DNA from: Kiritimatiellia bacterium
Lineage (GTDB): Bacteria > Verrucomicrobiota > Kiritimatiellia > RFP12 > UBA3636
Reading direction: 5' to 3'
Length of the DNA: 64,000 nt
Assembly: GCA_017481725.1 (NCBI GenBank)
Contig: JAFUOX010000026.1
Span: forward strand, 1-64,000
Shown piece by piece: positions 1 to 64,000 of this stretch (positions are counted from its first letter, which is position 1; the number at the start of each line of letters is the position of its first letter). The notes below the pieces were generated by a model. It saw nothing but the letters and a program-made list of their open reading frames with translations. It was not told where the DNA came from and made no database searches. The translations under genes were made by a program, and so were the position numbers.

Positions 1-1
1 C

Positions 2-1783
2 GTACTTGCAAGCCGTGGTTTTGGTAAATCAACAATTATTGACTTGATTTTAATGTCCAAAGACATGCTGTTTTGCAATGTGTGGAGTTATATTGCTTCT
101 GGTTCTGGTTCACAGGCAGAAGAGACATTTACAAAGCTTGAACAAATCGCCAATGATAATATTGACGAAATGAAGGGCTCGACTGGTTATATATTTAAGC
201 ATGAGGTTGAAATTAATAATGCCGCCGGTGACGGATTTAGTCACGGTAGTAATGGTTTCAAGTATAGCCTATATAATGGCTCTATGACTCAGACGTTGAA
301 CAGCAACATCGATAAGAAGCGTGGTAAGCGTGGTTCTGTTATTTTTGACGAGTGCGGTTTCTTATCTGATGAAATGCTAAAGGTTTATGGTGCTTTTGCT
401 GCTGTTAATAAGAACTTCGCATCAGGTAAAGACAGAGATGGACATTCTATTGATCCTATTCGTTTGCGCACTTTTGCTATTAATCTTCCAAACCAGAAGT
501 TTTATATTAGCTCTGCATCTAGTACAGATACAGAGTTTTATAGACTTTATAGAGAGTTTTCTAAAAAGCAGATTATGGGAGATAGAGATTATTGTGTTAT
601 TCAGGTTGACTGCGAAGTCGTATTAAAACCGACCATACGTGGTGAAGTGGTTAACGCGCTATTGAGTCGCAGTACTATTGAAACCGAAATGCGAACAAAC
701 CCAGAGAAGGCTCGTAGAGAGTATTATTGTGAGTTTACTTCCGACGCAGGTATGAATGCAATTATCAGGCGAGGTACTATTGCTCGAAATAGTGAGACTC
801 GTGCACCACTTTTATATAATGATACCGGTAAAAAGAAATTTATTATAGCGTACGACCCTGCTAGAAGTCGAGATAACTCTGTTATTTTAGTTATGGAAAT
901 TTATCAAACTGAAGACGGAGAATTCAAAGGACGTATTGTGAACTGTGTTAACTTATTGGATGTGGGTAAAAAGATAAAGAGTCCAATGAGAACGCCAGAT
1001 CAGATTGAGTATTTAAAACAGTTGATTTTGGATTATAATGGCGATGCGCCGGATTATGAAAATATTGAGTGTGTATTAATCGATGCTGGTTCTGGTGGTG
1101 GCGGTGTAAATATTGCTGACTTCATGATGGAAGATTGGTATGACAAAAAAGGCAAGATGCATCGTGGTTTAATTGATAAGGAATATAGTGAAGAGTATGT
1201 TGGACGCTATCCTAATGCTATTAATAAATTGCGTTTAGTCTCCCCTGCTCAATATAAATCTATTATTTATGAGGCATTGATCGAAATGCTGGATATAGAT
1301 GTCATTAGTTTCACTACTGATTATGATAATAAGGGCTATTTAACTGTATTTGAAGCCGATGAAAAGAAACTTGAAAAAGAAAAGAAACGTATTAGCGAAG
1401 AGCTTAAGACTCAAGGTTTTACTGGTGATGAGTTTACCAAAAAGCTCGAGGAAGAATTATCTCAAGCATCGTGCGTTAATACAAAGGTTGTTAAACTTGA
1501 TCAGTTCCAGGAAATTGCATTGGCTAATATTGATGCAATGAAGGAAGAAATGGTCAATATGGTTCGTAAGAAGAGAGATTCCGGCAAGGACTCCTTTGAA
1601 CTTACACCTGAAAAGGCTAATAAATTACATGATGACCGTAGTTATTGTGCTGCTCTTTGTGCGTGGTGGTTGTCTGAAAAGCGTTTAGAGAATATCCGTG
1701 CTCGTAAGAAACCAGACGCTAAAGATATATTAGCAAAATTGTCGGTTACTCGTGGTAGGCCACGTAATAAACTATTCGGATAA
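2..1783 (+). CDS. terL: Terminase large subunit (5' end outside window)
   Basis: This is the ATPase-nuclease that packages DNA into the prohead. The reading frame is open to the first bases, and codons from base 2 read V-L-A-S-R-G-F-G-K-S-T, a Walker A motif, so the start lies upstream of the window. A Walker B follows (V-I-F-D-E, D and E near 347-352). The C-terminal RNase H-like nuclease shows an acidic residue in A-Y-D-P-A (near 854), a second in L-I-D-A-G-S-G (near 1082) and a late D-D before the end (L-H-D-D-R-S-Y). About 594 codons are visible, so only the extreme N-terminus is missing. The portal gene follows after 17 bases, as in most phage packaging modules. Identification is firm from the motif order. 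Confidence 0.93.
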   Translation, partial: VLASRGFGKSTIIDLILMSKDMLFCNVWSYIASGSGSQAEETFTKLEQIANDNIDEMKGSTGYIFKHEVEINNAAGDGFSHGSNGFKYSLYNGSMTQTLNSNIDKKRGKRGSVIFDECGFLSDEMLKVYGAFAAVNKNFASGKDRDGHSIDPIRLRTFAINLPNQKFYISSASSTDTEFYRLYREFSKKQIMGDRDYCVIQVDCEVVLKPTIRGEVVNALLSRSTIETEMRTNPEKARREYYCEFTSDAGMNAIIRRGTIARNSETRAPLLYNDTGKKKFIIAYDPARSRDNSVILVMEIYQTEDGEFKGRIVNCVNLLDVGKKIKSPMRTPDQIEYLKQLILDYNGDAPDYENIECVLIDAGSGGGGVNIADFMMEDWYDKKGKMHRGLIDKEYSEEYVGRYPNAINKLRLVSPAQYKSIIYEALIEMLDIDVISFTTDYDNKGYLTVFEADEKKLEKEKKRISEELKTQGFTGDEFTKKLEEELSQASCVNTKVVKLDQFQEIALANIDAMKEEMVNMVRKKRDSGKDSFELTPEKANKLHDDRSYCAALCAWWLSEKRLENIRARKKPDAKDILAKLSVTRGRPRNKLFG

Positions 1784-1800
1784 GAAAGGCGGTGAGTTTT

Positions 1801-3330
1801 GTGGCGAAAGAATTAAATGAAAAAGAAAGAATAGAATTTCTACGTAGAGACGAACGTAATAAGGCCGCATATGCCGCCGTTAAGGATGTAATGTCTCATA
1901 TTGATTTAACTCAAAATAAAAACATTACATACACTACTTATTCGAGAGAAAGTTTGCGTACGTATTTGAAGAACCCTGCATCAGAGTCTAACCAGAAGAA
2001 TTTGAGGAAGTTGAGTAATTATTTATATACAATTTCTCATGTATATCGTAGGTTGATTAATTTCAAGGCACTTCAGGTGCAGTTAAAATCTTGGACGGTT
2101 TATCCAGATATTCCACTTACAGAAGAACCGGATGCCGAGAAAATTCTTCAGGACTATGAGAAGGTCACAAAGTATGTTCGCAACATGAATATGAAGAGTC
2201 AGATTTTAAAGTGTATGCTACAGGCATGGAAGAATGACGTAGTATACGGGTTCTGCTATGGTGACCATGAAAAAGATGGGGAGTTTTTTATTCATTTGCT
2301 AGATCCCGACTATTGTAAAATTTCTAGTCAACATTATCGCTCTGGCGTGTTGAATTTTGCGTTTGACTTTGCATTTTTTGATGCTGGCACAAATTCTTAT
2401 TATTTGGATGTCTATGATCCAATATTTAAGAAGATGTATAACAAATATAAGTCTGATAGCTCTTTAAAATGGCAGGAGTTACCAATTGAAAATACATTTT
2501 GCCTTAAGATTAATATTGATACCTTAGACTATGGCATCCCACCTTTGTCTGGCCTGTTTGATAGTATTATCAGTTTAGTTGACTTGCAGGGAATACAGGA
2601 TTTAAAAGATGAACTCGACGCTTATAAATTAGTCTATGCTAAAATTGATACAATTTCTGGTACAAAAGATGTTGATGACTTTGAAATTGATCTTGATTTG
2701 GCTAACGCATTTTATCAAAAATTGCAGGCATCAATGCCAGACAATGTAGCTCTAGCTATGTCTCCAATGAAGCTTGAGGTGGTAGACCTTGCTGGCAATA
2801 ATGCAGATGATGTCAATATTATTTCTGAAGCTTATGAAAATATTGTTAATGCAAATGGCGGTATCGTTCTAAATCAGAATAAGATTACTAATAGCGCCAG
2901 CTTTAAGCTTGCATTGCAGTTTGACTCCATGGATGCTATGACCCCTGTTGAACAAATTAACGCGTGGGTGAATCTATGGATTTTTAATCATCTTGGCGAA
3001 ACTGGAATGGTTGTTGAGTATGATGACACATCTCCTTATTTTGTTAATGATCGTATTGATCAGCTCTTGAAGGCTGCACAATACGGCTTGCCAGTCAAAC
3101 TAAAGCTTGCGTCTTTAATTGGAGAAAATCCTGTTAGAGAGCGTGGCATGTCGTTTATGGAACAAGCTTTGGGCCTTACAACTACGTCTTGGAATGCTCC
3201 TCTCGTATCCAGTAATGTTCAGGGCGGCATGACAGAGAACGGCGACGGTTCTGAAGGAAGACCTGAGTCAGAAGAACCTCTATCTGATGAAGGCGAAAGA
3301 ACCAAAGATGGGAATAAAAATGAAAAATAA
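1801..3330 (+). CDS. Portal protein
   Basis: This is the probable dodecameric portal through which DNA enters and leaves the capsid. The call rests on position between terminase and protease, size (509 residues) and overall make-up: a mixed alpha/beta body and a charged, disordered C-terminal tail rich in E, S and D. No short diagnostic motif exists for this family. I place the start at the GTG at 1801 rather than the GTG at 1792, because the ribosome binding site AAAGGCGGTGA overlaps 1792 and is correctly spaced for 1801. It is followed closely by a 61-codon gene. Confidence 0.8.
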   Translation: MAKELNEKERIEFLRRDERNKAAYAAVKDVMSHIDLTQNKNITYTTYSRESLRTYLKNPASESNQKNLRKLSNYLYTISHVYRRLINFKALQVQLKSWTVYPDIPLTEEPDAEKILQDYEKVTKYVRNMNMKSQILKCMLQAWKNDVVYGFCYGDHEKDGEFFIHLLDPDYCKISSQHYRSGVLNFAFDFAFFDAGTNSYYLDVYDPIFKKMYNKYKSDSSLKWQELPIENTFCLKINIDTLDYGIPPLSGLFDSIISLVDLQGIQDLKDELDAYKLVYAKIDTISGTKDVDDFEIDLDLANAFYQKLQASMPDNVALAMSPMKLEVVDLAGNNADDVNIISEAYENIVNANGGIVLNQNKITNSASFKLALQFDSMDAMTPVEQINAWVNLWIFNHLGETGMVVEYDDTSPYFVNDRIDQLLKAAQYGLPVKLKLASLIGENPVRERGMSFMEQALGLTTTSWNAPLVSSNVQGGMTENGDGSEGRPESEEPLSDEGERTKDGNKNEK

Positions 3331-3342
3331 GGAGGAATGTAT

Positions 3343-3528
3343 ATGAAAAATCAAAAGTTTATAATTGTGCAAGACGCTGATACTGCGCACAAGCTCATGA
3401 TTAACGGCTTTCAGCTAGTTTCTAGAGCAAACAACATATATACTTTTATGAACGAAATTCCTCAACATTTTAATTTCGCAGAAATTGATATTAAAAAGCT
3501 AGTCTATACGGATAGACTTGTTTTCTAA
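3343..3528 (+). CDS. Small hypothetical protein between portal and protease
   Basis: This 61-residue protein has no recognised family. The start is the ATG at 3343, seven bases after GGAGG; an in-frame ATG at 3337 is too close to it. The sequence begins M-K-N-Q-K-F-I-I-V-Q-D and reads like a small alpha/beta domain without membrane segment or signal peptide. It lies 12 bases after the portal gene and before the protease, so it is probably co-transcribed with head genes. A role in head assembly is only a guess from location. Confidence 0.65.
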   Translation: MKNQKFIIVQDADTAHKLMINGFQLVSRANNIYTFMNEIPQHFNFAEIDIKKLVYTDRLVF

Positions 3529-3570
3529 TATACAGACGTATTCTTGAATTCTAAAGAAAGGAGGATGAAT

Positions 3571-5154
3571 ATGGCTAAGAAAATTATGACTCTTAATGAT
3601 CTATATATGTTTTTTGTGCAGCAGAATAAATCTTTTAATTTTAGTTCTAAAGAATCTGGCGAACCAATTATCGTAACTACTAATGGTCATTTCGCCACGA
3701 CAGAAGACAACGATATGCCAGGTATGTTAAAGCTGAAGTTGAAAGTTTGTCATACTGAAACCAATAGAAATGGAAGTCATATTTCTACGGAGAATATGGA
3801 AAAGGCAATGCCGACTATTAAGTATAGACCTATTCTTGCTTATATACATGAACTGCCAGATGGAACTAAAGACTTCTATGCTCATAATGTAGAATTTGTT
3901 GAAGATGAAAACGGTGAAACTCAGGTTGTTTATATAGAAAAGCAAGTTGGCTGTTTTACAGTTGAAGATCCATGGCTTGAATATGATGAGGAAATGGATA
4001 AGACATATGTTATGGCATATGCTGTTATTCCAGAAGAGTATACAGAAACAGCCGATATTATTCGTAGAAAGAATGGTACCAAGGTTTCTTGCGAGCTTGT
4101 TATTAATGAACTTGCTTATAACGCAAAGGAAAAATATCTGGATTTAACAGACTTCTATTTTGGCGCCACTACCCTGCTCGGATGTGACGAAGATGGTAAT
4201 GAAATTGGTGAGGGTATGTTGGGTGCCAGGGCAGATATTACTGACTTCTGTCACAAAGAACCTGTATTTAAACATCAAGATAAGTTGATTGAAACACTTG
4301 AAAAGTTGAATAATACTTTATCGAGTTTCAATAAAAATTCAGAGGAAGGAGGAGACGAAGAGATGGATAATGTTGAAAACATTGTTGTAGAGGAAACTTT
4401 TGAAGAGACTACTGAAGAGGTTGTCGTGGAAGAAGTTGAAACTACCGAAGAGACTCATTCTGAAGAAGAGACCATTGTTGATGAGACTTCTACTTCCGAA
4501 GAGGATGATAATAACCAGGATGAGCCTGCTGAAGAGGAAAAGTTCACCAAGACATTTACTGTTGAGCTATCTCACGAAGAGGTGAATTGTGCACTCTATA
4601 ATCTAATTGCCCCATTCGAAGAGGAAGATAATGAGTGGTATTACCTGAAATCTGTATATAATAATTATTTCTATATGCAGGGATGGTTTGGTGGCAAGAT
4701 TTATAAGGTTGGCTACTCCATTGATGGCGAGAATGTTGCGCTTGATGGCGAACGCCAGGAAATGTTTGAATTAATTGTTTCCGAATCTGAAAAGATGGCC
4801 ATCGAAAAGATGCGCGAAGATTATGCCGCTCTTGAGACCAAGTATAATGAGCTAAAGTCCTTTAAGGAGCAGTATGATGCATCTCAGGTTAAGGCAGAGA
4901 AGGATGTTATTTTTAACAGTGCTGAGTATGACGGAATTAGAGAATCTGATGAGTTTAAGCAGCTTGTTAGCGACGCAGAAAAGTACACCGTTGACGAAAT
5001 CAAGGTGAAGGTTGATCTGTTGTTTGCGGCTTCCATGAAGAAGAAGTTTAACTTTGAGGCGAAGCCAGAGAAGAAGAACACTGTTGGCATGCATTTCAAT
5101 GAAGAGCCAAGTAAGAAAAAGCAGGCCTATGGTGGACTATTTGAAAATGACTAA
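3571..5154 (+). CDS. Prohead protease fused to scaffold domain
   Basis: This is a likely capsid maturation protease with a built-in scaffolding region (527 residues). Residues 1-230 form a compact domain carrying candidate catalytic residues of the phage serine protease group: a His in the segment K-V-C-H-T-E or in L-A-Y-I-H-E-L, and a Ser in T-K-V-S-C-E-L-V-I. A long acidic low-complexity linker follows (roughly residues 265-325, mostly E, T, D, V). The C-terminal 150 residues are highly charged with a predicted coiled coil, as in scaffolds that are later digested. The ATG at 3571 is chosen because AAAGGAGG lies at the proper distance; the upstream TTG at 3544 has none. Position between portal and capsid genes supports the call. 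The catalytic residues are inferred. Confidence 0.72.
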   Translation: MAKKIMTLNDLYMFFVQQNKSFNFSSKESGEPIIVTTNGHFATTEDNDMPGMLKLKLKVCHTETNRNGSHISTENMEKAMPTIKYRPILAYIHELPDGTKDFYAHNVEFVEDENGETQVVYIEKQVGCFTVEDPWLEYDEEMDKTYVMAYAVIPEEYTETADIIRRKNGTKVSCELVINELAYNAKEKYLDLTDFYFGATTLLGCDEDGNEIGEGMLGARADITDFCHKEPVFKHQDKLIETLEKLNNTLSSFNKNSEEGGDEEMDNVENIVVEETFEETTEEVVVEEVETTEETHSEEETIVDETSTSEEDDNNQDEPAEEEKFTKTFTVELSHEEVNCALYNLIAPFEEEDNEWYYLKSVYNNYFYMQGWFGGKIYKVGYSIDGENVALDGERQEMFELIVSESEKMAIEKMREDYAALETKYNELKSFKEQYDASQVKAEKDVIFNSAEYDGIRESDEFKQLVSDAEKYTVDEIKVKVDLLFAASMKKKFNFEAKPEKKNTVGMHFNEEPSKKKQAYGGLFEND

Positions 5155-5160
5155 TATTTA

Positions 5161-5178
5161 ACAACACAAAATTAATAC
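5161..5178 (+). repeat. 18-base recurrent element, copy 1
   Basis: The sequence is ACAACACAAAATTAATAC, in the gap between the protease-scaffold gene and the decoration gene. It is one of six near-identical copies (consensus ACAAYACAAAATTAATRT). The same gap holds an imperfect hairpin (AACGACC, GGTTGTT) with a short T-run, and a TTATATAA-type stretch near 5204. The function is unknown. Confidence 0.7.
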
Positions 5179-5238
5179 TTGAACGACCTAATGGTTGTTT
5201 TAGTTATATAAACAAATTATTGAAAGGAATGAAATGTT

Positions 5239-5754
5239 ATGGCACAGGATTGGATTAATGCTAATCACATTATTTGTGAGTCTACTAATATTCTGTCTAC
5301 TCATTTTGGTGGCGGACATATTTATTCTATCGAAGTCCAGGAAGACATGGACAACGGCCTACTAGTTGCTCGTGCTGAGTATGCTAATGAAGAGTATGAG
5401 GATGAGGTTTGGATGGCCAAGGAGTACGCCGCTGGCGATGAACCACTACTGCTACTAAATCCCCCACTACTACCCATGACCGAGCTAAAGGGCTATGCTA
5501 CTGAGGATCGTTTCTACAACAAGCAGGGCGACAGAGTGCGTGCTTACACTCTAAGAATCGGTGATCGTTTCTCTCTATCTGAGAATGCTTTCGATGCTGC
5601 TCCTGAAGCTAAGCAGTATGTAACCTATGACGCCGCTGCCAAGCAGTACGTTGTTGGCGACGCTAAGACTGAGGGTCAGTTCTGCGCTCAGGTGCTAACC
5701 AAGATTATCCGTACTAACCTAACTATGTACAAGCTTCAGGTTGTCAGCCTATAA
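5239..5754 (+). CDS. Probable capsid decoration protein
   Basis: This is a 171-residue protein between the protease-scaffold and major capsid genes, the usual place for a head decoration or stabilising protein. It is rich in beta-forming segments and has no membrane segment. Leucine is mostly encoded by CTA, as in the major capsid and tube genes and unlike the terminase, which suggests very high expression. A strong ribosome binding site (GAAAGGAATG) precedes the ATG. The family is not recognised from sequence; the call is positional. Confidence 0.55.
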   Translation: MAQDWINANHIICESTNILSTHFGGGHIYSIEVQEDMDNGLLVARAEYANEEYEDEVWMAKEYAAGDEPLLLLNPPLLPMTELKGYATEDRFYNKQGDRVRAYTLRIGDRFSLSENAFDAAPEAKQYVTYDAAAKQYVVGDAKTEGQFCAQVLTKIIRTNLTMYKLQVVSL

Positions 5755-5778
5755 TTCTGGAAAGGAGGATGAATAGTT

Positions 5779-6897
5779 ATGTCTAAGCTAAATATTATGA
5801 ATTTTGACGCCAAGGTGCGTGAAGTATTTGAGAATAATCAGCAGAAGCTACATGCTTTTAATAAGCTGATGTTGGATACTGCTAATGGTATTTTCGAAGA
5901 GGGTATTACCGCTAAGGAAGCCAACGAGAAGCTAGTGTCTATGTTTAAGCAGGTTATTGGTGTGAATGAGAATTCTACCAAGGCTGAGATCCGTAAGGCT
6001 ATTAAGAGAAATCAGCAGGTGCTGTTTGATCTAATTGAGGAAGTTGTTCCTAACCTACTACAGACCGGTTGGCAGGATAACCCCTTCTTCAACGAGTTTG
6101 TGCAGATTCAGAACATTGACCTGGGCGACCAGAACATGTTCTACACCGAGGACGAGACCATCTTAAGCGTTTCTAAGGTTTCCGGTAATCACTGGGATAT
6201 CGACAGACAGCGTCTTGGCAAGGGTGCTTCCTTCTCTATCGAGACTTCCTGGTACGGCATTGCTGTGTACAGTGAGTACGAGAGACTGCTAACTGGCGCT
6301 GAAGATTTTGCTACCTTTGTTAACAAGCTATACGAAGCTGTTGATCGTTTTGTTAATGAGTCTATTTATCAGGCTTTCCTGACTGCTGCTGAGAAGCTAC
6401 CAGGTGGTGCTGGCGGCGCTGGTCAGTGGGTTAAGACTGGTGAACTAAATGAGACCACCAAGAGCACTTTCCTACAGCTTATTGAGGATGTCAAGATGGC
6501 AACTGGCATGGATGTAGTCATCATGGGTACCAAGGTTGCTCTAGGCAAGCTAGAGGGTATGCAGGATATCAATTGGATTTCTGAGGACATGAAGGTTCAG
6601 AGAAATACTACTGGTAGAATTGGCTACTGGGAGGGCGAGCGTCTAGTTGAGCTGAAGCAGGGCTTCCGTCTAAACGACACCACTCAGAGACTAATTAACG
6701 ACCAGCAGCTATTTATTATGCCTGTTGGAGACAACAAGTTTGTTAAGATGGTTAATGAGGGTCAGCCTGAAATGATGCAGGTAAATGACAACACCGGTCA
6801 TCAGGACATGACTTATGATTACAAGTACATGTTCAAGATGGGCGTTGCCGTTATGATCGGTCTAATGTTCGGTGTGTGGAATATTGCTACTGCCTAA
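5779..6897 (+). CDS. Major capsid protein (HK97-type)
   Basis: This 372-residue protein should build the icosahedral shell. The helical N-terminal ~100 residues resemble the delta or arm region. The following beta-rich part (N-P-F-F-N-E-F-V-Q, then W-D-I-D-R-Q-R) and the late segment with F-I-M-P-V-G-D-N-K-F-V-K fit the HK97 fold of Gram-positive phages. The ATG at 5779 follows AAAGGAGGATGAATAGTT. Leucine codon CTA is used in about 18 of 29 cases by hand count, a bias shared with other abundant virion genes. Order after protease and decoration genes makes this the best capsid candidate in the window. Confidence 0.82.
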   Translation: MSKLNIMNFDAKVREVFENNQQKLHAFNKLMLDTANGIFEEGITAKEANEKLVSMFKQVIGVNENSTKAEIRKAIKRNQQVLFDLIEEVVPNLLQTGWQDNPFFNEFVQIQNIDLGDQNMFYTEDETILSVSKVSGNHWDIDRQRLGKGASFSIETSWYGIAVYSEYERLLTGAEDFATFVNKLYEAVDRFVNESIYQAFLTAAEKLPGGAGGAGQWVKTGELNETTKSTFLQLIEDVKMATGMDVVIMGTKVALGKLEGMQDINWISEDMKVQRNTTGRIGYWEGERLVELKQGFRLNDTTQRLINDQQLFIMPVGDNKFVKMVNEGQPEMMQVNDNTGHQDMTYDYKYMFKMGVAVMIGLMFGVWNIATA

Positions 6898-6902
6898 TCT
6901 TA

Positions 6903-6920
6903 ACAATACAAAATTAATAT
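6903..6920 (+). repeat. 18-base recurrent element, copy 2
   Basis: The sequence is ACAATACAAAATTAATAT, in the 47-base gap after the capsid gene and about 25 bases before the next start codon. It matches 17 of 18 positions of copy 3 at 11811. No -10 box follows at promoter spacing. Confidence 0.7.
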
Positions 6921-6944
6921 AAGGAATAAAAGGAGACAAAGAAT

Positions 6945-7496
6945 ATGGCAACGAAGAAAGATGTAATTGTAGAAGATATGGAAGTTATTGAAGACGTAGT
7001 GCCAACCAAGCAGGAGTCAAAAAAGGCTCCTGCAAAGGTGGCGCGTAAGTATGCGCCAGATGATATGATTACTTGTCGTAGCATTACTTACGGTGAGCTT
7101 TTATTGACAGGCAAGAAGTCTAAACTTCTATATTCTTGGTCAAATTACGGTGATACTACAGAGGTCGAATATCAGGATTTGCAGGCGCTAAAGTCTACTA
7201 AGTCTAGTTATTTATACAAACCTAGGTTTGTTATTGAAGACGAAGAGCTTGTCGAACAGTTTGGCAAGGACTTTGTTAATATGTATGAGAATATTATTAA
7301 CGTTGATGTAGATGATATTTTTAAGCTTCCTCTAAATCAATTTAAGTCCAAGCTTAAGAAGGCACCAAAGGGCGTGCAACAGGCTGTTAAGAATATTGCT
7401 GGCGAGAAGATCATGAATGGCTCATTAGATAGCTTGGCTAAGATTAAGGCAATTGACGAAATCCTTGATACCGATTTGATGCTGTATATTAAGTAA
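6945..7496 (+). CDS. Hypothetical head-module protein
   Basis: This is a 183-residue protein directly downstream of the capsid gene. The first 35 residues are charged and low in complexity (E, D, V, then K, A, P), likely disordered. The rest is a compact mixed domain with a helical C-terminus. It has a good AAAAGGAG site before the ATG. No family is recognised. Position suggests a head-associated or head-tail joining component. The stop overlaps the region preceding the next gene's ribosome binding site, so the two are probably coupled. Confidence 0.6.
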   Translation: MATKKDVIVEDMEVIEDVVPTKQESKKAPAKVARKYAPDDMITCRSITYGELLLTGKKSKLLYSWSNYGDTTEVEYQDLQALKSTKSSYLYKPRFVIEDEELVEQFGKDFVNMYENIINVDVDDIFKLPLNQFKSKLKKAPKGVQQAVKNIAGEKIMNGSLDSLAKIKAIDEILDTDLMLYIK

Positions 7497-7510
7497 TGGA
7501 GGTGACCTAT

Positions 7511-7933
7511 ATGGCTACTCCATATGCAAAGGTGTATGGTCGTTTTTTTAATAAAATGACTGATTTTAATTTGGCCGAATTGGACGATTATACGGCCGAT
7601 GAAATGCTTAAAGGCTGGTTGTATAGTGCTATTGTGAATGTGCGTACATCTAGCGACTTGTCTGCACGTAATGACGAAGACGAAGCGTTTATCAATGATT
7701 TGACCGACAATGATATTGAATTGCTTGCTATGGGTATGACTATGGCATGGTTGGATCAATATTTGAATTCTACTGAAAATGTCTTGCAATTTATTGGAGG
7801 CAAAGAAGAGAAATATTATAGTCAGGCAAATCATATTGCTGAACTTCGTGCTATGCGTGAGGACATTAGACTAGAGATGAAACGTCTTCACAGTTATAGC
7901 ACTTATAAGAACAGCTCATATTTTGCTGATTAA
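7511..7933 (+). CDS. Putative head-tail connector protein 1
   Basis: This is a 140-residue, mostly helical protein. The start is the ATG at 7511, because GGAGGTGA sits six bases before it and overlaps the in-frame alternative at 7496. Size, helical content and position after the capsid gene fit the adaptor proteins of the gp6/gp15 type that sit under the portal, but no diagnostic motif is visible. The next gene starts 13 bases after its stop. Confidence 0.5.
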   Translation: MATPYAKVYGRFFNKMTDFNLAELDDYTADEMLKGWLYSAIVNVRTSSDLSARNDEDEAFINDLTDNDIELLAMGMTMAWLDQYLNSTENVLQFIGGKEEKYYSQANHIAELRAMREDIRLEMKRLHSYSTYKNSSYFAD

Positions 7934-7946
7934 GGGGGCGTTTCCG

Positions 7947-8255
7947 ATGAACTTTTATGAAGAAATCCCCTCTAGTCAAATAGCGGCAGAGAAGAAATAT
8001 TTTGTATCTGCTATTTTTAAATTATTGCCATATAAACAAAATAACTATGAATTTCTAGATAATTACTTTGAATCAGTGCTACAGAGGCTAATTGGATTCA
8101 ATAAGATTTCTGGGTTTCAACCAGAAGTACTTACTATTATGAGCCTTCTTGAATATGCACGAGAAGAAGATGATTATCAGAAATACCGCAAAGCTATTCT
8201 TGATGCTTGCGGTTTAGTTGAGTTTATAAGGGAGAGTGATTCTGATGCTAGATAA
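7947..8255 (+). CDS. Small neck-region protein
   Basis: This 102-residue helical protein starts at the ATG at 7947 behind AAGGGGGCG. It overlaps the next gene by 11 bases, a sign of translational coupling. The family is not recognised. Location in a run of small genes between capsid and tail tube points to head completion. Confidence 0.5.
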   Translation: MNFYEEIPSSQIAAEKKYFVSAIFKLLPYKQNNYEFLDNYFESVLQRLIGFNKISGFQPEVLTIMSLLEYAREEDDYQKYRKAILDACGLVEFIRESDSDAR

Positions 8256-9333
8256 TTATCGGCTTCGCATGGCCGCTATGGGCCCATATGAAGGTGAAGC
8301 TAGGCGCAGAAACGCTCAAAAAATTATGGATGTATCCTGGATGAGAGATGCTGCTACAAAGCCTGTTTATGTTAAATGGGTCAATAGTGGTTTGCCGGTA
8401 GTAGATGATGACGATGCTCCAGTTTACGCTAAGTTTAACGTAAAGTCTTATCATAATATTACTGGTGATGAGATTGCATATTTGTTGCAATTTAGATTGG
8501 AAGATCTTAAGAATAATCCAGATATTAAGGTTGGGTCTTATGTACAAATTAACAACGAAATGGATGAGCCAGAATGGTGGTTAATTGTACATTATGACGA
8601 CAGAACGCAGTTTAGACAATTTTCAATTTTGAAATGTACTTGGACTTATAAGTGGGTTAGTAATGTTAGTGGAAAGCGCGTTGTTTATCAATGTTTGGGT
8701 GCCCCAAGAAAACAGAATTCATATAATAGCGGTGTGTGGCTTGACTACACTATGCAGGTTGTTGAGAATCAGGATGTTTTTTGGGTTCCTACTAATAATG
8801 ATACGAAAACGTTGCTATATGATACTAAGATTTTAAAATCCGAACCCGGTAGATATCCACCGATAGCATACAAGATTTCGAAGATTGAAGATACTGCTAC
8901 TCAAGGAATAACTAAGTTTACTATGACACAGGAGCAGTTTGATCCTGCACGTGATAACGCTGAACTGATGATTGGCAATTATTACGAGCATTCTGTTGAG
9001 CCTGAGATTCTTGAAATTGAAGAGACTCCTACATTTAGTGACCTTGAAATTGTATATGCCGGTAAGCCTGCTGTTCGCGCCGGTGGTGGATATAAAAAAT
9101 TCACACTGAAGACGCGCATAGATGGCGAGCTTGTGGATGCAACTGATGGTGTTAAGTGGCGAGTTGATTTTGCAGACGGAGATCTTGCTAAACTGGAATA
9201 TCCTGTTGTCGACGATAAGGTGTTTAAGATTAAGTGTTTGAATGATTATTCTTTGATTGGCAAAACATTTACTATTACTGCGACGCATGAACATAGTTCA
9301 AAATCAATTGTCGTGGAGGTGATAAGCCTATGA
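8245..9333 (+). CDS. Head-tail joining protein with C-terminal Ig-like domain
   Basis: This 362-residue protein starts at the ATG at 8245. The N-terminal two thirds are beta-rich with many aromatic residues (E-W-W-L-I-V-H-Y; V-F-W-V-P). The last ~85 residues (from about residue 275) look like an Ig-like or bacterial surface fold: an alternating beta pattern ending in I-V-V-E-V-I-S-L. Ig-like additions on neck and tail proteins are common and often bind surfaces weakly. It overlaps the next gene by four bases (ATGA). Family assignment is uncertain; a neck or stopper role is inferred from location. Confidence 0.5.
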   Translation: MLDNYRLRMAAMGPYEGEARRRNAQKIMDVSWMRDAATKPVYVKWVNSGLPVVDDDDAPVYAKFNVKSYHNITGDEIAYLLQFRLEDLKNNPDIKVGSYVQINNEMDEPEWWLIVHYDDRTQFRQFSILKCTWTYKWVSNVSGKRVVYQCLGAPRKQNSYNSGVWLDYTMQVVENQDVFWVPTNNDTKTLLYDTKILKSEPGRYPPIAYKISKIEDTATQGITKFTMTQEQFDPARDNAELMIGNYYEHSVEPEILEIEETPTFSDLEIVYAGKPAVRAGGGYKKFTLKTRIDGELVDATDGVKWRVDFADGDLAKLEYPVVDDKVFKIKCLNDYSLIGKTFTITATHEHSSKSIVVEVISL

Positions 9334-9851
9334 AGCGAGATATACAGGTCGTTAAAGACGATATCATTGAAATGAAGCGATTGATAAAACAGACGTTAAT
9401 AGCCGACACGGACATACTTGAGGCGTTGCATAATCCTGATATTGACATAGATAGTCCGGATGAATTTCTGGATAACAATATTTATGGATTTATTAGAATT
9501 CCAACGACACAAGATACTGTTCGAAATTTTATTTGTTTTACGGTTGACGACATTGAGGAGAATCGTTTTAACGAGGTTATGAAAATTCAGTATATTCAGT
9601 TTAATGTTATTTGTCACCTTGATGATATGAAAACGGAATACGGAATTGATAGGCATGATTTGTTAGGATATTTGATTAGAGATACTTTTAACTGGACTAA
9701 TAAGTTTGGTTTGCAGTTTAAATTAATTTATAACAAGGAAAGCACTATTGACTCTGACTACTATTGTAGAACTTTGAAGTTTGAAGCTACTAAACCAAAC
9801 GCGCTGAATAAAGCAAGGATGGATAACCCATATGATAAATTTAGACGTTGA
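9330..9851 (+). CDS. Putative tail completion/terminator protein
   Basis: This 173-residue protein is coupled to the previous gene by an ATGA overlap and has GGAGGTGA before its ATG. A helical N-terminus is followed by an alpha/beta domain with hydrophobic strands (F-I-C-F-T-V-D-D; I-Q-F-N-V-I-C-H). Such small alpha/beta proteins just before the tube gene are often tail terminators, which is the basis of this tentative call. It overlaps the next gene by 20 bases. Confidence 0.45.
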   Translation: MKRDIQVVKDDIIEMKRLIKQTLIADTDILEALHNPDIDIDSPDEFLDNNIYGFIRIPTTQDTVRNFICFTVDDIEENRFNEVMKIQYIQFNVICHLDDMKTEYGIDRHDLLGYLIRDTFNWTNKFGLQFKLIYNKESTIDSDYYCRTLKFEATKPNALNKARMDNPYDKFRR

Positions 9852-10560
9852 TGATTTGAAACTTTATATTGGAGATGACTTTGTTATCAATGACAATATT
9901 AAAGTTTGCCAACCGACGATAAGGGACATTGCAGAGTTTGGTGAACGTGACTTCTTTTCTGTAGTACATACAATTACTGCCATCCCGAGCGACATGAAAT
10001 CTCAGCTATGGGATATGGAGCTCGACTGGATGGAGGTTGAGGATTTTGAACTTTTCATGATGCTTGCGCAGACTTTAACACCAGATAGAACTGCGCTTTT
10101 ATTTGGTGATTTGGATTTTTCTAAGTTGAGACCATTCAGGAATAATCAAAATGGAGATGTTGTTTTGGCTGATAAGGAAACTGGAGTTATTATCGACAAG
10201 ATGATATATCTAAGAATTGTTGAATATCTTCGTAAGGCATTTAATATTACGCCTAAAGTTGAAAGAGCGAAGAATAAAATAACTAAGCAAATTTTGATTG
10301 ACGAAGATAGAAAGAAAATTGAATTTAACAAAAATAAGCCTTTTAAGTCTTTTTTACTGCCACTTATTTCATCTGTTAAGGTAAGACAGGGTTATACGAA
10401 GGAATACGTGCTCAATATGGGGTATGTTGAATTTATGAATGACGTTGCTCGTCTACAGGTGATTCACAATGCAGATCATTTGTTGTCTGCTTGTTATGCT
10501 GGCACTATTGATATGAAGAAGATTAATAAGGCAGAACTAAATTGGATGAAGGAGCTGTAA
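9832..10560 (+). CDS. Hypothetical protein upstream of tail tube
   Basis: This 242-residue protein starts inside the previous gene (AAGGATGG before the ATG). It is mainly helical, with a basic central part (residues ~135-165, many K and R) and acidic flanks. No family is recognised. Position immediately before the tail tube gene suggests a tail assembly role. Confidence 0.5.
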   Translation: MINLDVDDLKLYIGDDFVINDNIKVCQPTIRDIAEFGERDFFSVVHTITAIPSDMKSQLWDMELDWMEVEDFELFMMLAQTLTPDRTALLFGDLDFSKLRPFRNNQNGDVVLADKETGVIIDKMIYLRIVEYLRKAFNITPKVERAKNKITKQILIDEDRKKIEFNKNKPFKSFLLPLISSVKVRQGYTKEYVLNMGYVEFMNDVARLQVIHNADHLLSACYAGTIDMKKINKAELNWMKEL

Positions 10561-10567
10561 TGGCTCT

Positions 10568-10583
10568 TTTGTTATATAACAAA
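10568..10583 (+). promoter_or_regulatory. Perfect palindrome before tail tube gene
   Basis: TTTGTTATATAACAAA is an exact 16-base inverted repeat, followed by an AT-rich stretch, 28 bases before the tail tube start. A related GTTATATAAACAAA lies near 5203 before the decoration gene. It could be an operator or a phage late promoter. The role is not established. Confidence 0.35.
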
Positions 10584-10611
10584 CTATTTTATTTTATGGA
10601 GGTAAACGATT

Positions 10612-11365
10612 ATGGCTTTTGATATGAATAACTTCGTAATTGATAGAATCATTCGTGGTGTGGCTCTAAGCCAGAAGGATGATTCCGTACTATTCTCTAT
10701 TAACCAGATTCAGAATGCTTCTCTAAACTGTGCTTCTGAGTCTACTGACGCCGTGGACGCTCTAGGCACTCCTATTGCGACTTTCTACCGCGCTAAGACC
10801 GCTGAGTTCTCTGCTGAGAATGCCCTGTATGATATGAACCTAATGGCTACTCAGCTGGGCACCAAGAAGACCGTTGCTTCTGCTGACGCTAAGATTACCG
10901 TGCCTGCTATGGAGACCTTTACTGTTGATTCTACCAAGAAGTATACTCTAAAGCATACTCCTAAGGCTGAGCCCACCGAGATTTATGCTATCAATGGCGA
11001 CAGCACTTTTGGCGTGAAGTACGTTAAGGCTACTGCTGCTTCCGATGAGGCTTTTGCTATTGCTGATGGCGTTCTGACTCTACCTACCAGCATTGAGGCC
11101 GGTGCCGACATGTTTGTCATGTACGAGTATGAGACCGAGAATGCTGTTGAGGTTGTGAACTCCGCTACCAATTTCCCTGTTGGCTGCAAGTTCGTAATGG
11201 AGGTTCTGGGCTGCGACGTTTGCGACCAGACCAACCTAGTCTATGCTTATGTTATTTTCAATAACTTCAAGCTAAGCCCTGATTTCGACTGGAGCATTGC
11301 TACCGACGGTGCGCACCCCTTCTCTGGTCGTGCACAGCAGGATTACTGCGACAAGGAGAAGAGAT
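10612..11365 (+). CDS. Major tail tube protein, exon 1
   Basis: This is the main tail tube subunit, interrupted near its end by a group I intron. The unspliced frame would stop at 11382 with an aberrant end (R-F-G-L-A-A). After splicing, codon 252 is formed by T11365 plus TG from 11756, and the protein ends K-R-L-F-S-I-V-I-P-G-D-Q-E, typical of tube proteins of Gram-positive phages. The full product is 262 residues. An Ig-like insertion may occupy residues ~100-185 (T-V-D-S-T-K-K-Y, then Y-E-Y-E-T-E). CTA-rich leucine usage fits very high expression. The ATG follows ATGGAGGTAAACGATT. Confidence 0.85.
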
Positions 11366-11755
11366 TTGGATTGGCTGCTTAATTGCGGCTTATGAATAGT
11401 CTCCGTATAAAGTAATTTATATGATAAATAACACATTGAAATGCTGGAATACCCTAAAGCTCATATACCAAAGCGGAATGATGAAATATGCATAAACGTC
11501 ATGGTTGCGAAAGTAGAAAAAAGTTATGAGATGATGCATGGTTAAATCCTAAACATTATTATAATGGGTAATCAGCAGGGAAGCTTTGAACAGAAGAACC
11601 CTCAACGACTATTCCCGTTAAGGGAAGTACGCGACAAGCGTCGCGGAAGTGGTGTGCCCCACGCGTGTGGGTGAAGATATAGTCTGTGCTTTACCGAAAG
11701 GTAAAGGGTACTATTTGGTACCAGACAAGAGTAGCGCCTTGTCTAAACTTAACAG
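11366..11755 (+). ncRNA. Group I intron in tail tube gene (no ORF)
   Basis: This is a 390-base self-splicing intron. P1 pairs exon GAGAU with intron GUCUC (near 11399-11403), with the required terminal U-G pair at the 5' splice site. The core has the TGGAATACCCTAAAG-like P3/P4 segment, GGGTAATCAGCAGGGAAGC, then CAACGACTAT near 11605 pairing with ATATAGTCTG near 11678 (P7). P9 hairpins follow: CTTTACC/GGTAAAG, GGTAC/GTACC and AGACAAG/CTTGTCT. The intron ends at G11755. Splicing restores the tube reading frame and a conserved C-terminus. The core resembles T4 td-type (IA) introns and the fibre-gene intron at 26683. No endonuclease is encoded inside. Confidence 0.9.
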
Positions 11756-11790
11756 TGTTTTCAATCGTGATTCCGGGGGATCAGGAATAA
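11756..11790 (+). CDS. Major tail tube protein, exon 2
   Basis: This 35-base exon supplies the last 11 residues of the tube protein (L-F-S-I-V-I-P-G-D-Q-E, the first codon shared with exon 1) and the TAA stop. It is too short for ORF detection and is seen only by defining the intron. The strand-like hydrophobic ending is typical of tube proteins, which supports the splice site. Confidence 0.85.
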
Positions 11791-11796
11791 TTTTTT
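11769..11796 (+). terminator. Weak terminator after tail tube gene
   Basis: A short stem (GATTCC, GGAAT) overlapping the tube stop codon is followed by six Ts. The stem is only five pairs, so termination would be partial. Confidence 0.35.
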
Positions 11797-11807
11797 CAAA
11801 ATATCAC

Positions 11808-11836
11808 TTGACAATACAAAATTAATGTGATATAAT
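11808..11836 (+). promoter_or_regulatory. Consensus sigma-70/A promoter for HNH gene
   Basis: TTGACA at 11808 and TATAAT at 11831 match both consensus boxes exactly, with a 17-base spacer. The spacer is largely an 18-base element that recurs elsewhere in the window. This drives a ~100-base leader and the HNH gene, so the endonuclease can be expressed by host polymerase independently of the tail operon. Confidence 0.85.
11811..11828 (+). repeat. 18-base recurrent element, copy 3 (left flank of HNH gene)
   Basis: The sequence is ACAATACAAAATTAATGT. With copy 4 at 13009 it forms direct repeats around the HNH gene, 1,198 bases apart. It overlaps the -35 box and spacer of the promoter. Confidence 0.75.
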
Positions 11837-11851
11837 ATATGTGTAAGATAG

Positions 11852-11942
11852 ATGAGGAGTAATTAACCTCATTGATAAGACCAGGGGCCTCCACTCCTGG
11901 TCTTCTTGCACTATTTTAAAAGTGGAGAGTTAGTTATGGAGG
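11852..11942 (+). promoter_or_regulatory. Structured leader RNA that may mask the HNH ribosome binding site
   Basis: Two hairpins are visible: ATGAGG/CCTCAT (11852-11872) and a nine-pair stem AAGACCAGG/CCTGGTCTT (11877-11904) with loop GGCCTCCACT. Within that loop CCTCCA (11888-11893) is exactly complementary to TGGAGG (11937-11942), the ribosome binding site of the HNH gene. CTCCACT (11889-11895) is exactly complementary to AGTGGAG (11921-11927). A loop-to-downstream pseudoknot could therefore hide or expose the start region. Regulation by this structure is inference. Confidence 0.5.
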
Positions 11943-11951
11943 TAACGTGTT

Positions 11952-13037
11952 ATGGAATATGGGAATCAGTTTTCTGTAACAAAATCATTTTATGATTGGT
12001 GTATTGAAAACAATAGAATGGATTTAAATGATAGATTTGATGAAGAAAAGAATGGATGTTCAACCAAAGACGTTGGATATAAGAGTAATTTAAAATGGTG
12101 GTTTAAATGTCCGCGTAGTATACACGACAGTGATTTATACGTTATGCATTTTGTAACTAAAACTTCTGATAAAGTTCTTGATTGTAGGAAATGCAACAGC
12201 GTTGCTCAAGTTGTTATTGACAAATTTGGTGAAGAATATTTATGGCGTCATTGGCATAAAAAGAATACATTGAGTCCATGGGATATTCCAGCCGGGAGTT
12301 CTAGAACGAAAGTGTTTGTTCAATGCGATGAGAAAAATTATCATGTATATGGTCAGGTTGCTTCGTCTTTCACAAAAGGAATTGGATGTCCATATTGTAT
12401 TAATAGAAAGGTGCATCCGAATGATAGCTTAGCTGTAATTTATCCAGAGATTATTAAGCGATGGTCAGATAAGAATGATAAGACTCCGTATGAATATTCT
12501 CCTCATTCTGAAAACAAAGTGTGGTTAAGATGTCCGCAAGGAAATCATGATGATTATTTACAGAAGATTTCAAATGCTGTTATATATGAGCTTAGGTGCC
12601 CAGGTTGTTCGTTGGAAGAAACTAGCGAACGTATGCGTGGTGATGGATGCCACTTCTGGAAAGGTGGTATTAACGGCGAGAATGACACTTTAAGACATCG
12701 CAGAGAATATAAAGACTGGCGTACTGCTGTATATGAACGAGATGATTACACTTGCCAATGTTGCGGGACTCGCGGAAATAAGCTTAATGCGCATCATATT
12801 AATTCGTTTGCTGATTATCCAGACATAAGATATGATGTTGATAATGGAATTACTATGTGTGTAAAATGCCACGATGCGACTGAAAGTGGTTCATTCCATA
12901 ATCTATATGGCACTCATAGTACTACTTCATCTCAATTAAGAGAATACATTCTTAATAAATTTCATAAAGACATTTATCAAACAAATCCTAATTTATTATA
13001 TAACACTAACAACACAAAATTAATGTGCGCCGTCTAA
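11952..13037 (+). CDS. HNH endonuclease with zinc-ribbon repeats (free-standing)
   Basis: This is a 361-residue putative homing endonuclease. Residues ~50-220 hold tandem zinc-ribbon units of the DUF4379 kind (W-F-K-C-P ... C-R-K-C; C-P-Y-C-I-N-R-K-V; C-P-G-C), probably DNA-binding. The HNH domain is C-terminal: Y-T-C-Q-C-C-G, then L-N-A-H-H-I-N-S, then N-G-I-T-M-C-V-K-C-H. It begins at the ATG at 11952 after ATGGAGGT. It is not inside the tube intron, whose 3' splice site is about 200 bases upstream; it has its own promoter, leader and terminator. Its last codons overlap copy 4 of the 18-base element. It probably spreads itself and perhaps the neighbouring intron. Confidence 0.85.
   Translation: MEYGNQFSVTKSFYDWCIENNRMDLNDRFDEEKNGCSTKDVGYKSNLKWWFKCPRSIHDSDLYVMHFVTKTSDKVLDCRKCNSVAQVVIDKFGEEYLWRHWHKKNTLSPWDIPAGSSRTKVFVQCDEKNYHVYGQVASSFTKGIGCPYCINRKVHPNDSLAVIYPEIIKRWSDKNDKTPYEYSPHSENKVWLRCPQGNHDDYLQKISNAVIYELRCPGCSLEETSERMRGDGCHFWKGGINGENDTLRHRREYKDWRTAVYERDDYTCQCCGTRGNKLNAHHINSFADYPDIRYDVDNGITMCVKCHDATESGSFHNLYGTHSTTSSQLREYILNKFHKDIYQTNPNLLYNTNNTKLMCAV
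13009..13026 (+). repeat. 18-base recurrent element, copy 4 (right flank of HNH gene)
   Basis: The sequence is ACAACACAAAATTAATGT, 17 of 18 bases identical to copy 3. It encodes the N-N-T-K-L-M-C end of the HNH protein, so the element and the gene are physically merged. Confidence 0.75.
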
Positions 13038-13053
13038 GCGCACTTTTTATTTT
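13025..13053 (+). terminator. Intrinsic terminator after HNH gene
   Basis: GTGCGC and GCGCAC form a six-pair GC-rich stem with a seven-base loop, followed by TTTTTATTTT. The stem spans the HNH stop codon. Confidence 0.8.
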
Positions 13054-13074
13054 ACCGAAAGGAGCGTGGCCACT

Positions 13075-13425
13075 ATGGCAAGACGCGATAGAAATTGCTA
13101 CCTCTGTGGCGAGGAATATAAATACTGCCCTACTTGTTCCCAGGATAAGATGAAACCCACTTGGATGGCAGAATTCCATGCAGAGAATTGCAAAAATATT
13201 TTCGACATTTGCACTCGTTTCAATATGCAAATGCTAACCAAAGAAGAGGCCAAGGCAGCACTAGATGCCTGTGACCTATCTAATAAAGAAAATTTCAAAT
13301 CCTATGTCCAGCGCGATTTGGAAAATATCTATAAAGAAGAGCCCGTACTAAAGCGTGGCAAGAGAGCAGAAGCACACCTTCTAGAAGATGTAGTAGAAGC
13401 AGCACATGAAGTAGTTGAACAATAA
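13075..13425 (+). CDS. Zinc-ribbon protein of tail region
   Basis: This 116-residue protein has an N-terminal zinc-ribbon signature C-Y-L-C-G ... C-P-T-C within the first 25 residues. A conserved-looking middle (W-M-A-E-F-H, then L-T-K-E-E-A-K) and an acidic helical tail follow. I recall similar small zinc-ribbon proteins beside tail genes in Clostridia phages; their role is not known to me. The ATG at 13075 has AAAGGAG ten bases before it; an in-frame GTG at 13066 is too close to it. It is enclosed by two terminators, so it probably depends on upstream read-through or an unseen promoter. Confidence 0.65.
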   Translation: MARRDRNCYLCGEEYKYCPTCSQDKMKPTWMAEFHAENCKNIFDICTRFNMQMLTKEEAKAALDACDLSNKENFKSYVQRDLENIYKEEPVLKRGKRAEAHLLEDVVEAAHEVVEQ

Positions 13426-13471
13426 GGCACTATAACTTCATGCGAAACGGAGTTCTGGTGCCTTATTTTTT
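13421..13471 (+). terminator. Intrinsic terminator after zinc-ribbon gene
   Basis: AATAAGGCAC pairs perfectly with GTGCCTTATT over ten bases, enclosing a smaller AACT/AGTT hairpin, and is followed by Ts. The 5' arm overlaps the end of the zinc-ribbon gene. Confidence 0.75.
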
Positions 13472-13494
13472 ACGGAACAAAAGGAGAAACAATT

Positions 13495-13728
13495 ATGCTT
13501 AAATATTCAGAAATATTAAATAAATATTACGACTCATCAAATGGCAACGTTGTGTACATTACATCCATGCTTCAGTGTCAGCGTTATCTAAATAACGGTG
13601 CTGCCGAAGATCTGGTGGACATTCTATACAGCGGAACCAAGCGCGATGATACATTGGTTTTTGTGTTTAAAAAGACGCCACGCATTAAAGAACTTTATAA
13701 AAAGTGGCAAGCGCATGAATTGGGGTGA
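13495..13728 (+). CDS. DUF5659-like small protein
   Basis: This 77-residue protein has the pattern V-Y-I-T-S-M-L-Q-C-Q-R-Y-L-N-N-G, then D-I-L-Y-S-G-T, then L-V-F-V-F-K-K and a C-terminal W before H-E-L-G. This resembles DUF5659 proteins often seen near phage tail genes. The function is unknown. It has a clear AAAAGGAG site. The next gene begins four bases after its stop. Confidence 0.65.
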   Translation: MLKYSEILNKYYDSSNGNVVYITSMLQCQRYLNNGAAEDLVDILYSGTKRDDTLVFVFKKTPRIKELYKKWQAHELG

Positions 13729-13732
13729 CGGC

Positions 13733-13966
13733 ATGGAAAGATCTTTGTCTGAGACCATTGAAATTTTAATAGGCGATACGCCAGTTTCTGAACAACTTAG
13801 CGCTGCGTTAAGTTATATGGCTCCAAAGGGGCACACTCATGATGACTATGCTTCTAAAGCAGAGGTTGACAAACTAAAAAAACAAATTGAGCTACTACTA
13901 GAATTGGTTGGAGATCAATCCGTGGCAGAGCAAATTAACATGGCACTTAAACGGCAAGGAGGTTGA
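13733..13966 (+). CDS. Small fibre-associated protein with VGD motifs
   Basis: This 77-residue protein starts at the ATG at 13733 after GGGGTGACGGC; the frame is open further upstream but only inside the preceding gene. It contains two copies of the motif that recurs in the fibre proteins (I-G-D-T-P-V-S-E-Q-L and V-G-D-Q-S-V-A-E-Q-I), an H-T-H-D-D-Y-A segment and a short coiled coil. It may be a small trimeric fibre or linker. Confidence 0.6.
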   Translation: MERSLSETIEILIGDTPVSEQLSAALSYMAPKGHTHDDYASKAEVDKLKKQIELLLELVGDQSVAEQINMALKRQGG

Positions 13967-13971
13967 TATAA

Positions 13972-14592
13972 ATGGCCGATTATATAAAAAGGATCCGAAC
14001 GGAAAAGGGCGACCTGCAAATTGATTATGCGGCCTTGGCCAATTTGCCGCAGTCTGACACTTCGTTGTCTAAATCTGGTAGTTTTGCTGACGCCGCTGCC
14101 GTTGGCACGAAGGTCAGGGGCCTGGAAGCAGATATACAGGAAGTAAGCACGAGTGTAACTGAGACATCTTCAAAGGTAGACCAGCTTTCAGAGTCACTGG
14201 AAAATTTGGGTGCAGATGTTGAAGGCAAGGGATATGTTACAGAGGCGCAGTTGCAGGAAAAGGGCTATGTGACCGAGGAAAGTTTGGTTGAAAGTGACTA
14301 TGTAACAACAACGGCTCTTGCGGAGCTGGGATATGTAACTGATACAGAGTTAGATGAAAAGGCATATATAACAGTTAATGATATACCAGTTGCTACTGTA
14401 GATAGTTATAATGCTACTGCTACAATTGGTATTGTAAAACCATATCCGTATAATTTTGATATTGATTCGAGTGGATATTTAGTACCGCGCATGACTCTTA
14501 ATGGTTTGAGCGATGTAATAGTAACTAGTACTACTCCTGCGTCTCCAATCGACGGATTCTGGTATATTATGCCATGGGCAGGTGACGGCTAA
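13972..14592 (+). CDS. Tail fibre protein with coiled coil and GYVT repeats
   Basis: This 206-residue protein has an N-terminal K-G-D-L-Q-I-D-Y-A-A-L-A-N-L-P segment typical of phage fibres that bind baseplates. A predicted coiled coil (residues ~45-85) follows. Then come about four short repeats around G-Y-V-T-E (K-G-Y-V-T-E-A, K-G-Y-V-T-E-E, S-D-Y-V-T-T-T, L-G-Y-V-T-D-T). The C-terminal 60 residues form a beta-rich tip. Its stop overlaps the next start by one base (TAATG). Confidence 0.6.
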   Translation: MADYIKRIRTEKGDLQIDYAALANLPQSDTSLSKSGSFADAAAVGTKVRGLEADIQEVSTSVTETSSKVDQLSESLENLGADVEGKGYVTEAQLQEKGYVTEESLVESDYVTTTALAELGYVTDTELDEKAYITVNDIPVATVDSYNATATIGIVKPYPYNFDIDSSGYLVPRMTLNGLSDVIVTSTTPASPIDGFWYIMPWAGDG

Positions 14593-15164
14593 TGGCGCAG
14601 CTAAGGGTTGATTACAGTGGTAGTTTTAACCTGTCTTCAACTTGGTATGTCGTTGAAGATTCTTACGAAAACATGGAAATTAATTCTGGTCCTACGACTG
14701 CATCAAAGACTATTACGCTTGAATATGCATTGCCTGCCGACGCTAAAATTACGAGCGCTAAATTGTATTCTACTTGGAGTTCCCCAAATACGGGGTTTAA
14801 GACACGTACTGTTAATGGTGTAACGCCAACTTCACGCGAAAATGGATATGTAGATGTAGAAATTGATGCAGCGGCATCAAGTATAAGCGCAACTTTTAAA
14901 TTTAAGGCAAATGGTAGCACTAGTCAGGGTACGGGAAGTCATAGCGGCGCTACTACTGTATCTAATATTTATCTATTAATAGAATATACATCTAGCAGTA
15001 CCGGAGGAGATTCTGGCGGAACTACGCCATTATCTGGTATATCTTGTATATATAAATGTGTAAATGGAGAACTTGTTGCCTATAACTTATATAAATGTGT
15101 GGATGGCAAGTTGGTTCCATATAACTTATATAAATGTGTAGATGGCGAACTTATCCAATACTAA
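14592..15164 (+). CDS. Fibre-tip-like protein with YKCVDG repeats
   Basis: This 190-residue protein has a beta-sandwich-like body (residues 1-135, many alternating polar and hydrophobic positions) and a short Ser/Thr/Gly linker. Three 13-residue tandem repeats of the form Y-K-C-V-D-G-K-L-V-P-Y-N-L end the protein (nt 15049-15163). One Cys per repeat gives a Cys array. No homologous family is recalled. Translational coupling with the preceding fibre suggests that they assemble together. Confidence 0.55.
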   Translation: MAQLRVDYSGSFNLSSTWYVVEDSYENMEINSGPTTASKTITLEYALPADAKITSAKLYSTWSSPNTGFKTRTVNGVTPTSRENGYVDVEIDAAASSISATFKFKANGSTSQGTGSHSGATTVSNIYLLIEYTSSSTGGDSGGTTPLSGISCIYKCVNGELVAYNLYKCVDGKLVPYNLYKCVDGELIQY

Positions 15165-15189
15165 ACTTATGTAGTCAGGAGGTGAGAGG

Positions 15190-15858
15190 ATGTCAAAAAA
15201 TATTTTTAAAATTTATGATGGGCGCACAAATTTCTGGCAGTGGGATGTTGGGCAGAAACTGATTGTTCTTGATGACACTGTGACAGAAGTGCATTTTTCC
15301 AATAGAAACATGGAGCATTCAAAGAGAAAACAGGTCTATACAGACAAAGATGGTCTGAGAGTTTGTCATGTACCAGATTTGTTGTTGCAGCTGCCGAAGA
15401 ATCTTATTGCATATGCATATGCTAGAGATGGTGCGTCTGGTAAGACACTAAAGTCAGTTAAGTATGCAGTAATTAAACGTCCTATCCCAACGGACTACGT
15501 ATGCGGACAGGATGACGCTATTGAAGAAATTATGATCAGACTTGAACTGCTCGAAACGTTGATGAAGGATGTTGAGGCTGGTAATCAACAGTTTATCAAG
15601 TTTACCGATATTGTTGAAGCGGCCAAGTGGGCTGTTGAAAGTGGCAAAGCTGGTGACATTGTTGTTGTCAAATTAGACGAAGGTTGGGTACCACATATTG
15701 TTGAGGATGATCTAAGCTTATCTGCGATTTGTGATTGCGATGGCGAAATGATGACCATTACGTTTGATGGTGATGATGCAGACGGCCATGCAGAGGACGA
15801 AGTTTTACCAGATGAAAAAATTATACACTGGGATGGCGGCGGTGCGTCAGGATATTAA
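15190..15858 (+). CDS. BppU-like baseplate upper protein
   Basis: This 222-residue protein begins with F-K-I-Y-D-G-R-T-N-F-W-Q-W-D, matching the N-terminal pattern of baseplate upper proteins (BppU-type) of Gram-positive phages, which anchor receptor-binding proteins to the baseplate. A helical middle and an acidic C-terminus follow. The protein ends with H-W-D-G-G-G-A-S-G-Y, a variant of the C-terminal motif shared by several fibre genes here; an internal T-F-D-G-D-D-A-D-G looks like a second, degenerate copy. Confidence 0.65.
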   Translation: MSKNIFKIYDGRTNFWQWDVGQKLIVLDDTVTEVHFSNRNMEHSKRKQVYTDKDGLRVCHVPDLLLQLPKNLIAYAYARDGASGKTLKSVKYAVIKRPIPTDYVCGQDDAIEEIMIRLELLETLMKDVEAGNQQFIKFTDIVEAAKWAVESGKAGDIVVVKLDEGWVPHIVEDDLSLSAICDCDGEMMTITFDGDDADGHAEDEVLPDEKIIHWDGGGASGY

Positions 15859-15904
15859 ACCTGGCGTGTTATTAAATTATATTTTTTAAAGGAGGTTGCT
15901 TATT

Positions 15905-16780
15905 ATGGCGACTAAGACAATTCGTACTATTTTCCAGTTTAGACGCGATACTGCGGTAAACTGGGAGGCAAATAAGACAGTTGTACCTTATGCTGGTGAG
16001 CCTTGTTATGATCTAGATAATAAGACTCTTAGAATTGGTGACGGCACTACGACATATGAAAATCTGCCTGTAATTGGTGAAGTTGAAATTGCTGGCGATG
16101 GTAAGTCTATTTCTTATGTTAATGGTGTTATTGAGATTGTTGGCTTTGAGGGTGCTGCTGCTGGTGCACAGTTAACCAAGGGTTCTGATGGTAGCGTTTC
16201 TTGGGTTGTACCTAGCACCGACACTGTGGATGGCCTACAGACTACCGTTGGAAATCTTGGTAATAGAGTTACTGCAAATGAAAATGCAATTGCTACGCTA
16301 AACGGTGATGGCGAGGGCTCCGTAACCAAGACTGTTGATGATGCAATTAATGCATTCGCAGAGGAAATTTCTGCCGATGGAACTGTTAATACTTTTAAAG
16401 AGTTAGTCGATTATGTTGCAGATCATGCTCCTGAGGCTGCTGACATGGCGGCTGATATTGCTACTCTGCAGGGACTTGTTGGCGATAAGTCCGTGGCCAC
16501 TCAGATAACTGAGGCTACTGATGCGCTAGACTTTGAAGATGGCGCACAGGTTAACGTTATTGAGTCTGTGCAGGTAAACGGCACCGCGCTGACCGTTACT
16601 GACAAGGCCGTTAACATTCCTGTTGGCGGCGATTCTCTGGGTGTTGTAAAGCAGTCTACGGAAATTACTGTTGCCGCAGATGGCACTCTGGGCGTTGGCG
16701 AAATTAGTTTTGACAAGATCGCTGCAGGTGAGGACATTGTGACGTTTGATGGTGGCGACGCTAGCGACTACATCCAGTAA
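15905..16780 (+). CDS. Fibre protein with Mtd-like N-terminal domain (1)
   Basis: This 291-residue protein starts at the ATG at 15905 (AAAGGAGG before it). The N-terminal ~65 residues (T-I-F-Q-F-R-R-D-T, then G-E-P-C-Y-D, then R-I-G-D-G) match the domain found at the N-terminus of phage major tropism determinant and hyaluronidase-type fibres, which trimerises and attaches to the particle. The remainder is a coiled, Ala-rich stalk with one L-V-G-D-K-S-V-A-T-Q-I motif. It ends V-T-F-D-G-G-D-A-S-D-Y-I-Q, a motif shared with neighbours. Confidence 0.7.
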   Translation: MATKTIRTIFQFRRDTAVNWEANKTVVPYAGEPCYDLDNKTLRIGDGTTTYENLPVIGEVEIAGDGKSISYVNGVIEIVGFEGAAAGAQLTKGSDGSVSWVVPSTDTVDGLQTTVGNLGNRVTANENAIATLNGDGEGSVTKTVDDAINAFAEEISADGTVNTFKELVDYVADHAPEAADMAADIATLQGLVGDKSVATQITEATDALDFEDGAQVNVIESVQVNGTALTVTDKAVNIPVGGDSLGVVKQSTEITVAADGTLGVGEISFDKIAAGEDIVTFDGGDASDYIQ

Positions 16781-16796
16781 TTAAGGAGGTGTTCGT

Positions 16797-17339
16797 ATGG
16801 CGACACAGACCATTAAAACAGTATTTCAGATTAGACGAGATACTACTGCAAATTGGTCTTTGTTTGAGGACATTACACCGGTTGCCGGAGAACCTTGTTA
16901 TGATCTAGACCTACATACTTTGCGCGTTGGTGACGGTATTACCAAATATAAGGATTTACCTGTTATCGGTGGTGTTGAAAGCGCAGAGGATTTGCAAGCG
17001 GCAATTGAACAGCTGCAAACACAGGTCGGTGATACTAATATTGCTGAAATACAGGAAAATTACACTAATTTAACAACGCAGGTTAATACATTTAACACAG
17101 AAATAACCGAAATGCAACAGACTTTGGAGACCAAAGCAGATGCAGAGACTGTTACTGAACTACAAACTGTAGTCGAGCAGAAAGCCGATGTAGAAACTGT
17201 TACCGAGCTGCAGACTATTGTCGAAACCAAGCTGGACGCGGAAGCTGTTGAAATCTTGGAGACGGAACTAAAAACTTACATCGACGAGGTAATTCAGAAC
17301 GTCGAGGCTGGAGACTTGGACGGAGGGGTGATTGAATAA
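16797..17339 (+). CDS. Fibre protein with Mtd-like N-terminal domain (2)
   Basis: This 180-residue paralogue of the preceding gene has the same N-terminal pattern (F-Q-I-R-R-D-T-T-A-N-W; G-E-P-C-Y-D; V-G-D-G). It then consists of an almost pure coiled coil with three K-A-D-A/V-E-T-V-T-E-L-Q-T-like heptad repeats, and ends L-D-G-G-V-I-E. Its stop overlaps the next start (TAATG), so the pair is translated together. Confidence 0.68.
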   Translation: MATQTIKTVFQIRRDTTANWSLFEDITPVAGEPCYDLDLHTLRVGDGITKYKDLPVIGGVESAEDLQAAIEQLQTQVGDTNIAEIQENYTNLTTQVNTFNTEITEMQQTLETKADAETVTELQTVVEQKADVETVTELQTIVETKLDAEAVEILETELKTYIDEVIQNVEAGDLDGGVIE

Positions 17340-17695
17340 TGGCAACTATACAGTTAAAACGTGGTACAGCCGAAGCTCTTGCCAGAGTCAATCCTCTTTT
17401 AGCATCCGGTGAACCATGTTTTGTGACGGATGAAAATCGACTTAAGATTGGTGACGGTGCAACTTACTGGAATGACCTTCCTTATTTTGGTGAAGCAAAT
17501 GTTGTTAACGCACAATCGCATTTTGAATTCCCCAATATTGGTAAGGAAAATGTTATTTATAAGGCCGAATCTGAAAAACTGCTATACCAATGGAACACTA
17601 CTGACTTAAAGTATGAAGTCGTTGGCGAAGCAGAGATTACTGGAGATTTGGCGGACATTACAGTTATTCACGGCGGAGACGCTGATAGTGAATAA
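17339..17695 (+). CDS. Short Mtd-N-like fibre protein (3)
   Basis: This 118-residue protein has the reduced N-terminal domain (I-Q-L-K-R-G-T, then G-E-P-C-F, then K-I-G-D-G). A small beta-rich piece (Y-K-A-E-S-E-K-L-L-Y-Q-W) and the ending V-I-H-G-G-D-A-D-S-E follow. It lacks a long stalk and may be an adaptor between fibre segments. Confidence 0.62.
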   Translation: MATIQLKRGTAEALARVNPLLASGEPCFVTDENRLKIGDGATYWNDLPYFGEANVVNAQSHFEFPNIGKENVIYKAESEKLLYQWNTTDLKYEVVGEAEITGDLADITVIHGGDADSE

Positions 17696-17727
17696 TATAT
17701 TGAATTTTTATAAGGAGTGATATTATT

Positions 17728-19014
17728 ATGGCAGAATTGCGCACGAGAATCGTGTTAAGAAACGATAGCACAGCCAATTGGCTAGCTAATGAATCCGTTG
17801 TTTTGCTAAAGGGCGAAGTTGGTATTGAGTTCCTTGAGAATGGCCAAGCCAAGATGAAAATCGGCGATGGTACCAAAACTTGGGCCCAACTGCCCTATTT
17901 TGGCGGCGAAGAAGCTCATGTATATGAGGCCACTGTTGCAAAGGGCGGCGACCATATTGCAGCCATCACTGCTGCTCTGAATGGCGCGACTCCTAATGCT
18001 CATGACATCGCAATTGTTAAGGAGGCCGTGATTTCTGAGGAGGCTCTGGCTGAAACCAAGAATGAGAGTGCCGAGCAGAAATATCAGTACACTGCTTATC
18101 GTTATAATGGCGAGAATTGGGCCGCTATGGACGGCAATTACAGCGCTGAAAATGTGTATTTTACTGAGGACTTTACCTTTACAACTAAGATTGGTACCGT
18201 CCAGACTTTAACTAATGGTAGTGCTACTGTGGCCGCTGCTGGCAAAAATCTAAAGGATTTCTTCGCTGGTCTATTTGCCGCTGAGCAGAATCCGACTAAG
18301 ACCGATCCTTCTGTAAGCGTAACTCTAACTGGCGCTGGCTCTTATGAAGTTGGCTCTGTTGTGAATCCCTCTTACAGCGCTTCTTTTGAAGATGGTAAGT
18401 ATACTTATGGCCCCGAACCCACTGGTGTAACCGTTAGCTCTTGGGCTGTAACTTCTACTGCAAGCGAGAGCTGGACCACTGCTTCTGGTGATTGCCAGTC
18501 TATTACTGTTGCTGATGGCACCAATTATTCCGTAACCGCCAAGGCCACCCATACCGCTGGTTCTTATGGTAAGACTAACCTTGGCAACGATTCTACCATT
18601 CAGATTGCCGCTGGTACTAAGTCTAAGACTTCTAGCGCCATTACTGGTTATCGTAGCTACTTCTATGGCGTGCTCAGCACTTCTACCGCTGATGCTCCTC
18701 TGACTTCTGCTATTATTCGTGAGCAGCTAACCAATGGCGGTGCTTATAATGGGGCCAAGTCCTTTACTCTAAATGGCAGTGCCACCGCTAAGAGAATTGT
18801 TATTGCAATTCCTTCTAGTTCCGCTCGTGGCGGTCTGAGCGAAGTTATTCTGACTTCTGCTATGAATACCCCTGTTACTGACTCTTACACCAAGACTGCT
18901 AAGGCCGTCCAGGTTGAGGGTAAGGACGGCTACACTGCTGTTGACTATGACGTTTGGGTGTACGAACCTGCTGCTATTGACGCTGGAGAAGTGCACGCTA
19001 TTAAACTGGCATAA
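17728..19014 (+). CDS. Large structural fibre/adhesin with Mtd-like N-terminus
   Basis: This 428-residue protein has an N-terminal domain as in its neighbours (R-I-V-L-R-N-D-S-T-A-N-W; K-I-G-D-G). A Ser/Thr/Ala-rich beta region follows with an Ig-like segment around residues 190-300 (V-S-V-T-L-T-G-A-G-S-Y-E-V-G) and a C-terminal domain ending in V-H-A-I-K-L-A. CTA- and GCT-rich codon use as in the capsid gene suggests abundant expression. A receptor-binding or fibre-core role is inferred. Confidence 0.6.
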   Translation: MAELRTRIVLRNDSTANWLANESVVLLKGEVGIEFLENGQAKMKIGDGTKTWAQLPYFGGEEAHVYEATVAKGGDHIAAITAALNGATPNAHDIAIVKEAVISEEALAETKNESAEQKYQYTAYRYNGENWAAMDGNYSAENVYFTEDFTFTTKIGTVQTLTNGSATVAAAGKNLKDFFAGLFAAEQNPTKTDPSVSVTLTGAGSYEVGSVVNPSYSASFEDGKYTYGPEPTGVTVSSWAVTSTASESWTTASGDCQSITVADGTNYSVTAKATHTAGSYGKTNLGNDSTIQIAAGTKSKTSSAITGYRSYFYGVLSTSTADAPLTSAIIREQLTNGGAYNGAKSFTLNGSATAKRIVIAIPSSSARGGLSEVILTSAMNTPVTDSYTKTAKAVQVEGKDGYTAVDYDVWVYEPAAIDAGEVHAIKLA

Positions 19015-19028
19015 GGAGGGAATAAATT

Positions 19029-21104
19029 ATGGCAAAGTATAATCTTGAAAATTATCTTGAGAAAGACGGTCTTGGCTTCCCTCTGAATTTCAGACGTGGT
19101 AACCCCAATCCTCTTGACAATAGCTCTGTATGGGCGACCCTGGAGGCTGCTCAGAATTATGCCGCTACCGATCCAGTTGCATATGTTGGTCAGATTCTAT
19201 CTGTTGTTGACAATGAAAATGGCAAGGTTGACGTTTATTCTATCCAGGATGAGGCTGGTAATCTAAAGAAAGTTGGCACTTCTCCTGTTGGTGACGAGGG
19301 CACTATTACCGTTGCTGAGGACGGCACTGTAAGCCTGTATGGCGTTGCCGGTCTAGAGCTTACCAGAACCGAAGACGATGGTTCTATTGTTAATATTACC
19401 TATCAGCCCCTATATGTTAATGGCAAGCTAACTTGGGTTGAGCCTAGCGCCACTACTGTTGAAGGTCTGGCTGCCGAGATTGAGAGTCTAAAGACTAGAA
19501 TTAGTGCTCTTGAAACCGCTGTTGGTGATGAAGAGTCTGGTCTGGTTAAGGGCGTTGCCGATCTTGAAGCTCGTATGGATGCCGCTGAAGGTGATGTAGA
19601 TGCTATCAATACCAAGATTGGTGAGGTGGCCGCAGACAAGACTGTTGTGCAGATGATTGCTGACGCACAGGCTGCCGCCACTTATGATGACACCGAGCTT
19701 GCTGGTAGAGTTACCGCCATCGAGAGTGACTACTTGAAGAATGCTGATAAGACCGCTCTGGAGACCGCAATTTCTGATGGTGACGCTCAGGCTCTTGAAG
19801 ACGCAAAGGCTTATGCTGATGGTCTGAATAGTGGTGTGGTTGATCGCGTAGCTGCTATTGAAGGCGATTACCTGAAGAACGCGGACAAGACTGAGCTGTC
19901 TAACGCTATTTCTGCAGCCGAAGAGAGCGCGGTTGACCGTGTGCTTGGCTATCTGGCTGAGGAAGAGGTTAATGCAAGCTATGACACCCTAAAGGAAGTT
20001 GCAGCCTGGATTGAGTCTGACACTACTGCTTCTGCCGAGCTAGTTACTCGTGTTTCTAACATTGAAAAGGATTATCTAAAGAGCGCTGATAAGACCGCTC
20101 TACAGGGTGAAATCGATGCTCTAGAGACCTTAGTTGGTACTCTGCCCGAAGGCGCTACATCTGATACTGTTGTTGCCTACATCCAGGAAGTTGTTGACGG
20201 CCTAAAGATTGGCGATTATGCCAAGTTGGCCGATCTAAATGCTCTTATCGAGCGCGTTGTAACCCTAGAGGACAAGGCTCATGAGCATGCAAACAAAGAC
20301 GTTATTGATGGCATTACTGCTGAGAAGGTAGCTGCTTGGGATGCAGCCGAACAGAACGCCAAGGATTATGCTGATACTGGTCTTGCTGGCAAGGTTGCTG
20401 TTGAAACTGGTAAGTCTCTAATTGCTGACACTCTAATTGAAAAGCTTGAAGGCATCGAGGCCGGTGCTCAGGCCAACAAAGTTGAGACTGTTGACGAGAC
20501 TTACTTCGGTCTAACCGACAAACATCTAACCCTACTTGACATTACTATGGACAAGGTTACTGGTCTGCAGGATGCTTTGGATGGTAAGGCCAATAATGGC
20601 ACTACTCTGGCTGAGTATGGTATTACTGATGCGTATACCAAGACCGAGACTCTTGATAAGATCGCTGAAAAGATTACTGAGATTAATGGCGGTGAATCCG
20701 CTGGCGAGGTTCTTGGTCAGCTGAATTCCTATAAGGAAACTAACGATGCTCGTGTACTGGCTGCCGAGACCGCTATTGCCGGTAAGGTTGATGCTGTTGA
20801 AGGCAAGGGTCTGTCCACAAATGACCTGACTGATGACCTACTAGCGAAGCTAAATGAATCTCAGGCTAATGTTATTGAGTCTGTGAGTGTTGCTGGCACG
20901 CTGCTTGAGGTTGTTGAGAAGAAGGTAGAAATTCCTGTTGCTACCGCCGACGCTTATGGTGTTGTTAAGTCTTCTGCTGACGAAAATAAGGTTGCTGTTG
21001 CTGAGGACGGTACCATGGAAGTCAACAGTCTGAATGCTAATAAGTTGGTACAGACTGACGGCGAATATCTGATTATGAACGGCGGCTCTGCTGCTCTTCA
21101 GTAA
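19029..21104 (+). CDS. Long coiled-coil fibre stalk protein A
   Basis: This 691-residue fibre has an N-terminal ~130 residues forming a beta-rich attachment domain. Most of the rest is a long Ala-rich coiled stalk with repeats built on D-Y-L-K-N-A-D-K-T-A-L (at least three copies) and short A-Y-A-D-G-L elements. A segment near the C-terminus (V-I-E-S-V-S-V-A-G-T-L-L-E-V) is shared with the 15905 gene. The end is L-I-M-N-G-G-S-A-A-L-Q, again the shared C-terminal motif. Codon use points to abundant expression. Confidence 0.65.
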   Translation: MAKYNLENYLEKDGLGFPLNFRRGNPNPLDNSSVWATLEAAQNYAATDPVAYVGQILSVVDNENGKVDVYSIQDEAGNLKKVGTSPVGDEGTITVAEDGTVSLYGVAGLELTRTEDDGSIVNITYQPLYVNGKLTWVEPSATTVEGLAAEIESLKTRISALETAVGDEESGLVKGVADLEARMDAAEGDVDAINTKIGEVAADKTVVQMIADAQAAATYDDTELAGRVTAIESDYLKNADKTALETAISDGDAQALEDAKAYADGLNSGVVDRVAAIEGDYLKNADKTELSNAISAAEESAVDRVLGYLAEEEVNASYDTLKEVAAWIESDTTASAELVTRVSNIEKDYLKSADKTALQGEIDALETLVGTLPEGATSDTVVAYIQEVVDGLKIGDYAKLADLNALIERVVTLEDKAHEHANKDVIDGITAEKVAAWDAAEQNAKDYADTGLAGKVAVETGKSLIADTLIEKLEGIEAGAQANKVETVDETYFGLTDKHLTLLDITMDKVTGLQDALDGKANNGTTLAEYGITDAYTKTETLDKIAEKITEINGGESAGEVLGQLNSYKETNDARVLAAETAIAGKVDAVEGKGLSTNDLTDDLLAKLNESQANVIESVSVAGTLLEVVEKKVEIPVATADAYGVVKSSADENKVAVAEDGTMEVNSLNANKLVQTDGEYLIMNGGSAALQ

Positions 21105-21137
21105 TAAATAATTTTATAATTAAAGGAGAAATGTGTT

Positions 21138-22955
21138 ATGGCTATTGAGAACGCAAAGACTTTAAATGTAAGAATTAAAAACAAGTATGACTCCTATGAA
21201 AATTGGGCTGCGTCTGGTCTAATTCTCGAAGCTGGTGAAATTGCTGTTGCGTATACTACTGTTAACGTGACTGTTGACAATGGTTCTATTGAACAGCATC
21301 CTGCTCTGCTGATGAAGGTCGGTGACGGCGAAAAAACTTTCGCTAACCTTCCCTGGCTAAGCGCTAAGGCTGCTGACGTTCCTGCTTATGCTAAGAAGTC
21401 TGAGGCTGACTTTAAGGCATGGGTTAAGACCTTCATCAGCATTGATGACGTTGATACCTCCGCTTTCGCATTGGCTAAAGACCTGACTGCCGAGGTTTCT
21501 CGTGCTCAGGCCGCTGAAGCCCAGGCTCTAACCGATGCCAAGGCTTACACTGACGCGGAGATTACCGAATGGGTTGGCGACAAGACTGTTGGTGTGCAGA
21601 TCAGCGAGGCAATTACTGCTCTAGATCTTGCTAACACCTATGATGCTAAGGGCGCTGCCGATCAGGCCCTAACTGACGCTAAGGCTCATGCAAACGGCCT
21701 AAATGCCGCTATGGATACTCGCGTCCAGGCTGTGGAAGCCGCCAAGCACACCCATGCCAATAAGGCCGAGCTGGATCTAATTGAGACCGGTGATAAGGCT
21801 AAGTGGGATGCTATGGAGCAGAACGCTAAGGACTATGCTAAGGAATACGCCGATGGTCTGAATACCACTATGGATGGTCGTGTTGCCGACCTAGAGGCTA
21901 TGTTTGGTGATGGCGAGGGTACAGTTGAGGCCCAGATTGAGGCTGCTGTGGCCGCTGAGAAGGCAGACCGTGAGGCCGCCGACAATGCGCTTTCTGGTCG
22001 CGTGAAGGCTATTGAGGATGACTATCTGAAGGCTGCTGACAAGACTGCCCTACAGGATCAGATCACTGCCAATGCTGGCGATATTGCTGATCTAAATGAG
22101 CTTGTTGGTGACAAGTCTGTTGCCACTCAGATCTCTGAAGCTGTTGCTGCTGAGGCCGAGATTGCCCGTGCTGCCGAGAAAGCAAATGCCGATGCCATTG
22201 ATGCCATTGAGAAGGATTACCTGAAGGCTGCCGATAAGACTGAGCTACAAGGCAATATTGACACCGTGAGTGCTGCAGTTGAGCGTCTAACCAATGGTGT
22301 TTCTGCTGATGAGGTTGACGGCGTTAACGACCTAATCGCGTATGTCAATGAGCACGGCACCGAAGTGACTGGCATGAAGGAAGATATTCAGGATAACGCC
22401 GATGAGATTGCGGCTATCAAGGCTGATTACCTAAAGGCTGCCGACAAGACTGCCCTGCAGGATCAGATCACTGCTAATGACGGCGATATTTCTGCTCTGC
22501 AGACTGCTGTTGGTACCAAGGCTGCTCAGTCTGACCTAGAGGCTCTTGCTGGCCGTGTGACCACCGTTGAGGGCGATCTAAATACCGAGACTACTGGTCT
22601 AAAGGCTAGAATGACTACTGCTGAGGCTGACATTGACGCTCTAGAGAATAAGGTTGGCGACGAACCTGTTGCTGATCAGATCTCTGCTGCCATTGAGGCT
22701 CTGAAGATTGGCGATTACGCTAAGGCTGCTGACCTAACTGCCGCTGTGGCTCGTATCACCCAGAACGAGACCGACATTGCTGCTCTAGAGGGTCGTATGG
22801 ATACTGCCGAGGGTGATATCGAGGCTCTAGAGACTGAGGTTGCTAAGAAGGCTAATGATTCCGATCTGGCCGCTATCGCCAAGACTGGAAGCACTGACGA
22901 TCTCGTTCAAGGAGATATGGTACTTCTGTTCGATTGCGGCACGTCTGCTATGTAA
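21138..22955 (+). CDS. Long coiled-coil fibre stalk protein B
   Basis: This 605-residue paralogue-like stalk has an Mtd-like N-terminal domain (R-I-K-N-K-Y-D-S-Y-E-N-W; K-V-G-D-G). A stalk follows with three D-Y-L-K-A-A-D-K-T units and three V-G-D-x-x-V-x-x-Q-I motifs. It ends V-L-L-F-D-C-G-T-S-A-M. Long Ala/Asp-rich repeats shared with the preceding gene at DNA level could promote recombination between the two. Confidence 0.65.
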   Translation: MAIENAKTLNVRIKNKYDSYENWAASGLILEAGEIAVAYTTVNVTVDNGSIEQHPALLMKVGDGEKTFANLPWLSAKAADVPAYAKKSEADFKAWVKTFISIDDVDTSAFALAKDLTAEVSRAQAAEAQALTDAKAYTDAEITEWVGDKTVGVQISEAITALDLANTYDAKGAADQALTDAKAHANGLNAAMDTRVQAVEAAKHTHANKAELDLIETGDKAKWDAMEQNAKDYAKEYADGLNTTMDGRVADLEAMFGDGEGTVEAQIEAAVAAEKADREAADNALSGRVKAIEDDYLKAADKTALQDQITANAGDIADLNELVGDKSVATQISEAVAAEAEIARAAEKANADAIDAIEKDYLKAADKTELQGNIDTVSAAVERLTNGVSADEVDGVNDLIAYVNEHGTEVTGMKEDIQDNADEIAAIKADYLKAADKTALQDQITANDGDISALQTAVGTKAAQSDLEALAGRVTTVEGDLNTETTGLKARMTTAEADIDALENKVGDEPVADQISAAIEALKIGDYAKAADLTAAVARITQNETDIAALEGRMDTAEGDIEALETEVAKKANDSDLAAIAKTGSTDDLVQGDMVLLFDCGTSAM

Positions 22956-22974
22956 TTTAATATATAAATTTTTG

Positions 22975-23010
22975 GGGTGCCTCGTGAGTAATTGCGGGGC
23001 ACCCTTATTC
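22975..23010 (+). terminator. Probable terminator after fibre block 1
   Basis: GGGTGCC (22975-22981) pairs with GGCACCC (22998-23004), followed by a weak T-containing tract. It separates the fibre block from the lysis cassette. Confidence 0.6.
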
Positions 23011-23024
23011 CATGGGGTGGTTAT

Positions 23025-23894
23025 ATGAGTTGTTATGTAGAAAAAGTAATAGAAATTGCAAAAGCTGAGATTGGCTACTTAGAAAAAGCCAGTAACAGCA
23101 ATCTTGACAGCAAGACATTAAACGCAGGGAGAAATAATTTCACCAAGTATGCCGGGGATTTAGATAATATTCCTGGTTTTTATAATGGGAAGAAAAATGG
23201 ATATCCATGGTGCGATTGTTTTGTGGATTGGTGTTTTGTCAAGGCATATGGCGTTGACAATGCAAAGAAATTGCTGTGTCAGCCAAATAAGTCGCTAGGT
23301 GCTGGATGCCAGTACTCTATGAATTATTACAAAACTAAAGGACAGCTTAAAACTACTCCTAAAATTGGAGACCAGATCTTTTTTAAGGATAGTTCTGGTG
23401 AAGTTAATCACACAGGTCTTGTGTATGATGTGGATAAAACTTATGTGTACACTATAGAGGGTAATACGTCCTCAGCTAGTGGAGTTGTTGCCAATGGCGG
23501 CGGCGTGTTCGCTAAGAAATATATGTTGGGATATAACCGCATTGCAGGATATGGAAGACCTGCTTATGACGCAACACCAAGCAAAACTGTTACTGTGCTT
23601 GAGTGGCAGAAAGCGGCTATAGCTGACGGATTCAAATTTCCAAAGTATGGTGTTGACGGTCAGTTCGGAGCTGAATGCGAAAGCGTTGCCAAAAAGGCAA
23701 TTGTAAGAAGAAGATATCTATATAAATATAAAAATCTCACTAAAATTGTGCAAAGAGTTGTTGGAGTTGAGGCAGATGGTCTATGCGGCCAAAAGACTGT
23801 TGCGGCTATCAAAAAGTATCAGCTCGAAAATGGGCTTGTTGCCGATGGTGAGGTTGGGCTTAAAACATGGAAGAAAATATTGGGCATAAGGTGA
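23025..23894 (+). CDS. Endolysin: CHAP amidase/endopeptidase plus peptidoglycan-binding domain
   Basis: This 289-residue cell wall hydrolase starts at the ATG at 23025 (GGGGTGG before it). The N-terminal CHAP domain shows the catalytic Cys in Y-P-W-C-D-C-F-V-D-W-C and His in V-N-H-T-G-L-V-Y. The C-terminal ~90 residues contain two PG_binding_1-type repeats (Y-G-V-D-G-Q-F-G; V-V-A-D-G-E-V-G-L-K-T-W). No signal peptide is visible, so release depends on the holin genes that follow. The Gram-positive wall target is inferred from the architecture. Confidence 0.88.
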   Translation: MSCYVEKVIEIAKAEIGYLEKASNSNLDSKTLNAGRNNFTKYAGDLDNIPGFYNGKKNGYPWCDCFVDWCFVKAYGVDNAKKLLCQPNKSLGAGCQYSMNYYKTKGQLKTTPKIGDQIFFKDSSGEVNHTGLVYDVDKTYVYTIEGNTSSASGVVANGGGVFAKKYMLGYNRIAGYGRPAYDATPSKTVTVLEWQKAAIADGFKFPKYGVDGQFGAECESVAKKAIVRRRYLYKYKNLTKIVQRVVGVEADGLCGQKTVAAIKKYQLENGLVADGEVGLKTWKKILGIR

Positions 23895-23899
23895 TGCCG

Positions 23900-24250
23900 A
23901 TGAATGATAAAAAATTTCAAAAGAAGCTAGAAAAGATTAGAAAAAAGGGCGAACGCCAGAAACAAAAGGCAGAGCTAGAGGCAGAGTATGCCGAGTATTA
24001 TCCACATAGAAAGGGTACAAAGGTTTCCAATATTATGTTGGTTATTATTGTAATCATGGTGACTCTGTATACTATGGCGAGTTTTGCGCTTCAGTTCTGC
24101 ACATCAGTTGAGATCTCGAGTACTTTGACAACATGTTTTTTTGCATTCTGGTCAGCAGAGATCATCGCACTTGCGGGTATCCGCGTAAGCAAAGTTCAAA
24201 AAGAAAAAAAGGAAGAAGAAGATTTACCTGAGAGTGAAGGCGAGGGGTAA
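23900..24250 (+). CDS. Two-helix membrane protein, probable holin component
   Basis: This 116-residue protein has a basic N-terminus and two hydrophobic segments (roughly residues 45-68, N-I-M-L-V-I-I-V-I-M-V, and 73-95). A charged C-terminus rich in K and E follows. The size and topology suit a holin or holin partner. The start is the ATG at 23900, spaced from AAGGTG; it is adjacent to the endolysin stop. Confidence 0.65.
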   Translation: MNDKKFQKKLEKIRKKGERQKQKAELEAEYAEYYPHRKGTKVSNIMLVIIVIMVTLYTMASFALQFCTSVEISSTLTTCFFAFWSAEIIALAGIRVSKVQKEKKEEEDLPESEGEG

Positions 24251-24253
24251 GTT

Positions 24254-24592
24254 ATGCAATGGTATGAAATTTTGATTAGTGTACTTACTGGACTGGCTAC
24301 AGTCATTCCGCTTGTTGTGCAGCTTGTAAAGTATGTTGAAAAGGCAGCAAAGGAAAAGAATTGGGCAGACCTATTAGCACTTGTTACTAATTTGATGAAA
24401 GAGGCTGAAATCAAATTTGAGACAGGCGCAGATCGTAAAGAATGGGTTCTCATGATGGTAAAGGCAAGCGCTGATACTATTAATTATGATATTGATCTTG
24501 AGAGCGTCTCTAAATTAATTGACGACCTGTGCGATTTGACTAATGTAGTCAATGCACCAGCTGAAAAGGTTGAAGAAGAAGTAAAGGAATAA
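24254..24592 (+). CDS. LLH-family phage holin
   Basis: This 112-residue protein has one N-terminal membrane segment (I-L-I-S-V-L-T-G-L-A-T-V-I-P-L-V). An amphipathic region (A-A-K-E-K-N-W) and a helical tail follow, the pattern of the phage holin superfamily 6 (LLH). It should permit or time endolysin access to the wall. It lies four bases after the preceding membrane protein, completing the lysis cassette. Confidence 0.75.
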   Translation: MQWYEILISVLTGLATVIPLVVQLVKYVEKAAKEKNWADLLALVTNLMKEAEIKFETGADRKEWVLMMVKASADTINYDIDLESVSKLIDDLCDLTNVVNAPAEKVEEEVKE

Positions 24593-24595
24593 AAG

Positions 24596-24619
24596 GTGGG
24601 GCCGATGGCCCCGCTTTAA
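24596..24619 (+). terminator. Terminator after lysis cassette
   Basis: GGGGCC and GGCCCC with flanking G-C and U-G pairs give an eight-pair stem around a three-base loop, followed by TTTAAT. Confidence 0.75.
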
Positions 24620-24654
24620 TATTACAGAAAATTATGCCAAACAAGCTTTGGTTT

Positions 24655-24672
24655 TATATACAAAATTAATGT
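24655..24672 (+). repeat. 18-base recurrent element, copy 5 (diverged 5' part)
   Basis: The sequence is TATATACAAAATTAATGT; the 3' thirteen bases match the other copies exactly. It lies directly before the AAGGAGG site of the CotH-type fibre gene. Confidence 0.6.
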
Positions 24673-24689
24673 AAGGAGGTGCTATTCAA

Positions 24690-26682
24690 ATGGGGAAGCT
24701 TAGCATTAAGGAAGCCTTGGGCTATACTACTCAGCGTATTATGGAGTGGACTAGTGGCAAGCTAGAAGACAAAGTGAACAAAGACGGCAACAAAAAGCTA
24801 ACCGATGAGAATTATTCTTTCGCTGATAAAGAAAAGGTTAGTCAAATGGCTACTGGATTACAAGTTCTAGATGGTAAATTGTATCTTACAAATGATTCCG
24901 GAATAATTGAAGATACAGCAACAACTCTACCAGCAGGCAGCGGTTCTGGTGGTGGATCTAGTGCCACTATAACGTTGAATAATTTATTAGAATCTACAAT
25001 TCTTACAACTGCCGTTGGAGGAGAAGCGGTTTTAAGATTTAGCTTTGAATCTTCTGAAGATGATTCTGGCGGTACTGCGTATATTTACGTCGGTGGTAAT
25101 CTTAAGGGAACTTCGTCTATAATTTCCGGAGAAAATTCTATTGATGTTGGTCAATATATTGGAGAAGGAACAAATGAAGTTAAGCTTACATGCACGGATA
25201 TTTATAGTAACAGTAAGTCTCTTTCATATACTGTAAACGCTATTAGCTTACGCGTCACTTCGACATTTGATGATAGCCAAATATATTTTAGTGATATTAG
25301 TGTTCGATACATCCCATATGGTGCAATTGAAAAAACTATGCACTTTGTAGTAGATGATGTTGACACTACTGTTGTTGTTAGCGAAACCGGCAAACAACAG
25401 ACACAGCTATTAACAGGATTGTATCATGGGACGCATGTATTGAAAATTTATGCTACGGCCAATGTCAATGGCGTGGAAATTACTAGTAACGAATTGTTGT
25501 TTGATCTTATTTATATTGAGGAAGGCGTAACAACACCGATGATCGCCTCTGCATATAGTATTACTACTATTACGCAGGGTGAATTAGTCAATATCCCGTT
25601 TTTCGTGTATGACCCTTCTAATTTAGAAACTGAGATTACATTGGAAATAAAACAGGGAGACACTGTGTATTCGTCTGTTGATCGCGTAGTTGGTCGCACG
25701 AAGGAAACATGGTCTACTAGAGATGTACCGGTTGGAGATGTGTCATTTGTCATTACATATGGTGTTGTAAGTAAGATTCACACGATAAAGGTACTTGAAA
25801 ATAATATTAATGTTTCTCTAAAGGAAACTGACTTAGAGTTCCATCTTCGTGCTGCGGGTAGATCAAATAGCGATAATGATCGTGATATTTGGACTAGTGG
25901 TGATATTACTACGACATTTGAGTATATTAACTGGGAATCAACTGGTTGGGTAAGCGATGATAATGGCGACACGGCATTAAGATTGTCTGGTGATGCCAAG
26001 GCGACAATTAACTTTACTCCATTTAAAACGGACGCTAGACAGACTGGTAGAACCATTGAAATGGAATTTGCTATTCGAGATGTTAATAATCGAGAAGCTG
26101 TTGCTATTTCATGCCTTAGTGGCGGTATAGGTTTCGCTGTTACAGCGGATACGGCCAAGATGATGTCCGAGCAATCAGAGATTAGTTGTAAATATACTGA
26201 TGAGAAAAAGATTATGGTCTCATTTGTTATTGAACCCAGATCTGAGTATCGTTTGATGTCTGTGTATCTCAATGGTGTGTTGTCTAGCGTAAAGCAGTAC
26301 GTCGAAAATGACAACTTGCAGCAAACAGTTCCTGTGAATATTTCTGTAGGCTCACCTTATTGTTGTGTTGACTTATATTCAATTAGGTCTTATGACATTG
26401 CACTAACCAAGGAAGAGATACGTGATAATTACATTGCTAGTATTGCGGATATTGGTGAACAGCTAGCCGTTTTTGAAGATAATAATATTTACGATGACTT
26501 TGGTGCCTTAAGTTTTTCTAAATTACAACCTAAAATTCCTAGCTTGATTATTATTGGTGATTTGCCAACATTCAAGGGAGACAAAAAGAAAGTTACTATT
26601 GTTTATTATGACCCTCAGAATCCGTCTTTGTGCTTCGAGGCAGAAGCAACAATTGATGTACAGGGTACAAGTTCACAGTGGT
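24690..26682 (+). CDS. Giant fibre with LamG-like and CotH-like domains, exon 1
   Basis: This is the first 664 codons of a 1,980-residue virion protein split by a group I intron. The N-terminal 60 residues look like a particle-attachment segment (L-T-D-E-N-Y-S-F-A-D-K-E-K). Several Ig-like beta domains follow (residues ~90-370), then a concanavalin/LamG-like domain (about 385-590). The start of a CotH-like domain carries its signature V-Q-G-T-S-S-Q-W. Unspliced, the frame would run into the intron and stop at 26732. With exon 2 the sequence reads S-S-Q-W-Y-V-V-K-N-F-K-T, close to the Y-P-x-K-N-x-K that normally follows this motif. Confidence 0.78.
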
Positions 26683-27837
26683 CAATTTTGGCTACCGTAT
26701 TGAGAAATCAGTATGAAAAAATACTCGTCTAATTGCTGGGACACCCTAAAGACAATTAAACTACAACGTAAAGATGAAATATGCTTAGGCGTGAATGTTA
26801 TGAAAATAGAAAAAATTAATTGTATTAGAGCGAGGTTAAATCCCCTGCTCTTTTTTTAATGGGCAATCAGCAGCGAAGCCGCGAACAGCGGAACGTTCAA
26901 CGACTATTCCATTTGGAAGTACACAACAAGTTTTTGGTTGTGGAAATGGCGAGGGCTCGAAAGGGCCAAGATATAGTCTGTGCTTGGTGGAAAACATCAA
27001 GAAGAAGTAATTCTTAGCATGGGAGTAGCGTCCCAATTTATGTGTTTGATATTTCGAAAAAAAAGGAGGTGCGCGCATGGAATTTGAACATAAAAGTGGT
27101 ATATATATGTGTACTTGCAATATTAATGGCAGAAGTTATATCGGACAATCAAGCGATGTAAAATTGAGAAAATGTCAGCATTTGTCAGAGTTGCGAGGCA
27201 ATCATCATTTTAATCAACATTTGCAGAATGCGTATAACAAGTATAAGGAATATAATTTTTCATGGACTGTTCTTGAATATTGTGATGAAGATGATTTGGA
27301 TGATCGAGAAATATATTGGATAGCATATTATAATACATATAAAGATGGGTTCAATGCAAATGAAGGCGGCTCTTCTAATCGTAATTTTGAGAGAACGGAT
27401 GGGTTTAAGGAAAAGCTGTCTGTAATTTTAAAGGACGTATGGGCTACGGCAGACGATAGGCGGAAAGAATTGTCTGAAAGAATGTCTGGAGATAAGAACC
27501 CTATGTTTGGAAGGTACGGATCATTAAATCCTGCGTACGGGCAAGATCATTCTGGCGAGAAAAATGGCATGTATGGTAAGCATCATACAGAAGAAGCAAA
27601 CGAATTAAATAGACAAGCTCATTTAGGCGCGAATAATAAAATGTCAAAACCTGTTGTTTGTGTAGAAACAAATACTGTTTTTGCGTCACAAGGTGAAGCC
27701 GGAAGGATAATGAATTGTGATAGCAGCACTATAAATAAATGTTGTAAAGGTGTTAAGAAAACCGCAGGAGGATATCATTGGAGATACGCAATGCAAGAAG
27801 AAATTTTAAATCAAACACATATAGCTTAACATAACAG
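26683..27837 (+). ncRNA. Group I intron in CotH-type fibre gene
   Basis: This is a 1,155-base intron. P1 pairs exon GUGGU with intron GCUAC (near 26691-26695), with the terminal U-G at the splice site. Core segments GCTGGGACACCCTAAAG, GGGCAATCAGCAGCGAAGCC, CAACGACTAT and ATATAGTCTG (P7, near 26970) closely match the tail tube intron, so the two share ancestry. The last base is G27837. The GIY-YIG ORF sits downstream of P7 in the P9 region. Joining 26682 to 27838 keeps frame and restores a conserved motif. Confidence 0.88.
27077..27829 (+). CDS. GIY-YIG homing endonuclease (intron-encoded)
   Basis: This 250-residue enzyme lies within the fibre-gene intron. The GIY-YIG catalytic domain is N-terminal: S-G-I-Y-M-C-T, then R-S-Y-I-G-Q-S, a conserved R/K/H region, and E in D-R-E-I-Y-W-I-A-Y-Y. 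The middle has NUMOD3-type repeats (S-G-D-K-N-P-M-F-G; S-G-E-K-N-G-M-Y-G). The C-terminus carries a NUMOD1-type DNA-binding element (A-S-Q-G-E-A-G-R-I, then W-R-Y-A). It should cut intronless fibre alleles and drive intron homing. The start has GGAGGTGCGCGC before ATG. Confidence 0.9.
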   Translation: MEFEHKSGIYMCTCNINGRSYIGQSSDVKLRKCQHLSELRGNHHFNQHLQNAYNKYKEYNFSWTVLEYCDEDDLDDREIYWIAYYNTYKDGFNANEGGSSNRNFERTDGFKEKLSVILKDVWATADDRRKELSERMSGDKNPMFGRYGSLNPAYGQDHSGEKNGMYGKHHTEEANELNRQAHLGANNKMSKPVVCVETNTVFASQGEAGRIMNCDSSTINKCCKGVKKTAGGYHWRYAMQEEILNQTHIA

Positions 27838-30800
27838 ACGTTGTTAAAAACTTTAAAACCAAAACATCTGATGCACATCAAATTGCGTTGGATCAAATTG
27901 CAACTAGAGTACTATGTTTTAAGGCTGACTACGCCGAAGCAACTAGTACACATAATACTGGTACTGCAAACTATGTACATGGTTTGTATAATACAAAAAT
28001 TCCCCCACAGGAAGTAGATGAACGCGCCAGAACTACTATTTATGGACATCCTGGCGTCATTTTCCACAAAAAGGATAGTAGTTCAGAACCAGTGTTCGTA
28101 GGGAAGTACAACGTGAACCACGATAAAGGTTCAGAAGAAACTTTTGGATTTACATCAGATTATCCCGATGTTCAATCCGTAGAATTCTGTAATAACACAT
28201 CTGACGCATGTCTATTCCACGGCCAAATCCCAAGCGATTGGTCTGATGACTTCGAGTTTAGATATCCAGATGGGCACGATGATATCAGCGCGTTTAAAGA
28301 AATGCATGACTGGGTAGTTAGCACCTACCAAGTTGATGCAACTGGTGAAGCCTTGGACACAACGTATGTCGGTGTAGACGGTGATCAACACGCCCATGAT
28401 ACCGCCGAATATCGTCTTGCTAAGTTTAAAAAGGAATTTGAAGACCACTTCGACTTAGAATATGCACTCGTGTATTATGTGTACACTTTCTTTGCTCTGA
28501 TGGTTGACCAGAGAGCCAAGAACTTATTTTTAACTTCATGGGATAAAAAACACTGGTTGTGCTATTTTTATGATAACGATACTATTTACGGTATTAATAA
28601 CCAGGGTGACCTGGTCCTAGACTATTTTTATGAAGATAGAGACCAACTTGGTGATGCATATGTGTACAACGGTGCAACAAGCACACTATGGGTGAACTTT
28701 AAAGCAGCCTTCGCTGACGAAATTGCAGAAAAGTATAGAGAGCTTCGAAGCGACAATAGATTAACTAAGGCAAAGCTTACCGAAGCATATGTCACAAATC
28801 AAGCCGACAAATGGTCCATTTCTATTTACAACGAAGACTCTGATTATAAATACATCTCAATGGTGCGTTCTGATGACGATGCATCTAACCTTGGACAGGT
28901 CAGAGGTACTGGTGTAGAGCACTTGGACTATATGCTAGACAACCGCTTTGTGTATTGTGATTCAATGTGGTATGCAGGAAATTCTGCGGATTATAACTAT
29001 CCCGAGGATTATATTAGTTTGCGTATATACACTCCAGTAGATGAAAACGACAATCCAAGAACTGACTTAGTAGTTACCCCGAATGCCAATATTACAGTAA
29101 CGCCTTTCTCTAGTATGTATGTGGGCGCAAAATATAAGGCAAATGGTACCCTATTACAGGAAAGAGCAACCGCTAACGTCCCAGTGACATTCGTTCCTCC
29201 AGTTAACTCGGATACTGGTGAAGCTGAAAAATTCAACAATACTGAAACCGCTGTGTTTGGGGCATCACAAATTTCGTCACTTGGCGACCTATCTGCGCTT
29301 TATTGCGGCTCAGTTAAAGTTGCAAAAGCTAAAAAGCTAACGGAACTCATCATTGGTTCTGGTATTGAAGGCTATAAGAACGAAAATTTATGGGAGCTGG
29401 AAGTTGGTACTAATAAGCTTTTGAAAAAGGTAGATGTGCGGAATTGTCCAAAACTTGTTGATCCGCTTGGCCTCGCAAACTGCCCCAATATCCAGGAAAT
29501 CTACGCAACTGGCTCAGGCATTACAGGTCTAGAACTACCTTCTTCTGGTTACCTTAAGAAAGTTTATCTACCTGGCACTTTAACTAACTTAACAGTAACC
29601 AACCAACAGTATATCGAAGAGTTCAGCTTAGAGGGCTATGATAACCTCACAACTCTGCGTATTGAAGATACTGTTAATATCCCAGTTGAAGACATTATGC
29701 TTAACGCTCCCAACTTGAATCGTATTCGTCTAATCGACGTACAGTGGGAGGCGGAATCTGAGGCCGCGTTGGTCCAAACTATCGCAAAGTTTAAATCTTG
29801 CCTAGGACTCGATGCGAACGGCAACAACACAGATACCGCCGTTGTTACTGGCCGCGTTAAGGTCAACGAAACAGTTTCCGATGAAGTTGTAGGCGACATT
29901 TACAATAGCTTCCCGGATTTAGTTGTTGACGACGGCTCGGACGAGCTCTATATCGTAAACTATAAGGATTGGGATGGAACCATCCTATATACTGCAAGAT
30001 TGGCTGAAGGCGCAGACGCTATTGACCCAATTAATGCAGGAATTATCTCTGCTCCATTTAGAGACTCTGACGAGAATTATAGCTACGAGTTTGTTGGATG
30101 GAGTACATTGCCAACCAATGTATCCCGTCACTATCAGGTAATTGCCCAATACAAAACAATGGTAGCCGTCAATTTCGCCGTAGATGGAAACGTCATTCAC
30201 TCCGAATACGTACAATACGGCTCCAACGCAGAAGACCCAGTTGCAAACGGCACAATTGAAACCCCCACCAAGGAAGGCACAGACGATCTTCGCTATGTCT
30301 TCGATAGCTGGGATGGCTCGCTATTGAACGTGGTATTACCGAGAACTTTAAACGCCACTTTCGCAAATGTCTACCCTGTTCGCTTCTACGCAACAGACTC
30401 GTCCACAACCCCACACTATGTACAGTGGGTAAAAGATGGAAACGATGCTTACGATCCAGTTGCCGCAGGCGAATGTGACGCCCCAGAGGATATTATAACT
30501 ACCAACGTTAAAACTCTCGTCTTCTCTGCCTGGGATAACATCCCAACATCTGTCACGGCAATCTGCCAGGTTTACGCGCAGTACAACACACATTGGGCGG
30601 CAATTTTCAATAACGAATACGAAGTAGACAAGTGGAAAGTACACTATGTCATGTATATCCCCGAAGGTGAAACGGTGCCGCAACCAGATTGTGAAACTCC
30701 AACCAAGACAAGCACGGCGCAATACGATTTTACATTCTCGAGCTGGGATGGCGACTTTGAAGCAATTACTGAGACGCGCAACTACTATTCCGTTTACACG

Positions 30801-31787
30801 AACACAACTCGCCGTTACAATGTTTATTTCTATCTTGAGAACGGTGACGAGGAACCACTTCAAGTTGTAGAAAACGTCCAATACGGTGACAAGGCAACAT
30901 ACACTGGCAGTACACCCGTTAAGCCCAACGTGGATAATCCAGACGAATATGTCTTCAAAGGATGGCTGCCTGCGCCTGATTACATCGAAGGCGAAACCCA
31001 TTGCTATGCTTTGTTCAAGTTTACAGGATATCTATTCGGCAAATTGAGCGACGAAAGTGAATATGGTACCGTTGACGAACCAAACTGGGAGCTTATAGCT
31101 GCTTACTGGACAACCATCGGCAGTGATGTTGCAGCGTTCAAAGCTGGTACAATGTCTCAGGAAGACTTTGAGGCTAAATATATGATTGGTGGTCGTATGA
31201 TTATTCCTATCGAACTTTCTGACGGCACATCTACTGTTGCCGACATGGAAATCGTTGGCCACAATCACGACAATCTTGCTGACGGATCTGGCAAAGCACC
31301 GTTAACTTTCTTCTGTATTGATCTACCTGCAATTGAAAGACAGATGAACTCGGCAAGTGTTATCAATAACGGTTGGGGATCGTCTGAAATGCGCACATTT
31401 ACAAATGGTGAGCTATTTGAATCTTTCCCGGAAGAACTAAAGGCAATTATCAAACCTGTTATTAAGATTGCTGATGGTGGTACCACAAAGTCTTTGGTGG
31501 AAGTCGAAGACAGCTGTTGGCTTGCTTCCTTTGACGAGGTGGGATTTGCCTCCAGCAGCGCAAATCTTACTGGACAAGGCGAACCATATTCTGCAATATT
31601 CTCAACAAGAAATGCTAGCCGTAAAAAATATGTTGTTGATAGTGTTGATGAGGGACGTTGGTGGCTAAGGTCTTCAAATTATTCCTCAAATCCTGATAAT
31701 ATGTTTTTGCGAGTACAAACAACTGGTGCTTCTTATGGTGATATACAAACCAATGAATTCTATGTTGCATTTGGTTTTTGTATATAA
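27838..31787 (+). CDS. Giant fibre with CotH-like, LRR, InlB-like and DUF6273-like domains, exon 2
   Basis: This exon completes the 1,980-residue fibre protein; there is no true start at 27888. The CotH-like domain continues to about residue 1000. It has D-Y-A-E-A-T-S-T-H-N-T-G, a D-Q-R-A-K-N-L-F-L segment and Y-F-Y-D-N-D-T (near residue 910) that resembles the CotH kinase acidic motif. A leucine-rich region (about 1140-1300) follows. Four or five InlB B-repeat-like units (about 1365-1725) come next, each ending around F-x-x-W. The C-terminal domain (about 1745-1980) looks like DUF6273, a C-type-lectin-like fold, ending W-W-L-R-S-S ... F-Y-V-A-F-G-F-C-I. This is likely a receptor-binding adhesin. 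Wobble positions are C-richer from about 28.4 to 31.4 kb than in exon 1. Confidence 0.78.
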
Positions 31788-31830
31788 GACGGTGTAGGCT
31801 AAACGACTGACATTTAAGGAGGATACAACT

Positions 31831-33639
31831 ATGGGTAATTTTGTTCCTACGTATTCCACAGACAACATTTGGCGCGACGAAAATATGGACCAATGTCTAT
31901 CGGATGATTTAGACACGATTGAGGCGAATATTGCGGCGCTCCAGACAGGTAAAGCTAACACTACACACGCGCATTCAGAATATGCTTTGGCAAATCACGA
32001 GCACTCTGAGTATGCGCTGGAAAACCATGAGCATGACGGCTATGCGTCACAAGATCATGAGCACCTTGAATATGCCGATGCTATGCACGGGCATGATGAA
32101 TATGCTCTTGCTAACGATTTGACCGCGTTACAGGCACTGGTTGGCGATACAGCAGTTGCCGCGCAAATTGCAGCTGCAATGGCAAACATTGATATGACCG
32201 GCTATGCTACCGAGACATATGTTAACACTCAGGTTAGTGGCTTAGTGGATGCTGCGCCAGAGACTCTTAATACTCTGAACGAACTTGCGGCGGCGCTTGG
32301 CGATGATCCAAACTTTGCTACTACTATTGCTGCTCAAATTGGTGGCAAGGCGGACGTTAATCACACTCATGCCGAATATGCGGCAGCAAATCACGAACAT
32401 TCTGGATATGCTGTGTCCACGCATGAACACACCGGTTACGCAAACGCAACCCACACTCATACTGGATATGCTGCGGCGTCTGATGTAGCTGCACTGCAAA
32501 CACTTGTTGGTGATACGGCGGTGTCTACTCAGATTTCCAACGCAGTTGCTAATAAGGCAGATGCGAACCACTCTCATGGAGATCTTTATTATACCGAGAG
32601 TGAAGTTGATAGCAAGTTAGCAAATAAGGTTGATAAAGTTGCTGGTAAAGGATTGTCTACATATGACTATACTGAAGCAGACAAAAAGAAATTAACTGCA
32701 ATTAATGCAAATGCTAATGAGTCCAATTTCTTCAGTAGTTTAACAGATATTGGAATTACTACATTCCCAACTACTATGAAACTTGTTTCTGAGGCTATGC
32801 CAAAAAATAGTATGATTGTTATTGATACCAGAAGGGTTAACGGAGCCGCAACTGATTATGGCACCGAGACTATTTCTGACTGGGGCAACGATGCTAATGG
32901 TGTGGCGATTATCGTTAAGGGTGTATCTACTGCACGCATCGGCATGTTTATTCTGTATGGAACTACTGCGACTACTTCTGCAAACATTCATTATGGAAGT
33001 TATGCTCATGACGCTGATAATGTTAATTGGATAAATGTAGATGATAAATTTAAAGGTAAAGTTGATAAGGTTAAAAAATATTCCGCAGTGGACTTGAATA
33101 CCTTAACAGAATCTGGACTATATTATGTTTCAGATGAAACTACCGCGCTGCACTGCCCTGCCGGTTCCAATGGTCACATACTGGTTATGTCTGATGGTAC
33201 TCGTGTGCGTCAGGTGTTCTTCAGAGTTGGTACGGTAGATACAAATAGCTGGCAGTGGTATTCTCGTCATCTTGGTTCCGATTTGACCGCTGGTCTTGAC
33301 TCAAATGGTTGGAGCCAGTGGTGGCTATTGTCTGGCACCGAAAAGGTATGGAATGGCGGCACTGTGCTTAATTCTGAGATTAACATTGGCAGCAGATATG
33401 GTTGCCAGTCCTGGATTGTTGTGGCTCGTCTGCAAAACACTGGCGCAATGGCATCTGTGGTTATCCCTCGTCACTTCTTGACAAATGACACGGATTTATA
33501 TAAGTTCCAGATTGCTGACGAAACAGCCTATATCAGTTTCTTTATTTATTACAAGAGTGACAACGACGTTTACCTAAAGGTTGTAGACCAAACTGACAGT
33601 GAATATACAACTCTCAAGTACGTCTACCGCATGAGCTAA
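31831..33639 (+). CDS. Tail fibre with HxH repeats
   Basis: This 602-residue fibre shares its N-terminal ~30 residues (Y-S-T-D-N-I-W-R-D-E-N-M-D) with the gene at 34116. Two blocks of ten-residue repeats H-x-H-x-x-Y-A follow (residues ~45-90 and ~175-215). In other phage fibres HxH motifs form trimers that bind metal ions along the axis. Two L-V-G-D-T-A-V motifs flank helical segments. The C-terminal 300 residues are a beta-rich tip with W-S-Q-W-W-L-L. A trimeric receptor-binding fibre is likely. Confidence 0.7.
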   Translation: MGNFVPTYSTDNIWRDENMDQCLSDDLDTIEANIAALQTGKANTTHAHSEYALANHEHSEYALENHEHDGYASQDHEHLEYADAMHGHDEYALANDLTALQALVGDTAVAAQIAAAMANIDMTGYATETYVNTQVSGLVDAAPETLNTLNELAAALGDDPNFATTIAAQIGGKADVNHTHAEYAAANHEHSGYAVSTHEHTGYANATHTHTGYAAASDVAALQTLVGDTAVSTQISNAVANKADANHSHGDLYYTESEVDSKLANKVDKVAGKGLSTYDYTEADKKKLTAINANANESNFFSSLTDIGITTFPTTMKLVSEAMPKNSMIVIDTRRVNGAATDYGTETISDWGNDANGVAIIVKGVSTARIGMFILYGTTATTSANIHYGSYAHDADNVNWINVDDKFKGKVDKVKKYSAVDLNTLTESGLYYVSDETTALHCPAGSNGHILVMSDGTRVRQVFFRVGTVDTNSWQWYSRHLGSDLTAGLDSNGWSQWWLLSGTEKVWNGGTVLNSEINIGSRYGCQSWIVVARLQNTGAMASVVIPRHFLTNDTDLYKFQIADETAYISFFIYYKSDNDVYLKVVDQTDSEYTTLKYVYRMS

Positions 33640-33652
33640 GGAGGAAGATAAT

Positions 33653-34033
33653 ATGATGCAGATTGTTTTAAACGAACAGGGCTTTGTAAAGGCCTATGCT
33701 TTAGTTGGTAGCTTTGGCGCTGACGCGGTTGAAGTGGCTGAGCCTGAAAATCTTGTGGATTTTGAAGAGAACTATCGTAGCTATTGTCTTTCGGCGGATG
33801 GTGTTCTTGTTAAAAACGAGGACAAGCAGGCTGAGATCGAGGAGAAACGTGCACTGGCTGTTCTGCGTAAGGAGCGCGAAAAGGTGTGTTTCCCATATGT
33901 AAATCGTGGCGAACTATGGTATGGCCGTCTGTCTGACGAGCAGAAGGCGGAGCTCAATACATGGTATCAGGCATGGCTTGATGTTACTGAGACTAAAGTT
34001 GTACCTGAGACGCCTGAGTGGTTAACTGAATAA
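33653..34033 (+). CDS. Putative tail fibre assembly protein
   Basis: This 126-residue protein has a small N-terminal domain, a charged helix (residues ~60-80) and a C-terminus of the type C-F-P-Y-V-N-R-G-E-L-W-Y-G, then W-Y-Q-A-W-L-D-V-T, then P-E-W-L. This end is familiar from small proteins paired with fibre genes and often assigned to fibre assembly. It lies 13 bases after the HxH fibre. A chaperone role is inferred. Confidence 0.55.
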   Translation: MMQIVLNEQGFVKAYALVGSFGADAVEVAEPENLVDFEENYRSYCLSADGVLVKNEDKQAEIEEKRALAVLRKEREKVCFPYVNRGELWYGRLSDEQKAELNTWYQAWLDVTETKVVPETPEWLTE

Positions 34034-34042
34034 CGATATTGT

Positions 34043-34075
34043 GGGCAGATATGAAACGATGGTTTGCCCCTTCTC
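34043..34075 (+). terminator. Possible weak terminator
   Basis: GGGCA (34043-34047) pairs with TGCCC (34065-34069), followed by CTTCTCT. The stem is short and the T-tract poor. Confidence 0.3.
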
Positions 34076-34115
34076 TACTTAACTAACGATGAAGCCTTAA
34101 TAAGGAGGATTTTGT

Positions 34116-34736
34116 ATGTCAAATAATCCTAATTTTATCCCAACTTACTCAACTGATAATATTTGGCGTGATGAGAATATGGATCAATGCCTATCTGACG
34201 ACCTTGACGTAATTGAATCCGATATTGCGGCACTTGAAAGCGGCAAGGCAAACACAGATCATACCCACACCGGTTACGCTGCTGAAGGTCACACCCATAC
34301 TGAATATGCTTCTGAAGACCATAGTCACACTGGCTATGCTGCCGAAAGTCATAGCCATTCTGAATACGCATCCGCATCTGATTTGACGGCGTTGCAGGGA
34401 TTAGTTGGCGATGAATCTGTTGCTACTCAGATTAGCGCCGCTATTGCTAGCAAAGCAAACCAAGATCACTCGCATCTTCTAGCGGATTTGGGCGTACAAT
34501 ATGGTAGAAAGACAGTAGATTGTACTGCAAACACTGTTAGCACTGCAGCTGTAACATTTGCAAAAGCATATGCAAGCGCTCCGGTGGTAACTTTAACTGC
34601 TGGATCTTCGGCCCCTGGTGTTGTTGCAGAAGTAACTGTGTCAAATATTACTACAACTGGATTTACTATTTGTGTTTATAGAACCAATACTTCTGTGACT
34701 ACAATTCAATGGATTGCCGTTGGTAGTCCGACCTAA
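34116..34736 (+). CDS. Short HxH tail fibre
   Basis: This 206-residue fibre has the same N-terminal domain as the 31831 gene. Four H-x-H-x-x-Y-A repeats, one L-V-G-D-E-S-V-A-T-Q-I motif and a ~70-residue beta-sandwich tip (V-V-T-L-T-A-G-S ... I-Q-W-I-A-V-G) follow. It looks like a reduced paralogue with an alternative tip. Confidence 0.65.
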   Translation: MSNNPNFIPTYSTDNIWRDENMDQCLSDDLDVIESDIAALESGKANTDHTHTGYAAEGHTHTEYASEDHSHTGYAAESHSHSEYASASDLTALQGLVGDESVATQISAAIASKANQDHSHLLADLGVQYGRKTVDCTANTVSTAAVTFAKAYASAPVVTLTAGSSAPGVVAEVTVSNITTTGFTICVYRTNTSVTTIQWIAVGSPT

Positions 34737-34746
34737 TTACAACGGA

Positions 34747-34778
34747 AGCCTCCCCTGAAATAATGGGGAGGCTATTTT
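34747..34778 (+). terminator. Strong intrinsic terminator
   Basis: AGCCTCCCC and GGGGAGGCT form a perfect nine-pair stem with a nine-base loop, followed by ATTTT. Confidence 0.85.
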
Positions 34779-34797
34779 GGAATAAGGATGGTGCAAC

Positions 34798-36288
34798 ATG
34801 CTAGAGAAAACTTTTAATACTCGGATTGTGCACAAACATGATGTTGAGTCCAATTGGGATTCAACTGATTTCATCCCTAAGCAAGGCGAATTGATTATTT
34901 ATGATACTGATGCAACTTATGATTATGAGCGCTTTAAAATAGGCGATGGGCATTCTGTTGTAGGCGCATTGCCGTTTGTGAATGACGAGATTAGAAGTTT
35001 AATTGACGCTCTAGTGGGTGATGTACCAGTTTCTGAACAAATATCAACCGCGCTGACGGATGTAGCAAAAATAGATGACATACCTATTAAAGTTAGTCAA
35101 TTAGAAAACGATTCTAACTTTATCTCTGAGGAATATGCTGAAACTTTTTTTAAAAGATTAAGTTCAAATACAGTATTGGGATTTTATTGTATTGAAGATG
35201 TAACAGTTGTTGTTAATGATATTTCTACAACATATCCCGCAAACTCAAATGTTGAAATTAAGCTTTTAGAAGATGACGTATTTGAGATTGTTCCAACATC
35301 AGATAATTCTATTCTAACATTGACCGCATTCCCCGGTGCTTTAGGAACATATTATTCTTGGCTGGAAGGTGTTAAACAGTTTTCTAATATCTTGTTTGAT
35401 ATGAATGCAGAAGACATGTATACCAAGTGGAATCAAGGTAACCAGGGTGCGTATAAAGTGCAATTTGCACAATACTTAAACTGTATTTTCTGGAGTGATA
35501 ATCCATATATAAGTGAACTTTCTCAGAGAACAAACTATACGTTATATTACTCATCGCAATTACCATTATGTTATTCAACCATTCCAGATAATACATTTAA
35601 AGCGTTTTATTTGGCTTTTGGTGTAAATAGTGATCCCAACTGGGGAAATCCAGTATATCGAGAGAGCTTTGCGAAAGCAAATTGGGCCACTCAGGTATTT
35701 AGTTATTATGGTGCTAGAACGATTGGTATTTTCGGACATGACCATTCTGACTTCAATATTACGTTGCCAACGGATTGTAGAGGTTTAATGGCTGCGGCGA
35801 CTGCTATTGAAAATGCAGGTACATTTGATGCTATTAATACTACCACATTTGGTGCAAAATCTGGAAGCTGGCGCGACGCCTTTGGGCATTGTAGCTCTTT
35901 AAAAAACTTATACATAAAGAATCTTAAAGTTAATTTAAATGTATCATGGTCACCACTAAATTATGATTCTATTTATTTCATTATTTCTGAAGCCACAAAT
36001 ACAAATAAAATAACAATATCAGTTTCTTCGTATACATATAATTTATTAAATGCTTCCGATTTTGAGCTAGCCGCGAGTAAAAATATTAATATAGAATTAC
36101 TTACTACTAATTATATCGAAGATAAACGTTTAAGTGCCATTACGCTTACTGGTGATGGTTCTAAATTTTTGAGCAATAATGGCGTATATGAAATAATAAA
36201 AACAAGCCAATTAGAAAACGATAATGGTTTTATTGCTGAAAGCGATGAGTTTGTTATTGATTGCGGCACCGCCGCAGACGTTATGTAA
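34798..36288 (+). CDS. Fibre with Mtd-like N-terminus and unique receptor-binding tip
   Basis: This 496-residue fibre has an N-terminal domain (T-R-I-V-H-K-H-D-V-E-S-N-W; I-Y-D-T-D; K-I-G-D-G) shared with the genes at 36369 and 42632. A short linker with L-V-G-D-V-P-V-S-E-Q-I and Q-L-E-N-D-S-N-F-I leads to a ~330-residue globular region rich in aromatic residues and with few repeats, probably the specificity domain. S-Q-L-E-N-D-N-G-F-I returns near the end. The C-terminus is F-V-I-D-C-G-T-A-A-D-V-M, the shared motif. Confidence 0.65.
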   Translation: MLEKTFNTRIVHKHDVESNWDSTDFIPKQGELIIYDTDATYDYERFKIGDGHSVVGALPFVNDEIRSLIDALVGDVPVSEQISTALTDVAKIDDIPIKVSQLENDSNFISEEYAETFFKRLSSNTVLGFYCIEDVTVVVNDISTTYPANSNVEIKLLEDDVFEIVPTSDNSILTLTAFPGALGTYYSWLEGVKQFSNILFDMNAEDMYTKWNQGNQGAYKVQFAQYLNCIFWSDNPYISELSQRTNYTLYYSSQLPLCYSTIPDNTFKAFYLAFGVNSDPNWGNPVYRESFAKANWATQVFSYYGARTIGIFGHDHSDFNITLPTDCRGLMAAATAIENAGTFDAINTTTFGAKSGSWRDAFGHCSSLKNLYIKNLKVNLNVSWSPLNYDSIYFIISEATNTNKITISVSSYTYNLLNASDFELAASKNINIELLTTNYIEDKRLSAITLTGDGSKFLSNNGVYEIIKTSQLENDNGFIAESDEFVIDCGTAADVM

Positions 36289-36368
36289 TTGAAAAATAAG
36301 TGATTGCTGAAATGATGCAATTACTATACTCCAAAATTTGAAATTGATAATTTAAAGGAGGTAATCAA

Positions 36369-37757
36369 ATGGCCGATAAGACATTAAACACGCGTATTGT
36401 GCATAAACATGATACCGAGGCAAATTGGCTCAAGGCCGTGAATTTTATTCCAAAACAAGGTGAAATTATTGTTTATGATATTGATACGAATTACGACTAT
36501 GAGCGCATAAAGATTGGTGACGGAGAAACATTAGTTTCTGCATTACCTTTTATAGATGACGCGGTCAAAGACAGCATTGACGCTGTAGAAACTAGTGTTT
36601 CTAATTTAAATACTCTAGTCGGAGATACTGCGGTAGCTACGCAGATCAGTGACGCAATCGATAGCGTTACCCTGGCAAGTCTAGGTGTAACAGCAACCGC
36701 TGCCGAACTCAATAAGATGTATGGAGTCACCGCTACGACTGCTGAACTAAATTACGTTGATGGCGTAACTTCTAATATCCAAACTCAGCTTAATGCCAAG
36801 GCCGCATCTAATCACACTCATGATGCCGCTACCGCTTCTGCTGCAGGATTAATGTCGGCTGCTGATAAGAGTAAGCTGGACGCTATTACTGACAATGCCG
36901 ATGCTGTGTCTGTTACAAGGTCACTTACAAGCGGCACAAAAGTTGGTACTATTACGATTAACGGAACTGGCACAGACCTATATGCGCCAGCTGCGTATTC
37001 CCATCCAACCTATACCGCAATAAGTTCTGGATTATATAAAATCACCGTAGATGGAACTGGTCATGTGAGTGGGACTACTGCCGTTGCCAAATCTGACATT
37101 ACAGCTTTGGGAATTCCTGCGCAGGATACTACTTACTCTGCCGCAACTACATCTGCTGCTGGTCTTATGAGTGCTGCAGACAAGACAACACTGGATAACC
37201 TAGACACGCTTGTTGGCGACACAGCTGTTGCTACACAAATTAATAACGCAGTATCTACTAAAGCAGACATTGCGGCGGGTGTATACACGGTAACTGCTAC
37301 CAGTACAGATGGTGTTGCATACGTTGCAACTGTTCCTGGTATTACTGCGCTTGAAGCAGGCGTAAGTTTTATTATGGTACCTGGTGTAGTTAGCACAAGT
37401 ACATCACCAACGATTGACGTTAATGGACTTGGCGCAAAGGGTATTAAACGTAGACTGAGTAACCTAGCCACTGCGTTGCAAACCGGATACACTGTGAACT
37501 GGTTAACAGCCAATAAACCTTTTACACTAGTGTATGATGGAACTGCATGGGTCGTGGAAGGGTTGTCCAAACCTGTGTCTGCAGACCTATATGGCTCGGT
37601 TGCGGCGACAAAAGTTGGTGCTGGAACCTTTGCTGGGGCAGTCGTTGCAGGTGATTCTTACCAAACTCCCGCCACTTCGCTACTACGTAATAGCAAGCTT
37701 GTCACAGCAGATACCACTCCCACCAATAACGGCGAAATCTGTTGGACTTACGAGTAA
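36369..37757 (+). CDS. Fibre with Mtd-like N-terminus and conserved C-terminal module
   Basis: This 462-residue fibre has an N-terminal domain as at 34798. Next come S-A-A-G-L-M-S-A-A-D-K repeats (two copies) and two L-V-G-D-T-A-V-A-T-Q-I motifs. The C-terminal module (V-N-G-L-G-A-K-G-I-K-R-R-L, then W-V-V-E-G-L-S-K-P) is also present in the 42632 gene. The A-G-L-M-S-A-A-D-K element is common in trimeric phage fibres. Confidence 0.65.
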   Translation: MADKTLNTRIVHKHDTEANWLKAVNFIPKQGEIIVYDIDTNYDYERIKIGDGETLVSALPFIDDAVKDSIDAVETSVSNLNTLVGDTAVATQISDAIDSVTLASLGVTATAAELNKMYGVTATTAELNYVDGVTSNIQTQLNAKAASNHTHDAATASAAGLMSAADKSKLDAITDNADAVSVTRSLTSGTKVGTITINGTGTDLYAPAAYSHPTYTAISSGLYKITVDGTGHVSGTTAVAKSDITALGIPAQDTTYSAATTSAAGLMSAADKTTLDNLDTLVGDTAVATQINNAVSTKADIAAGVYTVTATSTDGVAYVATVPGITALEAGVSFIMVPGVVSTSTSPTIDVNGLGAKGIKRRLSNLATALQTGYTVNWLTANKPFTLVYDGTAWVVEGLSKPVSADLYGSVAATKVGAGTFAGAVVAGDSYQTPATSLLRNSKLVTADTTPTNNGEICWTYE

Positions 37758-37769
37758 GGAGGTTGTTCT

Positions 37770-40688
37770 ATGGCTCATAAAACTTTAATTGGTGGAACAG
37801 CCTATGATATTACTGGCGGAAAATGTTTAGTAAGCGGAACGACTTATAATATAAAAAAGGGTAAGACGTTGGTTAGTGGAACAGGGTATGATATAAACTT
37901 TGAACCGAGTATGGTAGCATTATTGTATAATACGGGAGATTTTGCTTTTCAATATAGCGATGATGTTGAAACAGGGAAGACACTGGTAAAAAGTTATACT
38001 ATCTCTGAAAGCTCTAGCTATTCTAATTATAACGAGTTGCCGTGGAATGCTAAACGAGGTAATATTAAAAATGTTTATTGTAACGAAGAAATTGCTCCAA
38101 TCAGTATGGGGGCTTGGTTTATGTGTAGTGGTAATCTACAAACTATTAACTATTCTAATTTGTCAGATTATCGTTTGATAAATATACGCAATACATTTTA
38201 TCAGTGCTATAATTTAACTGGTTCTCCAGTTTGTGGGAATAATGTTGTGGATATGGGTTATACCTATGCTTATTGTCGTAACTTAACCGGTTCTCCAGTT
38301 TGTGGAGACAAAGTGATTGATATGAGTAGCGCATATAACAATTGTCAAAATCTAACAGGCTCTCCTGTTTGTGGTAACAATGTTATAAATATGCATGGTG
38401 CATATTCTAGTTGTCGTAATCTAACTGGTTCTCCAGTTTGTGGAGATAATGTAGTTAATATGCGTGGCGCATATGCTGATTGCAATAATATTACTGGATA
38501 TCCTGCATGTGGCAATAATGTAACGGATATGAGTTTCACATATGATTCTTGCCGCAATCTAACTGGTTCTCCAGTTTGCGGGAATAATGTTAGTAGTATG
38601 ACCTATGCCTATTATAATTGTCATAACCTAACTGGTACTCCAGTTTGTGGAGACAATGTGACAAATATGCGTGGCGCATATTGTTATTGTTACAATCTAA
38701 CTGGTTCTCCTGTATGTGGCAATAACGTGATTGATATGCGTAACGCATATGCTTATTGCCGTAATCTTACTGGTTCTCCAGTTTGTGGAGATAAAGTAAT
38801 TGATATGAGCAATGCATATTATTGGTGTAACAGGCTTACAGGTTCCCCCGTTTGTGGAGATAATGTTACGAATATGAGTAGCGCATATTTTAATTGTAAA
38901 AACTTAACTGGTTCTCCTGTATGCGGCAGCAATGTGGTTGATATGAGCCATGCATATAACTATTGTTCGAACTTAACAGACTCTCCTGTATGCGGTAATA
39001 ATGTAACTAATATGAGGCATGTATATTATTACTGTAGAAACCTAACAGGTTCTCCAGTTTGTGGTGATAATGTTACAGACATGAGCGGTGCTTATTCTGG
39101 ATGTAACAGGCTTACTGGTTCTCCAGTTTGTGGGAATAATGTAACGGATATGAGTAGTGCATATGTATCTTGTCATAATCTAGCTGGCTCTCCAGTTTGT
39201 GGAGATAATGTTACGAATATGGCCGACACATATTATAATTGTTATAACCTTACAGGCACTCCAGTTTGCGGAAATAATGTTACGAATATGAGTAGTGCAT
39301 ATGAATCTTGCCGCAATCTTACTGGCTCTCCTGTTTGTGGAAATAATGTTACAAACATACAAAATGCATATTATAGTTGTGTCAATCTAACTGGCTCTCC
39401 AGCTTGTGGGGATAATGTTATAAATATGGTTAATGCTTATTATAATTGCTATAACCTTACAGGCACTCCAGTTTGCGGAAATAATGTTAGTGATATGTCT
39501 ATGTCATATTACAATTGTAGAAAACTTACAGGTTCTCCTGTTTGTGGAAATAATGTTACAAACATACAAAATGCATATTATAGTTGTACCAATATAACTG
39601 GTTCTCCAATTTGTGGAGATAATGTTATAAATATGAGTAGCGCTTATTATTGGTGTCATAATCTTACTGGCTCACCTGTTTGTGGCGAGAATGTTGTGGA
39701 TATGTATAGGACTTATATACATTGCTACAATATAAAAGGTTCTCCAGTTTGTGGTAATAATGTTACGAATATGGGTAGCGCTTATTATAATTGTTATAAC
39801 CTTACAGGTTATCCTGTTTGTGGTGATAATGTTACGGATATGAGTGGTACTTATTATAACTGTTTTAATCTAACAGGTACTCCAGTTTGTGGCGAGAATG
39901 TTGTGGATATGTCAAGTGCATATGTTAACTGTTTTAATCTAACTGGTACTCCAGTTTGCGGGAATAATGTTAGTAGTATGACCTATGCCTATTATAATTG
40001 TCATAACCTAACTGGTACTCCAGTTTGCGGGAATAATGTTAGTAGTATGACCTATGCCTATTATAATTGTCGAAACCTAACCGGCTCTTCTGTTTGTGGA
40101 GATAATGTTACAAATATGTATCGTGCGTATCGCGACTGTCAAAATCTAACTGGTTCTCCAGTTTGTGGTGATAATGTTACGAATATGGGTGGCGCTTATT
40201 ATAATTGTCGTAACCTAACTGGTTCTCCTGTTTGTGGTGATAATGTTACGGATATGTCTTTTGCGTATAACTATTGCCGCAATCTTACTGGCTCTCCAGT
40301 ATGTGGCAATAATGTTACAAACTTTAAAGCCACATATCAACATTGTCATAATATAACTGGCTCTCCAGCTTGTGGAAGTAAAGTCAAAGACATGTCTTAT
40401 GCCTATTTTAATTGCAAAAATTTATCTGGCAACGCTTATTTTTACTCGCCTTCTGTTAGTAATGCAAAATGTTGCTTCGGTAGTAAGGACAATGCAAAAC
40501 GTTTAAATATTTATGTTCAGAGTGGTACAACAACAAATACTACGGTTCATTACGCTAATACAAATTCTCTCGTAAATGTAGCAATTACATGGACTAACGC
40601 AGGAACATATCAATACAATACTGCCTATAACATCTACATTTACCCCGTTGCAAACGTAGCCGCAGCTCGTGAAGCAAACGGCGATTAA
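37770..40688 (+). CDS. BspA/DUF285-like repeat adhesin with 32 Cys-containing repeats
   Basis: This 972-residue protein begins with three 14-residue units (K-T-L-I-G-G-T-A-Y-D-I type), a known phage tail element. A ~100-residue cap follows, then 32 tandem 23-residue repeats of the form N-L-T-G-S-P-V-C-G-N-N-V-T-N-M-S-S-A-Y. Each repeat carries one Cys in P-V-C-G and one near its end. The pattern resembles BspA-like leucine-rich solenoids. Two Cys columns would stack along the rod. A ~90-residue C-terminal cap ends in N-V-A-A-A-R-E-A-N-G-D. A host-binding adhesin is likely. Several repeats are identical at DNA level, so the number may vary between isolates. Confidence 0.75.
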   Translation: MAHKTLIGGTAYDITGGKCLVSGTTYNIKKGKTLVSGTGYDINFEPSMVALLYNTGDFAFQYSDDVETGKTLVKSYTISESSSYSNYNELPWNAKRGNIKNVYCNEEIAPISMGAWFMCSGNLQTINYSNLSDYRLINIRNTFYQCYNLTGSPVCGNNVVDMGYTYAYCRNLTGSPVCGDKVIDMSSAYNNCQNLTGSPVCGNNVINMHGAYSSCRNLTGSPVCGDNVVNMRGAYADCNNITGYPACGNNVTDMSFTYDSCRNLTGSPVCGNNVSSMTYAYYNCHNLTGTPVCGDNVTNMRGAYCYCYNLTGSPVCGNNVIDMRNAYAYCRNLTGSPVCGDKVIDMSNAYYWCNRLTGSPVCGDNVTNMSSAYFNCKNLTGSPVCGSNVVDMSHAYNYCSNLTDSPVCGNNVTNMRHVYYYCRNLTGSPVCGDNVTDMSGAYSGCNRLTGSPVCGNNVTDMSSAYVSCHNLAGSPVCGDNVTNMADTYYNCYNLTGTPVCGNNVTNMSSAYESCRNLTGSPVCGNNVTNIQNAYYSCVNLTGSPACGDNVINMVNAYYNCYNLTGTPVCGNNVSDMSMSYYNCRKLTGSPVCGNNVTNIQNAYYSCTNITGSPICGDNVINMSSAYYWCHNLTGSPVCGENVVDMYRTYIHCYNIKGSPVCGNNVTNMGSAYYNCYNLTGYPVCGDNVTDMSGTYYNCFNLTGTPVCGENVVDMSSAYVNCFNLTGTPVCGNNVSSMTYAYYNCHNLTGTPVCGNNVSSMTYAYYNCRNLTGSSVCGDNVTNMYRAYRDCQNLTGSPVCGDNVTNMGGAYYNCRNLTGSPVCGDNVTDMSFAYNYCRNLTGSPVCGNNVTNFKATYQHCHNITGSPACGSKVKDMSYAYFNCKNLSGNAYFYSPSVSNAKCCFGSKDNAKRLNIYVQSGTTTNTTVHYANTNSLVNVAITWTNAGTYQYNTAYNIYIYPVANVAAAREANGD
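38211..40418 (+). repeat. 32 tandem 69-base coding repeats
   Basis: The 69-base units encode the Cys-containing solenoid. Two neighbouring units (about 39948-40085) are nearly identical to each other and to one near 38567, evidence of recent duplication. There are no unique spacers, so this is not a CRISPR array. Confidence 0.85.
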
Positions 40689-40716
40689 TCTAAATGAATA
40701 AAGGAGTAAAAGGAAT

Positions 40717-41778
40717 ATGAATAAAAAATACAATCGTAAAATCGACGTAATCATCCCGGCTTATAATGTGCCGGACGAAATCCTCTTCCGTTGTCTTGCC
40801 AGCATCGCTTGCCAAGATATCGTGAAAGAACTTGAAGTAACCATCGTGGATGATGCTTCTACGAAACAGAACTACGCAGCCGTAGCGAAGAATTTTAATA
40901 GTATCATGAAAATCAATATTCTTCGCTACGAAACCAATGGCGGCCCAGGTGTGGCTCGTCAGTATGGCATTGACCATACCAATAATGGTTATATGACCTT
41001 TATTGATGCGGACGATACTTTTAATGGCGCTTTTGCCATGAAGGCCCTGCGTAACGGTATTGAAATGAATAATGGTCTCTTCCAGATGTGTGTAGGCGTA
41101 TTCGACGAGGTGCATGAAACTATGCTACCCGAAGGAACCGTAGGTCCAATCCTAATGGACCACCAGCAAGATATGGTCTGGATGTTTGGCAAGCTCTATC
41201 GCCGCAGTTTTATCGACAAATACAACATCCACTTCCACGAATCTTCCCGCGCCAATGAAGATAACGGTTTCAACACTATGGCTCGTCTATGCATGAATGA
41301 CCGCGAGCAGATCAATTTCATTCCGGCGCACGTTTACTACTGGCATGAGAACATCAATAGTATTACTCGCGCAAATGACTGCCAGTATAGCTACGGTAGC
41401 TCTGAACGCGATAGCTTCTACGGTTACGTCGAGAATATGATTTTTGCGGTAAAGGAAGCAAAGAAGCGCAACCCCTACAATGGCTTCATTACCATGTGGG
41501 CAGTAAGTTGTATGCTACATATTTATGAGTACTATATTGAATGTGTTGTCCGAGCACCTGAACATGCGCCCGGCAATTTTGAATGGTGTAAGCGTTATTA
41601 TCGTGAGGTATATCGCGAACTGGAAGATAACATTTCTGACGAAATCCTAGCGCAGCACTATAATGACACTATGAGAAATGCCTATATGGGGGATAAGATG
41701 AATGGTATCATCCCTTGCATGGGCATTTTTGAATTCCTAAATAAATTAAAAGCAGAAACTAAGGAGGTTGAAGAATAA
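40717..41778 (+). CDS. Family 2 glycosyltransferase
   Basis: This 353-residue GT-A fold enzyme has an N-terminal motif I-D-V-I-I-P-A-Y-N-V, V-D-D-A-S for nucleotide binding, G-G-P-G-V-A-R-Q, and the metal-binding D-x-D in T-F-I-D-A-D-D. A later acidic motif R-A-N-E-D-N-G-F fits a catalytic base. It transfers a sugar from a nucleotide sugar to an unknown acceptor. It lies in the fibre island, right after the solenoid adhesin and coupled (TAATG) to the next gene, so fibre glycosylation is a plausible role; modification of host surface sugars is an alternative. No membrane segment is seen. Confidence 0.8.
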   Translation: MNKKYNRKIDVIIPAYNVPDEILFRCLASIACQDIVKELEVTIVDDASTKQNYAAVAKNFNSIMKINILRYETNGGPGVARQYGIDHTNNGYMTFIDADDTFNGAFAMKALRNGIEMNNGLFQMCVGVFDEVHETMLPEGTVGPILMDHQQDMVWMFGKLYRRSFIDKYNIHFHESSRANEDNGFNTMARLCMNDREQINFIPAHVYYWHENINSITRANDCQYSYGSSERDSFYGYVENMIFAVKEAKKRNPYNGFITMWAVSCMLHIYEYYIECVVRAPEHAPGNFEWCKRYYREVYRELEDNISDEILAQHYNDTMRNAYMGDKMNGIIPCMGIFEFLNKLKAETKEVEE

Positions 41779-42146
41779 TGGCAACTTATGTTGAAATTAA
41801 TGGCAACCAGTATCCTGCCGTTATTACTGGCAGACTAAATGACAAGGACTGGGGCAACCGCGAGAGTAAGGCCATCAAAGTTGAGATGGCTTATGCTGAT
41901 GTTCTAGCCATGTTCGTAAACGATATCGACTGGAATATTGTCCAGGATGTAGAAACTTATCGTGACGTCGAAGACGAAGAAGGAAATGTAATCTCCACGG
42001 AAATGGTCATGGAACAAGAGGTATATGACAACAGCGATTATTGTATCGCTGGTCCAATTGTTGACCATCGTGACGGCTATGTTACCGTTAAGATGGGTAA
42101 ACCTACTGCCGCCGAACTATTGGCAATGCTTGAGGAGGTGCTGTAA
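41778..42146 (+). CDS. Hypothetical fibre-island protein
   Basis: This is a 122-residue protein translationally coupled to the glycosyltransferase by TAATG. The N-terminal part is beta-rich (Y-V-E-I-N-G-N-Q-Y-P-A-V-I-T-G), the middle is acidic, and the C-terminus is a short helix. I recall similar short proteins next to fibre genes in gut phages, without a known role. Confidence 0.55.
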   Translation: MATYVEINGNQYPAVITGRLNDKDWGNRESKAIKVEMAYADVLAMFVNDIDWNIVQDVETYRDVEDEEGNVISTEMVMEQEVYDNSDYCIAGPIVDHRDGYVTVKMGKPTAAELLAMLEEVL

Positions 42147-42147
42147 T

Positions 42148-42549
42148 ATGATGACTGTATCTAAGACACGCGCAATTGTTGATGCTCTTGTTAAACTAAG
42201 AGGTATGGCTACTGACGAACAGGCATATGAAGTACCCGTGCTATATCCTGAGTGGAAAGATGGCGTTGCCTACGAGGCTGGCGATAGAGTGCTTTATAAC
42301 GATGTACTGTATAAGGTACTAACCGCTCATACTTCTCAGGCAGAGTGGACTCCTGATGTGGCCGCAAGCCTATTCGCAAAGGTTCTAATTGTTGATCCCA
42401 ATGTTGTTCCTGAGTGGGAGCAGCCTGATAGCACTAACCCCTATATGACTGGTGATAAGGTGACTTACAACGGCAAGACCTATGTGTCCACTGTGGACAA
42501 TAATGTCTGGGCCCCAGATGCATATGGCTGGAGTGAAGTAGCTGAATAA
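42148..42549 (+). CDS. Protein with two CBM5/12-like carbohydrate-binding modules
   Basis: This is a 133-residue protein. After a ~30-residue helical lead, residues ~35-85 (W-K-D-G-V-A-Y-E-A-G-D-R-V, then Y-K-V-L-T-A-H-T-S-Q) and ~90-130 (Y-M-T-G-D-K-V-T-Y-N-G-K-T-Y) each match the chitin-binding CBM5/12 pattern, with aromatic residues placed for sugar stacking. It probably binds a host surface glycan. The start is the ATG at 42148 after GAGGAGGTG; the longer open frame upstream lies inside the preceding gene. Confidence 0.75.
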   Translation: MMTVSKTRAIVDALVKLRGMATDEQAYEVPVLYPEWKDGVAYEAGDRVLYNDVLYKVLTAHTSQAEWTPDVAASLFAKVLIVDPNVVPEWEQPDSTNPYMTGDKVTYNGKTYVSTVDNNVWAPDAYGWSEVAE

Positions 42550-42561
42550 ATTATTTTAAAA

Positions 42562-42590
42562 GGGAGGCCTGAAATGACGGCCTCTCTTTT
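42562..42590 (+). terminator. Intrinsic terminator after CBM gene
   Basis: GAGGCC (42564-42569) and GGCCTC (42579-42584) form a stem around a nine-base loop, followed by TCTTTTC. Confidence 0.75.
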
Positions 42591-42631
42591 CTCTACAATT
42601 TTGAAAGGACAAATTGGAAGGAGACAGTACA

Positions 42632-43402
42632 ATGGCTGAAAAGACATTTAACTCTCGCACAGTACATAAACATGACATTGAGGCTAATTGGAATAGAGCA
42701 ACTTTTATCCCAAATCAGGGAGAAATAATCGTTTATGATATTGATGCGAGTCACGATTATGAAAGATTTAAAATTGGTGATGGTGTAAGAAACATAGGCG
42801 CTCTGCCGTTTGCAAACGGAGTGTCTCAAAGCTACGTTGACACGGAAATTGCCACACTATCTGGTGATATCAGTGCCGTTAGTGAACTTGTAGGTGATAC
42901 TGCGGTTTCGACGCAGATTAGTGATGCTGTAGCCGCTACAGGTCTGCACGCCGTAACTGCAAATAGTAGTGACGGCCTTGTATATACAGCTGATGTTCCC
43001 GGAATTACAAGCCTAACTGCCGGTGCCAGATTTATAATGATTCCTGGCTGTGTAAGTGCCAGTACAACACCAACACTTGATGTTAATGGACTGGGTGCTA
43101 AGTATATTAGGCGTAGATTGAGTAATCTTGCTACTGCGCAACAACCAGGGTATACTACAAACTGGCTTACAGCTGGTAGTGCATTCACGCTTACGTATGA
43201 CGGCACTGCCTGGATCGTTGAGGGCCTAACAAAGCCGGTTTCCGCAGACCTGTATGGCACGCTGTCTGTGTCTAAAGGCGGTACGGGTGCAACAACCGCT
43301 GAGGCCGCAAGAGAAAACCTGCTCATTGTAGTCTCCTCTGATGAACCCACATCTCCTACGACTGGAACGTTGTGGTTCCAGATTTCAGGCGGTGAGAGCT
43401 AA
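42632..43402 (+). CDS. Fibre with Mtd-like N-terminus, paralogue of 36369
   Basis: This 256-residue protein starts at the ATG at 42632 (GGAAGGAG before it); the in-frame ATG at 42614 lacks a site. The N-terminal domain (H-K-H-D-I-E-A-N-W; K-I-G-D-G), one L-V-G-D-T-A-V-S-T-Q-I motif and the C-terminal V-N-G-L-G-A-K-Y module are shared with the 36369 gene, but the A-D-K repeats between them are missing. It ends S-K-G-G-T-G-A-T-T-A-E-A-A then W-F-Q-I-S-G-G-E-S, another fibre-type ending. It is coupled to the next gene by TAATG. Confidence 0.65.
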   Translation: MAEKTFNSRTVHKHDIEANWNRATFIPNQGEIIVYDIDASHDYERFKIGDGVRNIGALPFANGVSQSYVDTEIATLSGDISAVSELVGDTAVSTQISDAVAATGLHAVTANSSDGLVYTADVPGITSLTAGARFIMIPGCVSASTTPTLDVNGLGAKYIRRRLSNLATAQQPGYTTNWLTAGSAFTLTYDGTAWIVEGLTKPVSADLYGTLSVSKGGTGATTAEAARENLLIVVSSDEPTSPTTGTLWFQISGGES

Positions 43403-45207
43403 TGGCTACAATTGCTGATCTATATACTGGTGCAACAATTTTGCTCGAAGAGGCTGACGGGAGTTATGGTGAGTACGAATTAGTACAATTTGACTACAAT
43501 GACGGATATGCTTTATTGTGGAGAAATGAATCGATTGGTACATTGCAATGGCGAGCAACAAGTGTTGCCGCTGCCAGTTCACTTTACCAAGGCAGTGATC
43601 TAGATACATATTTAACTACTTGGTATCAAAATTTGCCGTCGAGCACAAAGGATTCGTTGTCGGAAATTAGTTATCCAGTAGCCTCTGCGAATAGTAGCTC
43701 TGGTTCACAAACGTCCATTTTACGCTATGCGGCAACTGTATCTGCGTACGAAATTGGATGTTCAAACTCTAGCAATGGACATTATGGTGCAGAACTTGAC
43801 TATTACTATACATCCGCAGCAACCAGTTATTGGACAAGACAGCCATCAAGCGGTTTGACTCGTGCGTTTTATTACAATATTGACGAGAGTGTTTTTAAGC
43901 AGGCCGTAGTTACAAGTTCATACGGTGTGCGTCCTACTGTTGGTATTGCCCAAGATATTGAAGTAACATGGGATGGCAATTTGGGCGGATATAAATTGTC
44001 GCTGTCGTCTACATCTACTCAGTGTACTGCACCGGCTGCGTTATATCTTAATGGTGGTGCATATAATTATGGTCAAGTTGAGCCTGGTGCGAGTTTTACT
44101 TTGTCATGGGATGCAGGCACTGGTTCGTCCATAACCGGTTATGCTGTATATTATAGTACCTCTGAAAACGGTACTTATACATGGATGAAAGACGTGACTG
44201 GCACCTCGACAACTGTTTATGCGCCAGATACTTATTCAACTTATAGGTATTTTAAAGTAAAAACACGTGGTTCAGATAGTAGTCTAGATAGTGAATTATC
44301 TACTAGTTATAGATCTCTATGGACCGCCGCTGACCCGGCTAATGTATGTACTGCACCGAGCACGTTATATCTAGATGATATTGCTACAGATATAACTAAT
44401 GCAACTCCTGGGTCTACCCATACTCTGCGATGGACCGCAGGCACTGGAGCGTCTATAAGTGGTTATGCCGTGTATTATAAAGACACTGGTGATACTTATT
44501 ATAATTATCTTGGGCAGACAACATCACTATCTATGACGGTGTCTGCGCCAGACGCTTATTCAACTACCAGGTCTTTTTGCGTATCAACGCTGAGCTCAAT
44601 CCTTGGCGCGAGTAGTGACTATTCATCTGCACGTTCTATAACAACCAGGGCAGAGACAGTTAATTACGGTGTGTCTTATTACGACGGCACACAATGGTTA
44701 TATCCTACACCGTGGTATTACAATGGTACTGGATGGGTGCGTCCTACGATGTGGTATTATGACGGAAGCACCTGGCTTCCGATTCCGCCACTTCCAAAGT
44801 GTTCTTATACTGTTGAGGCGGTTAGCGGCGCGACATATGGATTTGCTCTGAATAGCGACGGGTATTACGAGAGCACAAATGCTGGCGTTGATGGTTCTTA
44901 TTCGCTGTGCAAGGTTAATATCGTTGTAGACGGAGTAAGTAATATGTATGTTGATTGCATTAACTACGGTGAAAGTAGTTTCGACTATGGCATATTGTCC
45001 AATGTTGACACCACGTTGGAATTGAGCAACGCCGCAGATAGCACGAACGTGAAACAATCGTTTTCTGGCATGCAAAGCGCAGATGTACAAACCGTAGATT
45101 ATGGCGTGCTTACTGCTGGTGAACATTATATTTATATTAAGTATAGAAAAGATGACTCTGTAAACAGCAACAACGACTCGTTGCAGTTTAAGGTGCGATT
45201 TGTGTAA
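43402..45207 (+). CDS. Adhesin with DUF6273-like head, two FN3-like domains and aromatic repeats
   Basis: This 601-residue protein has an N-terminal ~205 residues resembling DUF6273 or C-type-lectin-like domains (Y-W-T-R-Q-P-S-S, then Y-G-V-R-P-T-V-G-I). Two fibronectin III-like domains follow (about 215-310 and 320-415; L-S-W-D-A-G-T-G-S-S-I-T-G-Y-A-V-Y-Y and its counterpart). Three short aromatic repeats of W-Y-Y-D-G-S-T-W type (about 420-460) come next, and a beta-rich C-terminal domain. The modules point to binding of host surface polymers. It is translated with the preceding fibre. Confidence 0.65.
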   Translation: MATIADLYTGATILLEEADGSYGEYELVQFDYNDGYALLWRNESIGTLQWRATSVAAASSLYQGSDLDTYLTTWYQNLPSSTKDSLSEISYPVASANSSSGSQTSILRYAATVSAYEIGCSNSSNGHYGAELDYYYTSAATSYWTRQPSSGLTRAFYYNIDESVFKQAVVTSSYGVRPTVGIAQDIEVTWDGNLGGYKLSLSSTSTQCTAPAALYLNGGAYNYGQVEPGASFTLSWDAGTGSSITGYAVYYSTSENGTYTWMKDVTGTSTTVYAPDTYSTYRYFKVKTRGSDSSLDSELSTSYRSLWTAADPANVCTAPSTLYLDDIATDITNATPGSTHTLRWTAGTGASISGYAVYYKDTGDTYYNYLGQTTSLSMTVSAPDAYSTTRSFCVSTLSSILGASSDYSSARSITTRAETVNYGVSYYDGTQWLYPTPWYYNGTGWVRPTMWYYDGSTWLPIPPLPKCSYTVEAVSGATYGFALNSDGYYESTNAGVDGSYSLCKVNIVVDGVSNMYVDCINYGESSFDYGILSNVDTTLELSNAADSTNVKQSFSGMQSADVQTVDYGVLTAGEHYIYIKYRKDDSVNSNNDSLQFKVRFV

Positions 45208-45216
45208 GTGGGTAAA

Positions 45217-45286
45217 CCTACAACTTTGGAGGAGTTTTATTTGTTGTAGGGGATGGTCCAAGTTTGGGCTGTCCCCTACTTTTTTA
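45217..45286 (+). promoter_or_regulatory. Mutually exclusive hairpins: possible attenuator before ruvC-like gene
   Basis: CCTACAAC (45217-45224) pairs perfectly with GTTGTAGG (45243-45250). GTAGGGGA (45246-45253) pairs perfectly with TCCCCTAC (45272-45279), followed by seven Ts, an intrinsic terminator. The two stems share bases 45246-45250, so only one can form. The first stem's loop holds GGAGGAG. This is the layout of an attenuator or antiterminator switch. The simplest reading is a terminator for the fibre operon; regulation is inferred. Confidence 0.55.
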
Positions 45287-45309
45287 TTGGTAAAAAGGGA
45301 GTGAGATTT

Positions 45310-45786
45310 ATGCGAGTATTGTCATTCGACCAATCGACTCGCGTTAGTGGTTGGAGTTTATTTGAAAATGGCGAATATATTGATTCCGGTTTAGTTGATA
45401 TGAATAAAAGTAAACTGGAGACTGATGCTCGTTCATTCGAGATGGCCAAGACGCTATGGAAGGTTATTAAAAAATATCAACCCGAACATTTGGTAATAGA
45501 GGATGTACAGCAACAGTCAAATGCAAAAACCATGATTGTGCTTGCAAGATTGGCTGGTATGATTATTGGTTATGCTGAAGCGCATCATGTTAAGGTTCAT
45601 ATTTTACAACCATCAAAATGGCGTGCGGCTCTAAAGTATGCTCAAGGCTCTAAGGTAAAACGAGGAGAATTGAAAAAGCAAAGTTTAGACTATGTAAAAG
45701 AAAATCTTGGGTTGGATTTACCAGAAGATCAGGCGGAAGCTGTTTGTCAGGGTATTGCGGCCCATAAGATTTTGGAATTTGAATAA
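45310..45786 (+). CDS. RuvC-like Holliday junction resolvase
   Basis: This 158-residue RNase H-fold nuclease has acidic catalytic residues in S-F-D-Q-S-T near the N-terminus, L-V-I-E-D-V-Q near residue 66, and a C-terminal P-E-D-Q-A-E-A-V. It would cut branched DNA before packaging or during recombination. The ATG at 45310 follows AAAGGGAGTGAG; the frame is open further upstream but without a ribosome binding site. Its location between fibre and tail assembly genes is unusual for a DNA enzyme. Confidence 0.82.
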   Translation: MRVLSFDQSTRVSGWSLFENGEYIDSGLVDMNKSKLETDARSFEMAKTLWKVIKKYQPEHLVIEDVQQQSNAKTMIVLARLAGMIIGYAEAHHVKVHILQPSKWRAALKYAQGSKVKRGELKKQSLDYVKENLGLDLPEDQAEAVCQGIAAHKILEFE

Positions 45787-45836
45787 GATACCGCAAGGTT
45801 TTATATAGAGAATTTAGACAAAAAGGAGAAAAGATT

Positions 45837-46394
45837 ATGAATACGAAAAATTTAGTTGAACTAATGAGTAAGAACAAGGCAAAGCTACTAAAGGCAGAAC
45901 AGATTCAGGCGTTTTTGAAGAGAGAGCTAGAGGTTAAGGAATATCTCGGTATTAAGTACAAGAAGGCGCTTGTTAACGATATTGTGAACGAGTGTATTTT
46001 GTACGACGACGGTGTGTTTAAGTTTGATGATATTGAGAAGTATATTGTGTTTACCATGAGAACTATTGCGGCGTATACAAATCTGGAATTGTCTGAGGAT
46101 ATTGAGGAAGACTATGATTTGCTGTGCGAGGCTAAGTTGTTGGAGAGTGTTATTAACACCTTTAAGAAGGAATATGACGATGTGAATGTATTACTACAGA
46201 TGAAGTGTGACTACATTCTGAACGGCAATACTATTGAGGCGCAGCTCGGCAGATTCCTAGATGGCCTTTCGGAAAAGCTGGATGTTGTTTTACATGCGTT
46301 GGCTGATAAGATGGGAAATTTTGATCTGAGCAATTTACCAATCGATGCAGAGAGTCTGAAAAAGTTAATGAGTTTTATGAACGTGAAAAAGTAA
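45837..46394 (+). CDS. Possible tail assembly chaperone
   Basis: This is a 185-residue, mostly helical protein with a basic N-terminus, encoded two genes before the tape measure, the usual place for tail assembly chaperones. No slippery sequence or overlapping extended frame is apparent at its end, so the classic frameshift product is not supported. The family is not recognised and the call is positional. Confidence 0.45.
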   Translation: MNTKNLVELMSKNKAKLLKAEQIQAFLKRELEVKEYLGIKYKKALVNDIVNECILYDDGVFKFDDIEKYIVFTMRTIAAYTNLELSEDIEEDYDLLCEAKLLESVINTFKKEYDDVNVLLQMKCDYILNGNTIEAQLGRFLDGLSEKLDVVLHALADKMGNFDLSNLPIDAESLKKLMSFMNVKK

Positions 46395-46413
46395 TAACTA
46401 AGGAGTGAATTTT

Positions 46414-46959
46414 GTGGCTGGTCAAAGTATTGATGCTGCTTTTGCTGCAATTCTTCAAGACTGCCAAGCTATTGCAGTGGAGGCGGTCAAGAATGCAGCC
46501 AAAAAAGCACATAATGACATTATGCAAGAAGCAAAGACTTATTTGCAACATTACTACGATAATTATACTCCAAAACAGTATAAGCGTACATATTATTTAA
46601 AGAATGCAATAAAGCCAATATTTGAAGATGGAACAAATTCTAGCAATATTTCTATTGAAGTGGGTGTTGAATACGACTCTGGCGGTTTGAGTGGACACTA
46701 TAAAAGTAATTCTCGTTTTCATCAATCCGGAGACACTTGGAAAGTCGTTACTGATCATTCACATGTTACGGGAGACAACGGTATTCCAGAGCCTGAATGG
46801 ATTTTGGAGAACTTTTTGAACGGTCAGCATGGTGGTTATCAGCAAGACTTTAACTCAACAAGTACTTTGATGCTAGAGTTTTTTGAGAATGAATTACCTA
46901 ATAGAATTGAACAATATGTTAAAGATAGCTTGTGGGATGCTATAACTAGTAGATTGTAA
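46414..46959 (+). CDS. HK97 gp10-like tail completion protein
   Basis: This 181-residue protein starts at the GTG at 46414 behind AAGGAGTGA. It has a helical N-terminus (A-V-E-A-V-K-N-A-A-K-K-A-H), then Y-Y-L-K-N-A-I, a beta-hairpin region and a C-terminal helix. This layout fits the gp10-like neck/tail family, whose members normally lie upstream of the tube gene. Here it directly precedes the tape measure. The assignment is tentative. Confidence 0.5.
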   Translation: MAGQSIDAAFAAILQDCQAIAVEAVKNAAKKAHNDIMQEAKTYLQHYYDNYTPKQYKRTYYLKNAIKPIFEDGTNSSNISIEVGVEYDSGGLSGHYKSNSRFHQSGDTWKVVTDHSHVTGDNGIPEPEWILENFLNGQHGGYQQDFNSTSTLMLEFFENELPNRIEQYVKDSLWDAITSRL

Positions 46960-46974
46960 TGGTGGTGAAAAATT

Positions 46975-49900
46975 ATGGCGAAAGATATTAAGAAGAAATT
47001 TACGATTACTCTGGATATCGGCACTGGTGATGCAGAGAAACAATTGAAAAGCACTGCCGAAAATATCAAACAAACATTAAAATCACTTTCTGATGGCAGT
47101 AATAGTTTGCAGCATTTTAATGAGCTTTCTGATATGCTTGTTCAGATTGATGCTCAAATGGCTAATTTAAAGGCAACCTATGGCGATGGATTTGAGGGGT
47201 TGTTTAATAAAATTAGCGCGTCAGTTAAAAACGATTTCCAGAGTATTTTTGATTTTGCGCATAAGAAATTGGCAGAGTTTAATGCTGATATTCAGGCAGA
47301 TAAAACTCATTTGGATTCGTTAAATGCCATGATGACAGAATATAAGAAGGCAAGCAAAGTTGGCGAGCAGGCTTTTAATTTAGATAAAATAACAGGATTT
47401 AAAGGAACAAAAAAAGAAGTACAAGAACTTTATGCCGTATTTGATCAGCTTGCAGAAGCTAAAAAGAAATTTGAATCCTCCGGCGATTTTACCAGTGAAG
47501 CGTATATTAAAAATTACATTCAATTAATGAAAACCGCTGCAGGACTTATTAACGCTGATAAACTATCTGAAAATGAGGGTAAAGACTTTGGTATTGATGT
47601 TGATGCACTTTCTAATAAAGCAGAGAAAGCTAAAGGTATTCTAAAAGAAATGTTTGGAAGTGCATCTACTAATCCGGCTTCTCATCTTAACGTATGGATG
47701 CAGCTGGACGGTTCTATTAAGGCTTCCATGAGTTCATTGAATAGCTGGGCAGAAGCATTAGCAGAAGTAATGAGTGATAGTATTAAAGCTGCTCTTAACG
47801 GCGATAACTTAGTCACTCAAAATAAAAAGTCTGCAGAATCTTATAATCAGCTTACTGCTAAGGTTAATGAGTATCTTGGTGTACAAAAACAATTGCAAAC
47901 TCTTGAAAAGGGATCACAAGCACGTAAAGATGCGTTGAAGCGAGCCGGTGAAATTCAGGCTCATATTGTGTCTATGAAAGAGCTAGACAATGATCAAGAA
48001 GAGAACGTCTATGACATTTTTGAAGGAATGAACTCTGGCGCAGTAAGTTCTGCAGATGCTATTTCTAAACTTTGTGGAATTTTACAAATTGATATACCTG
48101 GCGGCTTTACAGACGCTGCACAATCTGCTTCTGCTGGATTTAATACCATAACAAAGGGCGCAGAAAATGCTAGCAAGTCAATACAAAAAGTAATGTATCA
48201 TCTTGGTAACTTATTAAATGGTAAGGGTTCTGCAAGAGATACGTTCGGAGATATGCCATATAATTTAACAGAGGCCGCACAGGGATCTGGCAAATTTGAG
48301 AAATATGGATATGGCGTGCTTGGAGGAGGATTGTTTGGTGTTAACGATCCTTCTACAATTAATCCAGATCAGGTTGTTGGCACGAAGTTTATACAGAGTA
48401 TTGATTTGAGTAAATACAATATGTATCTTGCTGATACTGAGGAACGAGCTGCGTCCCTAATGGATTTCCTGAGCAAGCTACAAAAGTATGCTTTGAAAGG
48501 TGCAGAACCAAATTATACAGGATTTGACGAACAATTACAGGGCATTAATGTTGATACCTTATATGATCAATTTAAGGTTGTTTTTGCTGAATCAGATTTG
48601 ACTAAAGAGAAGTTTAATGGCTTTATTTCAGAAATGATAAACTTGCTTAATAAGGCTGGTTTAAAGTTTGATGCGTCAACTAATGAACTTGACTTTACAT
48701 CTCTTGGTGATTTAGGAAAATCGGATAATATATCTACAAGATTCTTAAAAATGTTGGGTTATCAAGGAGTAAATGTTGGCGGCACATCATTTGACGGATT
48801 CGGCCAAGGCAGTGTTTTATTTGATTTTAACCAATCTGATATTGTAGGATACTTTAGTAAAGCAGAGCAAGCAATTGCAGACTTTCAAAATAGGTTAAAC
48901 AATGGCTCCTGGGATGGCAGCAACGAGCAGTTACAGCAAATAGCAAAAAATATAGATGCTATTGTTAATAGTGCAATAGCAAAAAAGGAAGGTTTAACTT
49001 CTAAAAGTCAAATTGCTGCTCTGGATCAAACAATAAATAAACTGTCAGATGTTAGGATAAATATTGCAAAGATATTATCTGGTAATTCTTCGCTTCAGCA
49101 AATAACAAATGACTCGGCTCAAGCAAGTATGACGGAACAAATTGATGCGGCAAAGACTAAAATGCAAGAATTCTTAAGCTTAGCTAAAACATATACTGGA
49201 ATGGAATATGTTTCTGAAAATGATGTGAATTCAGGTATTCAGAAACTGCAAGAAATGAGAACTGAGCTTGTTGCGTTGGCGGAGCAGGGTGAGTTAACAT
49301 CTAAAGATCTTCAGGCTATTAATGATGCTTTTGATATTGCTGAAGTGCATTTAACTTCTATGGATCATGAGTCACATCGTAGCGGTGGTATGTTTAGTTA
49401 TACTTATGAATATGAACTTGCTGCGGCTGAAAAAGAAAATGCTAGGTTGAGGGCTGCGCTAGACCATTCTGTTAGCAATGATGTATATGATGATTTGGAA
49501 GAACGTGCAGAGCAACTTAAGAAAGAAAATGGACTATTAGAAGAAAAACTTGAATTACTCACAGAGATTTCAAACCAATACGGCATGTCTATTACTCAAA
49601 AAGACAGAGATCGTTATGAAGCACTAGTTGATAAAGAAATGGATGTTGGTTTAACCGAGAAGGAAGAAGATCGTCAGTTTACGCTTGGTGAGAAAATTGA
49701 AGAAGCAGATTCTGCAATGGAAGAACTAGGCGAAACTTATGACAAAATTATTCTTAAGTTGGCAAACGGCAAAAAGGTAGAAATACTTCCTGATGATAAG
49801 GGTCTGCGTGCGCTTGATAAGATTGCAAATGAATATTATGAAGGCGAATATAACGGCCAAGAGATTCAGGATGTTATCTTTGTTCGTCAGAAAGAGCAAG

Positions 49901-52900
49901 AAGTAATTGCTCAGACCAATCAACAGTTAGAAGAGCAAGTACAAACACAGCAGCAAATTGAAGTCGAATCAAAAAAAGCAGCAGATGTAGTCAAACACTT
50001 TAATGAAGTTGTTGGTGAAATTACAGGCAATGGTATAGAGAGTTCAGATTCTGCAAATTATTATGATGGCAAGTTGGACGCAATATATGATCAAATTGAA
50101 GCTTTACATGAGCTTGGTGTTGTGTCAGACGAGGTCATGGAAGAAGTTGAATCTAATTATAAAGAGGCACATGAATATATTGACGACGCAAATAGAAGTC
50201 AAAATCTACTAAACGAACTTTCTTCGTTAAACAACAAGGCGACTTTGACTGAAGATGCGGCTGAGTTGGCGTCAATTGTTGAAGAACGAAAAAAATTAAT
50301 TGATTTTGCAGAAGAGCAAGGATATTTCGACAACGATGTGCTGGAGACTCAAAGGGCTATTACTGCAGAAATTGAAAAACAATTACAAATTAAGAAACAA
50401 ATCGCTCAAGTCGAGAAAGCATATGAGGATGTTTTCGATGTTCTACACAATATAGGAACTAAATGGAAAGATTTAGACACTGTAGATAGTGCCATTGGTT
50501 CTATGCCATTAAGTGATATAGACGCTTATATACAAGAATTAGAACGTTTGATCAAACTAATAAAGTCTGTTGATCCGAATTTCCAACATGGTGATAAAGA
50601 CGAGTATGACGGTGCGGTTAAAACGCTTGAAAAAATGCAGGCGTTATCCGCTCGCACTAAGCTAACAGATGAATTTAAGAATACAATAAATCAATTCGAA
50701 CAGCTCGGTAAATTCCAGTGGAGCGACGAATTAACTAACGGATATTTGAAAATATTAAATGATATTCGCAATGGTACATATAAAACTATTGGTCAGTGTG
50801 TAGCTAAGTTTAACGAGCTCTCTGCTGCCGCAGCAGAACCTCCGCTGATGGATACCACAACAGCGTTCAAAGAGTTAGTTAATTATATTTCTAAATCTAG
50901 TTCTTCGCCATCTTATTTCTTTGACACGATGGAAGGAAGCGCATTAAAGGCTAATGATGCATTAAAGCAAATCTTTAAGTCGTTAAATTTAATTGGCCAG
51001 GATGGTAAGGTTAATCTATCTTCTCTGAAATCTGGCTTTACTAATCTTGGTGGTTTCGTGTCAGACCAATATACGATGATTGCGAGAAAAGGTCATTATA
51101 TTGGTAAGATACAGAGCATCCAACCAAAGCTACAACAGGCGCAACAGGAAGGAGCACAAATTGGTGCGATCTTTGATATCATCGAAGATAAAGCAAAGGG
51201 CATAATCTATGAAATTCAAAATACTGTTCCTGGTAAGTCTGTTTTGGGTCACCATTCTGGTAAGACCAATATGGATGTACTTAATGCTTCTGCGGCGCAT
51301 ATTGATGGTCTGGTTAACACTTTACAGATTTTAGCTAAAAATGGCCTATTTGTTGACTGGGGCGGAGACAACGTTCTATATGATCCTCAAAAGGGATTCT
51401 CCATTATCGACATGGGCGATAAGGGCGATAAACATTTTACCGTTAGTGGTAAAAACACGATACAAGAAAATCTTGACAGAATGGTCTCGGAGATGCTTAA
51501 GTTTGCTTCAGTAGACATGAGAGACGTCATTAAGTCTACTTTTGCAGATAAATTATATGCTAGTGCCAACAAGATTGATTCTAGTGTTGTCAACCCATAT
51601 GCACCAAAGCAACAAAAGGCTGCGCAAGTTGCAAGTGCACAAGTTACTGCCGCAGTTAAGTCTGAATCTGATGCACATGATCAGAATACGGAATCTATCA
51701 ATGCAGAAAATGATGCTCTAAAGGCTCAGATTGAGTTGAAGAAGCAAGCCCAATCCATGAAATGGGAGGCATTCGCAACAGACGATTCGTTGTCTGCACT
51801 AAAACAATCTGCTGGTTTCCAAACACTCGGTCAGTTAGAAGCGTTCTGGAAGAAGTCGAATTATGAAAAGAATATTAACTTCCATGAAATAACCGAGGCA
51901 GAAGCAAAACAAATTTTCAAAGACAAGCTATCCAAAGGACTAGCATCTAGCTGGTATGGTAGTGCAGATTTTAGTGCCAAGAGCAAACTAGAAAATGAAA
52001 TTCTTGCAGATGATGAAATTCGTAATGCTGCGTTGAGTTATTTGTATCATCTATACAAGAAGATGCCAGTATCTCAACAAGACCCCGCTATTACAGATTT
52101 CCAGAAGTTCTTAAACACGGAATTTACCGTGTATCGCGGAGATAAGGCTCCATTGATTTACGACGATCAATCAAAACTGAGCTTTAGCTTTAAGAAGAGT
52201 ACGGCGGAAGGATTTAACTCTCAAGTTGGTACGGCAAAAATTAAGCCTAAGGATACGATTGGTAATGCTGGTTCTGGTTTCTATTCCGAAGTAGAAACGT
52301 TTATCGACAGCTATGAGACATCTTGGTATCAAAAGAATCGAGAGGCGTTCGAGGATTTCTACAATCAACAGACAAAGGAAATGCAAAAAGAAATCGATGC
52401 CGGTTTAGTAAACTTTGAGAAAAAGAGAGTTTCGGATATTATTGGCGACGATTTGTCCACATTAACGCATAAAGCTCTTAATTCGTCATATTGGAAGCAT
52501 AACGTGGCAGACGATCTGAACAAGGGCATTGTTCCCAGTCAGATCACTGTACCAACGGATGGTTCTGATTATGCTCAGTTTGCAGATGCATATAACGGGT
52601 TGTCTGACACAATGAAGAGATTCGTCATGTTCTTTGCGAGCATGGATGAGTTAAGCGCGTCTTTGCCAAAGCAGTTTTCTATTACAACCAATGATGCTTA
52701 CGGCTTTAAGTATGGCAAAGCAGCTGTTGGTGATGGTGCAAAGTTATTTAATGCAATTCTCAATGATCCAGAAGGTCGCAGTCAACATATTGCTAAGTTA
52801 ACTGGCGAACAAGCGTTTAATCTTATGGGTCAAACACCCACCGATATTAACGCTGAGGCAGACGCTCGTGAGCGAAATGCTAAGGCTATTAGGGCAGAAG

Positions 52901-55900
52901 CTCAAGCTACGCAAACCTTAAAGGCAGCACAAGATACATACGATCAGGTAATGTACGATCTATGGGATTCAGTTTTTGACTCAGACGGAAGAAAAAAATC
53001 TGACCTATCTAAGGTATGGTCTTTTTTACATGACGTACAGCACACAGATCAAAGTATAGTCGATCAGGGTCTATATACTCAAAAGTCTACCGGTGATTCT
53101 GTTCAGGCAACAGACCTGTTTCAACTTGTTGTTGACATTGAGCATAAATACAATGAAAACTTAGATAACATTAAAGATTATCTGAAACAGGTTTATGCTG
53201 GCATTGATTTTAGTAATGTCATTCCTCAGCAAGCATCATCAGGTACGCATGCAGATTTCCAGTCTACTAAGCTACAGGCATATGAAACTGCTAAGAATGC
53301 TTATAAATCTGGCAATCAGAAAAAGTACTTTAAGATTCTTGGTATGTTGAATCATCTTGATGATATTGACGTTGCTAGACCTGCAGATATTGCTAACGCT
53401 GAATATGAGTTTAATGACTCGGGCAGATATTATAACATTTCTCATTTAGTAGAGATGGTTAATCGTCTTGAGACTGTATACCATGAAAATTTTGATTATG
53501 TGTATGATTATCTAAAGCAAGTTTATGGTGAAGCGACAATAGATAATGCACTGGCAAATATTTCTGGTGATGGTGCTAGTAGACCTGCCGCGCCGAAGTA
53601 TACAACTTTGGACTATGAAAATGTTTATTCTGCGGCGCCAGTAGATATGCAAGCAGCAATTGATGATTTGGCCGTATTCCAGCAGCGTTATGAGCAATTG
53701 TATGCGTTAACCAATACTCAACCTATTGAATTTATGTTCCCAGGCAAACCGACTTTGAACGAAGTTAAAGAAGTTATTACTGTATTTGATGAGTTTAAGG
53801 CCAAACAGCGGGAAATTTTTCAATTACAATTAATAGATTATGAGGGCAACAAAGAGAAGATTCAAGAGCTACAAGCTGAAGCTATTGGCTTACAGAATAA
53901 ATTGCTTAACGCGTCTCTTGGCGATGATGCAGATATAGCAGAATATAAGCTAACTTATGGATTTACTGACGACCAAGACGCTGATAGATTTAAAAAGCTT
54001 GTCGACATGACTGAAAGTGTGCATACAGTTATGAATGACTTAACTCGTATTGGCGAGTACAAAACGAGTTTGATCCCGCAAGAAATGCAAGATATGCTGG
54101 ATTCTGATAGCGGTGACGCGATTGAAAGATTTATGGCACAGCATGCACAACAGGCAAAAGCAGCGCAGGCTGCAGCACAACAAGCTAATGCTAGCGCAGA
54201 TGCTACTGAACGTCAGCTACAAGCTAAGAAGGCAGTTACGGCGGAGGATCAAAAGCAGGCGGCTCTAACTGATAAACAAGATACACAAACTGCAATGGAT
54301 GTAGCTCAAACACAGGATGTTCAGGCCGAAACAACTGCATTGAATGAACTGCTGTTAAAGATTAATGCTGTCGAACAAGCTGTTAAAGCTAAGACTGCTG
54401 CATTTGAAGCAGAGGGTGTTGCAGTTGAGGAAACTGTTAATAAGGAGATCTCTGCTTTAACTCAACTTAAAACGCTATTAGATAATATTCAAAACGCATT
54501 GCAGGTTGTATTTGCGTCTAATAATTACAGCTTGGGCGATATTAATGCCACACAAGACAAGACGAGCAACAATACGCTACCGAATATTCTACAAGGCATT
54601 AAGTCTACACTGGAACAAATTTATGGAGTTTTAAGTAAATCTACTGGTGTTGAAGCTGATAATAAAAATTCAGCGAAGGTTAAGGAACCTGTTGTTGATA
54701 ATAATGTTGTAGACTCTGATTCATATAAATTATTGGCTAGTAAAATTCCAGAAGACGTTTCAACTGAGACAACTTTGTCTGCTATTAAGGGTTCTGTGGA
54801 CCAGCTTGCTAAAAAGTCAAGTGGAGACGAGAAGTCTGGAGAAAAGAATCTAGACCAACTTGTTGCATCTTTGCTGGTTGCAACTACTGAACTTAAGAGT
54901 GTTGCAAATGGTATTGTGCAGCAGCAAAAAGCGTCGAAGAGCGATACTAGCGTTGCCAATGCAAGAATTGCAGATAAAGATTCTTATGCACAAATTAGAG
55001 ACGTTGCGTTGAATTCTCTCGGAGACAAAGCGCTTGAAAGCGAAGTTACCGAAATGAAAGCACTTGCCAACGGTGTTGTCAAGGTTACTGGTTGGCTCAA
55101 GGTTGCAGAAGATGCCTGGGAAGGTTTCACGGTTCAAATAAACGAAGCTAATGAAGCTTCAAAACTTGCTTTCTCTACAAACTCTAAGGCCGCTAAACAG
55201 GCTGCGGCGCAAGCAAAGAAGCTTAAGGAATCTGGCGACGATGAAGATGATCTTAACATAAAGAAGTATAATCCAAAGGAAACCAAGGCTCTTGCGCAGG
55301 AGAAGATAGCAAAGTATACTGCCGAAGGAAAGGTTGCAACCGTTCAGTTTAAGGATAGTGGAAGATATACCATTTCTACATTAGAGAAAATTGGTGGTCT
55401 GACTAAGCAGGTGTTCCAGACATTTGACGAAAATGACCAAATGATTGAGCGTACAACTGCAACTATGTCTAATGCGACTTTGATGAAACTGCAGGAATTA
55501 CAACAAATTGCCAAGTTTGGATTTGATAATGGTTTTGTCAAAGAAGACAATGAAATTTACAAGAGCTTCAAACAAGCTTCTGATGCGCTTGAAATGATGA
55601 ATCAAGCTTATCGTCAAACAGATCAATTATCTAATGATCAAATTAACAATTGGAATTTGCAAATAGAAGCGGTTATAGCGCTCGGTAAGCAAGTTCAAAA
55701 GTTAGTTGCACAGACTAAGAATCCTGCGATCAACATGAAGGCCAATAAAAAAGCGTATGGTGCAACTCCTGTTGTTAATGCTCAGGCCAAGTTTAATACT
55801 TTGGAGTCTCGTGCAAAACCGTACGCTGATAGTGGTTGGTCTGATATATCGAGTGCTTACCAACAATATGCTACAGCGCTAAAGAATTTAATTAATCTGC

Positions 55901-56726
55901 AAAATCAATTCCAGAATGGCAAAGAACCAACGGATGCACAAAAGGCACAATTTGTTCAATTAAAAGATGCGTGTAGTGCGGCCCATAAGGAGCTCAAAAA
56001 ACTCGTTGACACGGCAGATAAGTTTAATGCCGCTACAGAGGGTAATACACGCAAGGATATTCTGGGTGATGTCAATGTTAATGATCGTAATAGTAGAGCT
56101 GAAGCACTAAAGTCTTATGTACAAGAAGTATATGGTGCACAAGCGGTAGTTGGTAAGTTTAATGGCGATATGACTGAATTGCAGTTTACCATTAAAAATA
56201 CCGATGGTACGATTACAAATATGACTGCGGCTTTCAACTCCGCAAAAACGCAAATTGGTGCTTTACATGGAGAGACTAAGAAAGCGACTACTATCTTTGA
56301 TGAGCTTGGATTAAAGTTCAAGGAACTCTGGAGATATGCTGCAGCTAGACTTGGCGTTGATGAACTTATTCAAGCAGTTCGTAAAGGTGTTGAGTATGTC
56401 AGAGAAATTGACAATGCTTTGACAGATTTAAAGAAAGTTACAAATGAAACAGATGCAACGTATGCTCAATTCTTGCAGACGATGTCTAAGACTGCTGGTA
56501 CTGTTGGTAGTACGGTTGCAGACTTGACAACGATGGCTGCAGAATGGGGACGTTTGGGCTATTCACTTCAAGAGGCCGGTATGCTCGCAGAGAGCACGGC
56601 AATTTTGCTGAACGTATCTGAGTTCGATGACGCGACAACAGCGTCCGAAGCGCTAATCTCAACGATGCAAGCGTTTGGATATGCTGCGGATGAGAGTCAA
56701 CATGTAGTTGACATTTTGAATGAGGT
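46975..56726 (+). CDS. Giant tape measure protein, exon 1, with ART-like and kinase-like domains
   Basis: This exon encodes the first 3,250 residues of a tail tape measure protein that continues beyond the window. Coiled, Gln/Ala/Lys-rich segments alternate with enzyme-like modules. Residues ~400-620 resemble an ART-like module (Y-G-Y-G-V-L-G-G-G-L-F-G-V; L-G-Y-Q-G-V-N-V-G-G-T-S; G-S-V-L-F-D-F). Residues ~1355-1510 carry kinase-type motifs, G-K-S-V-L-G, then D1461-W-G-G-D-N1466-V-L-Y-D and I-I-D1479-M-G. Residues ~1700-1790 show R-S-E ART motifs: V-Y-R1721-G, S1736-F-S-F, S-E1772-V-E1774. Two imperfect ~110-residue repeats lie near 1980-2190. The conserved tape measure core starts about residue 3110 and is interrupted at 56726. 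The naive stop at 56751 is inside the intron. Confidence 0.85.
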
Positions 56727-56819
56727 AAAAGTTACTTGCCTCCTTGTATAGTAATATACAGTGAAAAAGTTGGCTTCTATCGGGGAAACCCTGGAGACAG
56801 GCAATCCCGAGGATAAGAC

Positions 56820-56847
56820 TTGACAAATTTAATTTTTATGGTATAAT
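56820..56847 (+). promoter_or_regulatory. Sigma-70-like promoter sequence inside intron
   Basis: TTGACA and TATAAT are both exact consensus boxes with a 16-base spacer. The -35 box is also part of an intron helix, so this could be structural coincidence. If active it would transcribe the downstream exons and the second intron's endonuclease. Confidence 0.35.
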
Positions 56848-56861
56848 ATATATGCTAATTT

Positions 56862-56879
56862 ACAATACAAAATTAATGT
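56862..56879 (+). repeat. 18-base recurrent element, copy 6 (inside intron)
   Basis: The sequence is ACAATACAAAATTAATGT, identical over 18 bases to copy 3 at 11811. It sits in a peripheral loop and stem of the intron. Confidence 0.7.
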
Positions 56880-57057
56880 CAAGAATCCGTAACGAGTAAG
56901 TGTTATGTACAGTAATGTACGTTTCCACGCCAACCACCCTACTTTTAAGGGTGAAGATATACTCTGATCTGCAAATATAATCTAGAAATGAAATTGCAGA
57001 GATTGGCAGAAATGACCAATCCTTTTGTATTTTGTAATACAAATGTAACAAATTTTG

Positions 57058-57186
57058 AGGTAACAATTACGCAGTATCTTCAGACGGAATTGCGACAGCA
57101 TTACAAGATTCCGCTAGCGCACTTATGGAGGCCGGGAACTCGTTGGAACAGGCCACTGCGTTAGTTGCAGCAGCAAATAAGGTGGT
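57058..57186 (+). CDS. Tape measure protein, exon 2
   Basis: This 129-base exon lies between two introns and encodes G-N-N-Y-A-V-S-S-D-G-I-A-T-A-L-Q and A-T-A-L-V-A-A-A-N-K-V. This is part of the conserved tape measure core. Frame is kept on both sides: a two-base codon remainder is completed by A57058, and again by A58506. It is invisible as a stand-alone ORF. Confidence 0.85.
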
Positions 57187-58505
57187 AAATTTGTGCCACG
57201 TCATTATAGTAATATAGTGACTAGTAGATAACTATATAAGTCAAAAGGTGTGGCTCACCAGAGACTTAGGAAAGATTAATAAAATAATTATGCATATATA
57301 AAATAATACATGGTGATAAAATGAAATTAGAGAAGATTTGTTTGTATTGTGGCAAACAATATTTTATTCCACAAAATCAATTTGAGCGAAGTAAATTTTG
57401 TTCCGATGAATGTTTTCGCAAAAATAAAAATACACAGCTTGATTATTGCTGTGATTATTGTGGGAAGAAAATAAAGGTCCAAAAGGGTAAATATGAAAAG
57501 GCGTTAAATGAGAACAGACATTTATTTTGTAGTAAAGCATGCGCTAATAATGCACAAAAGCCGGTATGGAATGACATTGTTACTTTATTTGATCAGCGAG
57601 GTTATATATTATTGGCTAATGAGTATATTAATGCTAAAAGTAAATTGGAATATATTTGCCCAGAACATCAAGAGTATGGTCCTCAATATATTACATATAA
57701 CAATTTAAAACAAGGCTTTGGGTGTAAATACTGTGGTATAGAAAGAACGACAAATAGCAGAAGGCTGCCGTTTGATAAGGTTAAAGAAATTTTTGCAAAG
57801 CATGATATGATTTTGTTGGATCAAGAGTATAAGAACTCTAATACTCCAATGAAATATATTTGCAAACATCATGTGGAGTTTGGTGTGCAATATATGGCCT
57901 TGTCAAATGCATGGAAACAGCATTGTCCTCATTGTAATACAATTAAAGGCGAAGATAAAATTTCACAGTATTTACTTGATCATAATATACAATTCGTTTC
58001 TCATAAAACATATGACGACCTTCGAGGTATTGGCGGAGGCAAATTATCATATGATTTTTATTTGCCGGACTTTAATTCGTTAATAGAATACCAAGGAGAG
58101 CAGCACGAACGTCCAGTTGATGTTTTTGGCGGTGTCAAGCAGTTTCAAGTTCAGCAAGAGCATGATTTAAGAAAAAGGGAATATGCCAAAGAACATAATA
58201 TTGAATTGCTTGAAATTTGGTATTATGATTTTCAAAATTTGGAGAAAATATTAGAGAATAAATTTTTATTAGTTGCATAATTATTTTATTTTTATCCTCA
58301 GAGACTGCAGGGTATATATGGTAACATATGTACTGAAGTTATCTATCCTACTCTTCTATTATATAGAGACAAGAGGATATAATATACAGTCCGCACTCAC
58401 GCGATAAGCCAAAGTATATGAAACGTGAGAGGTAGCCAGAAATGACTATCCGCCATTATATTATATAATGGTCAGTAGGTGGTTGCACCGAAAGTAACAG
58501 AAGTG
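57187..58505 (+). ncRNA. Group I intron 2 in tape measure gene
   Basis: This is a 1,319-base intron. P1 pairs exon GUGGU with intron GCCAC (near 57195-57199), with a terminal U-G. P7 is formed by GACTG (near 58302) and CAGTC (near 58397). The endonuclease ORF is inserted 5' of P7, probably in the P6 loop. The intron ends at G58505. Spliced exons read A-A-N-K-V-V-Q-D-P-S-S-V-G-S-A-L-R-T-I-S, the expected tape measure sequence. The core differs from the other three introns here, so it was acquired separately. Confidence 0.87.
57321..58280 (+). CDS. EDxHD/Vsr-like homing endonuclease with zinc fingers (intron-encoded)
   Basis: This is a 319-residue protein. The N-terminal ~80 residues have two zinc-finger units (C-L-Y-C-G-K ... 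C-S-D-E-C; C-D-Y-C-G-K-K ... C-S-K-A-C). The middle has two treble-clef-like C-x-x-H repeats (Y-I-C-P-E-H-Q; Y-I-C-K-H-H). The C-terminal nuclease matches the Vsr-like PD-(D/E)XK group that includes I-Bth0305I: L-S-Y-D-F-Y-L-P-D, then I-E-Y-Q-G-E-Q-H, then Q-E-H-D-L-R-K. It probably drives homing of its intron into the tape measure gene. It starts at the ATG at 57321 after GGTGAT. Confidence 0.85.
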   Translation: MKLEKICLYCGKQYFIPQNQFERSKFCSDECFRKNKNTQLDYCCDYCGKKIKVQKGKYEKALNENRHLFCSKACANNAQKPVWNDIVTLFDQRGYILLANEYINAKSKLEYICPEHQEYGPQYITYNNLKQGFGCKYCGIERTTNSRRLPFDKVKEIFAKHDMILLDQEYKNSNTPMKYICKHHVEFGVQYMALSNAWKQHCPHCNTIKGEDKISQYLLDHNIQFVSHKTYDDLRGIGGGKLSYDFYLPDFNSLIEYQGEQHERPVDVFGGVKQFQVQQEHDLRKREYAKEHNIELLEIWYYDFQNLEKILENKFLLVA

Positions 58506-61500
58506 ACAAGATCCTTCCTCCGTAGGCAGCGCCCTACGTACAATTTCACTACGTCTTCGTGGTACTTCAGTTGAAATTCTCGAAGAAATGGGCGAGGAAA
58601 CTGAGGGAGTAGTAGAAAGTACAAGTAAACTCCAGGAAAAACTAAAAGCATTAACTGGTGTCGATATCTTAACAGACACCGGTACATATAAAGACACATA
58701 CACGATACTAAGAGAAATCGGCGAAGTATGGGAAGATCTAGACCCCATGGATCAGGCCGCTGCGCTTGAACTTATGGCGGGTAAGAATCGTGCTAACACT
58801 CTTGCTGCAATTCTCAACAACATGGAAGACCTTAAGGGTGCATATCGGGATGCTCTAGGTGCTGAAGGTTCAGCTATGCGTGAAAATGCGGCTTACCTAG
58901 ACTCTATCCAGGGTCGTATTGACCTCTTTAACAACGCGCTGCAAACCATGTGGATGAACTTGCTAAATAGCGACGCCATCAAATGGTTTGTTGATTTGGG
59001 AACGTCGCTTATTAAGGCGGCCGATAAAGTAGGAATCTTAAATGTTGCAGTTGCCGGAGTCGTTACATATTTTACAGCAATTAAAAAGCACAACCCCGTA
59101 ACAATGTTTAAAGACCTTATTGCGGCTATGCAAAATTACAATCAAATAGTCAAACAAATACAATCAATTGGATCTATAATTGGTCCAGTGAAAAATATGT
59201 CATGGGATCAATTCAATGCTGGTCCAGTTAATGCATATGCGGCAGCAGTAAGTAATTTAACTGCAAAGCAACAGGCCGCAACTTTGGCTGCATCTGGGTT
59301 GAACTCGGAACAAATTGCTTCAGTGCTTGCGGCAAATGGTTTAAGCTCGGCTAATATTAAGCTTGCGATGTCGGAAGCAGGCGTTGCTCAAGCAAAAACA
59401 CAAACTGCCGCTGCGACAGGGCTGCAAATTGCGGCTGCGATGAAACAACAAGGTGTGGCACTGAGCCAAAAGGCTACAAACTTCTTGCTTGCACATAGCA
59501 CAGAAGAAGTGACAAAAAAAATGTTGGCTAAAGCCGTTGTTGCTGGCCAAATAACCCATCAAGAAGCAGTGCTTATTATGAAGTCGATGGGTGTTGTTGC
59601 GGCTAATACTGCACAAGCATTTTCGTGGAAAGCATTAGGCACAGCTATTAGCGCCGCATTTAAGTCCAATCCAATAGGCATGTTAATCAGTATTGCAAGT
59701 GCTGTTACCGCAATTGTCATTCCAGCTCTTGATGCTTTAATTGATTCAACAGAAGAAGTAAAACAAAAAGCAGAAGATGCGTTGACTGAATATTCGAATA
59801 GCCAATCCGAATTAAAGAAGACTAAATCTACTATGGATGCATTATCGGATGATTATGCTAAACTTGCATCTGGCGTTGATGAATTTGGTAATAATATAAG
59901 TTTATCTACTTCACAATATGAGCGCTATAATGAAATTGTTAACCAAATTGCTGATATGTTCCCACAGATGGTAAAGGGATATACCGCTGAAGGTAATGCT
60001 ATTATAAAGAATAAGGGTAACGTCGAAGCATTAACTGCAGCATATGAATCTTTACAGTCGGTTGCAAGCAACACACTGTTAGCTAGCGCCGATGATATTA
60101 TGCAAAATTATAAAAATACCTTTGAGAATAAATGGTATGAAGATGGTCCATCAACCGATTCAAATAAGATTAAAGCATCTAGAGAATTATCAAAGATGCT
60201 TAATAATCAAGATACTTACAAATTTGGAGCATATTTTAATAACAGCAAAAATGACGGCATAATTACCACAATGGTGAATCTGTTGGAGGATGCAGGTATC
60301 GAAGAAAAGTCGTTCACTGAAAGCAGTGAAGATTATGTTAAGCGTGCCCTGACAGAGTTCCCTGGAATTGTGCAAAGCATCATTAATACATGGGAATCTA
60401 CCGCAAATGCTGCCGTTTCAAATGTGAAACCACTAATAAGCGCCTATTTGGATACGAGTGTTGGTTATGCCGGATTAAATGATCAACAAAAGCAAGTCAT
60501 TGATTCTATGGTTGCGTCTTTGGACGAAGAATTCTTTAATGCATTTGATGGTGACGCTTCTAAATTATATACGGCTCTTGAATCAATGATCCAGAATTTA
60601 AAAACATCTGGGCTTGATGATGAATATAATTTAATGCTGAACGTTAAGACATCATTTAATAATGATGAACTTACCGTTAAAGAATATCAAGATGAGGTTA
60701 ACACTTTTAAAACAAAACTTGATAATCTTGTTTCCGATGGTATTTTGAGTGAAACTGATGCGAAGTACATTAAACTATCAATTGGTATTGACGATGATGG
60801 AGTTACTAAAGAATTAGATTCTATGGTAGCTTATGCTCAAAAAATTGTCGATGAAGAAAGTAAAGATAAGATACTAACATTAACTTATTCTGACTTACAA
60901 ATTATTAATAGCAGTGATTTTAAAGTTCCAGAAGGTACATTATTATCATGGACAGAATTGAAAGAAAAAATAGCTGCCATTAAGGCAATGGATCCTGATA
61001 TTAATGTTATTCAGACGTATACCGATTTATCGGGAAAAATGTCTAGCTATAATGACATCTTAGTTCAAACCAGTGAAATAACAGCCAATAATCTTGAGGT
61101 TACTCAAGAGTATAAAGATTCTTTGCTTGAACTTGGTATTAGTTCGCAAGATCTTGCGAAATGTTTCGATGATGAGAATAAGCTCGTTGTAACAAACGCA
61201 AAGCTTCTTAATACTCTTGTTAAAAATGCAAAGGGTAATATTCTCGCAAACACAAAACTTGCTAAATCTCAGGCTCGCCTCCAATACTATGAACTTTACA
61301 AGGAAATGAAAGATCTTACTGGTGGCATGAAAATTACAGACGGCGCAACTTTAAGTTACGTCGAATCTCTGTATGCCCAAATGTCCGCACTAGAAAAGAC
61401 CATCTCGCAGTATTCTCTGTTAGAAGCTAAGTTGCTTGGTGCTGCAAATGCTTATGAACAATTAGAGCAAGCACAAACACAAGATGAAGCAAACGATTAT

Positions 61501-64000
61501 GGCAGCAAAGCAGAGGAACTTGTAACCGTTCTGACTGACGCGTTTACCACCCGTGAATTGGGTACACAAGCCGCACAGGTGGCTATTGAAGGACTTATTC
61601 CAGAGGACGTACTTGACTCCGCTAAGGAAAAAGCCAAAACCGATTTAGATGGCGCAATGCAAGACATCTATGATTACTTTGTAAACGATAAGGGTGTAAT
61701 TAAAAAGCTATTTAAGTTTGAGTTTGACGACGATGGCAAAGTATCTGGCGTTGAAATGACACGTGAAAAGGTACAAAAGTTCACAGATGAATTGCTGAAG
61801 GCTGGCAATGTATTCCAGGGAGAATTTGATAAAGCTACTAAGCACTGGGATAATGTAACATTTGCTGATGGTATAGATTCTTTAGAAGATTTTGCCGACG
61901 CACTTGGAACTACCGAGGAAGTTGCGTTCGCATATTTGACCGAATTAGAGAAACTTGATATTAGTTGGCTTGCTGGCGATTATGCATCTCTACTTGATAT
62001 GTTGACAAGTAACGATATTGAACGCGCCATCATGCAAAATACAAAAGATTTGGCTGATTTGGAATATCGTGCTGCTAATGGCGATTTCAATTATAAGGGT
62101 GGATACGACGATTACGTTAAGCAACGCACAGAACTTGAAAACGAAGCCTCTGCTAATGAACAGGCTGCCAGAGAATCTATTGCAAAATGGACGTCTGCAA
62201 CAAAAGAGATTGAGAAGGCTCAGGCTAATGTAGATAAGCTATCTGGTGAATTAGCTAAGATGGATGGTACAGAGGCCGATTTTGACGTTAAGCAAGAAGC
62301 TTTAGAAGAAGCGGTACAGGAACTATATAAAGCACAAACGTTATTAAATGGCCTTGAAGAACCTACGGAAGTTATGCTAACTGTTGTTGGTGAAAATCTA
62401 CGTGCAGAAATTAAAAACATTGAAGATCAATTAGCCGCTGAAGGTTTTACTGTTGATGCAGTGGTACAACTTGATAAAGAGTCTGGTGAATATAAAGTTG
62501 TTCAGAACAGCGAATATACCGGAAAACTTGATGCTGAAACGCTAAAAACATTAGCCTCTTTAAAGACACAAGAGCTTGAGGTAACTAATCTTTTGAGCAC
62601 TGGAATTACAACAGCAGAAGGCCATTTAAGTAATATTGATTCGACGGTTCAAAGTATATTATCTGAAATTGGCAAGAGTAACTCTGGTGATGGCTCTGGC
62701 GAAGGACAAGATGAAGCCAAAGCAACAGTAAAGGCATATATTTCTGAGTACAAAGAAGTCGATGGCGGTGCATCTAGGGATAGTCTATCTATTGATAAAC
62801 TAGTTGGACATCTTTCATCATATATTGATGAGACGAATGGCGACCAAATTGTAAATTCCACTATTGCAAATTTGATAGGTACACTAACTGAATATAGAGA
62901 CGCTACTGGTAATAAAGAAATTACTAACTCAACACTCAATAATTTGCTCGGTATGGTTACATCTTATATGGATGCGACTGGCGGTGCAGAGATAAAGAAC
63001 TCTACATTAAAGGCACTGACTGGTGTTGTAATAGCATATGAAGATGCTACTGGTGGGGCAGAAATTACAAATGCTACATTTAAAAATCTTACCGGTATTA
63101 TAACATCATATGCCGATCAGACTAACGGAGCTGAGATAACAAATTCTGCTATTAAAGCATTGGTTGGAACGGTTATTGCTTATCAAGATGCCAATGGTGG
63201 TGCTGTAATTGATAGCAAGACGCTAAATGCATTGGTTGGTGTTATTAAAACATATAAAGATATGACCGGCGGAGAGATTGATGGATCTACCATTAAAGAA
63301 TTAGTTGGCATTATTACGTCATATAAAGATATGACTGGCGGTGCAGAAATCACTGGTTCTACTTTGAAAAACCTGGTTGGTATTCTTGTATCGTATAAAG
63401 AAACAAAGGGCGGTGCGCCAATTGAAAACTCTACGTTACAAGCTCTTGCTGGTGTTGTTGTAAAGTATGAAGAATCTTCAGAGGGCGTAAATTACGATGA
63501 CTTAGACTCCATTAAAGCACTTGAAGCCGAAGTATCCGAATATGATGAAGCGTTAAATTGCGACAAGAGTAAGCTGTTGCAAAATTTCGTTGCAAAAATA
63601 ACCGCATATGATGATAGTGAAGCTACGATGCCGTCGGCTGCCGGAACAGATTCAGAGCCTAAAGAAATTACCAAAGAGTACGAAGTTGTGGCCACAACTA
63701 CAACCAAGGCGTCTGAGAAAGCTGCATCTGTGATAAGCGATTCCGCACAAAAATATGTTGCAGCCTTACAACAACTGAATGCATTTATGAATGCTGGCTT
63801 TACAGCAAGCGATTATTTAACTTCAGGTGAAGCGGCGAAGTTCGGTATTGAGGTTGACGAGGATTCGTTTATAAGTGCGATAGAGGCATATCAATATCTT
63901 GAAGAGCAACTTCAGAAACGTGAAATGCCTACTGTTCAAATAGCTAATTTTGCAACAGAACAAATCGATCAGCAAATACAGACATTGCAAACGGCTTTAA
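58506..64000 (+). CDS. Tape measure protein, exon 3 (runs off the window)
   Basis: The frame is open from 58506 to the last base with no stop, giving residues 3294 to beyond 5,125. It begins with the most conserved tape measure motif (L-R-T-I-S-L-R-L-R-G-T-S-V-E-I-L). Then come A-A-A-L-E-L-M-A-G-K-N-R-A-N and S-I-Q-G-R-I-D-L-F-N-N-A. A hydrophobic segment near residues 3678-3706 (N-P-I-G-M-L-I-S-I-A-S-A-V) is a likely membrane-spanning stretch of the kind used during DNA ejection. Long helical regions follow, and about nine 24-residue repeats near residues 4700-4950. Because the gene is incomplete here, additional domains may lie downstream. Confidence 0.85.
62733..63480 (+). repeat. About nine 72-base coding repeats in tape measure exon 3
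   Basis: The encoded 24-residue unit reads like S-Y-K-D-M-T-G-G-A-E-I-T-G-S-T-L-K-N-L-V-G. It recurs about nine times with moderate divergence and ends at V-V-V-K-Y-E-E-S-S. Each unit probably forms a helix and a loop. Changes in copy number would alter protein length. Confidence 0.75.

Follow-up and report, generated by a model that had tools for sequence, protein, structure and literature searches.

Whether an intron that carries no nuclease of its own may owe its spread to a free-standing nuclease encoded next to it is the question raised by a tail tube gene in the DNA studied here. This DNA, a stretch of 64,000 nucleotides (the window), reads as a large tailed phage, with a terminase, a portal, structural genes and a long tape measure gene; the contig from which it was taken (C89) was binned with a bacterial genome of 2.6 Mb. 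A search of the genomes of the host's relatives gave a match in 0 of 144 other genomes. The initial annotation had described a tube intron lacking an endonuclease, followed at about 200 bases by an HNH gene with its own promoter, leader and terminator, and had proposed the pair as a candidate for collaborative homing. In collaborative homing, as defined by F-CphI, the target of the nuclease is the allele without the intron, and the presence of the intron spares the nuclease's own genome (PMC6083498). Every stated element of the layout described in that annotation proved to be right (Table 1).

Table 1. Features of the tail tube locus and the adjoining nuclease slot (window coordinates)
Feature	Position	Strand	Basis or remark
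Tail tube gene, exon 1	10612..11365	+	aa 1-251 plus first base of the next codon; PHROG 2729 virion structural protein, E 2.5e-22
Intron P1 and P10 strand	11361..11403	+	P1, GAGAU 11361-11365 with GUCUC 11399-11403; P10, GAAUA 11394-11398
ORF-less group I intron, site A (390 nt)	11366..11755	+	RF00028; splice sites from intronless relatives
Tail tube gene, exon 2	11756..11791	+	LFSIVIPGDQE stop; C-terminus shared with intronless relatives
Consensus promoter TTGACA-17-TATAAT	11808..11836	+	sigma-70-type, 12/12 match; common across the phage family
Structured leader RNA	11842..11927	+	7 distinct sequences, covariation
Leader outer stem P0	11842-11848/11904-11910	+	formed by the first transcribed bases
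Leader hairpins	P1 11851-11857/11867-11873; P2 11878-11886/11895-11903	+	covariance alignment
Leader loop-downstream pairing	CUCCACU 11889-11895 / AGUGGAG 11921-11927	+	present in 7/7
Shine-Dalgarno GGAGG of HNH gene	11938..11942	+	complementary to leader P2 loop CCUCC; read from sequence
Free-standing HNH endonuclease, 361 aa	11952..13037	+	two DUF4379 zinc domains and C-terminal HNH
Intrinsic terminator GTGCGC..GCGCAC-T5	13025..13053	+	overlaps end of HNH ORF
Next conserved gene (CYLCG..YCPTC)	13066..13425	+	right edge of nuclease slot; downstream in nearly all relatives

The identification of the gene at 10612 as a tail tube gene is also backed by its relatives, with which the window shares gene order; the protein has no relative among annotated phage records. 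After K-R its reading frame departs from the conserved sequence, and intronless relatives go on K-R-L-F-S-I-V-I-P-G-D, the exon sequence in them being KRLFSIVIPGDE followed by a stop. Five relatives without an intron at this position, which we call site A (L005, L007, L037, L041 and L051), served as the reference set for the splice sites. Because their exons continue across, the end of exon 1 can be placed at AAGAGAT (11365) and the start of exon 2 at TGTTTTCAATC (11756), with the intron between them; this is the same K-R/L-F-S junction that had been named in the initial annotation. The intron matches RF00028 at 11381-11706 (75.2 bits, E 2.8e-17). It has the conserved group I core from P3 to P9 and, as read from the sequence, a U.G pair at the 5′ splice site in P1 and a terminal G at 11755, closing a 3′ end of TTAACAG; splicing is predicted from these features. 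The P10 strand lies just ahead of GUCUC and could form pairs with the first bases of exon 2, and the pairing between exon and internal guide is preserved in two relatives with the same intron (L003 and L060). The ORF list of the window contains no nuclease ORF within the intron, in agreement with the earlier description.

The site-A introns of the three phages that have one (the window, L003 and L060) are 88-90% identical to one another, compared with 69-80% identity to introns of the same family at other sites. Since the fourfold sites in aa 210-251 of the adjoining exon agree at 30-70%, and those in neighbouring genes at roughly 20-75%, the comparison indicates that the site-A intron arrived, or was exchanged, after the genes diverged and is younger here than the split of the gene. 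All three alleles with the intron read AGAT/TGTTY across the insertion point, nearly all close relatives without it read AGACTATTC, and L040 reads AGATTATTC. This difference would fit co-converted flanks or a requirement of splicing, and it is not decisive because the same bases are needed for P1 and P10. Mapping of a co-conversion tract by fourfold-site identity along the neighbouring genes was dropped: silent sites are near saturation, and tract ends are therefore not mappable.

The nuclease gene begins 196 nt past the 3′ splice site. Its product matches PF14311 (DUF4379) twice (E 1.1e-15) and PF01844 (HNH) above the cut-off (E 5.6e-06), and the HNH motif, read from the sequence as HH..N..H, is intact; with its DNA-binding domains the protein has the features of an HNH homing endonuclease. 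In other phages, proteins with the same DUF4379-HNH architecture are annotated as homing endonucleases. The closest homolog, 66% identical, is found in L007-L010, and annotated phage records hold only relatives below 60%. Between the window and L007 the zinc-domain part is 42-70% identical per 40 aa, against 70-90% for the HNH part, and a shift of target is therefore possible. One contig with a DUF4379-HNH relative (L019) also has a ROOL RNA (2374-2969, 321 bits) near tRNA genes.

Perfect promoters of the kind found ahead of the HNH gene occur twice in the window (0.1 expected). The idea that this promoter is specific to the nuclease cassette was rejected, as it drives many genes in related phages, for example that of a primase-like protein. 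Its sequence, TTGACAATACNAAATTAATGTGNTATAAT, is found ahead of many genes in the relatives (L063-L102), and its spacer hardly varies, which is uncommon for a sigma-70 promoter. The same promoter lies inside two group I introns (L051 1-320; L099 6766-7104), just before the P7 strand GUUCAACGACU, and in L099 it precedes the internal nuclease gene. Direct repeats of AAAATTAATGTG flank the HNH gene; we rejected them as a target-site duplication or insertion scar because ACAATACAAAATTAAT repeats between genes throughout the phage family. This element or a close variant is found at 5161, 6903, 11811, 13009 and 56862 of the window and at many other intergenic loci, and across the family it often sits just upstream of the ribosome site.

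Two further interrupted genes were seen in the window. A second group I intron (26672-27829, 62 bits) divides a tail-fibre-like gene (24690-26732 / 27888-31787) and has a GIY-YIG/NUMOD3 nuclease after P9, so that the ordinary internal arrangement occurs in the same genome. The tape measure gene is apparently split twice (56740-58506), with a middle exon at about 57059-57190 (GNNYAVSSDGIATALQ..ANKVV). Rfam gave no intron in either gap; the first holds the second perfect promoter of the window, at 56820, and the second a zinc-finger/VSR-like ORF (57321-58280).

Between promoter and nuclease lies a structured leader of about 110 nt. In a covariance alignment of the seven distinct sequences 98.1% of cells are paired and two-sided changes occur at 19 of 23 pairs, figures that are biased in favour of the structure, since the alignment was fitted to it. 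None of 500 shuffles matched this pairing, and sliding of the partners lowered it to 44-53%. These comparisons show a covarying three-way-junction RNA. In all seven leaders (with 5 bp in L040) a strand further downstream, GUGGAG or UGAGAG, forms pairs with the P2 loop, CUCCAC or CUCUCA, and changes are compensated between the two sequence types; the summed score for this pairing is 112, compared with 58 when the downstream strands are shuffled (maximum 83.5) and 85 for mismatched leader partners (maximum 110, since several leaders share a type). A pseudoknot is thus probable. In several leaders, including that of the window with its GGAGG, the P2 loop is also complementary to the Shine-Dalgarno sequence, and by analogy the leader may control translation of the nuclease: in T4, translation of some nucleases is controlled by simple hairpins that hide the ribosome site (PMC2988022).

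Identification of the leader with a known riboswitch or other Rfam element was rejected, as no Rfam family matched it (best match E 0.22, far below the gathering score). A search with the leader model found it only in the tube-gene slot, with a single copy in each phage record concerned, which also disposed of a general nuclease leader. Within that slot the same RNA precedes HNH, GIY-YIG and zinc-domain nucleases, and because these are unrelated it would appear to belong to the locus and not to the nuclease. Our search of the open literature, the coverage of which was incomplete, found no paper in which free-standing homing endonucleases are linked with a leader and a pseudoknot; with no Rfam match, the leader appears to be a previously undescribed RNA. 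In one relative (L060 3569-3800) the leader is still there, but no more than a short ORF is left of its nuclease gene.

To see how introns and nucleases are combined, we compared tube loci from scans of viral contigs and one scan of genome contigs, reduced by sequence to 18 lineages, taking as the slot the interval from the tube gene to the next conserved gene. ORF-less tube introns are present in 6 lineages, at four different sites (A, B, C and D) that represent separate insertions. At site A the slot holds the HNH gene in the window, a 368-aa zinc-domain protein (DUF4379, CapR) in L003/L004/L036, and in L060 the leader with the nuclease deleted; the C-terminal VSR-like IECNGEQH motif of the 368-aa protein was recognised by eye, and Pfam matches its zinc part only. 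L007-L010, with the closest HNH in the slot, have an empty site A and an insert at site B (after aa 209), which matches group I at 42 bits, under the gathering score, with E 1.7e-9 for the stretch searched. Site C (near aa 245) is occupied in L040, beside another zinc-domain protein, and site D (after aa 74) in L051, beside a GIY-YIG/NUMOD3 protein. An intronless group, L041-L044 and L050, has a slot GIY-YIG protein 73% identical to that of L051. Neither intron nor slot nuclease is present in L005, L037/L038, L006, L110, L052-L055, L056/L061, L059, L111, L112, L113 and L058; the existence of relatives without both (L005, L006, L037, L110, L052 and others) is a feature of collaborative homing.

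The promoter-leader cassette is found in 6/6 lineages with an ORF-less intron and in 1/12 intronless ones (the L041 group), and an intact slot nuclease accompanies the intron in five of the six (two HNH, one GIY-YIG and two zinc-finger/VSR-like). By Fisher's exact test the association of intron and cassette has p of about 4e-4 with 11 empty lineages, 2.6e-4 if 12 are counted, and 0.015 among the closest lineages, although the lineages are few and related, so that shared ancestry inflates the association and these figures overstate independence. The introns and slot nucleases thus appear to be coupled, but their partners have been exchanged. The same intron (90% identical) stands beside the HNH gene in the window and beside an unrelated nuclease in L003, and the GIY-YIG type stands beside the site-D intron in L051 and beside no intron in L041; there is no one-to-one match between nuclease family and intron site. 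As the L041 group shows, a slot can be occupied by a nuclease when no intron is present. Nuclease cognates were looked for by way of GIY-YIG relatives, and no match better than 49% was found beyond the slot.

A distant tube gene (L114/L115; L114 4546-5800) came to light through a 22-mer from the site-A intron. Here a related intron, which shares the 22-mer and has an identity of 76-80%, lies at an N-terminal site and contains an HNH/NUMOD3 gene, and the slot is empty. This arrangement may be a before-or-after state of the ORF-less introns. Each tube intron seen thus has a nuclease, inside the intron or in the slot, or else the leader of a lost one.

Our results suggest, with slightly better than even confidence, that the locus is a modular homing hotspot, resembling collaborative (trans) homing with exchangeable partners. 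Splicing of the intron would make its insertion into the tube gene harmless, and the intron itself carries no nuclease. The slot behind the tube gene would house a free-standing homing endonuclease, here an HNH protein with zinc domains of the DUF4379 type, which would be expressed apart from the tube gene, its transcription driven by a strong phage promoter and its message headed by the conserved structured RNA. In a mixed infection this nuclease would cut the tube region of a phage without the block, and repair would then copy the intron, the exon flanks and the nuclease gene together. What the sequences show is the anatomy of the locus, the coupling of intron and cassette, the exchange of nucleases in one slot, the covariation of the leader and a spread of the site-A intron that is recent compared with its exons. 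Splicing, cutting in the tube region and co-transfer are inferred. The related intron of L114/L115, with its internal nuclease and empty slot, also speaks for a modular hotspot; the L041 group, whose slot is occupied by a nuclease although its tube gene has no intron, speaks against it. We propose more tentatively, at somewhat less than even confidence, that self-splicing introns, at four or more sites, and free-standing nucleases of the HNH, GIY-YIG and zinc-finger/VSR-like types behave as modules exchanged by recombination, the type of nuclease changing behind a single conserved leader that times or limits nuclease expression whatever the type.

The layout of an ORF-less intron with an adjacent free-standing nuclease, taken with its coupling across the lineages, bears out the collaborative-homing reading of the initial annotation as far as it concerns arrangement; the specific pairing of this HNH protein with site A finds no support in the comparison with L007 and L003. 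In the strict form of that reading, the HNH protein recognises the intact K-R/L-F-S junction and the intron splits the site to protect the genome. The distance between the two elements, the recent spread of the site-A intron and the coupling of ORF-less introns with slot nucleases would all agree with this. However, L007-L010 have the closest HNH and yet an empty site A with the core GAGAAGAGACTATTCTC, identical to that of L037, which has no slot nuclease, so that an HNH cutting this core would cut its own genome in L007, and L003 pairs the same intron with an unrelated nuclease. The strict pairing is somewhat weakened by these exchanges of partners. It can be rescued if the two HNH proteins have different targets, and their zinc-domain parts are indeed the more diverged, but we consider it rather unlikely. 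It is also possible, though again doubtful and a little less so, that there is linkage only: the HNH gene would be an ordinary free-standing (intronless) homing gene with a target elsewhere, such as the slot or the next gene, and the intron would hitchhike when the repair tract includes it. The occupied slot of the intronless L041 group and the failure of intron site and nuclease family to track each other are consistent with this, and the seg and mob genes of T4 act likewise (PMC2988022). Hitchhiking alone, however, fails to predict introns nearly confined to cassette-bearing lineages, with the cassette in every ORF-less-intron lineage across four sites and in a single intronless one.

Nuclease turnover, proposed by Barth et al. 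for the ICP1 terL intron (PMC10448857), would have the intron losing a former internal nuclease after the free-standing one took over the locus. Such internal nucleases are present in the related intron of L114/L115 and in other introns of the family and of the window (26672), but no nuclease remnant was seen in the site-A introns, and the change could have run in either direction. We regard turnover as unlikely, and it is compatible with a modular hotspot. A role for the HNH protein in packaging or defence instead of homing is very improbable. HNH proteins occur in phage packaging, which is a general point and not specific to this locus; against it, the gene is optional, GIY-YIG and zinc-finger nucleases replace HNH at the same position, and the DUF4379-HNH architecture is that of annotated homing endonucleases of other phages.

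Among known systems, the psbA intron of cyanophage S-PM2 with F-CphI (PMC6083498; Zeng, Bonocora and Shub 2009) is similar in its group I intron, its adjoining free-standing nuclease and the existence of related phages without the intron. For psbA it is established that the intronless allele is cut and that the intron gives protection, both of which are hypothetical at the tube locus; unlike psbA, the tube locus rotates several intron sites and nuclease families at one slot, and its nuclease has its own structured leader. In ICP1 the terL intron and a T5orf172 nuclease are likewise adjacent and separate (PMC10448857), and the authors discuss collaborative homing or nuclease turnover. Splicing of that intron, at a single site, was demonstrated by RNA-seq and RT-PCR, whereas splicing of the tube introns, at several sites, is predicted. 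In T4 the free-standing nuclease mobE is reported to mobilise in trans the nrdB intron, which has no active nuclease of its own (cited in PMC2988022 and PMC3984707); the nrdB intron has a defunct nuclease, whereas the tube intron has none. The seg and mob nucleases of T4-like phages (PMC2988022) are also optional genes between conserved genes, with RNA structure controlling the translation of some. Their leaders are simple hairpins, in contrast to the three-way junction with a probable pseudoknot that unrelated nucleases have in common at the tube locus. Twort orf142, likewise a tail tube gene, contains group I introns as well, and its mention in PMC11878797 describes no paired free-standing nuclease slot.

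How mobile introns gain nucleases is an open question, and collaborative homing is a proposed intermediate with few examples. The common leader RNA suggests that control over the nuclease is a property of the locus, whichever nuclease occupies it. Within one gene of one phage family the nuclease is found outside ORF-less introns, inside an intron, with no intron at all, or lost with its leader remaining; these states form a natural series in which the steps of nuclease acquisition can be tested.

Follow-up and report, generated by a model that had tools for sequence, protein, structure and literature searches.

In the phage lineage to which the 64,000-nucleotide stretch of DNA analyzed here (the window) belongs, the core of the tape measure protein (TMP) is preceded by an extension of 1,000-3,100 amino acids that contains a hypervariable cassette, and in two related TMPs this cassette region holds an ADP-ribosyltransferase (ART) domain of the polyvalent type (ART-PolyVal, PF18760). 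TMP-borne enzyme cassettes look real. The initial annotation had proposed an ART with an R-S-E motif order at residues 1700-1790 of the window TMP; the general idea of an ART inside a TMP is supported, at the level of sequence, by the curated family match in relatives of the phage, while the particular R-S-E enzyme was neither confirmed nor refuted.

The open frame at 46975-56751 (+), which encodes 3258 amino acids, is the first exon of the TMP gene and runs on into an intron. Exon 1 itself (residues 1-3251; 46975..56727, +) stops where uninterrupted relatives read on NEV-GNN, and its C-terminal end matched phrog_4211 'tail length tape measure protein' (residues 3035-3251, E 1e-28) and PhageMin_Tail (residues 3172-3250; 32.9 bits, marginally below the curated cut-off of 33.2). 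With a TMP core, a typical TMP C terminus and tail genes downstream, the gene product is a tape measure protein, as had been annotated. A group I intron follows at 56728..57058 (+; the RF00028 match at 56717-56974 stays under the gathering score, with 23.5 bits and E 0.0028), then a middle exon of 43 amino acids (GNNYAVSS...NKVV; 57059..57187, +), placed by its reading frame and its similarity to an uninterrupted relative. A second insertion carries an HNH homing endonuclease (57321..58280, +; phrog_559 HNH endonuclease, E 3e-51), after which exon 3 (QDPSSVGSALRT..., in frame; 58507..64000, +, start approximate) continues to contig position 67380. The gene is longer than the initial annotation had seen, and the spliced TMP, placed against the uninterrupted relative, would comprise about 6,250 amino acids. 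Two further group I introns were found at 11381-11706 and 26672-27001 (+; RF00028, 75.2 and 62.1 bits), the former followed by an HNH endonuclease gene (11952-13037); because of these introns and the insertions in the TMP gene, we call the phage intron-rich. Upstream of the TMP, one of the genes encodes a GtrB-like glycosyltransferase (40717-41778, +; phrog_22739, E 2e-10).

Using the portal protein (window 1792-3330) as a query, we retrieved 24 related contigs from IMG/VR, most of them about 80% identical, and the TMP core as a query brought in 80 loci. The window TMP aligns with that of locus L051 over residues 1-385 (an N-terminal module, 46975..48129, +; phmmer E 3e-15 and 1e-12, in two pieces) and over residues 2519-3251 (the conserved pre-core and TMP core, 54529..56727, +; also homologous to L042, and supported by a core alignment), whereas residues 386-2519 do not align. 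Pieces of this intervening region recur in other TMPs, in other combinations. The long TMPs of the lineage have their core at residue 1000-3100, as compared with roughly 100-660 for other TMPs that share it, and conservation within the protein is lowest in the cassette. A helical module at residues 842-1005 (49498..49989, +) shows 47-60% identity to L060, L062 and L052 and is common to four cassettes that otherwise differ; since modules reappear in this manner, we regard the cassette as an exchangeable module array. When this module and the pre-core were used as queries for more cassettes, almost only loci already in the comparison were returned, and a search of genome contigs with the TMP core revealed one close relative (L132), which is too short to hold a cassette.

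The ART-PolyVal domain was found in the TMP frames of L060 (43.2 bits; residues about 1145-1380) and L052 (31.6 bits, only just above the cut-off of 31.2; residues about 1200-1400). In both, it is in frame with the TMP core and sits in the N-terminal cassette region, as the R-S-E stretch does in the window. These matches were obtained when the region was scanned alone, and PF18760 was absent from the results for whole TMP N-regions, so whole-protein scans can miss such domains. The commonest recognizable element of the extensions is a JAMM-like H-x-H..S..D stretch, which is present in eight TMPs (L042, L044, L045, L047, L048, L051, L052 and L060) and accompanies ART-PolyVal in L052 and L060. 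Prok-JAB matched two of the eight weakly (E 0.006 and 0.016), and a profile of all eight stretches retrieved a peptidase and Rpn11-like chains (E 0.12-1.5). No JAMM-like stretch was seen in the window's own TMP. PF18760 also matched in 35 of the 346 genomes of the assembly's class (L154-L183), often in open frames of 1,000-4,900 amino acids and sometimes in several copies.

In the window TMP, no enzyme domain was recognized by any curated profile, and the candidates are at the motif level only. Residues 405-650 (48187..48924, +), for which homologues exist in the L062 (E 7e-14) and L044 (E 3e-9) TMPs, contain an H..F..D arrangement, and their H/R..F/Y..D pattern resembles, by motif only, the one described for polyvalent ARTs. 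AlphaFold modeling of this stretch from a three-row alignment gave a pLDDT of 53, with only a helical part confident, and a Foldseek search with the model returned nothing significant; profile-profile comparison with a home-made ART-PolyVal profile reached a probability of at most 12% and exceeded shuffles in two of three orderings, a result that is not usable. Residues 1371-1560 (51085..51654, +) contain D-W-G-G-D-N and I-I-D-M-G, a D-x4-N..D pattern that was read as kinase-like by eye. Their homologue in the L063 TMP (E 1e-8) is devoid of the first, catalytic-loop aspartate, which the window keeps. The cassette also includes two similar helical stretches, 'YNENLDNIKDYLKQVYAG' and 'YHENFDYVYDYLKQVYGE' (53000-54200; TMP residues about 2010-2420), which had no family match and are possibly an internal duplication.

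The R-S-E stretch spans residues 1598-1790 (51766..52344, +). Translation of the 46975-56751 frame verified that V-Y-R1721-G, L-S1736-F-S-F and S-E1772-V-E1774 are present as annotated, with the codons of R1721 at 52135, S1736 at 52180, E1772 at 52288 and E1774 at 52294-52296 (together 52135..52296, +). The order R, S-x-S, E-x-E is, at the motif level only, that of the R-S-E ARTs (Alt/VIP2, PF03496); the central residue of S1736-F-S1738 is F, where T is usual. The ordered motif occurs once in the 3258-residue frame. It appeared in 1.3% (loose pattern) and 0.04% (strict pattern) of composition shuffles of the protein and in 0.4% and 0% of first-order Markov copies, respectively, figures that flatter the motif, as both patterns were drawn up after it had been seen. 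Because the patterns are post hoc and many motifs could have been noticed, we take the order to be unusual for one named motif, and suggestive and no more.

We consider it fairly probable that the motifs at 1721-1774 are coincidental and lie in a structural linker or in an unrelated small cassette domain with no ART fold, a reading favored by the lack of any profile match or homologue of the stretch. The search against ART families that had been proposed as a check returned no ART family, PF03496 included, when the stretch was queried in isolation at E-values up to 10. No curated family was matched by the whole window protein or by isolated residues 1598-1790, PF03496 matched nothing in the window's own genome, PF18760 gave no match in the window, and a profile of ART-PolyVal built from 30 sequences scored neither the R-S-E stretch nor residues 405-650 above shuffles. 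In view of these profile results, we assign the stretch to neither PF03496 nor PF18760, although it may function as an ART all the same. A sequence search of the PDB gave nothing significant, and homologues were found neither in viral contigs, phages and plasmids nor in 95 relatives, the order, the class and 388 genomes of the phylum. The best of the weak matches, to Rhodococcus phage Finch gp16, a helicase-like protein (L003) and the L144 TMP, were rejected on inspection, as they look like chance. The equation of the window E-x-E with the non-catalytic 'GAF[WY]xxIE' segment of the L060 and L052 ART-PolyVal domains was likewise rejected, as the two are similar by eye and their alignment scored at shuffle level (p 0.84 and 0.31).

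Coincidence is also favored by the spacing between R1721 and S1736, which is only 15 residues, as compared with about 21 or more in characterized R-S-E enzymes. Furthermore, ARTs continue with strands after E-x-E, whereas the window protein is apparently helical there, as judged from a single-sequence AlphaFold model of low confidence. This model of residues 1598-1790 (pLDDT 44.6) is evidence neither way on an ART fold, and Foldseek found nothing significant with it. About 1% of shuffles, moreover, contain the loose motif, and attention could have fallen on any of many motifs. Against coincidence stand the stricter pattern, found in only 0.04% of shuffles, and the real ART domain that related TMPs hold in their cassettes. 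An ART at 1598-1790 that has decayed, lost its catalysis and been retained as a scaffold or decoy would account for motifs that are there with atypical spacing and flanking strands, and the L063 kinase-like homologue indicates that catalytic residues do get lost in cassettes; yet all the named catalytic residues are present in the window, which is not what decay usually leaves, and we hold this explanation to be very improbable. As to an ART fold in the R-S-E stretch, the unusual motif order and the neighboring cassette domains speak for it, and we rate it as doubtful. As one more part of the cassette, and an orphan, the stretch could be a divergent ART. Its motif is real, and its ART identity may well be a coincidence; both its nature as an ART and its role as an intact delivered enzyme are putative.

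For the cassette as a whole, we lean slightly toward a polyvalent effector load carried in the TMP. The hypervariable region between the conserved N-terminal module and the conserved pre-core consists of compact enzyme-like domains that helical linkers separate; across the family, a recognized ART-PolyVal domain is among them, as are kinase-like stretches, domains of JAB/JAMM-like type and ART-like stretches with H..[YF]..D. In this proposal, the cassette would ride in the tail with the TMP, would enter the cell when the TMP leaves the tail before the DNA, as judged from TMP ejection in general, and would modify host or defense proteins before phage gene expression; its cytoplasmic delivery, enzymatic activity and targets are all predicted. 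The proposal that the TMP has turned into a polyvalent effector carrier, whose exchangeable kinase-like and JAMM-like domains and ARTs, both of the polyvalent H-Y-D type and of a new R-S-E type, are injected before the DNA and act on host or defense proteins at first contact, is tentative, and we would not expect it to hold in full. Against an effector load, the window is without a curated enzyme domain and its fold predictions reached pLDDT values of only 44.6 and 53; in addition, because the tail lumen is narrow, folded cassette domains could not be housed in it without unfolding.

Alternatively, the enzyme-like domains might serve the particle itself, in TMP processing, assembly or envelope opening, and not host takeover. 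JAB-like domains being the most common recognizable cassette element would agree with such a role, as would the self-processing by a peptidase domain proposed for phage P1 DdrB (Iyer et al., PMC5512222) and the peptidoglycan hydrolase motifs known in TMPs (TM4, from work cited in PMC13277306). Assembly parts should be conserved, though, whereas no part of the TMP is less conserved than the cassette; ART-PolyVal, for its part, has no known assembly role. We judge a particle function to be rather unlikely, and an effector load remains our preferred reading of the cassette.

Polyvalent proteins, which occur in phages and conjugative elements (Iyer et al. 2017, PMC5512222), unite ART, kinase and peptidase domains, whose predicted role is to modify or process proteins, and their injection is likewise predicted. 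Like the TMPs of this lineage, they hold many enzyme-like domains in one long polypeptide, and they include the family PF18760 that two related TMPs hold. Here it is a TMP that carries the domains, whereas the term 'tape measure' does not occur in that paper, which also states that genuine polyvalent proteins are without R-S-E ARTs. T4 Alt and the Alt/VIP2 ARTs have the R, S, E motif order of the window stretch, and Alt, a virion-borne ART that acts at once upon infection, is a model for the cassette as an effector load (PMC5512222, PMC9503650). The Alt/VIP2 enzymes, however, are head proteins or MuF fusions (PMC5512222, PMC9503650), whereas the window stretch lies in a TMP, differs in spacing and gave no profile match. 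Phage ARTs are often virion-associated, mostly in myoviruses, and an ART is encoded by only 3% of siphoviruses and podoviruses (PMC9503650). At infection the TMP leaves the tail lumen by ejection, and effectors related to TMPs occur in contractile systems (PMC13277306). Two of these effectors, Sle1 and Tme, are TMP-like and ejected, as proposed for the cassette; they belong to bacterial contractile systems and have other domains, and no ART is mentioned for them (PMC13277306). Our literature searches, limited to open-access papers, found no description of an enzyme cassette in a TMP.

The TMP core is homologous to those of SPbeta (YomI), Lactococcus phage 949 and Thomasclavelia phage TR-TP1 (about 27-34% identity), and the portal is related to that of the Lactococcus 949 group. 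The lineage is one of large tailed phages, whose portal and TMP core are akin to those of the Lactococcus 949 group, with a weaker relationship to SPbeta. In TR-TP1, an isolated relative, a gene for an HNH endonuclease lies between two parts of the TMP, as in the window, and the TMP core is situated about 143 residues from the start, which leaves no cassette or extension. Tails that bring enzymes into the cell may be a real theme in the phage lineage. If the cassette is delivered, the TMP would be a further route by which protein-modifying enzymes of mobile elements reach a cell ahead of the elements' genes, besides head packaging and conjugation. Delivery could also help to explain TMP genes far longer than expected, and would open up a pool of early anti-host or anti-defense enzymes, accessible by searching the region upstream of the TMP core. 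Beyond the window, on the same contig and downstream of the tail genes, a protein (L005:15993-17933, -) resembles, by eye, the large serine recombinases and would be in keeping with a temperate phage.
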